Shown here: positions 1-64,000 of the stretch, one piece after another | Numbering within the stretch: the stretch's first letter is position 1 | Layout: each line of letters opens with the position of its first letter | NCBI RefSeq assembly: GCF_040958095.1 | Contig: NC_091230.1 | Coordinates: 5,583,322-5,647,321 of the forward strand | Origin: Procambarus clarkii | Taxonomy: Eukaryota > Arthropoda > Malacostraca > Decapoda > Cambaridae | DNA length: 64,000 nucleotides | Direction of reading: 5' to 3' | Made by a program: the position numbers and the translations under genes | The notes under the pieces: model-generated | Databases searched by the model: none | The model's input: only the letters and a program-made list of their open reading frames with translations | Told to the model about the DNA's origin: nothing

Positions 1-796
1 ATAGATTGGAAGTAAATAGGAGATCCTGTAAAAAAAACCTTCTGCAATTTCATTTCTTATGTTCAATATGCGATCTTAGCTAGAAAATGACCTTAGAAGA
101 TGGGGAAATACATCATTAAGGAAAACGGGTTTAATGTGGGAAGATGAATGCTCCTGTGCTGGTCGCTGGTCTAACGGAAAACACCTGGGCCGTTGACCAG
201 CTTTTTAATCCCCTTCAGCGAAATTTAAAGGGAACTAGAAGACAAACAAATTCTCGCTGGGGTAACGCAAAACACCCCAGATGAGAACCAACCTTTTAAT
301 CCCCTTGAATGAAATTTTCAGGGACTAGAAGGCTAGCAATCACTCACAGGGGTAATGAAATGGACCTGGATGGAAGGCGGCCTTTTAATCCCCTTGACAT
401 AAATAATGATAAAGGGAATAAATATGCCATATCAGAAAAGGGTCTTATAAAGAGAAGATGAAGACTGGATGATGTCATTGACCATTAGCGATGTATGTGC
501 AGGGTCACCGAGGTAATGAAATTAAGAAATTAGAGTGTGACGGGCGGCGGCCTTTTAATCCCCTTGAGCGAAATGGCTGGGGGGCCAAGACCGGTTTGGG
601 GAAAAATTGAAAAAACCCATGGGCCAATGATCGTCCATTAAAAAAAAAATAATGGACGGTCAATAATCAGGTTAAAAATTAAAAAAAAAAACACGGCCAA
701 GACCGGCTTGAGGAAAAATTTTGAAAAAACTCTGGGAACCAATGACCGGTTTGGGAAATAACCAAAATGGACGGTCGTAGGCCCGGTTTACACTAC
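1..796. repeat. Degenerate dispersed/tandem motif region
   Basis: This 5' edge holds no gene that I can support. A short core, ttttaatcccctt, recurs at 203-215, 294-306, 383-395 and 553-565. Each is followed by related text (gaaat...gggactagaag), with spacings of about 91, 89 and 170 bp, so this is a decayed tandem repeat with a unit near 90 bp. The stretch 585-780 repeats the words gaccggtttgggga and atggacggtc. Unit boundaries are approximate and I do not recognise the family. Confidence 0.55.
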
Positions 797-1388
797 TCCT
801 GCAGCATTGGCAACTCATGAGTAACCATCCTGCAGTATTGCTAACCCATGAGTGACCTTCCTGCAATATTTCCAACCCATGAGTGACCTTCCTGCAGTAT
901 TGTTAACCCATGAGTGACCATCCCGCAGTATTGCCAACCCATGAGTGACCGTCCTGCAGTATAGCCAACACATGAGTGACCTTCCTGCAGTATTGTCAAC
1001 TCATGAGTGTCCATCCTGCAGTATAGCCAACACATGAGTGACCTTCCTGCAGTATTGCCAACCCATGAGTGACCATCCTGCAGAATAGCCAACACATAAG
1101 TGACCTTCCTACAGTATTGCCATTCCATGAGTGACCATCCTGCAGTATAGCCAACACATGAGTGACCTTCCTGCAGTATTGCAGACCCATGAGTGACCTT
1201 CCTGACTTATTTCCAACCCCATGAGTGACCTTTCTGCAGTATAGCCAACACATAAGTGACCTTCCCATAGTACTGTCAACCCATGAGTGACCATCCTGGA
1301 GTATTGCCAGCCCATGAGTGACCTTCCCATAGTATTACCAACACATGAGTGACTATCCCACAGTATTGCCAACAAATGAGTGACCTTA
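797..1388. repeat. 31-bp minisatellite, about 19 copies
   Basis: A tandem array in which cctgcagtattg, then ccaacccatg, then agtgacctt recurs every 31 bp. Copies differ by scattered substitutions (ctgcag/ccatag/ccacag; aacccatg/aacacatg). Because 31 is not a multiple of 3, all three frames are cycled and three units equal 31 codons. That explains the repetitive minus-strand open frames (GHSWVGNTAGRSLM-like), which are not proteins. Most copies keep a PstI-type CTGCAG site. Confidence 0.9.
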
Positions 1389-1610
1389 ACATGTGGAATA
1401 CTTGAAAATGTGACCAAAACATTGCTTAATATAAGAACACAACACGAGAGAAGCGCTTGACTCCCTGGAGGCGGGTTGCCACCGCCGACTACAATACAGG
1501 CTGTTGAGCTGTAGTGCTTGGGCTCCTTCCCTGAGCACACATGGACGGAAAACTACCTTACCAACACACTCTGCAACAAATTGCTTTTCTGTCTCCATAT
1601 TTATCATAAG
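1389..1610. other. Unassigned spacer
   Basis: Single-copy-looking sequence between two simple repeats. No coding signal, RNA gene or element terminus was recognised. Confidence 0.4.
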
Positions 1611-1722
1611 AGAGAGAGAGAGAGGGGGGGCAGGGGGGACGGCAGGTAGAGAGTGGGAGAGAGAGAGAGAGAGGGGGGGGGCAGGGGGGATGGCAGATAG
1701 AGAGTGGGAGAGAGAGAGAGAG
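1611..1722. repeat. GA/G-rich compound repeat, two units
   Basis: Two tandem copies, each about 55-65 bp. Each consists of (GA)n, a poly-G run, cagggggg, a short ggcag-tagagagtggg segment and then (GA)n again. Open frames across it on both strands (RERERERGG; SLSLSLS) are low-complexity translations. Confidence 0.85.
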
Positions 1723-2156
1723 AATGAGTTATGGATATGACAGTTGAGTGACCAGGAGTAACAAGGATAAGAGGTGAGTGACCTAGCACAACGTCGTGGT
1801 GCTGAGTGTCTTGATATATACACCCACTAAAATGTATAAAGACAACGGATTACGTTTAAAAATGCAAACAATTATACTTTACAAATTATTCTCACATAAA
1901 TACTAACATCTTTATATTAAAAAACCTTTTACATAATCCTATATATTAATAAGAAAATACATAACCCCGAACACAACAGCCACTACCTAGAGGGATGCAA
2001 AAATACAGTGACAAAATATACAACAATTCATACAATATTGTATACAAGGAGGAAAACACAAAGCCACTAGCCGAGCTTTTATTCTGGTTTAAAATCTTGG
2101 AAAGATTTTTCAGCATATTCCCTTTAAGGATTTAATTGACCGAATTACTACATTAC
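1723..2156. other. AT-rich unassigned region
   Basis: About 430 bp of AT-rich sequence with no recognisable gene, RNA or element end. It runs into the (GT)n tract at its right side. It is the 3' flank of LINE-A copy 1 and may be the original insertion target. Confidence 0.4.
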
Positions 2157-2324
<168 letters not shown>

Positions 2325-5238
2325 CACCTAGTTGTACTCACCTAGTTGTGCTTGCGGGGGTTGAGCTCTGGCTCTTTGGTCCCGCCTCTCAACCGTCAAT
2401 CATCAGGTGTGCAGGTTCCTGAGCCTATTGGGTTCTATCATATCTACACTTGAAACTGTGTATGGAGTCAGCCTCCACCACATCACTTCCTAATGCGTTC
2501 CATTTGTCAACCACTCTGACACTAAAAAAGTTCTTTCTAATATCTCTGTGGCTCATTTGGGCACTCAGTTTCCACCTGTGTCCCCAAGTGCGTGTGCCCC
2601 TTGTGTTAAACAGCCTGTCTTTATCAACCCTGTCGATTCCCTTGAGAATCTTGAATGTGGTGATCATGTCCCCCCCCCCGAACTCTTCTGTCTTCCAACG
2701 AAGTGAGGTTTAATTCCCGTAGTCTCTCCTCGTAGCTCATACCTCTCAGCTCGGGTACTTGTCTGGTGGCAAACCTTTGAACCTTTTCCATTTTAGTCTT
2801 ATACTTGACTAGATATGGACTCCATGCTGGAGCCGCATACTCCAGGATTGGTCTGACATATGTGGTATATAATGTTCTGGAAGATTCCTTACACAAGTTT
2901 CTAAAGGCCGTTCTTACGTTAGCTAACCTGGCATATGCTGCTGCTGTTTTCCTCTTGATATGAGCTTCAGGGGACAGGTCTGGTGTGATATCAACCCCCA
3001 GGTCTTTCTCTCTCTCTGACTCTTGAAGTATTTAATCTTCCAAATGGTACCTTGTATCTGGTCTCCTGCTTCCTACCCCTATCTTCATTACATTACATTT
3101 GCTTGGGTTAAACTTTAACAGTCATTTGTTCGACCATTCCTGCAGCTTGTCCAGGTCTTCTTGAAGCTTCAAGCTGTCCTCCTCTGTCTTAATCCTTCTC
3201 ATAATTTTGGCGTCGTCAGCAAACATTGAGAGGAATGAGTCTATACCCTCTGGGAGATCATTTACGTATATCAGAAACAGGATAGGTCCAAGTACAGAGC
3301 CCTGTGGGACTCCACTGGTGACTTCACGCCAGTCTGAGGTCTCACCCCTCACTGTAACTCTCTGCTTCCTATTATTTAGGTACTCCCTTATCCACAGTAG
3401 TGCCCTACCAGTTACTCCTGCCTGTTTCTCCAGCTTATGCATCAACCTTTTATGGGGTACTGTGTCAAAGGCTTTCCGACAGTCCAAAAAAATGCAGTCC
3501 GCCCACCCTTCTCTTTCGTCTTTAATCTCTGTCACCTGATCGTAGAATTGTATCAAGCCTGTAAGGCAAGATTTACCCTCCCTGTACCCATGTTGATGGG
3601 TTGTCACGAAGTCTCTTCTCTCCAGATGTGTTACTAGGTTTTTTCTCACAATCTTCTCCATCACCTTGCATGGTATGCAAGTTAAGGACACTAGCCTGTA
3701 GTTCAGTGCCTCTTGTCTGTCACCCTTTTTGTATATTGGTACTACATTAGCAGTCTTCCATATTTCTGGTAGGTCCCCCGTTTCCAGTGACCTACTATAC
3801 ACTATGGAGAGTGGTAAGCAGAGCGCTCCTGCACACTCTTTCAATACCCATGCCGAGATTCCGTCAAGCCCAACAGCTTTTCTCACATCCAGCTCCAATA
3901 GGTGCTTCTTGACCTCATCTCTTGTAATTTCGAACCTATCCAATTTCACCTGGTTTGCTGCCACCTCTTCTAGTGCCGTGACATCTCCCTGTTCTATTGT
4001 AAAGACCTCCTGGAACCTTTTGTTGAGTTCTTCACACACCTCTTTGTCATTCTCTGTGTACCTGTCCTCGCCCACCCTAAGTTTCATCACCTGTTCCTTC
4101 ACTGTTGTCTTCCTCCTGATGTGACTGTGTAGTAGCTTTGGTTCGGTCTTGGCTTTATTAGCTATATCATTTTCATACCTTTTCTCAGCTGCTCTTCTCA
4201 CACTGACATACTCGTTCCTGGTTCTCTGGTATCTCTCTCTACTTTCTGGTGTTCTGTTATTACGGAAGTTCCTCCATGCCCTTTTGTTCAGCTCATTTGC
4301 TTTCATACATTCCCTATTAAACCACGGATTCTTCCTTTGCTTCTCTGTTTTTTCCTGTCGGGCTGGGACAAACCTGCTTACATCCTCCTGACATTTTTCG
4401 GTGACATAGTCCATCATGTCTTGTACGGACTTGGTTCCGAGTTCTGTGTCCCAATGTATATCCCATAGGAATTTATTCATTTCCTCATAGTTTCCCTTTC
4501 AGTACACCAGCCCTTTGGTTCCCAGTTCTTTTTTGGGGGTGATAATTCCCAGCTCAACCAGGTACTCAAAGCTCAATACACTATGATCACTCATTCCCGA
4601 GGGGGCTTCCAACTTAACTTCCCTTATATCCGACTCATTTAGGGTAAATATCAGATCAAGCAAGGCTGGTTCATCCCCTCCTCTCATTCTTGTCAGTCCC
4701 TTGACATGTTGACTTAGAAAGTTTCTTGTTGCCACATCCAGCAGCTTAGCTCTCCATGTGTCTGGGCCTCCATGTGGGTCTCTGTTCCCCCAATCTATCT
4801 TCCCATGGTTGAAGTCTCCCATGATTAGAAGTCTGGATCCGTTCCTGCTAGCCACAGAAGGTGCCCTGTCTATTATATTGATGGTGGCCAAGTTGTTTCT
4901 ATCATATTTCTGTCGGGGTCTTCTGTCATTCGGTGGGGGGTTATATATGACTACTATTATAATTTTCTGTCCTCCAGTTGCTATGGTGCCTGATATGTAT
5001 TCACTGAAACCTTCACAGTTCTGAATTACCATCTCTTCGAAACTCCAACCTTCTCTTATTAGCGAAGCTACACCACCTCCTCCTCTCCCTTCTCCCTCTC
5101 TTTCCTCACTACATAGTAGCCCTGTGGAAACACTGTGTTTGTTATGATTTTCGTTAGCTTTGTTTCTGTGAGTGCTATTATGTCTGGGTTTTCTTCTGTT
5201 GCCCATTCTCCAAGTTCACTTGTTTTATTTGAAATCCC
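2325..5238 (-). mobile_element. LINE-A copy 1, 5'-truncated non-LTR retrotransposon
   Basis: The element reads right to left. It begins inside the endonuclease domain near 5238, runs through RT and the C-terminal domain, and ends in a conserved 3' UTR next to (GT)n. The 3' UTR words (actcacctagttgtg; ttgagctctggctctttgg; tcaatca) recur at every other LINE-A copy in the window. RT and C-terminal sequence resemble the CR1/L2 group of the Jockey superfamily; the clade is inferred from motif memory, not a tree. Truncation joins it abruptly to sequence containing gtgtgtgtctgtgag. Confidence 0.9.
2425..5238 (-). pseudogene. LINE-A ORF2 (endonuclease-RT), broken
   Basis: The order of domains on the minus strand is endonuclease (ALTETK at the start, GDFNHGKIDW, then MSDHSVL with the catalytic DH), RT ([12 protein letters not shown] motif [11 protein letters not shown] motif B, MFADDAKI motif C) and the C-terminal domain (YVRPILEYAAPAWSPY; YEERLRELNL; GHRWKLSAQMSHRDIR). 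Comparison with sister copies shows stops replacing Arg near 4497 (GLVY*KGNYEE), Trp near 3120 (SNK*LL) and a codon near 3032. There is also a frameshift in a run of about ten Cs near 2670. The endonuclease lacks its first residues (YTNIDG region). The copy cannot make a full protein. Confidence 0.9.
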
Positions 5239-5361
5239 AAATGTGTGTGTCTGTGAGTAGTAAGGATGACGACGTATGAGCCTCATTGGATTTTGGCCAA
5301 ATGAGACGCACACGTCGTCAGGGTTTTCACCGATTTTTGGCAAATGAGGCGCACACGTCGT
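5239..5361. repeat. 43-bp direct duplication beside the palindrome end
   Basis: The words caaatgag-cgcacacgtcgtcagggttttca occur twice, starting at 5298 and 5341, exactly 43 bp apart. The second copy runs into the left end of the large palindrome, so its terminal word CAGGGTTTTCA appears at both 5319 and 5362. Only the second copy has a mirror partner on the right side. Confidence 0.75.
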
Positions 5362-5850
5362 CAGGGTTTTCAGGCGAATTTGGACAGACACAGATTTGGA
5401 ATTAAGGAATTCTTATGATGAAGTAATTTCTGAGATTTTAGAATTTTATTAAAAGTTCTTATGATGAAAATAATGTCATACCAGTTTGATAAGAGTTCTT
5501 ATGGGAGAAATTCAATTTTTTTCAGAGTTCCTACCGATAATAAACAGATATTTAGGACATATACATTTAAGTAGGATTCTTACTTAGAAACTAGTATATG
5601 TCTATATAACTGAATCATTACCCTGCCATCCCCCTCCCCCTTCCCTCCCAACCCCCCTGCATCTCCTGCTCCTACCTCACACCCCCTCCCCTCCATACTC
5701 CTGCGTCACCTGTGTTTACTTTACACCGCCAGCCAGACGCCCTGGGTCAAGTCACCTCCGTAATCTTATCTTATCTTATCATTGTGTCTCCGTAATATCT
5801 GGACCAACCCTCTCCTTTTCATTAAACTATTCAGTTTTACACAAATAAAT
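5362..5850. repeat. Left arm, outer segment
   Basis: Outermost part of the left arm, mirrored at about 14770-15268. It contains two versions of aagagttcttatg-type text, a C-rich tract (5625-5700, mirrored as a G-rich tract near 14930-15010) and tcttatcttatcttatc. No gene. Confidence 0.75.
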
Positions 5851-6720
5851 CGTGTTAGTAAGCAAGTTCTAGCTCCTGTCCCCCGCCTTAGTTTATCCTT
5901 GTATCTTCTTTACTAACAGTCCAATCCCTCTAAAATTTTAGATATTCATATTTCAAATGTAGTTCAATACATTAATTTAGTTACCGAGCTCCAGCTCTTG
6001 TCCTCCACCTTAGTTCCCTCGCACATCTTCGTTATTAACCCATTATTTTCATGAAATTTAAACCCACCATACTTCTAACTGAGGAAGTAAAGATAACACA
6101 TTTACCAAACTCTAGCTCTTGTCCTCTGCCTTAGCTCTCTCTCGTATCTTTGTTAATACATAATCAAATTCCCTGAATTTTTAACGCTCTGTATTTCAGA
6201 CACAGTAAATAAGATCTAGTCCATTACCGAGCTCCAGCTCTCATCCCCCACCTTACTTCCCTCTCTGTCTTCGGTAATATCCTATCAAATTCCCTGAAAT
6301 TTATACCCTCTGTATTTCAGACATAGTAAATAGGACCCAAACAATTATGAAACTCTAGCTCTTGTCCCCCAGCCTTAGTTCATTTGTACAAGTTCTTTAG
6401 TAACAGACCAATTTTCCCAAAATTTAAAGCAGACATACTTCAAAGTTAGTAAATCAAATCAAAACAGTTAACGAGCTCCAGCTCTCATCCCCCACCTTAG
6501 TTCTCTCTCGTATCTTTGTAAATAACCCATCAATTTTCCTGAAATTTTTACCATAGTTGTTTCAGACCTAGTAAATAAAGTCAGTATAGTTACCGAGTTT
6601 TCAACTCTTGTTCCTCGCTTAGTTCATTTGTACAAGTTCTTTATTATCCAACTAAATCACCTGAGTTTTAAGATCATCATATTTCTAACGTAGTAAAATT
6701 ATTCAGGACATTAGCTCCAT
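5850..6720. repeat. 121-bp satellite, left arm
   Basis: Copies marked by agctc(c/t)agctcttgtcc begin near 5866, 5987, 6109, 6231, 6352, 6474 and 6596, a steady period of about 121-122 bp. Alternate copies carry gagctcc and aactcta starts, so there is a dimeric period of about 243 bp. Each unit also has a gaaatttaaacc-like block and a tatttcagacatagtaaat-like block. The same satellite is mirrored in the right arm with more copies. Confidence 0.85.
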
Positions 6721-6821
6721 TTCCACTGCCCTAGATCATCAAACATAAATATTTCCAATCAAGTCCCTTTCCAGCCTAACTCTTTATCAGAGTAATCACC
6801 TAACCCTAACCTGCGTAATTA

Positions 6822-6823
<2 letters not shown>

Positions 6824-6869
<46 letters not shown>

Positions 6870-6934
6870 AGATATATACAAGAGTTGTTACATTCTTGTA
6901 CAGCCACTAGTACGCATAGCGTTTCGGGCAAGAT
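6824..6934 (-). mobile_element. Small poly(A)-tailed retroposon, left arm only
   Basis: A run of 45 Ts (6824-6868) is followed by about 66 bp ending in cgtttcgggcaagat. On the minus strand this reads as a short element with a poly(A) tail (ttgcccgaaacgctatgcg, then agtggct and tatatatctc before the A run). The right arm near 13510-13525 has the uninterrupted flanks (ggcggga-ggggtg joined to aaaagataattacgc), so this block is an insertion into the left arm only. I see no clear target duplication and the family is not recognised with certainty. Confidence 0.7.
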
Positions 6935-7900
6935 CACCCCTCCCGCCTTCCTCCATCTCATCCAAGTCTCACAAATTTAAATGTAACTGTTAATTTGCTT
7001 TCTTTCCCCGTTCATAGCATATTCTCTGTAAGTTCTGACCAGTACTTAGTCTTACATAATCTCTAGTTCTTTTCATTTTATACAAGACTTAAACAACTAT
7101 TACTATGCATCCTATCATATTTTAACATGACTCAAATGTAAATATACCCAACTTCTTCCATCCATTACAAGTCCCAGCATGTTCGCCTTGCATCTCACTA
7201 CGCTTTCTACTTTACATATTCTTGCATGTATTCCTCACATCGCAGCACCGACGCTTACAATCTCTCTCAATCCTTTACACGTTCGCACATGTTCTCAGCC
7301 TAACGTTAACAATTTTCCTCCATTCCTCCACTACATGTTCTTACCCGTTCATTACAATCCCTTACATGTTCTCTGTACAAGTTTTATACTCAGTATTCAT
7401 GTTCACTGTATTCATTAACTTTTCCCACATGTTTTCTATGTTCTTTACCATGTTCCCCATATTTTCTCTGCGATCATTCCCTTACATGTTATTTAACGCT
7501 CCTTAACTAAAATCTTTGGCCAATCAACTAAAACATGGACACTTTCGTCATTTCTCAGCTAAACTTATTATACAATCAACTAAAAATAGGCAGGATTAGC
7601 CTCGTTCAACGCCGTTCTTAACTAAAATAACTTTCTCTTAGCTAAAAATTGTCAAAGGAAACTTTCCAACACTATTCATAACTAACTTTATCCATCGTCA
7701 ATCAACTAAAAAAAAATCACTTTCATCATTTCTTAACTTAACTTAACCAACATTTATACTTTGTGGAGCACTAATATAGTCACTGTCATCATATTTTTTA
7801 TGTCTTTCCTCAACTAAAAATAGTCAAATGTAACTTCATTCAGCACTTTTGTAACTAAAATTATATGTCGTTAAGTAAGAAATATAGTCAAAGACACTCT
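6935..7900. repeat. Left arm, middle segment
   Basis: Contains many tacatgttc/acatgttc words (7170-7495) and then repeated atcaactaaaa, ttaactaaaa and catttct words (7500-7880). It is mirrored at about 12200-13500. Short frames starting MFALHLT occur in both arms but lose register with each other, so I regard them as by-products of repeat composition. Confidence 0.65.
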
Positions 7901-8500
7901 TCAAGATGCCAAAGACACTAAAACACTCCAAAAATTTACTCGCATCCTCAAAGTTATTCTCAGAGTCATCAAAAAGTTAATCTCAATCATCAAATGTTAT
8001 TCTCTAAGTAACCTTTCGTTCATCAGAGAAGCTTTCTAAGACATCTTCGTTCATCAAAGTTATTCTCAGAGCTATCAAAAAGTTAATCTCAGTCATCAAA
8101 AGGTACTTTTATGTCATCAAAGGTAATCCCAGAGTCATCAACGTTATTCTCAAAGTCATCTAGGTTATTCTCAGTCATCAAAGTTATTCTCTTAGACATC
8201 AATGTGGTTCTCAGAGATATCTAAAGTTATTCTCAGAGTCATCAAAGCTATTTTCAGTGTCATCAAAAGGTAATCTCTAACTCACTTTCGTTCATCAAAG
8301 TTAATATTAGAGTCGTCAAAGGTAATCTCTAACTCACTTTTGTTCATCATTGTTATTCTCTAAGTCACCTTCGTTCATCAATGTTGTTCTCTAAGTCACC
8401 TTCATTCATCAAAGAAACTCTACTTCTTCCAACAAGTTGTTCTTTAAGACATAAATGTTGTTCTCTAAGACATCATCAGTCATAAAAAAATTCTCCAAAT
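7900..8500. repeat. TCATCAAAG-type satellite, left arm
   Basis: Irregular short tandem repeat built of tcatcaaagttattctcagag and tcatcaatgttgttctctaagtc-like words, roughly 25-35 bp per unit. Mirrored at about 11200-12180, where the array is several hundred bp longer. Confidence 0.8.
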
Positions 8501-8589
8501 GTAACTAGTTCAACTTTTCATATGAAACCTGCACTTCTGTTAAAATATATTTTCTTAGACACTTTACCTTTTAAAACTGTTCTCTGTAC

Positions 8590-9745
8590 AACACTGCTTA
8601 AACCTACCTAACCTATCCTCTCCACCCAATGTTACTTAATAACCATAACGTTCCTAAACCTATCCTAACTTTACCTATCCTAACTAACCCTAACCTAACT
8701 TACCTAACCTAACTTAACCTATCCTCACCTAACCTAACCTAACTTAACTAACCTAATCTAACTTACCTTACCTTACCTAACCTAACTTAACCTAACCTAA
8801 CCTATCTTACCTAACCTAACTTACCTATCCTAACTTACCTATCCTAACTTAACTTGCATAACATAACCTGACCTAACCTAACTTACATATCATAACCTAA
8901 CTTACCTATCCTAACTTAACTAACCTAACATAACTTACCTTACCTAACCTAACTTAACCTGACCCCATTTACCTTACCATACCTTACCTATCCTAACTTA
9001 ACTAACCTATCTTACCTATCCAAACCTAACCTAACCTAACTTACCTTACCTACCAATCCTAACTTAACGTAAATTACCTAACTTAACCTAACCTAACTTG
9101 CATAACCTAACCTAACTTGCATAACCTAACCTAACTTACCTATTCTAACTTAACTAACTTAGCATAACTTGCCTTACCTAACTTGCATAACCTAACCTAA
9201 CTTACCTATCCTAACTTAACTAACCTAACATAACTTACCTTGCCTAACGTAACCTACCTTACCTTACCTTACCTTACCTTACCTACCCTAACTTAACTAA
9301 CATAACCTAACTTACCTTACCTAACATAACCTAACTAACCTATCCTAACTTAACTAACCTAACCTAACATAACTTGCATAACCTAACCTAACTTAACCTA
9401 ACCTATCCAATCCTAACTTACCTTACCTAACCTACCTTACCTAACCTAACTTAACTTAAATTACTTAACTTAACCTATCCTAACTTAACCTAACTTACCT
9501 ATCCTAACTTAACTCACCTAACCTAACTTAACTTGCATAACCTAACCTAACTTAACCAACCTAACCTAACTTACCTAACCTGGCTTACATAATCTAACCT
9601 AACCTAACTAACCTAACCTAACTTACATATCCTAACTTATCTAACCTATCCTTAACTAACTTAACGTAACCTAACCTAACTTAACTTGCATAACCTAAAT
9701 TAACGTAACCTAACTTAAAGTAAATTACCTAACTTAACCTTACAT
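8590..9745. repeat. Degenerate CCTAA (telomere-like) array, left arm
   Basis: Over 1.1 kb of cctaac, ttacct and cctaactta words in varied order. The composition is that of the arthropod telomere repeat (CCTAA on this strand) mixed with variant pentamers such as TTACC and TAACT. It is far too degenerate to be a functional telomere. It is mirrored by the TTAGG array at 10150-11075. Confidence 0.9.
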
Positions 9746-9805
9746 TCCCAAACTGATGTATCCTAACTTATCTAGGCCAACCAGACATGACCTAACTTAC
9801 ATATG

Positions 9806-10146
9806 ATAAGAACATATGATAAAACCTAATAAATACACTAAGATTACAAGAGGTTAGGTTAAAGGATGGAAGAATAGGAGCAATTATTACAAACATAATA
9901 AATACAACTTATGAGCAACTCGATGAACTTTAACAAATAACCCTTGAAATGTAAAAAATGACCATTTGAGAAATTAACCCTTGAAATGAGTAAATGCCCA
10001 TATATAACAAAAATCCTTTGAAATGCTTAAATACCGAATCTTTAACAAATAACCCTAGAAAAGCAAAAATGACCATTTGAGTAAATATCAATTGAAACGA
10101 ACAAATGCATATGAGACATTGATTGACGAAAGACAAGAAGGAATAA
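9806..10146. other. Palindrome loop with a 112-bp internal duplication
   Basis: Non-mirrored AT-rich spacer between the two arms. The block tttaacaaataaccct followed by aaaatgaccatttgag occurs at 9929 and again at 10041, so the loop contains an imperfect tandem duplication of about 112 bp. The phrase cccttgaaatg recurs in between. A 68-aa minus-strand frame crosses it but has no recognisable feature. Confidence 0.65.
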
Positions 10147-10149
10147 TTA

Positions 10150-11075
10150 TGTAAGTTAGGTCATGTCTGGTTAGCCTAGATAAGTTAGGATACATCAGTT
10201 TGGGTATGTAAGGTTAAGTTAGGCAATTTACTTTAAGTTAGGTTACGTTAATTTAGGTTATGCAAGTTAAGTTAGGTTAGGTTAGGTTAAGTTAGGTAAG
10301 GATAGGTTAGCTAAGTTAGGATATGTAAGTTAGGTTAGGTTAGGTTATGTATGCTAGGTTAGGTAAGTTAGGTTAAGTTAGATTAGGTTGAGTAAGTTAG
10401 GTTAGGTTATGCAAGTTAAGTTAGGTTAGGTGAGTTAAGTTAGGATAGGTAAGTTAGGTTAAGTTAAATAATTTAAGTTAAGTTAGGTTAGGTAAGGTAA
10501 GGTAAGGTAGGTTAGGTAAGGTAAGGTATGTTAGGTAAGGTAAGTTAGGATAGGTTAGGTTAGGTTAAGTTAGGTTAGGTTAGGTTATGCAAGATAGGTT
10601 AGGTTAAGTTAGGTAATTTACGTTAAATTAGGATAGGTATGTAAGGTAAGTTAGGTTAGGTTTGGATAGGTAAGATAGGTTAGTTAAGTTAGGATAGGCA
10701 AGGTATGGTAAGGTGAGTTAGGTTAGGTTAAGTTAGGTTAGGTAAGGTAAGTTATGTTAGGTTAGTTAAGTTAGGATAGGTAAGTTAGGTTATGATATGT
10801 AAGTTAGGTTAGGTCAGGTTATGTTATGCAAGTTAAGTTAGGATAGGTAAGTTAGGATAGGTATGTTAGGTTAGGTAAGATAGGTTAGGTTAAGTTAGGT
10901 TAGGATAAGTTAGGGTAGGTAAGGTAAGGTAAGTTAGATTAGGTTAGTTAAGTTAGGTTAGGTTAAGTTAGGATAGGTTAAGTTAGGTTAGGTAAGTTAG
11001 GTTAGGGTTAGTTAGAATAGGTAAAGTTAGGATAGGTTTAGGAACATTATGTTAACTAAGTAACATTGGGTGGAG
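10150..11075. repeat. Degenerate TTAGG (telomere-like) array, right arm
   Basis: Mirror image of the left array, now ttagg-rich on the plus strand with aagttagg, ggtaagg and ataggt variants. It is about 230 bp shorter than the left copy. The G-rich strand reads outward, away from the palindrome centre, in both arms. Confidence 0.9.
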
Positions 11076-11199
11076 AGGATAGGTTAGGTAGGTTTAAGCA
11101 GTGTTGTACAGAGAACTTAAAAGGTAAAGTGTTTAAGAAAATATATTTTAACAGAAGTGCAGGTTTCATATGAAAAGTTGAACTAGTTACATTTGGAGA

Positions 11200-12180
11200 G
11201 AATTTTTTATGACTGATGATGTCTTAGAGAACAACATTGATGTCTTAAAGAACAACTCGTTGGAAGAAATAGAGTTTCTTTGATGAACGAAGGTGACTTA
11301 GAGAACAACATTGATGAACGAAGGTGACTTAGAGAATAACATTGATGAACAAAAGTGAGTTAGAGATTACCTTTGACGACTCTAAGATTAACTTTGATGA
11401 ACGAAAGTGAGTTAGAGATTACCTTTGATGAAACTGAAAATAGCTTTGATGACTCTGAGAATAACATTAGATATCTCTGAGAACAACATTGATGTCCTAG
11501 AGAATAACTTTGATGACTCTGAGAATAACCTTGATGACTCTGAGAATAACGTTGATGACTCTGGGATTACCTTTGATGACATAAAAGTTCCTTTTGATGA
11601 CTGAGAATAACTTTTTGATAGCTCTGAGAATAACTTTGATGAACGAAGACATCTTAGAGAGCTTCTCTGATGAACGAAAGGTTACTTAGAGAATAACTTT
11701 TGATGTTTAGAGAATGACTATGATGAACGAAAGTGAGTTAGAGATTACCTCTGTTGACTCTGAGAATATCTTTGATGACTGAGAATGACTTTTGAGAACA
11801 TGAGTAGTATTATTTGATAGCTCAGAGAATAACTTTTGATGAGATAGAGAAGAACTTTATGTTTTAGAGAACAAGTTTGATGACTTAGAGAATAACTTTG
11901 ATGACTCTGAGAATAACCTTGATGACTCTGAGAATAACGTTGATGACTCTGAGATTACCTTTGATGACTCTGAGAATAACTTTTGGTAGCTCTGAGAATA
12001 ACTTTAGATGTCTCTGAGAATAACTTTTACAGATAAAGATGCCTGAGATTAACTTTGAGGACGTGTGTAGTATTTGACGATTTTGAGTGTGTCTTTCAAT
12101 GTGTCATTGATGTATCGAAGAGTGTCTTTGATTTCTCGAAGAGTAACTTTGGTGTCACAGAGAGTGTCTTTGACTATATT
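11200..12180. repeat. GATGA-type satellite, right arm
   Basis: Repeated gatgactctgagaataac and gatgaacgaaagtgagttagag units, complementary to the left-arm TCATCAAAG satellite. The array is clearly expanded relative to the left arm. A 63-aa plus-strand frame near 12055 is a repeat translation. Confidence 0.8.
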
Positions 12181-13700
12181 TCTTACTTAACGACATATAA
12201 TTTTTTTAAGAAAGTGCTGAAAGAAGTTACATATGACTATTTTTAGTTGAGGAAAGACATGAAAAATATGATGACAGTGACTATTTTAGTGCTCCACAAA
12301 GTATAAATGTCAGTTAAGAACAGCGATGATAGATATCTTTGGCTATTTTTTCTTACTTGACGACATAATTTTAGTTACGAAAGTGCTGAAAGAAGTTTCC
12401 TTGACTATTTTTAGCGAAGTGAAAGGTTACTTTAGTTAAGAACAGTGTTGGAAAGAGGCTACATTTGACTATTTTCAGTTGAGAGAAATGATATTTTAGT
12501 TAAGAAATGACAGGGAAACATGATGAAAGTAACTATTTTTAGTTGACTGATGAATACTTTTAGTTAAAACAAAATGACAAAACATGATGAACATGGTTTT
12601 TCTGTTAATTGGCGGATAATTTTAGATAAGAAATGACAATGAAACATGATGAACATGGCTATTTTCTGTTGACTGGGGAATAAGTTTAGTTAAGAAATGA
12701 TGAAAGTGATTATTTTTTAGTTGATTGACGATGGATAAAGTTAGTTATGAACAGTGTTGGAAAGTTTCCTTTGACAATTTTTAGCTAAGAGAAAGGTATT
12801 TTAGTTAAGAACGGTGTTGAACGAGGCTAATCCTGCCTATTTTCTAGTCGATTGGATAATAAGTTTAGTTGAGAAATGACGAAAGTGACTATGTTTTTAG
12901 TTGATTGACGAATGATTTTAATTAAGGAACGTTAAGAAAAGAATGTTTTGGTACATTCGATTTTTAAAGAATATGGCGAACATAGAGAACATATGGGGAA
13001 CATGGCAAAGAACATAGAAAACATGTAAGAAAAGTTAATGAATACAGTGAACATGAATACTGAGTATAAAAGTTGAACAGAGAACATGTAAGGGACTGTA
13101 ATGAACGGGTAAGAACATGTAGTGGAGGAATGAAGGAAAATTGTAAACGTTAGGCTGAGAACATGTAAAGGATTAAGAAAGATTGTATGCATCGGTACTA
13201 AGATGTGCGGAACACATGCAAGAACATGTAAAGTAGAAAGCATAGTGAGATGCAAGGCGAACATGCTGGGACTTGTAATGGATGGAAGGAGTTGGGTATA
13301 TTTACATATGAGTCATGTTAAAATATGATAGGATGCATAGTAATAGTCGGTTAAGTCTTGTATAAAATGGAAAGAACTAGAGAATATGTAAGACTAAGTA
13401 CTGGTCAGAACTTACAGAGAATATGCTATGAACGGGGAAAGAAAGCAAATTAACAGTTACATTTAAATTTATAAGACTCGGATGAGATGGAGGAAGGCGG
13501 GAGGGGTGAAAAGATAATTACGCAGGTTGGAGTTAGGCGATTACTTTGATAAAGAGCTAGGCTGGAAAGGGACTTGATCGGAAATATTTATGTTTGATGA
13601 TCTAGGGCAGTGGAAATGGAGCTAATGTCCTGATTAATTTCACTACGTTAGAAATATGATGATCTTAAATCTCAGGTGATTTAGTTGGATAATAAAGAAC
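12180..13700. repeat. Right arm, middle segment
   Basis: Mirror of the left middle segment: ttagttaagaaatgac and tgactatttttagttga words (12200-12920), then gaacatgtaa words (12950-13270), then sequence shared with 6650-7150. The poly(T) retroposon of the left arm is absent here. Confidence 0.65.
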
Positions 13701-14765
13701 TTGTACAAATGAACTAAGCGAGGAACAAGAGTTGAAAACTCGTTAACTGAACTGGCTTTTATTTACTATGTCTGAAACAACTATGGTAAACATTTCAGGA
13801 AAATTGATGGGTTATTTACAAAGATACGAGAGAGAACTAAGGTGGGGGATGAGAGCTGGAGCTCGTTAACTGTTTTGATTTGATTTACTAACTTTGAAGT
13901 ATGTCTGCTTTAAATTTCGGGAAAATTGGTCTGTTACTCTAGAACTTGTACAAATGAACTAAGGCTGGGGGACAAGAGCTAGAGTTTCATAATTGTCCGG
14001 ATCCTATTTACTATGTCTAAAATACAGAGGGTATAAATTTCAGGGAATTTGATAAGATATTACCAAAGACAGGGAGGGAAGTAAGGTGGGGGATGAGAGC
14101 TGGAGCTCGGTAATGGACTTGATCTTATTTACTGTATCTGAAATACAGAGGGTTAAAATTTCAGGGAATTTAATTAGGTATTAACGAAGATTCGAGAGAG
14201 AGCTAAGGCGGAGGACAAGAGCTAGAGTTTGGTAAATGTGTTATCTTTACTTTCTCAGTTAGAAGTATGGTGGGTTTAAATTTCATGAAAAAATAATGGG
14301 TTAATAACGAAGATGTGCGAGTAAACTAAGGTGGAGGACATGAGCTGGAGCTCAGTAACTAAATTACTGTATTGAACTACGTTTGAAATATGAATATCTA
14401 AAATTTTGGAGGGATTGGACTGTTAGTAAAGAAGTTACGGGGATAAACTAATGCGGGGACAGGAGCTAGAACTTGCTTACTATCACGATTTATTTACTAC
14501 ATACAAATTATGGCTGTTTTTTAAATTTTAGGGGGATTGGTTAGGTATTAACGAGGATTTGAGGGGGAACTACGGCAGGGGACAGGAGCTGGAGCTCGAT
14601 AACTAAATTATTGTATTTTAATACGTTTGAAATAGCTGTGTTTTAAATCTCGAAGAAAATGATTGGATACTAAAGAAGATGTATTAGTAAAACTAAGGCG
14701 GGAACGTGAGCTAGACCCTGCTTACTGACTTTGTTTATTTGTGTAAAACTGACTAGTTTAATGAA
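13700..14765. repeat. 121-bp satellite, right arm
   Basis: Complement of the left-arm satellite. Units marked by gagctggagctcg or gagctagag(t/c)tt occur near 13735, 13855, 13975, 14097, 14219, 14342, 14464, 14587 and 14709. That is nine recognisable copies against seven on the left, with the same alternation of two unit types. Confidence 0.85.
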
Positions 14766-15268
14766 AAGGAACAAACATTACGATGTACGGAATTATAAAT
14801 GAACAATATGAAGGAGAGGGACGGTTCAGATATTACAGAGACACAATGATAAGATAAGATAAGATTACGGAGGTGACTTGACTCAGGGCGTCTGGCTGGC
14901 GGTGTAAAGTAAACACAGGTGATGCAGGGGTAGGGAGGGAAGGGGGTGTGAGGTAGGAGCAGGAGATGCAGGGGGGGTTGGGAGGGAAGGGGGGAGGGGG
15001 ATGGCAGGGTAATGATTCAGTTATATAGTCATATACTAGTTTCTAAGTAAGAATCCTACTTAAAAGTATACAGCCTAAATATCTGTTTATTATCGGTAGG
15101 AGCTCTGAAAAAAATTGAATTTCACCAATAAGAACTCTTAACAAACTTGTATGAACTTATTTTCATCATAAGAACTTTTAACAAACTTCTAAAGTCTCGG
15201 AAATTACTTTTCTCATAAGAATTCATTAATTCCAAATCTGTGACTAGCCAAATTCACCTGAAAACCCT
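14765..15268. repeat. Right arm, outer segment
   Basis: Mirror of 5362-5850. It includes the gataagataagataag word, a G-rich tract and ccaaatctgtgactagcc, and ends at ccctg (15268). Confidence 0.75.
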
Positions 15269-15320
15269 GGCAGTCTAAAAAGGAATTTCCAAAAAAATAA
15301 AAATTCCCGTTTAGACTGCC
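15269..15320. repeat. 52-bp hairpin, possible tiny MITE remnant
   Basis: A 20-bp stem (15269-15288 with 15301-15320, ggcagtctaaa...aattt) with two mismatches flanks a 12-nt A-rich loop. It sits exactly outside the right end of the palindrome. No equivalent is present at the left end. Confidence 0.75.
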
Positions 15321-15333
15321 ATCCCTACTACTT

Positions 15334-15988
15334 GTGTGTGTGTGTGTGTACTCACCTATTTGTACTCACCTATTTGTGCTTGCGGGGGTTGAGCTTTGGC
15401 TCTTTGGTCCCTCCTCTCAACTGTCAATCAACTGGTGTACAGGTTCTATCATATCTACATTTAAAACTGTGTATGGAGTCAGCCTCCACCACATCACTGC
15501 CTAATGCATTCCATCTGTTAACTACTCTGACACTGAGATAAGATTAACTGACTCTGACACGTAAGTTCCTTCTTACGTCCCTGTGGCTCATGTGGGTACT
15601 CAGTTTCCACCTGTGTCCCCTTGTTCGCATCCCGCTAGTGTTGAATAGTTTATCCTTGTTTACCCGGTAGATTCCCCTGATGATTTTGTAGGTTGTGATC
15701 ATGTCCCCCCTTACTCTTCTGTCTTCCAGTGTTGTAATGTGCATTTCCCGCAGCCTTTCCTCATAACTCATGCCTCTTAGTTCTGGGACTAGTCTAGTAG
15801 CATACCTTTGGACTTTTTCCAGCTTCGTCTTGTGCTTGACAAGGTACGGGCTCCACGCTGGGGCCGCATACTCCAGGATTAGTCGTACATATGTGGTGTA
15901 CAAGATTCTGAATGATTCCTTACACAGGTTCCTGAACGCTGTTCTGATGTTAGCCAGCCTCGCATATGCCGCAGACGTTATTCTTTAA
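15334..15988 (-). mobile_element. LINE-A copy 2, 3' fragment
   Basis: A short (GT)n tail (15334-15349) is followed by the LINE-A 3' UTR and about 450 bp of ORF2 C-terminus (TTYVRLILEYAAPAWSPY, SYEERLREMHITTLEDRRVRGDMITTYKI, RGHRWKLSTHMSHRDVR). There is a small local duplication near 15525-15560 (actctgacac twice) that breaks the frame. The fragment ends where the next (GT)n tract begins. Confidence 0.9.
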
Positions 15989-16344
15989 TGTGTGTGTGTG
16001 TGTGTGTACTCACCTGTTTGCACTTACCTATTTGTGCTTGCAGGATCGCGCATTGGCTCTTGGATCCCGCCTTTCCAGCCATCGGTTGTTTACGGCTATA
16101 TACTCCTGTCCCATTTCCCTATCATACCTAATTTTATAAGTATGAATAGAGTTTGCTTCCACAACCTGTTCCCCAAGTGCATACAATTTTTCCACTACTC
16201 TCACGCTAAAAGAAAACTTCCTAATATATCTGTGACTCATCTGAGCTTCCAATATCCACCCATGTCCCCTCGTTCTGTTATTTTTACGTGTGAACATTTC
16301 ATCTATTTCCACTTTGTCAATTCCCCTGATTATTTTATATGTTC
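15989..16344 (-). mobile_element. LINE-B copy 1, 3' part (left of the solo LTR)
   Basis: After (GT)n at 15989-16008 comes a 3' UTR related to LINE-A but distinct (tgcaggatcg, ggatcccgcctttc, atgactcctgtccc-like). Then comes the ORF2 C-terminus (YKIIRGIDKVEIDEMFTRKNNRTRGHGWILEAQMSHR). It is cut at 16344 by an LTR insertion and resumes at 18320. Confidence 0.88.
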
Positions 16345-18319
16345 TGTTACGGGGGGTGGGCTGGGGCTCCGCTAGCACTCGGCTGCTAGGGGCTCAGAAA
16401 GCAAAATATACAGCCCCTCCGTCTCCCGGGATTCACCGGAGTCTCTTTGGTCCCACAGGAGAGGACCAGCAATGCCCACCACCGCAGGTCTTTGCTTCCA
16501 CCACTAAAGGGGGTGCCACTGATTCACCCTGGAAGCCCTTCAGTCAACCACGGGAAAACTACTATCAGCAGTTCTGGCCTAGACCCCGTGGAGGAGTGAA
16601 GGAAGACTCAGGCTTACCTTATAACAATAAATTCCCCTGAGTCTTGCCTGCCAGACAAAAAGGTTGCAGGAACTCCTTTCCCGCCTGCCTTCTCTATCTT
16701 CTTAACAAGGTCGCCAGCTGGGTTAGTATATCTGCACCCCAGCGATGCAGTTCAGTGGGTGTATTCTATACTGTTTGTTGTCAGAGTGTTGTTACTCCCA
16801 AAGATCTGCTTTTGGACTGTCGGCCCAGGGTACTCTCCCATAATAGTCTGTGTGGCTTTACCTCTCTCCAGCCACTACGTTACCTGTTGCCACCAGTCAG
16901 GCTCTGATACTAGCCGGATGGCTAAGGGTACACTCTTATATAAGTCTGTGCTGTTTTACCACTCTCCAGGCGATAAGAACGTCTATAGAGAACGTAACGT
17001 TCCCTAGGTGGTACTATGATAACCCTCGTGTATGCTCATAGAGAAATATTATAATGGAGGCACACTTAAACACAATGGTAAAATGTGTGAATTTACTGAC
17101 ACAATTACATGATCACACATACAATCACAAGCAATACATGAAAATGAAAATAAGGATAATAAATCTGGAGATCTTCAGCAACTCTTCTTTCACGACCTCC
17201 AACTACTCCTTCAACTGGGCAGATTAGACAGGAGTCACACACACTCTCACAGAAGGGCCACTTCGCCACGTCGGAACCTCTTCTTCAACTGTCCTGCCGT
17301 CCACACACACTGTCCTCTCCAACAGTCCGTGACACAAGCTGCCCTGCAGCCTATTCTACTAATAAAGTATTAATGTCATACTGCCACATTCATAAGTAAA
17401 TATCGTGGCCTATCTAGCCTACTCACACAAGGGGTAATGGGAGGGAAAATTGATCTACCTTACATTCCTGGCTCACGACGCCTGTCCCTCGATGGTGTGA
17501 GGTTCCCACGCTTCCTGAGTCGATCCTTGATGATCCAGGAACGTTCCACAGGTCCTCAGGTGACGAGAAGCCTTCGCGTCGTCGCAGTTCCAATCCCAGA
17601 GATTCAGCTATCCCAATCCTGGTTCACCAATGGGCACTGAACTAATCACTATATTCACACAGTCGTCCCTTCCACAAGGCGTTGATCCTCGTCCTAGGAA
17701 CGGTGTCGTCCCTCCAAAACCCTCAGTGGATGTGACCCAGTCACAGCTAGGCCTTCCCGCCGCACCTTCCAGACCTCAACGTCCGGCGCCGCCCAGCGTC
17801 GTCGCCGACTATTTTCCTAGTTTGGCACTCCCCTGTTCAATGAACTTGGTTCCTTTTTGCTTCCCAGAAGTGCAGGGTCTCCAATAACTTATGGTGGGCT
17901 GCAATGGCTAGTTTAATCTACTGAATAAGGCTTGTAGAGCCTCAAATCCCCGAGAGCTGACCGAGGTGCATCCTCTCACCTCCACAGTCAGGTCAACTCT
18001 GACGTTGGTGCCGCCCGCGGCACTCGGTGACGTCACGGCGGGCTCTGATTGGTCGCCCGCGACCTAAGTCGGCCAATCCGCGATCGGCTAGTGTCCCTTA
18101 CAAAACGTAATATCTGCAGTAGGGGATTCTCTTTCATTTATATCATGGCCCCACTTTCCCCTTACCTACAACTTATAATGTAAATTTCTCCCTTATCTGG
18201 CGGCGGGTCTGGTCACCACATATATCAACAGACTCCCTGTACCTCAGAGAATCAGTAGGGAGAGCTGATATGACTCTTAAAGCAGGCAAATGAAAGAAAT
18301 AGGAGAGGGCACCATAACA
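16345..18319. mobile_element. Solo LTR of an LTR retrotransposon (1975 bp)
   Basis: The insert begins TGTTAC and ends CATAACA, the canonical TG...CA LTR ends with short inverted tips. It is flanked by GTTC at 16341-16344 and again at 18320-18323. Removing the insert and one GTTC restores the LINE-B sequence (tatatgttcctatcat), which LINE-B copy 2 shows uninterrupted near 21300. A 4-bp duplication fits Gypsy- or BEL-type elements; the superfamily is not determined. There is no gag, protease or RT frame, so I call it a solo LTR formed by LTR-LTR recombination. A nonautonomous element is less likely. Orientation is not resolved. Confidence 0.82.
18028..18077. promoter_or_regulatory. CRE and CCAAT-like boxes inside the LTR
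   Basis: A palindromic TGACGTCA (18028-18035) is followed by ATTGG (18048-18052) and CCAAT (18073-18077) in a GC-rich stretch. These resemble enhancer and promoter boxes typical of LTR U3 regions. AATAAA words at 16626 and 17361 could be polyadenylation signals if the LTR reads on the plus strand, but that order would put them upstream of the boxes, so the assignment is open. Confidence 0.45.
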
Positions 18320-20905
18320 GTTCCTATCATATTTCCTCTCTCCCTTCTTTTCTCTCGTGTCGTAAGGCTCAGTTCAGTTCAGTGCCGAACGTCCCTCAGA
18401 CGTTGGGCATACTCTAAGACTGGTCTCACGTAGGCAGTGTAAAGCGCCCTAAAAGCCTCCTCACTTTGATTGCTGAATGAAGTTCTAATTTTCGCTTGTG
18501 TAGAGTACGCTACTGTCGTTATCCTATTTATATGTGCCTCAGGAGTTAGATTAGGTGTCACATCCACTCCTAGGTCTCTTTCTCGAATCGTTACAGGTAG
18601 GCAGTTCCCATTCATTGTGTACTGTCCCTTTGCCTATCATCTGATCCCATTTCCATAACTTTACATTTACTGGTGTTGAACTCCAGTAGCCATTTCCCTG
18701 ACCATCTCTGCAACCTGTTTAAGTCCTCTTGGAGAATCCTACAATCCTCTTCTGTCACAACTCTTTTCATTAATTTTGCGTCATCCGCAAACATTGACAT
18801 GTATGATTCCACTCCTGTAAACATATCATTTACGTAAAATAGAAAGAGGATTGGGCCCAGCACCCATCCTTGAGGTACTCCACTCGTTACTGTTTGCCAG
18901 TCCGACTTCTCGCCCCTTACCATTACCCTCTGGCTCCTTCCTGTTAGGTAGTTCCTCACGCATGTTAGGGCCTTTCCGCTTACTCCTGCCTGCCTCTCAA
19001 GTTTGTAAAGCAGTCTCATGTGCGGTACCATATCAAAGGCCTTTTGGCAGTCAGTGATATGGGTCTGTAGTTAATTGCCTCCTCCCTATCACCTTTCTTG
19101 AAAATCGGTACGACATTTGCCTCCTTCCAGCAACTGGGCAATTCTCCCGACATAAGTGACTCATTAAAGATCATTGCCAAAGGCACGCTGAGAGCCTGCA
19201 CTGCCTCTTTTAGTATCCACGGTGATACTTTGTCTGGTCCAACCGCTTTAGTTGCATCCAGTGTTTTCAACTGTTTCATTACCTCCTCTTCTGCCACCTC
19301 TATATCTGATAGTCTTTCATCTAGCGTAATCTCTTCTAACAATGAGAGCCACTCAGGCTCGGTTGTGAACACTCCATGGAAACTTGCATTCAGTACCTCG
19401 CAGATTTCCTTGTCGCTTTCTGTATATGCCCCTTCTGTTTTCCTCAGTCTTGTCACTTGGTCATTTACCGACATCTTCCTTCTTATATGGCTATGTAGTA
19501 ATTTAGGTTGCTTTTTTGCTTTAATTGCAATATCATTCTCATAATTTCTTTCCGACGCTCATCTTATGTTAATGTAATCGTTCCTAGCTCTGTTACATCT
19601 AATCCTGTTGTCCTCTGTCCTTTGTCTTCTGTACTTCCTCTACTCCCTCCTGCTCCTCACTTGTGCTTCCTGACACTGTCTATTAAACCATGGGTTATCA
19701 TATTCCCTCCTGCTTTTTTCCTTTACTGTTGGAATAAATCTCTCTTCAGCCACCTTGCATTTCCATATGACTTGGTTCATCATATCTTGCACTGTTTTTC
19801 CTCTAATTTCTTCCTCCCACTGCACTTCTCCCAGGTAGTCCCTTATCCTCCTGTAGTCCCCTCTTCTGTAATCAAGTCTCCTTACTCGGACCTCTTGTCT
19901 TTTGGTCACAATTTTAAGCTCCATCATGTAGTCAAAGACTGGGACAGAATGGTCACTGGCTCCTAGTGGTATTTCATGTTCTAAATGCTCGATGTCTTCT
20001 ACATTCTGGGTGAAAACGAGATCTAATAGGCTGGGCGTATCCCCTCCTCTTTCCCTAGTGTCTTCCTTCACATGCTGTGTTAAGAAATTCCTGTCAGTAA
20101 CGTCTACCAGCTTCGCTCCCCAGGTCTCCTCCCCGCCATGGGGATTCTTCGTTTCCCAATCTATCTCTCCGTGATCTATCTATCCCACATGACCAGCTCT
20201 TTGCCTTCATTCTATGCGCAATAGTTGCTGCCCTCTGCAGTTCATCTATACATGCCTTGTTGCTGTCCTCATACTCCTGCCTGGGCCTTGTACTGTTTGG
20301 TGGGGGATTGTAGAGTATCAAGATTACAATCTTCTTCCCATCCACTGTCAGAGTTCCATGTATGGAGTTCGTGCTTTCATTGGTACCCGGATTTTCCAGC
20401 TCATCAAACTTCCATATCCGCTTTATTAGGAGTGCCACTCCTCCTCCCTGTCTCTGTGTCCTTTCTTTTCTTATCACCTGGTACCCCTCTGGAAAGATTG
20501 CATCCGAGATCATGCCATTTATTTTAGTTTCCACTATTGCCACTATGTCTGGGTCTGCCTCACTAACTTTTTCTTTTATCTCTTCTGCTTTATTGGGTAC
20601 ACCATCATCATTGGTGTACCAAACCTCGAGACTCTTCTCGGAAACTCTGGTGCCAAAGTTCCCCCTTTCGCCGGGAGTCTGGGGGGTACTGAGGGGGGGG
20701 GGGTGTCTGGGGGGGGGGAGTGGGGCTGTGGGGGTGTCTTGCGGAGTGCTATGAGGGGTGTCTTGGAGTGCCGGGTAGGCGAATGGGGTCTGGGCATCTA
20801 GGGGGGTAGGAAGGACATAATGAGTCTGAAAGTTAGAATGAGTCTGAATGGCATAGGGGGGTTGAGAAATAGAGTGAGACTGAGTGTCAGATAGAGGTTG
20901 AGAGG
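18320..20905 (-). mobile_element. LINE-B copy 1, remainder (right of the solo LTR)
   Basis: Continues LINE-B from the C-terminal domain through RT to endonuclease and a proline-rich linker (20640-20800, G-rich on the plus strand). Compared with copy 2, about 130 bp of the C-terminal region is lost near 18385-18410. About 300 bp of RT is lost near 19055, where KAFDMVPH is joined to NYRPISLTA. The right edge, between the G-rich tract and the (GT)n at 20907, is poorly defined. Confidence 0.85.
18379..20543 (-). pseudogene. LINE-B ORF2 (endonuclease-RT), broken
   Basis: Fragments in minus-strand order are endonuclease (VETKINGMISDAIFPEGYQVIRKER; YNPPPNSTRPRQEYE) and the C-terminal endonuclease (DTPSLLDLVFTQN, GASDHSVPVFDYM). 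RT follows (VGPDKVSPWILKE, NYRPISLT, then TSGVPQGWVLGPILF and MFADDAKLM), and then the start of the C-terminal domain. Motif B has Trp where most relatives have Ser (PQGW instead of PQGS). Frame breaks occur near 20175, 20090 and 19550 and at the RT deletion near 19055. It is distinct from LINE-A in sequence but has the same architecture. Confidence 0.85.
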
Positions 20906-20906
20906 T

Positions 20907-20910
20907 TGTG

Positions 20911-20986
<76 letters not shown>
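20907..20986. repeat. (GT)n at the LINE-B copy 2 3' end
   Basis: About 80 bp of (GT)n with one TTTG interruption, directly followed by the LINE-B 3' UTR (actcacctagttgtgtctgcaggatcg in part). Confidence 0.95.
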
Positions 20987-20988
<2 letters not shown>

Positions 20989-21516
20989 CACCTAGTTGTG
21001 TCTGCAGGATCGAGCATTGACTCTTGGATCCCGCCTTTCGAGCATTGGTTGTTTACAGCAATGACTCCTGTCCCATTTCCCTATCATACCTGGTTTTAAA
21101 ATTATGAATAGTATTTGCTTCCACAACCTGTTCCTGAAGTGCATTCCATTTTCCCACTACTCTCACGCTCAACGAAAACTTCCTAACATCTCTGTGACTC
21201 ACCTGACTTTCCAGCTTCCATCCATGTCCCCTCGTTCTGTTACTATTCCGTGTGAACATTTCGTCTATGTCCAGTCTGTCAATCCCTCTGAGTATTTTAT
21301 ACGTTCCTATCATGTCCCCCCTCTCTCTTCTTTCTAGTGTCGTAAGGCACAGTTCTCTCAGGCGATCCTCATACCCCATCCCTCGTAGCTCTGGGACGAG
21401 TCTCGTTGCAAACCTCTGAACCTTTTCCAGTTTCATTATATGCTTCTTCAGATGGGGACTCCATGATGAGGCGGCATACTCTAAGACTGGCATCACGTAG
21501 GCAGTGTAAAGCGCCC
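20987..21516 (-). mobile_element. LINE-B copy 2, 3' fragment
   Basis: 3' UTR plus an uninterrupted ORF2 C-terminal stretch (RALYTAYVMPVLEYAASSWSPHLKKHIMKLEKVQRFATRLVPELRGMGYEDRLREL and onward to RYDREMGQE). It stops at 21516 where the 18-bp minisatellite begins without a spacer. The open frame continues into the satellite by chance, giving an artefactual fusion. Confidence 0.9.
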
Positions 21517-24500
21517 TAATACTAGTAGTGCTGGTACTGTTAGTAGTGCTGGTACTACTAGTAGTGCTGGTACTACTAGTAGTGCTGGTACTGCGGGCAG
21601 TGCTGGTACTGTTAGTAGTGCTGATACTATTAGCAGTGCTGGTACTACTAGTAGTGCTGGTGCTGCTGGTAGTGCTGGTACTGCTAGTAGTGCTGGTACT
21701 GCTGGTAGTGCTGGTACTGTTTTTTAGTGCTGGTACTACTAGAAGTGCTGGAATTACTAGTAATGCTGGTATTGCAAGTATTGCTGGTACTACTAATAGA
21801 GCTGGTACTGCTGGTAGTGCTGGTACTGCTAGTAGTGTTGGTACTGCTAGTAGTGCTGGTACTACTAGTAACGCTGGTACTACTAGTAATGCTGGTACTG
21901 GCAGTAGTGTTGGCACTACAAGTAGTGCTGTACTGCCAGTAGTGCTAGTACTACTATTCGTGCTGGTACTGTTAGTAGTGCTGGTACTACTAGTAGTGCT
22001 GGTACTACAAGTAGTGCTGGTACTTCCAGTAGTGCTGGTACTACCAGTAGTGCTGGTATTACCAGTAGTGCTGGTACTACAAGTAGTGCTGGTACTGCCA
22101 GTAGTGCCGAAACTACCAGTAATTCTGGTTCCACCAGTAGTGCTGGTACTGATATTGGTGCTGGTACTGCTAGTAGTGCTGGTACTGCTAGTAGTGCTGG
22201 TACTACTGGTAGTGCTGGTACTGTTAGTAGTGCTGGAACTACTACCAGTGCTGGTACTGCTAGTAGTGCTGGTACTACTAGTAGTGCTGGTACTGCTGGT
22301 AGTGCTGGTACTGTTAGTAGTGCTGGTACTACTAGTAGTGCTGGTACTGCTGGTAGTGCTGGTAGTGCTGACACTGTTTGAAGTGCGGGTACTACTAGTA
22401 GTGCTGGTATTACTAGTAGTGCTGGTACTGCTAGTAGTGTTGGTACTACTAGTAGTGCTGGTACTGCTAGTAGTGCTGGTACTACTAGTAGTGCTGGTAC
22501 TGCTAGTTGTGCTGGTACTCCTAGTAGTGTTGGTACTACTAGTTGTGCTGGTACTACTAGTTGTGCTGGTAATAGTAGTAGAGCTGGTAATGCTAGTAGT
22601 GTTGGTACTGCTAGTAGTGCTGGTACTGCTAGTAGTGCTGGTACTACTAGTTGTGCTGGTACTACTAGTAGTGCTGGTACTAGTAGTAGAGCTGGTAATG
22701 CTAGTAGTGTTGGTACTGCTAGTAGTGCTGGTACTGCTAGTAGTGCTGGATCTACTAGTAGTGCTGGTATTGCTAGTAGTGCTGGTACTACTAGTAATGC
22801 TGGAACTGCCAGTATTGCTGGTACTACAGGTAGTGCTGGTACTACTAGTAGTACTGGTACTACAAGTAGTACTGGTACTACTAGTATTGCTGATATTACA
22901 AGTAGTGCTGGTACTACCTGTAGTGCTAGTACTACTATTAGTACTGGTATTGATAGTAGTGCTGGTACTACTAGCAGTGCTGGTACTGATAGTATTACTG
23001 GTACTGCTAATAGTGCTGATACTACTAATGGAGCTGGTACTGATAGTATTGCTGGTACTACTAGTAGTGTTGGTACTACAAGTAGTGCTGTACTGCCAAA
23101 AGTCCTGGTACTACTACTATTAGTGCTGGTACTGCTAGTAGTGCTGGTACTGCAAGTAGTGCTGGTACTACCAGTAATGGTGGTACTACAAGTAGTGCTG
23201 TACTGCCAAAAGTCCTGGTACTACTACTATTAGTGCTGGTACTACTAGTAGTGCTGGTACTGCAAATAGTGCTGGTACTGCCAGTAATGGTGGTACTACC
23301 AGTAGTGCTGGTACTACAAGTAGTGCTGGTACTACTAGTATTGCTGGTACTACAAGTAGTGCTGGTACTGCCAGTAGTACTGGTTCTACCAGTAGTGATG
23401 ATACTGCTAGTAGTGCTGGTACTGCGGGCAGTGCTGGTACTGTTAGTAGTGCTGATACTATTAGCAGTGCTGGTACTACTAGTAGTGCTGGTACTGCTGG
23501 TAGTGCTGGTACTGCTAGTAGTGCTGGTACTGCTGGCAGTGCTGGTACTGTTTTTAGTGTTGGTACTGCTAGTAGTGCTGGTATTACTAGTAATGCTGGT
23601 ATTGCAAGTATTGCTGATACTACTAATAGAGCTGGTACTGCTGGTAGTGCTGGTACTGCTAGTAGTGTTGGTACTGCTAGTAGTGCTGGTACTACTAGTA
23701 GCGCTGGTACTACTACTGATGCTGGTACTGACAATAGTGCTGGTACTACAAGTAGTGCGGGTACTACAAGTAGTGCTGGTTCTGCCAGTAATGCTGGTAC
23801 TACAAGTAATACTAGTACTACAAGTAGTGCTGGTACTACCAGTAGTGCTGGTTCTACCAGTAGTTCTAATACTGCCAGTAATGCTGGTTCCCCCAGTAGT
23901 GCTAGTAATACCAGTAGTGCTGGTACTGCTATTAGTGCTAGTATTGCTAGTAGTGCTGGTACTGCTAGTAGTGCTGGTACTACTAGTAGTGCTGGTACTG
24001 CTGGTAGTGCTGGTACTGTTAGTAGTGCTGGTACTACTACCAGTGCTGGTACTACTAGTAGTACTGGTACTGCTGGTAGTGCTGGTAGTGCTGGTAGTGC
24101 TGGTACTGTTTGAAGTGCTGGTACTACTAGTAGTGCTGGTATTACCAGTAGTGCTGGTACTGTTAGTAGTGTTGGTACTACTAGTAGTGCTGGTACTGCT
24201 AGTAATACTGGTACTACTAGTAGTTCTGATACTGCTAGTAGTGCTGTTGCTCCTATTAGTGCTGGTACTACTCGTTGTGCTGGTACTAGTAGTAGAGCTG
24301 GTAATGCTAGTAGTGCTGGTACTGCTAGTAGTGCTGGTACTGCTAGTAGTGCTGGATCTTCTTGTAGTGCTGGTATTGCTAGTAGTGCTGGTGCTACTAG
24401 TAATGCTGGTACTGTCAGTATTGCTGGTACTACAAGTAGTGCTGGTAAGACTAGTAGCGCTGATACTACAAGTAGTGCTGGTACTGCCAGTAATAGTGGT

Positions 24501-25211
24501 ACTACCAGTAGTACTGGTACTACAGGTAGTGCTGGTACTACTAGTAGTGCTGGTACTACAAGTGGTGCTGGTACTACTAGTAGTGCTGGTACTACAAGTA
24601 GCGCTGGTATTGCCACTAGTGCTGGTACTACTAGTAGTGCTGGTACTACAAGTAGCGCTGGTATTGCCACTAGTGCTGGTACTACTAGTAGTGCTGGTAC
24701 TACCAGTAGTCCTGATAGTGCCAGTAATGCAGGTTCTAGCAGTAGTGCTGGTAGTACCAGTAGTGCTGGTACTGCTAGTAGTGCTGGTACTGCTGGTAGT
24801 GCTGGTACTGCTAGTTGTGCTGGTACTGCTAGTAGTGCTGGTACTGCTGGTAGTGCTGGTACTGCTAGTTGTGCTGGTACTGCAAGTTGTGCTGATACTG
24901 CTAGTAGTGCTGGTACTGCTAGTAGTGCTGGTGCTATTAGTAGTGCTAGTACTGCTAGTAGTGCTGGTGCTACTAGTAACGCTGGTACTGGCAGTAGTTC
25001 TGGTTCTACAAGTAGTGCTGGTACTATTAGTAGTGCTAGTACTACTAGTAGTGCTGCTACTGCCAGTAGTGCTGGTACTACAAGTAGTGCTGGTACTACT
25101 AGTAGTGCTGGTACTACTAGTAATGCTGGTACTGGCAGTAGTGCTGGTACTACAAGTAGTGCTGGTACTACTAGTAGTGCTGGAATTACAAGTAGTGCTG
25201 AACTGCCTGTA

Positions 25212-28200
25212 GTGTTGGTACTACTAGTAGTGCTAGTAATACAATTAGTGCTGGTACTGCCAGTAATGCTGGTACTACCAGTAATGCTGGTACTACAAGC
25301 AGTGCTGGTACTACTAGTAGTGCTGGTACTACAAGTAGTGCTGGTGCTGCCAGTAGTGCTGGTTCTGCCAGTAATGCTGGTACTACCAGTAATGCTGGTA
25401 CTACAAGTAGTGCTGGTACTACTAGTAGTGCTGGTACTACAAGTAGTGCTGGTACTACCAGTAGGGCTGTTACTACCAGTAGTGCTGGTACTACAAGTAG
25501 TGCTGGTACTATTAGTAGTGCTGGTACTACCAGTAATGCTGGTACTACAAGTAGTGCTGGTACTGCCAGTAGTGCTGGTACTGCCAGTAGTGCTGGTACT
25601 ACCAGTAGTGCTGGTACTACCTGTAGTGCTGGTATTACTAGTAGTACTGGTATTGATAGTAGTGCTGGTATTAATAGTAGTGCTTGTACTGATAGTATTA
25701 CTGGTACTGCTAATAGTGCTGATACTAATAATAGTGCTGGTACTGATAGTATTGATGGTACTGCTAGTAGTGCTAGTACTACAAGTAGTGCTGTACTGCC
25801 AAAAGTCCTGGTACTACTACTATTAGTGCTGGTACTACTAGTAGTGCTGGTACTACTAGTAGTGCTGGAATTACAAGTAGTGCTGGTACTGCCAGTAATG
25901 CTGGTACTACCAGTAGTGCTGGTACTACCAGTAGTGATGATACTGCCAGTAATGCTGGTACTACCAGTAGTGCTGGTACTACAAGTAGTGCTGGTTCTAC
26001 CAGTAGTGCTGACACTACCAGTAGTGCTAGTACTGCTACTAGTGCTGGTACTGCTAGTAGTGCTGGTACTGCTACTAGTGCTGGTACTGCCAGTTGTGCT
26101 AGTACTGCTAGTAGTGCTGGTACTACTAGTAGTGCTGGTACTACTAGTAGTGCTGGTACTGTTATTAGTGCTTTTACTACTAGTAGTGCTGGTACTGCTG
26201 GCAGTGCTGGTACTGTTAGTAGTGCTGATACTATTAGCAGTGCTGGTACTACTAGTAGTGCTGGTACTGCTAGTAGTGCTGGTACTGCTGGTACTGTTTT
26301 TAGTGCTGGTACTACTAGTAGTGCTGGTATTACTAGTAATGCTGGTATTGCAAGCATTGCTGGTACTACTAATAGAGCTGGTACTGCTGGTAGTGCTGGT
26401 ACTGCTAGTAGTGTTGGTACTACTAGTAGTGCTGGTACTGCTAGTAGTGCTGGTACTACTAGTAGTGCTGGTACTGCTAGTTGTGCTGGTACTCCTAGTA
26501 GTGCTGGTACTACTAGTTGTGCTGGTACTAGTAGTACAGCTGGTAATGCTAGTAGTGTTGGTACTGCTAGTAGTGCTGGTACTGCTAGTAGTCCTGGATC
26601 TACTAGTAGTGCTGGTATTGCTAGTAGTGCTGGTATTACTAGTAATGCTGGAACTGCCAGTATTGCTGGTACTACAGGTAGTGCTGGTACTACTAGTAGT
26701 ACTGGTACTACAAGTAGTACTGGTACTACTAGATTTGCTGATATTACAAGTAGTGCTGGTACTACCAGTAGTGCTAGTACTACTATTAGAACTGGTATTG
26801 ATAGTAGTGCTGGTACTACTAGGAGTGCTGGTACTGATAGTATTACTGGTACTGCTAATAGTGCTGATACTACTAATAGAGCTGGTACTGATAGTATTGC
26901 TGGTACTACTAGTAGTGCGTAGTGCAGGTACTACAAGTAGTGCTGTACTGCCAAAAGTCCTGGTACTACTACTATTAGTGCTGGTACTGCTAGTAGTGCT
27001 GGTACTGCAAGTAGTGCTGGTACTGCCAGTAATGGTGGTACTACCAGTAGTGCTGGTACTACAAGTAGTGCTGGTACTACTAGTATTGCTGGTACTACAA
27101 GTAGTGCTGGTACTGCCAGTAGTACTGGTACTACCAGTAGTGATGATACTGCCAGTAGTGCTGGTACTACCTGTAGTGTTGATACTACCAGTAGTGCTGG
27201 TACTACCAGTAGTGCTGGTAGTACTAGTAGTGCTGGTACTACTAGTAGTGCTGGTAATACTAGTAGTGCTGGTACTGTTATTAGTGCTTTTACTACAAGT
27301 AGTGCTGGTACTGCGGGCAGTGCTGGTACTGTTAGTAGTGCTGATACTATTAGCAGTGCTGGTACTAATAGTAGTGCTAGTACTGCTGGTAGTGCTGGTA
27401 CTGCTAGTAGTGCTGGTACTACTAGTAGTGCTGGTATTACTAGTAATGCTGGTATTGCAAGTATTGGTGGTACTACTAATAGAGCTGGTACTGCTGGTAG
27501 TGCTGGTACTGCTAGTAGTGTTGGTACTGCTAGTAGTGCTGGTACTACTAGTAGCGCTGGTACTACTACTGATGCTGGTACTGGCAGTAGTGCTGGTACT
27601 ACAAGTAGTGCTGGTACTACATGTAGTGCTGGTACTACAAGTAGTGCTGGTACTACATGTAGTGCTGGTACTACAAGTAGTGCTGGTACTACAAGTAGTG
27701 CTGGTACTACTAGTAGTGCTGGTACTACAAGTAGCACTGGTATTGCCACTAGTGCTGGTACTACTAGTAGTGCTGGTACTACCAGTAGTCCTGATAGTGC
27801 CAGTAATGCAGGTTCTAGCAGTAGTGCTGGTAGTACCAGTAGTGCTGGTACTGCTAGTAGTGCTGGTACTGCTGGTAGTGCTGGTACTGCTAGATGTGCT
27901 GGTACTGCTAGTAGTGCTGGTACTGCTGGTAGTGCTGGTACTGCTAGTTGTGCTGGTACTGCAAGTTGAGATGATACTGCTAGTAGTGCTGGTACTGCTA
28001 GTAGTGCTGGTGCTATTAGTATTGCTAGTACTGCTAGTAGTGCTGGTGCTACTAGTAACGCTGGTACTGGCAGTAGTTCTGGTTCTACAAGTAGTGCTGG
28101 TACTATTAGTAGTGCTAGTACTACTAGTAGTGCTGTTACTGCCAGTAGTGCTGGTACTACAAGTAGTGCTGGTACTACTAGTAGTGCTGGTACTACTAGT

Positions 28201-28290
28201 AATGCTGGTACTGGCAGTAGTGCTGGTACTACAAGTAGTGCTGGTACTACTAGTAGTGCTGGAATTACAAGTAGTGCTGTACTGCCTGTA
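25212..28290. repeat. Higher-order repeat block, first clear copy
   Basis: The segment starting at 25212 recurs at 28291 (offset 3079). Both begin with equal-length, nearly identical 204-residue repeat frames and reach the same gccaaaagtcc junction. Confidence 0.75.
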
Positions 28291-29941
28291 GTGTTGGTAT
28301 TACTATTAGTGCTAGTAATACAATTAGTGCTGGTACTGCCAGTAATGCTGGTACTACCAGTAATGCTGGTACTACAAGCAGTGCTGGTACTACTAGTAGT
28401 GCTGGTACTACAAGTAGTGCTGGTGCTGCCAGTAGTGCTGGTTCTGCCAGTAATGCTGGTACTACCAGTAATGCTGGTACTACAAGTAGTGCTGGTACTA
28501 CTAGTAGTGCTGGTACTACAAGTAGTGCTGGTACTACCAGTAGGGCTGTTACTACCAGTAGTGCTGGTACTACAAGTAGTGCTGGTACTATTAGTAGTGC
28601 TGGTACTACCAGTAATGCTGGTACTACAAGTAGTGCTGGTACTGCCAGTAGTGCTGGTACTGCCAGTAGTGCTGGTACTACCAGTAGTGCTGGTACTACC
28701 TGTAGTGCTGGTACTACTAGTAGTACTGGTATTGATAGTAGTGCTGGTATTAATAGTAGTGCTTGTACTGATAGTATTACTGGTACTGCTAATAGTGCTG
28801 ATACTAATAATAGTGCTGGTACTGATAGTATTGATGGTACTGCTAGTAGTGCTGGTACTACAAGTAGTGCTTTACTGCCAAAAGTCCTGGTACTACTACT
28901 ATTAGTGCTGGTACTACTAGTAGTGCTGGAATTACAAGTAGTGCTGGTACTGCCAGTAATGCTGGTACTACCAGTAGTGCTGGTACTACCAGTAGTGATG
29001 ATACTGCCAGTAATGCTGGTACTACCAGTAGTGCTAGTACTGCTACTAGTGCTGGTACGGCTAGTAGTGCTGGTACTGCTAGTAGTGCTGGTACTGCCAG
29101 TTGTGCTAGTACTGCTAGTAGTGCTGGTACTGTTATTAGTGCTTTTACTACTAGTAGTGCTGGTACTGCTGGCAGTGCTGGTACTGTTAGTACTGCTGAT
29201 ACTATTAGCAGTGCTGGTACTACTAGTAGTGCTGGTACTGCTAGTAGTGCTGGTACTGCTGGTACTGTTTTTAGTGCTGGTACTACTAGTAGTGCTGGTA
29301 TTACTAGTAATGCTGGTATTGCAAGTATTGCTGGTACTACTAATAGAGCTGGTACTGCTGGTAGTGCTGGTACTCCTAGGAGTGTTGGTACTACTAGTAG
29401 TGCTGGTACTGCTAGTAGTGCTGGTACTACTAGTAGTGCTGGTACTGCTAGTTGTGCTGGTACTCCTAGTAGTGCTGGTACTACTAGTTGTGCTGGTACT
29501 AGTAGTAGAGCTGGTAATGCTAGTAGTGTTGGTACTGCTAGTAGTGCTGGTACTGCTAGTAGTGCTGGATCTACTAGTAGTGCTGGTATTGCAAGTAGTG
29601 CTGGTATTACTAGTAATGCTGGAACTGCCAGTATTGCTGGTACTACAGGTAGTGCTGGTACTACTAGTAGTACTGGTACTACAAGTAGTACTGGTACTAC
29701 TAGTATTGCTGATATTACAAGTAGTGCTGGTACTACCAGTAGTGCTAGTACTACTATTAGTACTGGTATTGATAGTAGTGCTGGTACTACTAGGAGTGCT
29801 GGTACTGATAGTATTACTGGTACTGCTAATAGTGCTGATACTACTAATAGAGCTGGTACTGATAGTATTGCTGGTACTACTAGTAGTGCTGGTACTACAA
29901 GTAGTGCTGTACTGCCAAAAGTCCTGGTACTACTACTATTA

Positions 29942-32900
29942 GTGCTGGCACTGCTAGTAGTGCTGGTACTGCAAGTAGTGCTGGTACTGCCAGTAATGGT
30001 GGTACTACCAGTAGTGCTGGTACTACAAGTAGTGCTGGTACTACTTGTATTGCTGGTACTACAAGTAGTGCTGGTACTGCCAGTAGTACTGGTACTACCA
30101 GTAGTGATGATACTGCCAGTAGTGCTGGTACTACCTGTAGTGCTGATACTACCAGTAATGGTGATACTACCAGTAGTGCTGGTACTACCTGTAGTGCTGA
30201 TACTACCAGTAGTGCTGGTACTACCAGTAGTGCTGGTACTGCTAGTAGTGCTGGTACTGCCAGTTGTGCTTGTACTGCTAGTAGTGCTGGTAGTACTAGT
30301 AGTGCTGGTACTACTAGTAGTGCTGGTAATACTAGTAGTGCTGGTACTGTTATTAGTGCTTTTACTACAAGTAGTGCTGGTACTGCGGGCAGTGCTGGTA
30401 CTGTTAGTGGTGCTGATACTATTAGCAGTGCTGGTACTAATAGTAGTGCTAGTACTGCTGGTAGTGCTGGTACTGCTAGTAGTGCTGGTACTGCTGGCAG
30501 TGCTGGTACTGTTTTTAGTGCTGGTACTACTAGTAGTGCTGGTATTACTAGTAATGCTGGTATTGCAAGTATTGCTGGTACTACTAATAGAGCTGGTACT
30601 GCTGGTAGTGCTGGTACTGCTAGTAGTGTTGGTACTGCTAATAGTGCTGGTACTACTAGTAGCGCTGGTACTACCACTGATGCTGGTACTGGCAGTAGTG
30701 CTGGTACTACAAGTAGTGCTGGTACTACAAGTAGTGCAGGTACTACAAGTAGTGCTGGTACTACAAGTAGTGCTGGTTCTGCCAGTAATGCTGGTACTAC
30801 CAGAAATACTAGTACTACAAGTAGCGCTGGTACTACAAGTAGTGCTGGTACTACTAGTAGTGCTGGTTCTGCCAGTAGTGCTGATACTACCAGTAGTGCT
30901 GGTACTACCAGTAGTGCTGGTACTGCCAGCAGTGCTGAAACTACCAGTAGTTCTGATACTGCCAGTAATGCTGGTTCCCCCAGTAGTGCTAATAGTACCT
31001 GTAGTGCTGGTACTGCTATTGGTGCTAGTATTGCTAGTAGTGCTGGTACTGCTAGTAGTGCTGGTACTACTAGTAGTGCTGGTACTGCTGGTAGTGCTGG
31101 TACTGTTAGTAGTGCTGGTACTACTAGTAGTGCTGGTACTGCTGGTAGGTCTGGTACTGCTGGTAGTGCTGGTAGTGCCGGTACTATTTGAAGTGCTGGT
31201 ACTACTAGTAGTGCTGGTATTACTAGTATTGCTGGTACTGTTAGTAGTGTTGGTACTACTAGTAGTGCTGGTACTGCTAGTAATGCTGGTACTACTAGTA
31301 GTGCTGGTACTGCTAGTAGTGCTGGTACTCCGAGTAGTGCTGGTACTAGTAGTAGAGCTGGTAATGCTAGTAGTGCTGGTACTGCTAGTAGTGCTGGTAC
31401 TGCTTCTAGTGCTGGATCTTCTAGTAGTGCTGGTACTGTCAGTATTGCTGGTACTACAAGTAGTGCTGGTACGACTAGTAGTGCTGGTACTACAAGTAGT
31501 GCTGGTACTACAAGTAGCGCTGGTATTGCCAGTAGTGCTGGTACTACTAGTGGTGCTGGTACTACCAGTAGTCCTGATAGTGCCAGTAATGCAGGTTCTA
31601 GCAGTAGTGCTGGTGCTGCTAGTAGTGCTGGTACTGCTGGTGGTGCTGGTACTGCTAGTTCTGCTGGTACTGTTAGTAGTGCTGGTACTGCTGGTAGTGC
31701 TGGTACTGCTAGTTGTGCTGGTACTGCAAGTAGTGCTGATACTGCTAGTAGTGCTGGTGCTATTAGTAGTGCTGGTGCTATTAGTAGTGCTAGTACTGCT
31801 AGTAGTGCTGGTACTACAAGTAGTGCCGGTACTATTAGTAGTGCTAGTACTACTAGTTGTGCTGTTACTGCCAGTAGTGCTAGTACTACAAGGAGTACTG
31901 GTACTACAAGTAGTGCTGGTACTACTAGTAGTGCTGGAATTACAAGTAGTGCTGTACTGACAGTAGTGCTGGTACTACCAGTAGTGCTAGTAATACAAGT
32001 AGTGCTGGTACTGCCAGTAATGCTGGTACTACCAGTAGTGCTGGTACTACTACTAGTGCAGGTACTACAAGTAGTGCTTGTACTACCAGTAGGGCTGTTA
32101 CTACCAGTAGTGCTGGTACTACAAGTAGTGCTAGTACTATTAGTAGTGCTGGTACTGCCAGTAATGCTGGTACTACCAGTAATGCTGGTACTACAAGTAG
32201 TGCTGGTACTACTAGTAGTGCTGGTACTACCAGTAGTTCTGGTACTACAAGTAGTGCTGGTACTACTAGTAGTAATGGTATTGATAGTAGTGCTGGTATT
32301 AATAGTAGTGCTTGTACTGATAGTATTACTGGTACTGCTAATAGTGTTGATACTAATAATAGTGCTGGTACTGATAGTATTGATGGTACTGCTAGTAGTG
32401 CTGGTACTACAAGTAGTGCTGTACTGCCAAAAGTCCTGGTACTACTCCTATTAGTGCTGGTACTGCTAGTAGTGCTGGTACTGCAAGTAGTGCTGGTACT
32501 GCCAGTAATGGTGGTACTACCAGTAGTGCTGGTACTACAAGTAGTGCTGGTACTACTAGTAGTGCTGGTACTACCAGTAGTGCTGGTACTACCAGTAGTG
32601 ATGATACTGCCAGTAATGCTGGTACTACCAGTAGTGCTGTTACTACAAGTAGTGCTGGTTCTACCAGTAGTGCTGACACTACCAGTAGTGCTGGTACTGC
32701 TACTAGTGCTGGTACTACTAGTAGTGCTGGTAATACTAGTAGTGCTGGTGCTGCTGGCAGTGCTGGTACTGTTAGTAGTGCTGATACTATTAGCAGTGCT
32801 GGTACTACTAGTAGTGCTGGTACTACTAGTAGTGCTGGTATTACTAGTAATGCTGGTATTGCAAGTATTGCTGGTACTGATAGTATTATTGGTACTGCTA

Positions 32901-33013
32901 ATAGTGTTGATACTAATAATAGTGCTGGTACTGATAGTATTGATGGTACTACTAGTAGTGCTGGTACTACAAGTAGTGCTGTACTGTCAAAAGTCCTGGT
33001 ACTACTACTATTA
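29942..33013. repeat. Higher-order repeat block, second clear copy
   Basis: The block from 29942 matches that from 33014 (offset 3072), and 31966 matches 35056 (offset 3090). The matching extends over about 2.5-3 kb with few visible substitutions. It is the youngest-looking duplication in the array. Confidence 0.8.
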
Positions 33014-36000
33014 GTGCTGGCACTGCTAGTAGTGCTGGTACTGCAAGTAGTGCTGGTACTGCCAGTAATGGTGGTACTACCAGTAGTGCTGGTACTACAA
33101 GTAGTGCTGGTACTACTTGTATTGCTGGTACTACAAGTAGTGCTGGTACTGCCAGTAGTACTGGTACTACCAGTAGTGATGATACTGCCAGTAGTGCTGG
33201 TACTACCTGTAGTGCTGATACTACCAGTAATGGTGATACTACCAGTAGTGCTGGTACTACCTGTAGTGCTGATACTACCAGTAGTGCTGGTACTACCAGT
33301 AGTGCTGGTACTGCTAGTAGTGCTGGTACTGCCAGTTGTGCTTGTACTGCTAGTAGTGCTGGTAGTACTAGTAGTACTGGTACTACTAGTAGTGCTGGTA
33401 ATACTAGTAGTGCTGGTACTGTTAGTGGTGCTGATACTATTAGCAGTGCTGGTACTAATAGTAGTGCTAGTACTGCTGGTAGTGCTGGTACTGCTAGTAG
33501 TGCTGGTACTGCTGGCAGTGCTGGTACTGTTTTTAGTGCTGGTACTACTAGTAGTGCTGGTATTACTAGTAATGCTGGTATTGCAAGTATTGCTGGTACT
33601 ACTAATAGAGCTGGTACTGCTGGTAGTGCTGGTACTGCTAGTAGTGTTGGTACTGCTAGTAGTGCTGGTACTACTAGTAGCGCTGGTACTACTACTGATG
33701 CTGGTACTGGCAGTAGTGCTGGTACTACAAGTAGTGCTGGTACTACAAGTAGTACAGGTACTACAAGTAGTGCTGGTACTACAAGTAGTGCTGGTTCTGC
33801 CAGTAATGCTGGTACTACCAGAAATACTAGTACTACAAGTAGCGCTGGTACTACAAGTAGTGCTGGTACTACTAGTAGTGCTGGTTCTGCCAGTAGTGCT
33901 GATACTACCAGTAGTGCTGGTACTACCAGTAGTGCTGGTACTGCCAGCAGTGCTGAAACTACCAGTAGTTCTGATACTGCCAGTAATGCTGGTTCCCCCA
34001 GTAGTGCTAATAGTACCTGTAGTGCTGGTACTGCTATTGGTGCTAGTATTGCTAGTAGTGCTGGTACTGCTAGTAGTGCTGGTACTACTAGTAGTGCTGG
34101 TACTGCTGGTAGTGCTGGTACTGTTAGTAGTGCTGGTACTACTAGTAGTGCTGGTACTGCTGGTAGGTCTGGTACTGCTGGTAGTGCTGGTAGTGCCGGT
34201 ACTATTTGAAGTGCTGGTACTACTAGTAGTGCTGGTATTACTAGTATTGCTGGTACTGTTAGTAGTGTTGGTACTACTAGTAGTGCTGGTACTGCTAGTA
34301 ATGCTGGTACTACTAGTAGTGCTGGTACTGCTAGTAGTGCTGGTACTCCGAGTAGTGCTGGTACTAGTAGTAGAGCTGGTAATGCTAGTAGTGCTGGTAC
34401 TGATAGTAGTGCTGGTACTGCTTCTAGTGCTGGATCTTCTAGTAGTGCTGGTACTGTCAGTATTGCTGGTACTACAAGTAGTGCTGGTACGACTAGTAGC
34501 GCTGGTACTACAAGTAGTACTGGTACTGCCAGTAATGGTTTTACTACCAGTAGTACTGGTACTACAGGTAGTGCTGGTACTACAAGTAGTGCTGGTACTA
34601 CTAGTAGTGCTGGTACTACAAGTAGCGCTGGTATTGCCAGTAGTGCTGGTACTACTAGTAGTGCTGGTACTACCAGTAGTCCTGATAGTGCCAGTAATGC
34701 AGGTTCTAGCAGTAGTGCTGGTGCTGCTAGTAGTGCTGGTACTGCTGGTGGTGCTGGTACTGCTAGTTCTGCTGGTACTGTTAGTAGTGCTGGTACTGCT
34801 GGTAGTGCTGGTACTGCTAGTTGTGCTGGTACTGCAAGTAGTGCTGATACTGCTAGTAGGGTTGGTGCTATTAGTAGTGCTAGTACTGCTAGTAGTGCTG
34901 GTACTACAAGTAGTGCTGGTACTATTAGTAGTGCTAGTACTACTAGTAGTGCTGTTACTGCCAGTAGTGCTAGTACTACAAGGAGTACTGGTACTACAAG
35001 TAGTGCTGGTACTACTAGTAGTGCTGGAATTACAAGTAGTGCTGTACTGACAGTAGTGCTGGTACTACCAGTAGTGCTAGTAATACAAGTAGTGCTGGTA
35101 CTGCCAGTAATGCTGGTACTACCAGTAGTGCTGGTACTACTACTAGTGCAGGTACTACAAGTAGTGCTTGTACTACCAGTAGGGCTGTTACTACCAGTAG
35201 TGCTGGTACTACAAGTAGTGCTAGTACTATTAGTAGTGCTGGTACTGCCAGTAATGCTGGTACTACCAGTAATGCTGGTACTACAAGTAGTGCTGGTACT
35301 ACTAGTAGTGCTGGTACTACCAGTAGTGCTGGTACTACAGGTAGTGCTGGTACTACTAGTAGTAATGGTATTGATAGTAGTGCTGGTATTAATAGTAGTG
35401 CTTGTACTGATAGTATTACTGGTACTGCTAATAGTGTTGATACTAATAATAGTGCTGGTACTGATAGTATTGATGGTACTGCTAGTAGTGCTGGTACTAC
35501 AAGTAGTGCTGTACTGCCAAAGGTCCTGGTACTACTCCTATTAGTGCTGGTACTGCTAGTAGTGCTGGTACTGCAAGTAGTGCTGGTACTGCCAGTAATA
35601 GTGGTACTACCAGTAGTGCTGGTACTACAAGTAGTGCTGGTACTACTAGTAGTGCTGGTACTACCAGTAGTGCTGGTACTACCAGTAGTGATGATACTGC
35701 CAGTAATGCTGGTACTACCAGTAGTGCTGGTACTACAAGTAGTGCTGGTTCTACCAGTAGTGCTGACACTACCAGTAGTGCTGGTACTGCTACTAGTGCT
35801 GGTACTACTAGTAGTGCTGGTAATACTAGTAGTGCTGGTACTGCTGGCAGTGCTGGTACTGTTAGTAGTGCTGATACTATTAGCAGTGCTGGTACTACTA
35901 GTAGTGCTGGTACTACTAGTAGTGCTGGTATTACTAGTAATGCTGGTATTGCAAGTATTGCTGGTACTACTAATAGAGCTGGTACTGCTGGTAGTGCTGG

Positions 36001-36805
36001 TACTGCTAGTAGTGTTGGTACTGCTAGTAGTGCTGGTACTACTAGTAGCGTTGGTACTACTAGTAATGCTGGTACTGTAAGTAGTGCTGGTACTACAAGT
36101 AGTGCAAGTACTACAAGTTGTGCTGGTACTACTAGTAGTGTTGGCACTACAAGTAGTGCTGTACTGCCAGTAGTTCTGGTACTACTATTCGTGCTGGTAC
36201 TGTTAGTAGTGCTGGTACTACTAGTAGTGCTGGTACTACTGGTAGTGCTGGTACTACAAGTAGTGCTGCTACTTCTAGTAGTGCTACTACAAGTAGCACT
36301 GGTACTGCCAGTAGTGCTGGTACTACCAGTAGTGCTGGTACTACCAGTAGTGCTGGTATTACCAGTAGTGCTGGTATTGCCAGTAATGCTGGTTCTACCA
36401 GTAGTGCTAATACTGCCTGTAGTGCTGGTACTGCTATTGGTGCTGGTACTGCTGGTAGTGCTGGTACTGTTAGTAGTGCTGGTACTACTACCAGTGCTGG
36501 TACTACTAGTAGTGCTGGTATTACTATTAGTGCTGGTACTACTACCAGTGCTGGTACTACTAGTAGTGCTGGTATTACTAGTAGTGCTGGTATTACTAGT
36601 AGTGCTGGTATTACTAGTAGTGCTGGTACTACTACCAGTGCTGGTACTGCTAGTAGTGCTGGTATTACTAGTAGTGCTGGTATTACTAGTAGTGCTGGTA
36701 CTACTAGCAGTGCTGGTACTACTAGTAGTGCTGGTATTACTAGTAGTGCTGGTATTACTAGCAGTGCTGGTATTACTAGTAGTTCTGGTACTACTAGCAG
36801 TGCTG

Positions 36806-37218
36806 GCACCGAGAGGTTTGATACAGACAACATGGTGCTGGCTGAAGCGTAAGAGTCGTCTCTGTAATTCCTGCGCTCCAAATCAATTTATAATTTACAT
36901 ATCAGCAGGCGGTGGGTCCGGCCGCCCGCCGGCGGAGGTGATTTGTATGCCGCTGCTCAGCTTTGAAGCTCTTAATTGTTGCGTCACGAGCGCTCGCGTC
37001 CGCCCTTTAGTGGGTGGTTCTGTTGATTGATTTGTTCCGAGGTGACGAAGTGGCAGGTAATGGCGGAATGAAAATACGTGTTATGTATTTGTTGACGTGT
37101 TTGTGTAGCGGCGCTTCGCTGTTTTCATTGTGGGTTAGTTCTTGTGTGTTTGGCGTGGTTGAATGTTTGTGACTGCTCGACATGTATGGGTCTGGTATTT
37201 TATCTAATTCAGTTTTGA
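36806..37218. other. Unassigned sequence right of the minisatellite
   Basis: About 410 bp with a GC-rich patch (ggccgcccgccggcgg near 36915-36935). No open frame with recognisable similarity, no element end and no RNA gene. One of the few possible single-copy stretches here. Confidence 0.45.
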
Positions 37219-37527
37219 CTTTGTGTGTGTGTGTGTGTTTATTTACATAGTTCCATTTACCTAGTTGTGCTTCCAGGGTTGAGCCCTGGCTCTTTTCACC
37301 CGCCTCTAAACTGTTAATCAATAATTTTTTTTCACACACACCCACACACAGGAAGCAGCCCGTAACAGCAATCTAACTCCCGAGTACCTATTTCTTGCTA
37401 GGAGAAAAGGGGTATCAGGATGAAAGAAGTTCTGCTCATTTGTTTCCGCCTTCGCCGGGGATCGATCCTCGGTCCCTAGGACTACGAATCCCGAGCGCTG
37501 ACTACTCAGCCACAGGCGCAGGTGTGT
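37219..37527 (-). mobile_element. tRNA-derived SINE copy 1
   Basis: On the minus strand the order is a tRNA-like head with A box (TGGCTGAGTAGT, 37501-37512) and B box-like sequence (GAGGATCGATCCCC, 37457-37470). A body follows (gtacctatttctt, cccgtaacag on the plus strand), then a (CA)-rich link. The 3' tail is homologous to LINE-A (acctagttgtgcttccagg...gagccctggctctttt). It ends in (GT)n at 37219-37238. It is more diverged than the two SINEs near 45.5 and 49.1 kb. Confidence 0.85.
37457..37512 (-). promoter_or_regulatory. Pol III internal promoter (A and B boxes) of SINE copy 1
   Basis: A box complement at 37501-37512 and B box complement at 37457-37470, spaced as in tRNA genes. Such boxes direct RNA polymerase III transcription of SINEs. 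Activity is not shown. Confidence 0.6.
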
Positions 37528-37888
37528 ACTTACCTGCGTACAATATACCTAGTTGTACTTACCTAGTTGTACCTGCGGGGGTTGAGCTCTGGCTCTTTGG
37601 TCCCGCCTCCCAATGGTCAATCAACTAATGTACAGGTTTCTGAGCCTACTGGGCTCTATCATATTTACACTTTAACTTGTGTACGGAGTCAGCCTTCACC
37701 ACATCACTGCCTTTCATTTGTCTACTACTCTGACACTGAAAAAAATATTTCTAACGTCTCTATGGCTCATTTGGGCACTCAATTTCCACCTGAGTCTCCT
37801 AGTGCGTGTGCCCCTTGTGTTAAAAAGTCTGTCTTTATCTACTCTATTAATTCCTTTGAGAATCATGTATGTGGTGATTATGTACCCT

Positions 37889-39894
37889 CTAACTCATCTG
37901 TCTCCCAGTGACGTGAGATTTGATTCCCGTAGTCTCTCCTCGTAGCTCATACCACTCAGTTCGGGTACTTGTCTGATGGCAAACCTTTGAATTGCTTAGG
38001 TACTCCTTTATCCACAGGAGCGTCCTACTAGTTACTCCTGCCTGTTTCTCCCGCTTATGCATCAGCCTTTTTATGGGATACTGTGTCAAAGGCTTTTCAA
38101 CAGTCTAAAAAAATGCAGTCCGCCCGTCCTTCTCTTTCTTGCTTAATCTTTGTCACCTGATTGTAGAATTCTATCAAGCCTGTAAGGCAAGATTTACCCT
38201 CCCTGAACCTATGTTGATGGGTTGTCACGTTGTCCCTTCTCTCCAGATGTGTTACTAGGTTTTTCTCACGATCTTCTCCATCAACCTTGCCAGGTATACA
38301 AGTTAAGGACACTGGCCTGTAGTTCAGTGCCTCTTGTCTGTCACCCTTTTTGTATATTGGGACTACATTAGCAGTCTTCCATATTTCTGGTAGGTCTCCC
38401 GTTTCCAGTGACCTACTATACACTATGGAGAGTGGCAAACAAAGTGCTCCTGCACACTCTTTCAAGTCCCATGGTGAGATTCCGTCCGGCCCAACAACGT
38501 TTCTCACGTCCAGCTCTAATAAGTGCCTCTTGACCTCATCTCTTGTAATTTCGAATCCTTCCAAGGTCGCCTGGTTTGCTGCCACCTCTCCTAGCGCCGT
38601 GACCTCTCCTTGTTCTGTTGTAAAGACCCCTTGGAACTTCTTGTTGAGTTCTTCTCACACTTCTTTGTTATTATCTGTGTATCTGTCCTCACCCGTTCAA
38701 AGTTTCACCTGTTCCTTCACTGCCGTTTTCCTCCTGATGTGACTGTGTAGTAGCTTTGGGTCGGTCTTGGCTTTATTTGCTATATAATTTGCATACATTT
38801 TCTAAGCTGCTCTTCTCACACTAACATACTCATTCCTGGTTCTCTGGTATCTCTCTCTACTTTCTGGTATTCTGTTATTACGGCAGTTCCTCCACGCCCT
38901 TTTAATTCAGCTTCTTTGCTTTCATACATTCCTTATTAAACCACGGATTCTTCTTTTGCTTCTCGTTTTTTTCCTGTCGAGCCAGGTAAAACCTGTTTAC
39001 CGCCTCCTGACACTTTTGGGTGACATTGTGCATCATGTCTTGTACGGACTTAGTTCTGAGTTCTGTGTCCCATGGTATATCCCTTAGGAATTTATTCATC
39101 TCCTCATAGTTTCCCTTTCGGTATGCCAGCCCTTTGTTTCCCAGTTCTTTTTTTTTGGAGATAATTCCTAGCTCAACCAGGTACTCAGAGATCAATTCAC
39201 TATGATCACTCATTCCCAAGGGGGCTTCCAACTTAACTTCTCATATATCCGACTCATTTTGGGTAAATATCAGATCAAGCAAAGCTGGTTCATCTTCTCC
39301 TCTCTTTCTTGTCGGTCCCTTGACGTGTTGACTTAAAAATTTTCTTGTTGCCACATCCAGCAGCTTAGCTCTCCATGTGTCCGGTCCTCCATGTGGGTCT
39401 CTGTTCCCCCAATCTATCTTCCCATGGTTGAAGTCTCCCATGATTAGTAGTCTGTATCCGTTCCTGCTAGCCACAGAAGCTGCTCTCTCTATTATATTGA
39501 TGGTGGTCGTGTTGTTTCTATCATATTCCTGTCAGGGTCTTCTGTGGTTCGGTGGGGGGTTATATATGACTACTACTATAATTTTATGTCCTTCAGTTGT
39601 TATGGTGCCTAATATGTAGTCACTGAAACCTTCACAGCTTTGATTAACCATCTCTTCAAACTCCAACCTTTTCTTATCAGCAAAGCTACACCACCTCCTC
39701 CTCTCCTTTCTCTCCCTTCTCTCTCTTTCCTCATTACACAATAGTCCTGTGGAAACACTGCATTTTTTATTGTTTTCGTTAACTTTGTTTCTGTGAGTGC
39801 TATTATGTCTAGGTTTTCTTCTAGCCCATTTTCCGAGTTCACTCGTTTTATTTGTAATCTCATCTCTGTTAGTGTAAATTGCCTTGAAGCTCAC
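37889..39894 (-). pseudogene. LINE-A copy 3 ORF2, broken
   Basis: Endonuclease pieces (MGDFNHGKIDWGNRDPHGGPDTWRAKLLDVATRKFLSQH; MSDHSELISEYLVELG) and RT pieces ([76 protein letters not shown]) lie in separate frames. Breaks occur near 38095, 38260, 38650 and 39240. The core of RT with GVPQGS and FADD is missing through the internal deletion. Confidence 0.85.
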
Positions 39895-39993
39895 TTTCTT
39901 CTGTTCATTTTCCTGTCCCCTTCTTGGTGAGCATTCTGTTGGTGGGGGAGAGCTGTTCCCTGGGCGAGAAGATCTGAGGTGGTTTGTAGGGTC

Positions 39994-40430
39994 TCAGAGG
40001 ATTTTTTTTTCTTGGGGGGGGGGGGGTTCAAGGAAAGGGGAACAGGTAGGGTATGGGGTAAGGAGATAGGGGGGGACATGGAAGATTCGGGGGTGAAGGG
40101 GGTGGATGGATAGGGAGGGTATGGGATGAAGGGGGAGGGGGAACAGGTGGGGAAAGGTGGAAAGGGGGGGACATGGTGGGAATGGGGGAGGGGTGACATG
40201 GTCGGAATGGGGTGGGGGGATGGGAGGGTTGGGTGAGTATTTGAGTGGGGGTGGGTAGGGTGAGGGGAAGGGAAGGTAGGGGTTTCTATGCAGAGGGGGG
40301 TTGGTGGTGTTGACCTCCCCACGTGTGTTGCTGGGATGCTGGTTGTGGGTTCCCCCTCTTGTCTCTGGGACTGTTGCGTTGGGGCTGTCATTTCCTGACT
40401 TACTCCTCTCTTCCTGCGCTTTCTCCTTAC
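39994..40430 (-). pseudogene. LINE-A copy 3 ORF1 C-terminus / proline-rich linker
   Basis: On the plus strand this is G-rich; on the minus strand it encodes Pro-Ser-His-rich sequence in two overlapping frames. In other copies one frame ends ORF1 (GGPTTSYPVTPAGR...) and another leads in frame into the endonuclease of ORF2. Here the two are offset, with a frame change near 40450. Confidence 0.7.
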
Positions 40431-41119
40431 CTCTGCTGCCCTGGCTCTCTCCTCCTGTCCCTCTGCAGGAATACATTTTTGTATTCCTCCACATACTGCA
40501 GATGACTCTTCCTTTCCAGAATAACATCCTTCGTGGTCTTATTTGCAAACACTACCTTTACCAGTCGGTTTCTGTCCTTGTTGTACCAGCCCAACCTGAA
40601 AACCTTTACAATGTTTTGTTCAGCCCCTTCCACCTGTAACCCCTTCAGTATCCCATGTACTGCCTCTCTGTCCTTGCTATTCCATTCCTGCCTATTGGAT
40701 CCTTCCTGCTCTTTGATGCCAACAACTACCACTAATCTTTTTCTTTCCAGCAGCTGACTGGTGCACCTTGCTGCTTCCTGTGAGGTAGCTGCTTGTATGG
40801 CTACCTCCCTCACTGTGTCCATTGCTTTTGAGCTCTTTCTCAGTATTTCCGCAAATGTTTCAGGTACAGAGACATTTTCTTCCAATGCAACATATCCATC
40901 TTCCCTTTGGATGATAATCTGATGCTCAGCCTCTTTATTTTTCTCTGTGAGGGATTTGATCTCCTCCCTTGCTGATGTCAGCTCACTTTGCAGGTTGTTA
41001 TTAATTGTAATCCTCATATCATGCATCTCCCTACTGAATTCCTGGAAAACTTGGGCTAACCTTTCCTTCATTTGGTCACTTTGACTATTCCCTGTGTCCC
41101 TGTTGCGTCCTCCTGCCAT
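40427..41119 (-). CDS. LINE-A ORF1 protein (coiled-coil RNA-binding type), C-terminally frameshifted
   Basis: The likely start is the Met at 41117-41119 ([11 protein letters not shown]), because the sequence upstream is a (GA)n repeat. From there the frame gives about 230 residues. A charged, heptad-like segment ([18 protein letters not shown]...[16 protein letters not shown]) suggests a coiled coil for trimerisation. A compact basic domain follows ([54 protein letters not shown]), resembling the RRM-like and C-terminal nucleic-acid-binding part of ORF1 proteins. Related fragments lie at 53123-53338, 58553-58844 and 58913-59113. Compared with the copy near 57.5 kb, the frame ends early after [14 protein letters not shown]. 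Confidence 0.75.
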
Positions 41120-41165
41120 TTTGTTCCTTTCCCTGATAAGTTTTGATAGAGTTAGGCAGGGGGGC

Positions 41166-41242
<77 letters not shown>

Positions 41243-41878
41243 GAGAGAGAGAGGAAGAGAGGGGTGTAGAGGGGAAGAGGGAGATTGTATTTTACTCCAT
41301 CTATGGTGTCCAGTTGACGTGTTGGGGGAAGGGGGGACGGTGTTACCCTGACTTGCTAATCCCTTCACACACAGTACAATTCAGGTCCCAACTTAAGCTC
41401 ACAGTGAGTTACTGACTCGTTCTCTATCAATCTATCAAGATTACTATTCTATTATCGAATGAAATGCATTATATGTGACTACTATATGAAATTATATAAA
41501 CCTTGCACACTAGTTGAAGGCTTCAGAGAGCGAGACACTTACCAGTCACCACCCAACAAGCACAACCAGACAGTTCCACGGCGGGTGTTCCCACACTGGA
41601 CGTCAGGTCAGGTCGCTCCACGCGGTTCTCCACACTGTATATGTACCGGTGATGCCAATAGCTCCACTTTGGTTTCTTTGCTCGATTCGTTGTGATATTC
41701 CTATGTTATGTTGCACCCTGCTTGCTACACACTTCGAGAGGCTACTACTCTCTAATACTATGAACTATGCCTCTATACTCCTTCAGTGTCCTGAGTATTT
41801 GACGAATCTCCGCAGACCTCACTAACATCTGTCTCTCACCAGCGACGGCTTACTACCTACAAAGTACAGATTAGTACT
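41120..41878 (-). other. Possible LINE-A 5' UTR with (GA)n tract
   Basis: Sequence upstream of ORF1: an interrupted (GA)n repeat at 41165-41275, then about 600 bp of non-repetitive sequence ending at aaagtacagattagtacttt just before (GT)n. It has no coding signal. I infer a 5' UTR from its position, but no second copy in the window confirms it. Confidence 0.45.
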
Positions 41879-42021
<143 letters not shown>

Positions 42022-42107
42022 CACCTAGTTGTGTTTGCGGGGATTGAGCTCTGGCTCTTTGGTCCAGCCTCTCAACCGTCAATCAACAGGTGTACAGATT
42101 CCTGAGC

Positions 42108-43766
42108 CTATCGGGCTCTATCATATCTACACTTGAAACTGTGTATGGAGTCAGCCTCCACCACATCACTTCCTAATGCATTCCATTTGTCAACCACTCT
42201 GACACTAAAAAAGTTCCTTCTAATATCTCTGTGGCTCATTTGGGCACTCAGTTTCCACCTGTGTCCCCTTGTGCGTGTTCCCCTTGTGTTAAATAGACTG
42301 TCTTTATCCACCCTATCAATTCCCTTCAGAATCTTGAATGTGGTGATCATGTCCCCCTTAACTCTTCTGTCTTCCAGCAAAGTGAGGTTTAATTCCCGTA
42401 GTCTCTCCTCGTAGCTCATACCTCTCAGCTCGGGTACTAGTCTGGTGGCAAACCTTTGAACCTTTTCCAGTTTAGTAAAATCCTTGACTAGATATGGACT
42501 CCATGCTGGGGCTTCATACTCCAGGATTGGCCTGACATATGTGGTATACAATGTTCTGAATGAATCTTTACACAAGTTTCTGAATGCCGTTCGTATGTTG
42601 GCCAGCCTGGCATATGCCGCTGATGTTATCCGCTTGATATGTGCTGCATTAGACAGGTCTGGCGTGATATCAACCCCCAAGTCTTTTTCCTTCTCTGACT
42701 CCTGAAGAATTTCCTCTCCCAGATGATACCTTGTATCTGGCCTCCTGCTCCCTACACCTATCTTCATTACATTACATTTGGTTGGGTTAAACTCTAACAA
42801 CCATTTGTTCGACCATTCCTTCAGCTTGTCTAGGTCTTCTTGAAGCCTCAAACAGTCCTCTTCTGTTTTAATCCTTCTCATAATTTTAGCATCGTCCGCA
42901 AACATTGAGAGAAATGAATCGATACCCTCCGGGAGATCATTTACATATATCAGAAAGAAGATAGGACCGAGTACAGAGCCCTGTGGGACTCCAAAGGTGA
43001 CTTCACGCCAATCGGAGGTCTCACCCCTCACCGTAACTCTCTGCTTCCTATTGCTTAGATACTCCCTTATCCACTGGAGCACCTTACCAGCTACACCTGC
43101 CTGTCTCTCCAGCTTATGTATCAGCCTCTTATGCGGTACTGTGTCAAAGGCTTTCCGACAATCCAAGCAAATGCAGTCCGCCCAGCCCTCTCTTTCTTGC
43201 TTAATCTGTGTCACCTGATCATAGAATTCTATCAAGCCTGTAAGGCAAGATTTACCCTCCCTGAACCCATGTTGGCGATTTGTCATGAAGTCCCTTCTCT
43301 CCAGATGTGTTACCAGGTTTTTTCTCACGATCTTCTCCATCACCTTGCATGGTATACAAGTCAAGGACACTGGCCTGTAGTTCAGTGCCTCTTGTCTGTC
43401 GCCCTTTTTGTATATTGGGACCACATTCGCCGTCTTCCATATTTCTGGTAGGTCTCCCGTCTCTAGTGACTTACTATACACTATGGAGAGTGGCAAGCAA
43501 AGTGCCTCTGCACACTCTTTCAGTACCCATGGTGAGATCCCATCTGGACCAACAGCCTTTCTAACATCCAGATCCAGCAGGTGTCTCTTGACCTCCTCTC
43601 TCGTAATTTCGAACTCCTCCAAGGCCGCCTGGTTTATCTCCCTTTCTCCTAGCACAGTGACCTCACCCTGTTCTATTGTGAAGACCTCCTGGAACCTCTT
43701 GTTGAGTTCCTCACACACCTCTCTGTCATTCTCTGTATACCTGTCCTCGCCTGTTCTAAGTTTCAA
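42108..43766 (-). pseudogene. LINE-A copy 4 ORF2, RT and C-terminal domain (552-residue open segment)
   Basis: The longest uninterrupted RT in the window. It reads [47 protein letters not shown] (motif A Asp), [10 protein letters not shown] (motif B) and [11 protein letters not shown] (motif C, catalytic Asp pair). The thumb and C-terminal domain follow, down to SFKCRYDRAR. A TAG replaces Gln at 43767-43769 (VKE*VLKL), while sister copy 5 has Gln there. The FNPTKCNVMKIGVG block is typical of CR1/L2-like RTs. Confidence 0.85.
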
Positions 43767-43769
43767 TAC

Positions 43770-45018
43770 CTATTCTTTCACTGTTGTTTTCCTTCTGATG
43801 TGACTGTGGAGTAGCTTTGGTTCGGTCTTGGCTTTGTTTGCTATATCATTTTCAAAATTTTTCTTTGCTTCTCTTCTCACCCTGACGTACTCATTCCTGG
43901 TTCTCTGGTATCTCTCTCTGCTTTCTGGTGTTCTGTTATTCCGGAAGTTCCTCCACGCCTTTTTGTTCAGTTTCTTCGCTTCCATAGATGCCCTATTATA
44001 CCATGGATTCTTCTGTTGCTTCTCGGATTTTTCCCTTTGGGCCGGGATGAACCTGTTTACTGCCTCCTGACACTTTTGGGTAACATAGTCCATCATACCC
44101 TGTACAGACTTAATTGTCTCTGAGGTCTGTGTCCCAAGGTATTTCACTTAGGAAACTTCTCATCTGTTCATAATTCCCCTTTCGGTATGCCAGCCTTTTG
44201 ATTCCTAGTTCTTTTTGGGGGGAGATAAGTCCTAGCTCTACCAGGTACTCAAAGTTCAATACATTGTGGTCACTCATTCCCAAGGGCGCTTCCATCTTAA
44301 CTTCCCTTATATCCCATTCATTTAGGGTAAATATCAAATCAAGCATTGCTGGTTCATCTTCTCCTCTCATTCTTGTTGGTTCTTTGGTGTGCTGGCTTAG
44401 AAAGTTTCTTGTTGCCACGTCCAGCAGCTTAGCTCTCCATGTTTCTGGTCCTTCATGTGGGTCTCTGTTCTTCCAATCTATCTTCCCATGGTTGAAGTCT
44501 CCCATAATTAGTAGTCCAGATCCATTCCTGCTAGCAACAGAAGCTGCTCTTTCTATTATGTTAATGGTGGCCATGTTGTTTCTATCATATTCCTGTCTAG
44601 GTCTTCTGTCATTTGGTGGTGGATTATATATGACTGCGACTATAATTTTTTTCCCTCCATTTGTTACAGTACCTGCTATGTAGTCACTGAAACCTTCACA
44701 GCCCTGAATATCCATCTCCTCAAAATCCCAGCCTTTTCTTACCAGCAGAGCTACACCACCCCCACCTCTTTCTTCCCTCTCTTTCCTCATAACATAATAG
44801 TCCTGTGGGAACACTGCATTTGTTATCGTTTTCGTGATCTTTGTTTCTGTGAGGGCTATTATGTCTCGGTTTTCCTCTAGTACCAGTTCTCCAAGCTCAT
44901 TTGCTTTATTTGTAATTCCATCTATGTTAGTGTACATCGCTTTGAGGCTCACTTTCTTCTGTCCCTTCTCAAATCGCCTCCTTGGTGAGTGTTCTGCTGG
45001 TGGGGGAGGCTGTTCCAT
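43770..45018 (-). pseudogene. LINE-A copy 4 ORF2, endonuclease and linker, frameshifted
   Basis: Endonuclease residues are all visible: YTNIDG, ALTETK, GDFNHGKIDW and MSDHNVLNFEYL, matching the Asn, Glu, Asp-Asn and Asp-His positions of AP-endonuclease-like LINE nucleases. A 4-bp insertion (aatt) near 44110 relative to copy 5 shifts the frame between endonuclease and RT. The Met at 45018 is internal to the Pro-rich linker rather than a secure start. Confidence 0.85.
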
Positions 45019-45287
45019 GGGTGTGAGGACCTGTGAGGTGGATAACAGGGTCTCAGAGGATACTGGGATGTGGGGCGGGGGATCCAGTGAAGGGGGAGGG
45101 ACAGGGAGGGTATGGGGTGAAAGGGGAGGGAGGACGGGAAGGAAAGGGGGGGAGGGAGGACTCGGGAGGAGGGGAGGGGTAGAAGGGTGGGGATTGGGTG
45201 TGGGGGGAGGGAGATTTGGCTGAACATTTGAGTGGGGGCAGGGAGGGTTTGGGGTAGGGGGGGTTTCTATGCAGAGGAGGGAGGCGG

Positions 45288-45293
<6 letters not shown>

Positions 45294-45342
<49 letters not shown>

Positions 45343-45640
45343 CTTTCACCTAGTTGTGTTTGCAGGGGATGAGTTCTGCTCTTTCGGCCCGCCTCTCCAT
45401 TGTCAATCGATCAACAGTTAACAACTATTAATTTTTTTTCACCCACACACACCCACAAGAAACCAGCCCGTAACAGCTGGTAAACTCCCAGGTACCTATT
45501 TACTGTTAACAAACAGGGGCATCAGGGTGAAAGAGACTCTGCCCATTTTTGTTTCTCGATCGCGCCGGGAATCAAACCCAGGCCACAGGATTACGTGTCC
45601 AGCGTGCTATCCACACAGCCACCGGCGGACTAAGCGTGTG
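45294..45640 (-). mobile_element. tRNA-derived SINE copy 2
   Basis: The tRNA-like head on the minus strand has A box TGGCTGTGTGG (45611-45621) and B box GGTTTGATTCC (45568-45578). The body contains gttaacagtaaatagg and ctgttacgggctgg. The 3' tail (45340-45410 on the plus strand) matches the LINE-A 3' UTR (acctagttgtgtttgcagggg; ctctttcggcccgcctctc). It ends in (GT)n at 45294-45338. It lies between LINE-A copies 4 and 5. Confidence 0.9.
45568..45621 (-). promoter_or_regulatory. Pol III A and B boxes of SINE copy 2
   Basis: Complement of the A box at 45611-45621 and of the B box at 45568-45578. The flanking sequence does not fold into a normal tRNA with an intact acceptor stem, so this is a SINE head, not a tRNA gene. 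Confidence 0.65.
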
Positions 45641-48600
45641 TGTGTACTCACCCACCTAATTGTGCTTACGAGGGTTGAACTCTGGCTCTTTGATGCCACC
45701 TCTCAAGCGTCAATCAACAGGTGTACAGGTTCCCGAGCCTATTGTGCTTAATCATGTCTACACTTCAAACTGTGTATGGAGTCAGCCTCCACCAATCACT
45801 GCCTAATGCATTCCATTTGTCAACCACTTTGCCACTAAAAAAAGTTCTTTCAAATATCTCTTTGGCTCATTTAGGCACTCGTTTTCACCTGTGTCCCCTG
45901 GTGTGTGTGCACCTTGTGTTAAATAGCCTGTCTTTATCTACCCTATCAATTCCCTTGAGAATCTTGAATGTGGTGATCATGTCCCCCCTAACTCTTCTGT
46001 CTTCCAGCTAAGTGAGGTTTAAGTCCTATAGTCTCTCCTCACAGCTCATACCTCTCAGTTCGGGTATTAGACTGGTGACAAACCTTTGAACCTTTTCCAG
46101 TTTAGTCTTATCCTTGACTAGATATGGACTCCACGCTGGGGCTGCATACTCCAGGATTGGCCTGACATATGTGGTATACAAAGTTCTGAATGATTCCTCC
46201 GTAGGTTTCTGAACTCCGTTCTTATGTTGGCCAACCTGGCATATGCCGCTGAGGTTATCCTCTTGAAATGGGCTGCAGGGGACAGGTCTGGCATGATGTC
46301 AACCCCCAAGTCTTTTTCTCTCTCTGACTCTTGAAGAATTTCATCTCCCAGATGATACCTAGTTTCTGGCCTCCTGCTTCCTACAACTATCTTCATTACA
46401 TTACATTTGGTTGGGTTAAACTCTAACAACCATTTGTTTGACTATTCCTTCAGCTTGCCCAGGTCTTCTTAAAGGCTGATGCAGTCCTCCTCTGGCTTAA
46501 TTCTTCTCAGAATTTTGGCATCGTCAGCAAACATTGAGAGAAATGAATCTATACCCTCCGAGAAATCATTTACATATATCAGAAACAAGATCGGACCGAG
46601 TGCAGAGCCCTGTGTGATTCCACTGGTGACTTCACGCCAATCTGAGGTCTCACCCTTTCACCGTAACTCTGCTTCATATTGCTTAGGGGGACCGGATCCA
46701 CTGGAGCACCTTACAAGCTACACCTGCCTGTCTCTCCAGCTTATGTACCAGCCTCTTATGCGGTACTGTGGCAAAGGCTTTCCGACAATTCAAGAAAATG
46801 CAGTCCACCCAGCCTTCTCTTTCTTTCTTTCTTAATCTTTGTCACCTGGCCATAGAATTCTATTAAGCCAGACAGTCAAGATTTACCCTCTCTGAACCCA
46901 TGTTGGCGATTTGTCACGATGTCCCTTCTCTACAGATGTGTTACTAGGATTTTTCTCACGATCTTCTCCATAACCTTGCATGGTATACAAGTCAAGGACA
47001 CTGGCCTGTAGTTCAGTGCCTCTTGTCTGTCGCCCTTTTTGTATATTGGGACCACGTTAGCCGTCTTCCATATTTCTGGTAGGTCTCCCATCTCTAGTGA
47101 CTTACTATACACTATGGAGAGTGGCAAGCAAAGTGCCTCTGCACACTCTTTCAGTACCCATGGTGAGATCCCATCTGGACCAACAGCCTTTCTAACATCC
47201 AGATCCAGCAGGTGTCTCTTGACCTCCTCTCTCGTAATTTCGAACTCCTCCAAGGCCGCCTGGTTTATCTCCCTTTCTCCTAGCACAGTGACCTCACCCT
47301 GTTCTATTGTGAAGACCTCCTGGAACCTCTTGTTGAGTTCCTCACACACCTCTCTGTCATTCTCTGTATACCTGTCCTCGCCTGTTCTAAGTTTCAATAC
47401 CTGTTCTTTCACTGTTGTTTTCCTTCTGATGTGACTGTGGATTAGCTTTGGTTCGGTCTTGGCTTTGTTTGCTATATCATTTTCAAAATTTTTCTTTGCT
47501 TCTCTTCTCACCCTGACGTACTCATTCCTGGTTCTCTGGTATCTCTCTCTGCTTTCTGGTGTTCTGTTATTCCGGAAGTTCCTCCACGCCTTTTTGTTCA
47601 GTTTCTTCGCTTCCATACATGCCTTATTATACCATGGATTCTTCTGTTGCTTCTCGGATTTTTCCCTTTGGGCCGGGATGAACCTGTTTACTGCCTCCTG
47701 ACACTTTTGGGTAACATAGTCCATCATACCCTGTACAGACTTGTCTCTGAGGTCTGTGTCCCAAGGTATTTCACTTAGGAAACTTCTCATCTGTTCATAA
47801 TTCCCCTTTCGGTATGCCAGCCTTTTGATTCCTAGTTCTTTTTGGGGGGAGATAAGTCCTAGCTCTACCAGGTACTCAAAGTTCAATACATTGTGGTCAC
47901 TCATTCCCAAGGGCGCTTCCATCTTAACTTCCCTTATATCCCATTCATTTAGGGTAAATATCAAATCAAGCATTGCTGGTTCATCTTCTCCTCTCATTCT
48001 TGTTGGTTCTTTGGTGTGCTGGCTTAGAAAGTTTCTTGTTGCTACGTCCAGCAGCTTAGCTCTCCATGTTTCTGGTCCTCCATGTGGGTCTCTGTTCTTC
48101 CAATCTATCTTCCCATGGTTGAAGTCTCCCATAATTAGTAGTCCAGATCCATTCCTGCTAGCAACAGAAGCTGCTCTTTCTATTATGTTAATGGTGGCCA
48201 TGTTGTTTCTATCATATTCCTGTCTAGGTCTTCTGTCATTTGGTGGTGGATTATATATGACAGCGAATATAATTTTTTTCCCTCCATTTGTTACAGTACC
48301 TGCTATGTAGTCACTGAAACCTTCACAGCCCTGAATATCCATCTCCTCAAAATCCCAGCCTTTTCTTACCAGCAGAGCTACACCACCCCCACCTCTTTCT
48401 TCCCTCTCTTTCCTCATAACATAATAGTCCTGTGGGAACACTGCATTTGTTATCGTTTTCGTGATCTTTGTTTCTGTGAGGGCTATTATGTCTCGGTTTT
48501 CCTCTAGTACCAGTTCTCCAAGCTCATTTGCTTTATTTGTAATTCCATCTATGTTAGTGTACATCGCTTTGAGGCTCACTTTCTTCTGTCCCTTCTCAAA

Positions 48601-48913
48601 TCGCCTCCTTGGTGAGTGTTCTGCTGGTGGGGGAGGCTTTTCCATGGGTGTGAGGACCTGTGAGGTGGATAACAGGGTCTCAGAGGATACTGGGATGTGG
48701 GGCGGAGGATCCAGTGAAGGGGGAGGGACAGGGAGGGTATGGGGTGAAAGGGGAGGGAGGACGGGAAGGAAAGGGGGGAGGGAGGACTCGGGAGGAGGGG
48801 AGGGGTAGAAGGGTGGGGATTGGGTGTGGGGGGAGGGAGATTTGGCTGAACATTTGAGTGGGGGCAGGGAGGGTTTGGGGTAGGGGGGGTTTCTATGCAG
48901 AGGAGGGAGGCGG

Positions 48914-48916
<3 letters not shown>
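45641..48916 (-). mobile_element. LINE-A copy 5
   Basis: 3' UTR from a short gtgtgtgtactcaccc, a diverged C-terminal half (45750-46900), then a well preserved RT N-terminus, endonuclease and linker (46930-48915). Its right part duplicates copy 4, and its left part duplicates copy 6 (offset 3603). The diverged half carries deletions, such as gaggtctcaccctttcacc near 46655 and cttagggggaccgg near 46685. Confidence 0.9.
46118..46900 (-). pseudogene. LINE-A copy 5 ORF2 C-terminal half, decayed
   Basis: FNPTKCNVMKIVVGSRRPETRYHLGDEILQESEREKDLGVDIMPDLSPAAHFKRITSAAYARLANIRTEF is readable. It then frameshifts at the RN-L/SFRTLYTTYV block (LCIPHMSGQSW is the shifted reading). RT motifs B and C survive only as shifted or stop-broken remnants near 46540-46640. 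The same lesions occur in copy 6, showing that they predate the tandem duplication. Confidence 0.8.
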
Positions 48917-48944
<28 letters not shown>

Positions 48945-48951
48945 CTTTCAC
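46930..48951 (-). pseudogene. LINE-A copy 5 ORF2, long open endonuclease plus RT N-terminus (673 residues)
   Basis: The open frame starts within the adjoining (GT)n (THTHTH residues, not original). It runs through the Pro-rich linker (about residues 15-100), endonuclease (about 125-360), the basic connector (WYNKACMEAKKLNKKAWRNFRNNRTPESRERYQRTRNEYV) and RT up to VMEKIVRKILVTHL. It then meets a TAG where sister copies have Glu (HLERRD), near 46927-46929. Because of that stop the catalytic FADD region is not in this frame. Confidence 0.85.
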
Positions 48952-49238
48952 CTAGTTGTGTTTGCAGGGGATGAGTTCTGCTCTTTCGGCCCGCCTCTCC
49001 ATTGTCAATCGATCAACAGTTAACAACTACTAATTTTTTTTCACCCAAACACACCCACATGGAACCAGCCCGTAACAGCTGGTAAACTTCCAGGTACCTA
49101 TTTACTGTTAACAAACAGGGGGCATCAGGGTGAAAGAGACTCTGCCCATTTTTGTTTCTCGATTGCGCCGGGAATCAAACCCGGGCCACAGGATTACGTG
49201 TCCAGCATGCTATCCACACAGCCACCGGCGGACTAAGC
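48917..49238 (-). mobile_element. tRNA-derived SINE copy 3
   Basis: Near-identical to SINE copy 2 (offset about 3603-3627) with a shorter (GT)n tail (48917-48942). A box complement at 49214-49224, B box complement at 49171-49181. It is a duplicate of SINE copy 2 made by the 3.6-kb tandem duplication, not an independent insertion. Confidence 0.9.
49171..49224 (-). promoter_or_regulatory. Pol III A and B boxes of SINE copy 3
   Basis: Same boxes as SINE copy 2 at the duplicated position (49214-49224 and 49171-49181). The B box context is slightly changed (cccggg instead of cccagg on the plus strand). Confidence 0.62.
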
Positions 49239-49720
49239 GTGTGTGTGTACTCACCCACCTAATTGTGCTTATGAGGGTTGAACTCTGGCTCTTTGATGCC
49301 ACCTCTCAAGCGTCAATCAACAGGTGTACACGTTCCCGAGCCTATTGTGCTTTATCATATCTACACTTCAAACTGTGTATGGAGTCAGCCTCCACCAATC
49401 ACTGCCTAATGCATTCCATTTGTCAACCACTTTGCCACTAAAAAAAGTTCTTTCAAATATCTCTGTGGCTCATTTAGGCACTCGTTCTCACCTGTGTCCC
49501 CTGGTGTGTGTGCCCCTTGTGTTAAATAGCCTGTCTTTATCTACCCTATCAATTCCCTTGAGAATCTTGAATGTGGTGATCATGTCCCCCCTAACTCTTC
49601 TGTCTTCCAGCTAAGTGAGGTTTAAGTCCTATAGTCTCTCCTCACAGCTCATACCTCTCAGTTCGGGTATTAGACTGGTGACAAACCTTTGAACCTTTTC
49701 CAGTTTAGTCTTATCCTTGA

Positions 49721-52634
49721 CTAGATATGGACTCCACGCTGGGGCTGCATACTCCAGGATTGGCCTGACATATGTGGTATACAAAGTTCTGAATGATTCC
49801 TCCGTAGGTTTCTGAACTCCGTTCTTATGTTGGCCAACCTGGCATATGCCGCTGAGGTTATCCTCTTGAAATGGGCTGCAGGGGACAGGTCTGGCATGAT
49901 GTCAACCCCCAAGTCTTTTTCTCTCTCTGACTCTTGAAGAATTTCATCTCCCAGATGATACCTAGTTTCTGGCCTCCTGCTTCCTACAACTATCTTCATT
50001 ACATTACATTTGGTTGGGTTAAACTCTAACAACCATTTGTTTGACTATTCCTTCAGCTTGCCCAGGTCTTCTTAAAGGCTGATGCAGTCCTCCTCTGGCT
50101 TAATTCTTCTCAGAATTTTGGCATCGTCAGCAAACATTGAGAGAAATGAATCTATACCCTCCGAGAAATCATTTACATATATCAGAAACAAGATCGGACC
50201 GAGTGCAGAGCCCTGTGTGACTCCACTGGTGACTTCACGCCAATCTGAGGTCTCACCCTTTCACCGTAACTCTGCTTCATATTGCTTAGGGGGACCGGAT
50301 CCACTGGAGCACCTTACAAACTACACCTGCCTGTCTCTCCAGCTTATGTACCAGCCTCTTATGCGGTACTGTGTCAAAGGCTTTCCGACAATTCAAGAAA
50401 ATGCAATCCACCCAGCCTTCTCTTTCTTTCTTTCTTAATCTTTGTCAACTGGCCATAGAATTCTATTATGCCAGACAGTCAAGATTTACCCTCCCTGAAC
50501 CCATGTTGGCGATTTGTCACGAAGTCCCTTCTCTCCAGATGTGATACCAGTTTTTTTCTCACCATCTTCTCCATAACCTTGCATGGTATACAAGTCAAGG
50601 ACACTGGTCTGTAGTTCAGTGCCTCTTGCCTGTCACCCTCTTTGTATAATGGAACCAAATTCGCCGTCTTCCATATTTCTGGTAGGTCTCCCGTCTCCAG
50701 TGACCTACTATACACTATGGAGAGTGGTAAGCAAAGTGCCTCAGCACACTCTTTCAGTACCCATGGTGAGATCCCGTCTGGACCAACAGCCTTTGCAGGC
50801 GATGAGTCACAATAACGTGGCTGAAGTAAGTTGACCAGACCACACACCAGACCTTTCACAGTATATACTCAAATGCTCTAATCTTTCTAACAAACGTGAC
50901 TTAACATAAGCTTACCCCTTCCATTTATCTTTCTTTCTCTTTCCCTTTCTTTCTCTCTTCTCCCTTTTTCTGTTCATGGTCTTCTCCTACGCTCCCTTGC
51001 TATCCTCTTCTTATTCCTATTACTATCTCCTTCGGTTGTTACAATAGGAGTTGCCTTGTATGGGCCAATAGGCCTTCTGCATTTCTCATTATTACTACTA
51101 TCCCCTACACCATACTTTCCTCCTCAGCTCTCTCTTGCCTATTTATTGCCTGTCCCTACCTCCTAATCCCAATCGACTTGAGAATGGTCCAGGACGGACC
51201 GAAACATCGTCGTCCCTTCAACTTCTAGTGTGTGGTCTGGTCAACAGCCTTTCTAACATCAGATCTTGCAGGTGTCTCTTGACCTCCTCTCTCGTAATTT
51301 CGAACCCTTCCAAGGCCGCCTGGTTTACTTCCCTTTCTCCTAGCATAGTGACCTCACTTTGTTCAATTGTAAAGACCTCTTGGAACCTCTTGTTGAGTTC
51401 TTCACACACCTCTTTGTCATTCTCTGTATACTTGTCCTCGCCTGTTCTGAGTTTCACTACCTGTTCTTTCACTGTTGTTTTCCTCCTGATGTGACTATGG
51501 AGTAGCTTTGGTTCGGTCTTGGCTTTGTTTGTTATATCATTTTCATAATTTTTCCCTGTCTTCTCACCCTAACATACTCTTTCCTGGTTCTCTGTTATCT
51601 CTCTCTCTGCTTTCTGGTGTTCTGTTATTCCGGAAGTTCCTCCACGCGTTCAGTCCCTTTGCTTCCTTACATGCCCTATTATACCATGGATTCTTCTTTT
51701 GCTACTCGGATTTTTCCCTTTGGGCGGGAATGAACCTGTTTACTGCCTCCTGACACTTTTGGGTGACATAGTCCATCATACCTTGTACAGACTTAGCTCT
51801 GATGTCTGTGTCCCTAGGTATTTCCCTTAGGAAACTTCTCATCTCCTCATAGTTCCCCTTTCGGTATGCCAGCCTTTTGTTTCCAAGTTCTTTTTTGGGG
51901 GAGATAATTCCTAGCTCTACCAGGTACTCAAAGTTCAATACACTGTGATCACTCATTCCCAAGGGTGCTTCCATCTTAACTTTCCTTATATTCCACTCAT
52001 TTAGGATAAATATCATATCGAGCATTGCTGGTTCATCTTCTCCTCTCATTTTTGTTGGTTCCTTGATGTGCTGGCTTAGAAAGTGTCTTGTTGCCACGTC
52101 GAGCAGCTTAGCTCTCTATGTTTCTGATCCTATATGCGGATTTCTGTTCTCCCAATCTAACTTCCCGTGGTTGAAGTCTCCCATGATTAGTAGTCCAGAT
52201 CCATTCCTGCTAGCAAAAGAAGCTGGTCTCTCTACTATGTTAGTGGTGGCCATGCTGTTTATATCATATTCCTGTCTGGGTTATCTGTCATTTGGTGGTT
52301 TATTGTATATGACTACGACTATAATTTTTTGTCCTCCAGTTGTTATGGTTCCTGTTATATAGTCACTGAAACCTTCACAGCCCTGAATAACCATTTCCTC
52401 AAAATCCCAGCCTTTTCTTACCAGCAGAGCTACACCACCACCACCACCTCTTCCTTCTATCTCTTTCCTCATAATATAATAGTCCTTTGGGTACACTGCA
52501 TTTGTTATGGTTTTCGTTAGCTTTGTTTCTGTGAATGCTATTATGTTTGGGTTTTCTTCTAGTACCCATTCTCCCAGTTCATTTGCCGTATTTGTAATTC
52601 CATCTATGTTAGTGTACATTGCCTTGAGGCTCAC
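49721..52634 (-). pseudogene. LINE-A copy 6 ORF2, broken
   Basis: Recognisable parts are endonuclease (MYTNIDGITNTANELGEWVLEENPNIIAFTETKLTKT, and MSDHSVLNFEYLVELG), the connector, RT N-terminus (VVKLRTGEDKYTENDKEVCEELNKRFQEVFTIEQ), RT middle (AVGPDGISPWVLKECAEALCLPLSIVYSRSLETGDLPEIWKTANLVP) and C-terminal remnants. It is split by the insertion between KA and VGPDG-equivalent codons and by several frameshifts. The copy is long dead. Confidence 0.85.
50795..51241. mobile_element. 447-bp insertion with 11-bp target-site duplication
   Basis: The LINE word caacagccttt occurs at 50784-50794 and again at 51242-51252, while other LINE-A copies have it once, so this is an 11-bp duplication. The insert begins gcaggcgatgagtcac and ends ggtctggt. 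It contains an inverted pair ttgaccagaccacacac (50832-50850 region) and its complement near 51228-51243. A polypyrimidine tract lies at about 50930-50975. An 11-bp duplication suggests target-primed retroposition, but no A or microsatellite tail is visible and I cannot assign a class. Confidence 0.72.
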
Positions 52635-53122
52635 TTTCTTCTGTCCCTTCTCAAATCGCCTCCTTGGTGAGTGTTCTGCTGGGGGGGAAGCTGTTCCTTG
52701 GGTGGGAGGATTTGTGAGGTGGATAACAGGGTCTCAGAGGCTACTGGGTTGTAGGGCAGGGGTTCAAATGAAGGGGGGGGGCAGTGAGGGTAGGGGATAA
52801 AGTGGGAGGGAGGAGAGGAAGGAAAAGGGGGAAGTGGGGACATGGCGGGAGGAGGGTAGGGGTAGAAGGGTGGGAATGGGGAGTGGGAGGAGGGAAATTT
52901 GGCTGAGCTTTTGTTTTGGACTAGGAGTGTTTGAGGTAAGGGGGGTTTTCTATGCAGAGGAGGGTGGTGGGGCTGCCCTCCCCGCTGGTGTTACTGGGTG
53001 GCTGGTTGTGGGTTCCCCCCTCACCTCTGGGAATGTTGTGTTGGGAGATGTGATTTCCTGGTTTTCCCCTCTCGCCCTGCACCTCTTCCTTGCTTCTGCC
53101 GCCATGGCTCGCTCCTCCCTCG

Positions 53123-53336
53123 TCATGTCCCTCTGGTGGAATACTTTTTGAATTCTCCCACATGTTGCTGGCGGCTCTTCCTTGTCAGAATCATCTCCTT
53201 TCTGTTCTCGTTAGCAAAAACTATCTTTAACACACGGTCTCTGTCTTTGTTGAACAAGCCTAGCCTGAAAACCATCTCGATTCTATGCTCAGCCCCTTCC
53301 ATCTTTAGTGCCTTCAGTATTTCATTCACTGGCGCG
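53123..53336 (-). pseudogene. LINE-A copy 6 ORF1 fragment
   Basis: Encodes APVNEILKALKMEGAEHRIEMVF, then RLGLFNKDRDRVLKIVFAN and ILTRKSRQQHVGEF, the C-terminal nucleic-acid-binding part of ORF1, equivalent to the later part of the ORF1 at 40427-41119. Truncated upstream by the junction at 53337. Confidence 0.75.
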
Positions 53337-54675
53337 TTGTGTGTGTGTGTGTACTCACCTAGTTGTGTTTGCGGGGGTTGAGCTCTGGCTCTTTGGTCCC
53401 GCCTCTCAACCGTCAATCAATAGGTGTACAGATTCCTGAGCCTATTGGGCTCTATCATATCTACACTTGAAACTGTGTATGGAGTCAGCCTCCACCACAT
53501 CACTTCCTAATGCAGTCAACCACTCTGACACTAAAAAAGTTCTTTCTAATATCTCTGTGGCTCATTTGGGCACTCAGTTTCCACCTGTGTCCCCTTGTGC
53601 GTGTTCCCATTGTGTTAAATAGACTGTCTTTATCTACCCTATCAATTCCCTTCAGAATCTTGAATGTGGTGATCATGTCCCCCCCCTAACTCTTCTGTTT
53701 TCCAGCGAAGTGAGGTTTAATTCCCGTAGTGTCTCCTCGTAGCTCATACCTCTCAGCTCGGGTATTAGTCTGGTGGCAAACCTTTGAACCTTTTCCAGTT
53801 TAGTCTTATCCTTGACTAGATATGAACTCCATGCTGGGGCTGCATACTCCAGGATTGGCCTGACATATGTGGTATACAAAGTTCTGAATGTTTCTTTACA
53901 CAAGTTTCTGAATGCTGTTCGTATGTTGGCCAGCCTGGCATATGCCGCTGATGTTATCCGCTTGATATGTGCTGCAGGAGACAGGTCAGGCGTGATATCA
54001 ACCCCCAAGTCTTTTTCCTTCTCTGACTCCTGAAGAATTTCCTCTCCCAGATGATACCTTGTATCTGGCCTCCTGCTCCCTACACCTATCTTTATTACAT
54101 TACATTTGGTTGGGTTAAACTCTAACAACCATTTGTTCGACCATTCCTTCAGCTTTTCTAGGTCTTCTTGAAGCCTCAAACAGTCCTCCTCTGTTTAAAT
54201 CCTCCTAATAATTTTAGCATCGTCCGCAAACATTGAGAGAAATGAATCGATACCCTCCGGAAGATCATTTACATATATCAGAAACAAGATAGGACCCAGT
54301 ACAGAACCCTGTGGGACTCCACTGGTGACTTCACGCCAATCGGAGGTCTCACCCCTCACCGTAACTCTCTGCTTCCTATTGCTTAGATACTCCCTTATCC
54401 ACTGGAGCACCTTACCAGCGACACCTGCCTGTCTCTCCAGCTTATGTACCAGCCTCTTATGCGGTACTGTGTCAAAGGCTTTCCGACAATCCAAGAAAAT
54501 GCAGTCCGCCCAGCCCTCTCTTTCTTGCTTAATCTTTGTCACTTGATCGTACAATTCTATGAAGCCTGTAAGGCAAGATTTACCCTCCTTGAACATATGT
54601 TGGCGATTTGTCGAAGTCCCTTCTCTCTAGATGTGTTACCAGTTTTTTTCTCACGATCTTCTCCATCACCTTGCA
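53337..54675 (-). mobile_element. LINE-A copy 7, 5'-truncated
   Basis: A short (GT)n tail (53337-53352), 3' UTR, C-terminal domain and RT up to the RKNLVTHL region (54674). It is 5'-truncated where the (GT)n of copy 8 starts. Close in sequence to copy 4 but with a 9-bp loss near 53513 (vicinity of aatgcagtcaacc). Confidence 0.9.
53673..54596 (-). pseudogene. LINE-A copy 7 ORF2, RT and C-terminal part
   Basis: RT motifs [36 protein letters not shown] and MFADDAKI are present. The C-terminal domain YVRPILEYAAPAWSSYLVKDKTKLEKVQRFATRLIPELRGMSYEE follows. A TAA near 54195 separates [11 protein letters not shown] from the thumb. An extra C near 53685 shifts the frame after RRVRGG, in a C-run like the one that broke copy 1. 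Confidence 0.85.
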
Positions 54676-54825
54676 TGTGTGTGTATGTGTGTGTGTGTAT
54701 ATACTCAGCTATTTATACTCACCTATTTGTGCTTGTAGGGGGGTTGAGCTCTGGCTCTTTGGTCAGGAATCTCAACTATCAATCAACTGATATACAGGTT
54801 CTTGAGCCTATTGGGCTCTATCATA

Positions 54826-57029
54826 TCAACACTTGAATCTTTGTATGGAGTCAGCCTCCACCACATCACTTCCTAATGCATTCCATTTGTCAACCACTGT
54901 GACACTAAAAAAGTTCTTTCTAATACCTCTGTTGCTCATTTGGGCACTCAATTTCCACCTGTGTCCCCTAGTACATGTGCAAATTATGTTAAATAGCCTG
55001 TCTTTATCTACCATATCAATTCCTTTTAGATTCATGTATGTGGTGATCATGTCCCCACCTAACTCTTCTGTCTTCCAGGGACGTGAGGTTTAATCCCTGT
55101 AGTCTCTCCTCTCAGCTCGGGTACTATTCTAGTGGCAAACCTCTGAACCTTTTCCAGTTTAGTCTTATGCTTGACTAGATATGGACTCCATGCTGGAGCT
55201 GCATACTCCAGGATTGGTCTGACATATGTGGTTTTCAAAGTTCTGAATGATTCCTTACACAAGTTTCTAATGGCCGTTTTTATGTTGGCCAACCTGGCAT
55301 ATGCCGCTGATGTTATCCTTTTGATATGAGCTTCAGGGGACAGATCTGGCGTGAAATCAACCCCCAGGTCTTTCTCTCTCTCTCTCTAACTCTTGAAGAA
55401 TTTCATCTCCCAAATGATACCTTGCATCTGGTCTCCTGCTCCCTACACCTATCTTCATTACATTACATTTGCTTGGGTTAAACTCTTAACAGCCATTTGT
55501 TCGACCATTCCTGCAGCTTGTCCAGGTGTTTTTGAAGCCTTAAGCAGTCCTCCTCTGTCTTAATCCTTCTCATAATTTTAGCATCGTCAACAAATATTGA
55601 AAGGAATGAGTCTATACCCTCCTGGAGATCATTTACGTATATCAGAAACAAGATAGGACCGAGTACAGAGCCCTGTGCGACTCCACTGGTGACTTCTCGC
55701 CAATCTGAGGTCTCACCCTTACTGTAACTCTCTGCTTCCTATTGCTTAGGCACTCGCTTATCCACCGGAACACCTTATCAGTTACTCCTGCTTGTCTCGC
55801 CATCATATATATACCAGCCTCTTATGGGGTATTGTGTCAAAGGCTTTCCGACAGTCTAAGAATATGCAATCCGCCCAGCCTTCTCTTTTTTGCTTAATCT
55901 TCGTCACCAGGTCGTAGAATTCTATTAAGCCAGTCCGGCAAGATTTACCCTCCCTTAACCCATGTTGGGGATTTGTCACGAAGTTCCTTCTCTCTAGATG
56001 TGTTACTAGGCTTTTCTCACGATCTTCTCAATCACCTTGCATGGTATACAAATCAAGGACACTGGCCAGTAGTTCAGTGCCTCCTGTCTGTCATCCTTTC
56101 TGTATATTGGGACCACATTAGCAGTCTTCCACATATCAGGTAGGTCTCCCGTCCACAGTGACCTACTATACGCTACGGAAAAGGGGAAGCAAAGTGCTTC
56201 AGCACACTCCTTCAATACCCATGGTGAGATCCCATCTGGACCAACAGCCTTTCTCACATCCAGATCCAACAGGTGTCTCTTGACCTCATCTCTCGTAATT
56301 TTGATCCCTTCCAAGGCTACCTTGTTTACTGCCCCCTTTCTTAGCACAGTGACCTCAACTTGCTCTATTGTGAAGACCTCCTGGAACTTTTTGTTGAGTT
56401 CTTCACACACCTCGTTGTCATTCTCTGTATACCTGTCCTCGCCTGTTCTAAGTTTCATTACCTGTTCTTTCACTGTTGTTTTCCTCCTGATGTGACTGTG
56501 GAGTAGCTTTGGCTCGGTCTTGGCTTTGTTTGCTATATCATTTTCATAATTTTTCTCCGCTTTTCTTCTCACACTAACATAATCATTCCTGATTCTCTGG
56601 TATCTCTCTCTGCTTTATGGTGTTCTGTTATTTTGGAAATTCCTCCACGCCCTTTTGTTCATATTCCTGTCTGGGTCTTCTGTCATTTGGTGATGGATTA
56701 TATATGACTACGACTATAATTTTTTGTCCTCCTGTTGTTACGGTACCTGCTATATAGTCACTGAAACCCTAACAGCCCTGAATAACCATCTTCTCAAAGT
56801 CCCAGCCCTTTCTTACCAGCAGAGCTACACCACCACCACGACCTCTTCCTTCTCTCTCTTTCCTCATAACATAATATTTCTGTGGGAACACTGCATTTGT
56901 TATGGTTTTCGTTAGCTTTGTTTCCGTAAGTGCTATTATGTCTGGGTTTTCCTCTAATACCCATTCTCCAAGCTCATTTGCTTTGCTTGTAATTCCATCT
57001 ATGTTCGTGTACATTGCCCTGAGGCTCAC
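54826..57029 (-). pseudogene. LINE-A copy 8 ORF2, broken
   Basis: N-terminal endonuclease (MYTNIDGITSKANELGEWVLEENPDIIALTETKLTKT) is followed, after the deletion near 56660, by the RT N-terminus and palm (RTGEDRYTENDNEVCEELNKKFQEVF; AVGPDGISPWVLKECAEAL; VVPIYRKDDRQEALNYWPVSL). A frameshifted RT core (55550-56000) and C-terminal pieces follow (YVRPILEYAAPAWSPY, then a change of frame after VPELRG). In RT motif 2 region, NYRP is NYWP. Confidence 0.82.
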
Positions 57030-57600
57030 TTTCTTCTGTCCCTTCTCAAATCGCCTCCTTGGTGAGTGTTCTGCTGGTGGGGGAAGCTGTTCAATGGGTG
57101 TGAGGAATTGTGAGGTGGATAACAGGGTCTCAGAGGATACTGGGGGTGAGGGGCGGGGGGATAGAGAGGGTTTGGAATGAGGGAGGGAGGACTGGAAGGA
57201 AAAGGGGGGAGAGGGAGCATGGTGGGAGGAGGGGAGGGGTAGCAGGGTGGGAATGAGGTGTGGGGGTAGGGAGATTTGACTGTGAATTTGAATGGGGGCA
57301 GGGAGGATATGGGGTAGGGGGGTTTTCTATGCAGAGGAAGGTGGTGTGGTTGCCCTCCCCGCTGGTGTTACTGGGTAGCTGGTTGTGGGTCCCCCCCTCA
57401 CCTCTGGGGATGATGTGTTGGGAGCTGTGAGTTCCTGGTTTTCCCCTCTCGCCCTGCACCTCTTCCTTGCTTCTGCCGCCATGGCTCTCTCCTCCCTTGC
57501 CATGTCCCTCTGGAGAAATACCATTTTGAAATCTCCCACATGTTGCAAGCGGCTTTTCCTTGTTAGAATACACTCCTTTGTGTTCACGTTTGCAAACACT
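57030..57600 (-). pseudogene. LINE-A copy 8 linker and ORF1 C-terminus
   Basis: The frame VFANVNTKECILTRKSRLQHVGDFKMVFLQRDMAREERAM continues to GGPTTSYPVTPAGR and a stop. This gives the clearest view of the natural ORF1 end. The neighbouring frame is Pro-rich and leads toward the endonuclease, so ORF1 and ORF2 overlap or nearly abut in different frames. Confidence 0.7.
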
Positions 57601-57607
57601 ATCTTTA

Positions 57608-58552
57608 GAGGGGCGTCTGCTTGTCAGGTAAAAGTTGTTCAATGTCAACCAATATTATTTGACTAGTTGTATATGAAAAGTGCAGAAATCATCTCAAGTT
57701 TCAGTACTGCAGCGTAAATTGAAAGGGAGATTTTTTTTTCAACGTTTTTTACACATTTTCAAGTCCACACTTCAATACACACGTTTCAGATATAATTATT
57801 CTATGACACTTTTCTGACACATTAGCATATAATAAAGGACCTTGAGTTATAGAATTTCCAAATCATCTTTAATTTTCCTAATACAAATGTTCAAAGTTCC
57901 CAATTTTTTTTTTGCAAATATGGCATGTTTATTGCTGTTTTAAAATCAATACATGAACTTAGAGAAACATGTAAACTCCACAATGTAGAGACATGCCCCC
58001 CACATATACTGTGCAAGTTTCATGTAAATTGAATAAAAAATGAATCAGTTTTGTAAACGTTTGTGTCAATTGAAAAAAAAAAAAAAACAGAAATGAATAA
58101 AGTCTAAGGTTCTAAAATCTGTGGCTGAGGTTGACATCAACCAATTTTCTCCAAAATTGGCATCCTAACAGATAGTCCTACGTACAGTCAGGTGTGTAAG
58201 TTTGATGCAAATCGCCCGAAAAAAATGAAAACACAAAAAATAGAAAAAAAATACTTTTTTTTTCTTAATTTATTTTTTCAATTAAACTAATTATAATATT
58301 TGTTTAATATATGCTATTGTGATAGCAAATAGTCATAGCTACGATTTCAGTTGACATTTTGATTGATAATCGATTTTGACCATTTTGGCATAATTTTCAC
58401 AACTACTTCAATATTTTTTTTCTCTCTTCCTATTTATGCTACGATGCTGAAACTTGGACCAGATGAAACACTTTTCATATAGAACTTGTCAAAAAAGTTT
58501 GATTGAAATTAAATGAGTTTTCATTTTTGCATTTTTATAACCAGACGCCTCC
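57608..58552. mobile_element. 945-bp nonautonomous DNA transposon with TTA duplication
   Basis: Inserted in LINE-A ORF1. Ends are gaggggcgtctg at the left and cagacgcctcc at the right, imperfect inverted repeats sharing GCGTCTG. TTA is present at 57605-57607 and 58553-58555, whereas the equivalent undisrupted sequence near 53220 (actatctttaacacac) has it once. The interior is AT-rich with A and T runs and no long frame. A 3-bp TTA target suits PIF/Harbinger-like elements. A TA-targeting mariner-like origin with slightly longer ends is possible. Confidence 0.75.
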
Positions 58553-59113
58553 TTAACACACGATCTCGGTCTTTGTTGTACCAGCCTAGCCTGAAAACCT
58601 TCTCAATTCTATGCTCGGCCCATTCCATCTCTAGTGTCTTCAGTATTTCATTCACTGCTGCATTGTCCTTATCCTTCCACTCTGTCCTATTGGAGCCCTC
58701 CTGCTCTTTAATACCCACAGCTACCACTGATAATTTTCTTTCCAGCAGCTGGCTAGGGGAGCGTGCCGCTTCCTGTGAGGTGGCTGCTTTCATGGCCACC
58801 TCCATCATTGTGGACATTACTTCAAAGTTATTTTTTTTTAGCATTTCTGCAAATGTTGCTTTTATATTGGCCTTCTCATCCAGTATACTATTTCTACCTT
58901 CCCTCTGGATGATTATCTGAGTCTCAGCATCAGCACAGTTTTTTTTAAGGCTCTACTCTCCTCTCTTGCTGCTGCCAGGTCTCTTTTCAGGCTGCTTATT
59001 TCATTCTTCATTTCCTGCATCTCACTCTTGATATTCTTCACAAACTTGGCAAACATTTCCTTCATTTCATAACCTTGACTTTTCCCTGTTCCCCTGTTTC
59101 CTCTGGCCATCAT
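58553..59113 (-). pseudogene. LINE-A copy 8 ORF1, N-terminal and middle part
   Basis: Starts MARGNRGTGKSQG near 59113, followed by a charged coiled-coil-like segment (KFVKNIKSEMQEMKNEISSLKRDLAAAREESRALKK). After a frameshift near 58920 it continues [78 protein letters not shown]. It is cut by the 945-bp insertion, after which it resumes at 57600. Confidence 0.75.
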
Positions 59114-59196
59114 GCTTGCCCCTGTTCCTGTTATGCTGTGATAGGAAACATAGGATGTTTCACTTTTTTGTGTGTTTCCCACACAAACATAGGATG

Positions 59197-59270
<74 letters not shown>
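59197..59270. repeat. (GT)n at the LINE-C 3' end
   Basis: About 74 bp of (GT)n between the 5' region of LINE-A copy 8 and the 3' end of LINE-C. Confidence 0.95.
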
Positions 59271-62258
<2,988 letters not shown>

Positions 62259-64000
62259 TACTCACCTAGTTGTGCTTGCAGGGGTTGAGCTCTGGCTCAT
62301 TGGTCCCGCCTCTCAACTGTCAATCAACAGGTGTACAGGTTCCTGAGCCTATTGGGCTCTATCATATCTACACTTGAAACTGTGTATGGAGTCAGCCTCC
62401 ACCACATCACTTCCTAATGCATTTCATTTGTCAACCACTCTGGCACTAAAAAAGTTCTTTCTAATATCTCTGTGGCTCATTTGGGCACTCAGTTTCCACC
62501 TGTGTCCCCTAGTGTGTGTACCCCTTGTGTTAAACAGCCTGTCTTTATCAACCCTGTCGATTCCCTTGAGAATCTTGAATGTGGTGATCATGTCCCCCCT
62601 AACTCTTCTGTCTTCCAACGAAGTGAGGTTTAATTCCTGTAGTCTCTCCTCGTAGCTCATACCTCTCAGCTCGGGTACTAGTCAGGTGCCAAACCTTTGA
62701 ACCTTTTCCATTTTAGTCTTATGCTTGACTAGATAAGGCCTCCATGTGAAGCCGCATACTCCAGGATTGGTCTGACATATGTGGTATATAATTAAGTTCT
62801 GAAAGATTCTTTACACAAGTTTCTAAAGGCCGTTCTTATGTTAGGCAACCTGGCATATGCTGCTGCTGTTATCCTCTTGATATGAGCTTCAGAGGACAGG
62901 TCTGGCGTGATATCAACCCCCAGGTCTTTCTCTCTCTCTGACTCTTGAAGTATTTAATCTCCTAAATGGTACCTTGTATCTGGTCTCCTGCTTCCTACCC
63001 CTATCTTCATTACATTACATTTGCTTGGGTTAAACTCTAACAGCCATTTGTTCGACCATTCCTGCAGCTTGTCCAGGTCTTCTTGAAGCCTCAAGCTGTC
63101 CACCTCTGTGTTAATTCTTCTCATAATTTTGGCGTCGTCACCAAACATTGAGAGGAATGAGTCTATACCCTCTGGGAGATCATTTACATATATCAGAAAC
63201 AGAAAAGGTCCAAGTACAGAGCCCTGTGGGACTCCACTGGTGACTTCACGCCAGTCTGAGGTCTCACCCCTCACTGTAACTCTCTGCTTCCTATTGTTTA
63301 GGTACTCCCTTATCCACTGGAGTGCCCTACCAGTTACTCCTGCCTGTTTCTCCAGCTTATGCATCAATCTTTTATGGGGTACTGTGTCAAAGGCTTTCCG
63401 ACAGTCCAAAAAAATGCAGTCCACCCACCCTTCTCTTTCTTGTTTAATCTTTATCATCTGATCGTAGAATTCTATCAAGCCTGTAAGGCAAGATTTACCC
63501 ACCCTGAACCCATGTTGATGGGTTGTCACGAAGTCTCTTCTCTCCAGATGTGTTACTAGGTTTTTTCTCACAATCTTCTCCATCACCTTGCATGGTATAC
63601 AAGTTAAGGACACTGGCCTGTAGTTCAGTGCCTCTTGTTTGTCACCCTTTTTGTATATTGGTACTACATTAGCAGTCTTCCATATTTCTGGTAGGTCCCC
63701 CGTTTCCAGTGACCTACTATACACTATAGAGAGTGGTAAGCAAAGTGCTCCTGCACACTCTTTCAATACCCATGGCGAGATTCGATCTGGCCCAACAGCT
63801 TTTCTCACATCCAGCTCCAATAGGTGCTTCTTGACCTCATCTCTTGTAATTTCGAACCTATCCAAGGTCACCTGGTTTGCTGCCACCTCTTCTACCGCCG
63901 TGGCATCTCCCTGTTCTATTGTAAAGACCTCCTGGAACCTTTTGTTGAGTTCTTCACACACCTCTTTGTCATTCTCTGTGTACCTGTCCTCGCCCACCCT
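62259..64000 (-). mobile_element. LINE-A copy 9, runs off the window
   Basis: 3' UTR, C-terminal domain and RT to the window end. It is the closest relative of copy 1 among those here, sharing the TCTTGAAGTATTTAAT stop lesion (taatct near 62953-62957) and tree-specific words. The copy continues beyond 64000. Confidence 0.92.
62424..63997 (-). pseudogene. LINE-A copy 9 ORF2, RT and C-terminal part
   Basis: A 347-residue open stretch (62954-63997) carries [66 protein letters not shown] and [21 protein letters not shown]. Motif C reads MFGDDAKI, with Gly for the usual Ala, keeping both catalytic Asp residues. It ends at the TAA near 62954 after YHLGD. The C-terminal domain is frameshifted near 62745-62795 and readable again from MSYEERLQELNLTSLEDRRVRGD. 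Confidence 0.85.

Follow-up and report, generated by a model that had tools for sequence, protein, structure and literature searches.

A gene-less palindromic element with Maverick-type ends and satellite arms in the genome of Procambarus clarkii

Introduction

Mavericks are considered to be virus-like elements that are integrated into genomes. A palindromic defective genome has been described for a protein-primed virus, namely the symmetric recombinant (SYREC) DNA of adenovirus 12, which retains the terminal origin and comes from virus stocks, not from a dispersed genomic repeat. In vertebrates, Mavericks commonly have 5'-(AGT)2//(ACT)2-3' ends, and intact ones carry 6-bp duplications (Barreat and Katzourakis 2021, PMC8097293); the main text of that paper contains no occurrence of "hairpin" or "palindrom". 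The Tlr elements of Tetrahymena were once suggested to be a non-autonomous Polinton derivative, a view against which an ancient divergence has been argued (PMC4028283). No phrase of the kind "non-autonomous" or "miniature" Polinton/Maverick was found in the open-licence papers searched, and helper-dependent parasites of Mavericks seem to be little documented.

Here, we analysed a window of 64,000 nucleotides from Procambarus clarkii (contig NC_091230.1, positions 5,583,322 to 5,647,321), which contains a long palindrome. This element resembles vertebrate Maverick/Polinton elements in its (AGT)2//(ACT)2 ends, 6-bp duplication and inverted repeats (PMC8097293), but it lacks any long ORF and consists of satellites arranged as a near-complete palindrome. 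With Galileo/Foldback elements it shares very long inverted repeats, which may contain tandem repeats, and copies without a coding segment; those elements, however, have 7-8 bp duplications and a P-superfamily transposase, whereas 6-bp duplications and Maverick ends are found here (PMC4168063). The snapback defective genomes of adeno-associated virus are likewise self-complementary and helper-dependent and keep their terminal signals, although this virus is a parvovirus with another replication chemistry, and its genomes are packaged virus DNA rather than dispersed genomic copies (PMC8235507).

Architecture of the palindromic element

The features of the element, in window coordinates, are as follows.

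5256-15332, no strand assigned: whole element, a very likely non-autonomous palindromic (foldback) Maverick derivative of 10,077 bp; ends from comparison with other copies
5256-5268, + strand: left end motif AGTAGTAAGGATG of the (AGT)2 type, from copy comparison; a Maverick end motif as in PMC8097293
15320-15332, - strand: right end motif AGTAGTAGGGATG, from copy comparison
5250-5255, + strand: left target-site duplication TCTGTG, a 5/6 match within a TG-rich stretch
15333-15338, + strand: right target-site duplication TGTGTG, partner of TCTGTG
5843-6827, + strand: left block with the 121-bp satellite, 94.8% identity to its mirror block
13509-14495, - strand: right block with the 121-bp satellite, mirror of the left block
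6828-6933, + strand: insertion in the left arm only, poly-T at 6824-6868 plus ~65 bp, SINE-like by appearance
7950-8412, + strand: left TCATCAAAG-type satellite, from tandem-repeat detection
11217-12155, - strand: right TCATCAAAG-type satellite, from tandem-repeat detection
8657-9740, + strand: left telomere-like AACCT array, degenerate
10213-11038, - strand: right telomere-like array, TTAGG on the + strand
9806-10146, + strand: central segment (loop) of ~340 bp, found in six other long copies
14733-15271, - strand: terminal stretch shared with the L019 and L021 ends of the coding Maverick copy, 84-90% in four aligned pieces

The sequence-only reading of this locus had described a ~9.9-kb palindrome around a ~340-bp loop. 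Inverted self-comparison bore this out, with colinear arm blocks at 5843-6827 versus 13509-14495 (94.8% identity), 6934-7745 versus 12681-13509 (89.5%) and 7975-9540 versus 10147-11719 (88.6%), and an outer part at 5362-6697 versus 13884-15269 (74.7%), each with an E-value of 0.0; identity over the aligned arm blocks is 90.5%. The loop was found at the centre, and the satellites lie in the proposed order in each arm, that is, from outside in, the 121-bp satellite, the TCATCAAAG-type satellite (repeat units of 21/31/52 bp) and an AACCT/TTAGG-type array. This telomere-like core is indeed present but degenerate rather than perfect, its perfect runs comprising at most three units in both arms. The palindrome was confirmed, but its boundaries were not: judged by other copies, the true ends, with AGTAGT from 5256 and ACTACT up to 15332, lie 106 and 64 bp further out, and the shared CAGGGTTTTCAGG that had been taken for the terminus is a motif just internal to the terminal hairpin. 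An origin of the element by telomere fusion was also considered and rejected, because the arrays are degenerate and their G-strands face outward from the centre, the reverse of what a head-to-head fusion gives.

Most of the element consists of arms of tandem repeats, which makes it a foldback in the loose sense. Only three ORFs of at least 90 aa lie within 5256-15332 and the longest has 110 aa, so that the element itself encodes no pPolB, rve integrase or ATPase. The right arm has no counterpart of the left-arm insertion ending at 6933, and the two arms differ from each other by 5-25%; together, these differences make an assembly mirror image very unlikely.

Copies and target-site duplications in the genome

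The end pattern AGTAGTAGGGATGN{48,78}GTTTTCAGG, which represents the end motif AGTAGTAGGGATG, the hairpin and GTTTTCAGG, was searched for exact matches in the 4.03-Gb genome. The results showed 793 matches (at least one end being counted twice), many of which form inverted pairs, and 0 matches for a reversed-pattern control. Behind the first 30 motif places, which include several segmental duplicates, the interiors were foldback satellite arms in 17, Maverick interior in 11 and neither in two. All eight foldback copies compared have inverted colinear arm blocks, of 883-4,390 bp. The central segment is present in all six other long copies; the mirrored arm order is intact in five of them, and one arm is shortened in the sixth. 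The copies C1:9093390 and C1:9914137 have their flanks in common and are duplicates.

Among 14 end pairs scored for 6-bp duplications, eight match at 6/6 positions (five distinct foldback sites, one duplicate and two Maverick pairs), three match at 5/6, the window included, and three fail. One failing pair, C1:1180581, fits ACTGAC only with the left end taken as (AGT)3, and the other two are one site and its duplicate, flanked by inverted satellite. The 5/6 match of the window lies inside a simple repeat.

The coding Maverick relative

A coding relative (L019-L021) gave Pfam matches to DNA_pol_B_2 (1.5e-11), Pox_A32 (3.6e-8) and rve (5.3e-8). Judging from these matches, it encodes a protein-primed polymerase, a packaging-type ATPase and an integrase, a set that likens it to Mavericks. 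Its ends are those of the window element, with the target duplication TTGAGG, so that the same ends are common to the window element and to coding copies of the same genome. The ORF pieces L020:6121-6780 and L021:2487-2942, in which jelly-roll capsid proteins or a protease were sought with Pfam, had no match at 0.01. The integrase matched at 93% or more in all 128 scored places, taken from 4,727 candidates, and was stop-free in 124, while integrase copies bearing these same ends were demonstrated only for C19b and two end pairs. In collections that hardly cover animal genomes, the integrase had 0 matches (phage records), no ATPase was confirmed (viral contigs) and the end pattern had 0 matches (viral contigs).

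The Maverick-type ends, the 6-bp duplications and a coding copy with such ends point to a Maverick foldback derivative rather than a P-type foldback. Hence, of the two options first offered for this locus, the foldback or non-autonomous family holds, in view of further copies with the same ends, the target duplications and the coding relative, and a unique inverted duplication does not, since other copies with these ends exist. Kinship with FB/Galileo gives way to Maverick/Polinton on the evidence of the ends, the duplications and the relative's proteins, among them an rve integrase. The arms have no similarity to the coding copy past ~0.5 kb from the end, so no fragment proves descent from a single Maverick. 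From the common ends and the duplications we infer mobilisation, and the element is very likely a non-autonomous palindromic derivative of the Maverick/Polinton family that is mobilised in trans by Maverick proteins.

Origin of the palindrome

A Maverick terminal protein/polymerase would recognise the (AGT)2 end and copy the element by protein-primed replication, and the copy would be inserted by the Maverick integrase. The palindrome may have been born when the polymerase snapped back on the displaced strand, an origin towards which we lean slightly. Since the single strand of a palindrome folds back on itself as a hairpin duplex, one arm could be rewritten from the other in every round of copying, and the satellites would be filler expanded by slippage. 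The element would work like the genome of a virus-like transposon that has become defective and depends on a helper.

Arm identity within a copy is 92.3-96.4% in six of seven copies and 81.4% in the seventh, C51a, with C9a aligned over 991 bp and C40 over 883 bp only; between copies, the mean is 82.3%. By identical-base count, the own mate is the top partner for five of the 14 arms with a mate in the set, and both window arms have their top partner in some other copy. These foreign partners, the different hairpins at the two ends and the 5/6 duplication indicate that the window copy is a mosaic.

It is possible, though rather unlikely, that within the same family and with the same helper the palindrome grew from an internally deleted Maverick in the Galileo way, its inverted ends becoming longer as they recruited internal sequence, underwent unequal exchange and expanded their tandem repeats, without any snapback. 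This opposes only the snapback part of our explanation. Galileo inverted repeats do lengthen through tandem repeats and recruited sequence (PMC4168063), the window arms are mostly tandem repeats, and the central segment occurs as two inverted copies in C51a, C9b and C51b. However, one central segment common to all the other long copies, as well as arm interiors dissimilar to the coding copy, fit a single founding palindrome better than repeated lengthening, and slippage alone would not keep both arms alike.

A classical foldback, moved by a transposase of the P, Mutator or hAT type and Maverick-like at its ends by chance or capture, is very improbable. The overall shape is like that of FB/Galileo, but the duplication is 6 bp rather than the 7-8 bp of Galileo (PMC4168063), and 11 of the 30 ends have the terminal motif next to Maverick interior. 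We also built a tree from 41 terminal stretches, of which 29 were labelled foldback, 9 were labelled Maverick and 3 were unlabelled, leaving out nine of the 30 motif loci, in which the anchor was absent, and with one of 42 extracted rows identical to another. The foldback/Maverick label needs four changes, at least two of them forced by starred branches, and is clustered (shuffled mean 8.2 changes, with 0 of 500 shuffles as low as four), although the two kinds of ends do not form separate sides of the tree.

A chromosomal inverted duplication or assembly artefact can be practically dismissed: palindromes are a known assembly hazard and some copies (C1:9093390 and C1:9914137) are clearly mutual duplicates, but copies with perfect short duplications are scattered over unrelated sites, and the two arms are set apart by point changes, indels and the one-arm insertion.

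The terminal hairpin

Each end of the window element carries a hairpin next to its end motif.

5268-5319, + strand: left terminal hairpin, stem GACGACG...CGTCGTC, -13.9 kcal/mol as DNA
15269-15320, - strand: right terminal hairpin, stem GGCAGTCTAAA...TTTAGACTGCC, unlike the left stem, -15.8 kcal/mol
5320-5374, + strand: extra unit inside the left hairpin, AGGGTTTTCACC...ACACGTCGTC, then AGGGTTTTCAGG repeating the hairpin 3' arm

Units resembling the extra unit occur in other ends. The hairpin stems fall into 22 classes, with strong letter variation among copies and self-pairing mostly kept. An ungapped position-by-position count gave weak covariation, near shuffled at many positions, and was replaced by a gapped comparison and folding, in which native hairpins reached -13.7 kcal/mol versus -6.3 kcal/mol for chimeras. 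No description of such a hairpin terminus was found for Mavericks in the literature searched.

A further, tentative reading, which we regard as doubtful, takes the element for a settled defective-interfering-type, self-templating genome of an endogenous virus-like transposon and the terminal hairpin for a structure-defined, sequence-variable end signal. If the former were true, a strand would fold to a full-length duplex, one origin would be enough and the arms would be re-copied every cycle; if the latter, the hairpin would act either as a lock whose shape is what is read or as a key specific to the element and kept matched at both ends, and Mavericks would use it in their protein-primed replication or their integration. 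Together, a very large Maverick family, dispersed gene-less palindromes with the same ends and a covarying hairpin provide a natural data set, which bears on the replication and integration of protein-primed elements and on the way in which they give rise to defective genomes, as well as on the transposon-borne spread of satellite and telomere-like repeats.

The idea that the terminal array is a chronological archive was unsupported, as the outermost unit was not consistently the best match to the 5' arm: of the 45 distinct ends that were scored, 25 contained at least two units, and in these the outermost was strictly best in eight, tied in ten and surpassed by an inner unit in seven.

The palindrome and its relatives

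The palindrome of the window (G000:C81:5583322-5647321 in the 4.03-Gb assembly) belongs to a palindromic family that shares its ends with a coding Maverick partner, is flanked by duplications, has arms alike within a copy and carries covarying terminal hairpins. Self-comparison confirmed the palindrome claimed by the sequence-only reading, giving inverted colinear blocks at 94.8, 89.5 and 88.6% identity with an outer part at 74.7%, and the satellite order that it had proposed matches the tandem repeats found in the window. The left arm alone bears a 45-base poly-T and ~65 bp, absent from the right arm; therefore, the second arm is not an assembler-made copy. Three ORFs of at least 90 aa overlap the element, the longest of 110 aa. 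In several copies, the ACATGT-rich part of the arms contains an open frame of 110-161 aa (window 12932-13264, minus strand; fetched stretches L016, L022 and L023), probably a by-product of a degenerate short repeat.

A genome search with the terminal 239 bp returned at least 49 matches (40 of 2,304 candidate places were scored; both ends of the window element are counted in). The matches besides these ends were 86-93% identical and several formed inverted pairs 5-24 kb apart, which bears out the foldback family suggested earlier. For comparison, 20 stretches were fetched from 11 regions, nine of which contain foldback sequence, while the resemblance of the remaining two (C19b and C19c) to the window element is confined to the region near the end. 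Coverage was complete or almost complete for six long foldback copies. In five of them (C19a, C51a, C9b, C51b and C21) the window blocks are repeated on both sides in mirrored order, with large insertions within this structure in C9b; the sixth, C9a, has a shortened right arm and a displaced centre. Arm-versus-arm alignment found inverted colinear blocks (883-4,390 bp aligned) in all eight foldback copies compared, window included. The loop, which the sequence-only reading had also proposed as a query, recurs elsewhere in the genome as well (at least 50 matches, 40 scored of 1,023 candidates). This central segment was present in all six long copies and one other foldback-labelled end (L045), was not found in the short C40 copy or the partly fetched C6 and C37, and was absent from every Maverick-labelled locus compared. 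Matching minisatellite flanks, in opposite orientation, surround two long foldback copies that lie on different contigs (L016/L018 and L022/L023); a satellite block together with its foldback insertion thus seems to have been copied between these places.

Element ends and target-site duplications

The boundary agreed among the copies' ends is AGTAGTARGGATG, found in the window at 5256 and 15332; the ends had initially been placed too far in, and comparison with other copies moved them 106 and 64 bp outward. The strict end pattern AGTAGTAGGGATGN{48,78}GTTTTCAGG had 379+414 genomic matches (793, including at least one end counted twice), and the reversed pattern, used as a control, had 0. The flanking 6 bp were scored for 14 of 15 end pairs, leaving out C9a, which is without a right end motif, and were identical in eight.

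Six-bp duplications matching at 6/6
C40: ACAACT
C19a: CTCCTG
C51a: CCCCAC
C1:9093390 and its duplicate C1:9914137: GTGGGT
C2:21626653: AACCGG
C19b, Maverick-type pair: TTGAGG
C2:16688914, Maverick-type pair: GGTTAG

Three pairs (the window, C9b and C51b) matched at 5/6, with C9b and C51b occupying one ancestral insertion site. The other three failed: C1:1180581 scored 0, and 6/6 (ACTGAC) with its left end read as (AGT)3, while C2:20262897 and its duplicate C2:21546935 scored 2. In the latter two, the 5.7-5.8-kb end pair lies between inverted, not direct, satellite, so that the flanks are this satellite in opposite orientation, an arrangement seen twice.

A coding Maverick partner with the same ends

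The sequence-only reading had called for a relative with a transposase; a coding relative was found in C19b (L019-L021), which has both ends, encloses genes and bears an rve integrase. Pfam named three of its eight ORF pieces, as DNA_pol_B_2 (1.5e-11), Pox_A32 (3.6e-8) and rve (5.3e-8); the other five had no Pfam match at 0.01. We also read one ORF inside C19b as retrotransposon-like. C19c is 98-99% identical to C19b over long stretches, without an end motif at the one end fetched. The conserved Polinton proteins are reported to include protein-primed polymerase B, an rve integrase and an FtsK-like ATPase (PMC4028283), and vertebrate Mavericks are described as commonly ending in 5'-(AGT)2//(ACT)2-3', as flanked by 6-bp duplications when intact, and as having ends suited to jumping-back replication (PMC8097293).

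In a genome search with the integrase, the best 128 of 4,727 candidates were scored, including the query and its C19c copy; all 128 were at 93% or above and 124 were without a stop. One lies at C81:5471935, ~110 kb from the window. Two of 30 end pairs, both 13.3 kb long, enclosed one of the 14 integrase places that were listed for C1, C2 and C4. The Maverick family sharing the genome with the palindromes is thus very numerous and, judging from its intact frames, young. At least 128 near-identical frames and 4,727 candidate places represent an unusually large Maverick expansion. In a crayfish satellite survey, Maverick is reported to make up 0.01% of the reads from two species (PMC13130569).

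Among the first 30 motif places, some of them mutual duplicates, the interior was foldback arms at 17, Maverick at 11 and neither at two. On a tree built from 41 terminal stretches, the foldback/Maverick label needs 4 changes versus 8.2 in shuffles, at least 2 of the 4 being forced by well-supported branches. Foldback and Maverick ends are clustered by label, yet are not two sides of one split. This pattern, together with the common central segment, suggests one founding palindrome that may have swapped ends with several Maverick subfamilies.

Likeness of the arms and terminal hairpins

Within-copy arm identity in the seven foldback copies with both arms was 93.0 (window), 95.3, 81.4, 96.4, 92.3, 93.7 and 93.9%, and between-copy identity averaged 82.3% (range 73.1-93.2) over the 111 pairs, out of 113, that aligned across 800 bp or more. 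The two highest between-copy pairs are C9b versus C51b, with their common insertion site. Counted in identical bases, the own mate came first for only 5 of the 14 arms with a mate in the set, because aligned lengths vary and the copies are mosaics; the best match of each window arm was an arm of C51b. The identities point to arms of one copy that partly evolve together.

A stem inside the end motif is present at foldback and Maverick ends alike, with letters strongly variable between copies, and the pattern that gathered the ends imposes no pairing. Across 69 distinct arm pairs out of 93 ends, the own arm-to-arm pairing score was 11.51, versus a mean of 6.16 for shuffled partners (sd 0.37, maximum 6.94, 50 shuffles), and the own partner was best or co-best for 19 of the 69 and among the top five for 36. 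A stem was common to both ends of one element in 24 of 30 pairs (shuffled mean 2.8, maximum 9; 1,000 shuffles), although both the pairing and the end-sharing statistics are inflated by kinship between copies. The window's left and right stems differ from each other. An ungapped position-by-position count gave a weak signal, because many stems have an offset. DNA folding of 22 stem classes, set apart by 4 or more differences in 18 letters, gave a native mean of -13.7 kcal/mol versus -6.3 for chimeras carrying the 3' half of another class; the native fold was lower in 21 classes, and six had stems weaker than -8 kcal/mol. Near-perfect stems with few common letters are hard to explain by kinship. 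Template switching within a hairpin turns quasi-palindromes perfect, and the pairing may alternatively have this mutational origin rather than a function. Inside the hairpin, ends of L009-L058 carry ~40-bp units, each an arm-like variable stretch with a AGGGTTTTCAGG-like motif (45 ends, each with 1 to 10 units scored).

Proposed mechanism and novelty

In the mechanism that we propose, the foldback would be replicated in trans from its (AGT)2 end by protein priming and the copy inserted by the Maverick integrase, with the palindrome arising by snapback and its arms being re-copied. Foldbacks measure 10.1 kb (window), 11.7-12.4 kb (C1 pairs) and 5.7-5.8 kb (C2), with longer ones too, and the Maverick-labelled pair C2:16688914 measures 19.7 kb; speculatively, packaging might set a size limit. 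Among the titles and starts of abstracts listed from the open-licence literature, none described palindromic, hairpin-ended or non-autonomous Polinton/Maverick elements, and six exact phrases for non-autonomous or miniature ones matched no paper of that literature; since Repbase reports perhaps lie outside this scope, the novelty of such elements is provisional.

Other repeats in the window

21520-36806: array of an 18-bp satellite (TACTAGTAGTGCTGGTAC), 15.3 kb, ~848 units, 9-bp sub-periodicity
~42006-50794: 5.2-kb direct repeat, 95.4%, offset 3.6 kb, a tandem duplication

Further copies of the 5.2-kb repeat, at 84-90%, lie inside 36.9-64 kb, the part compared.
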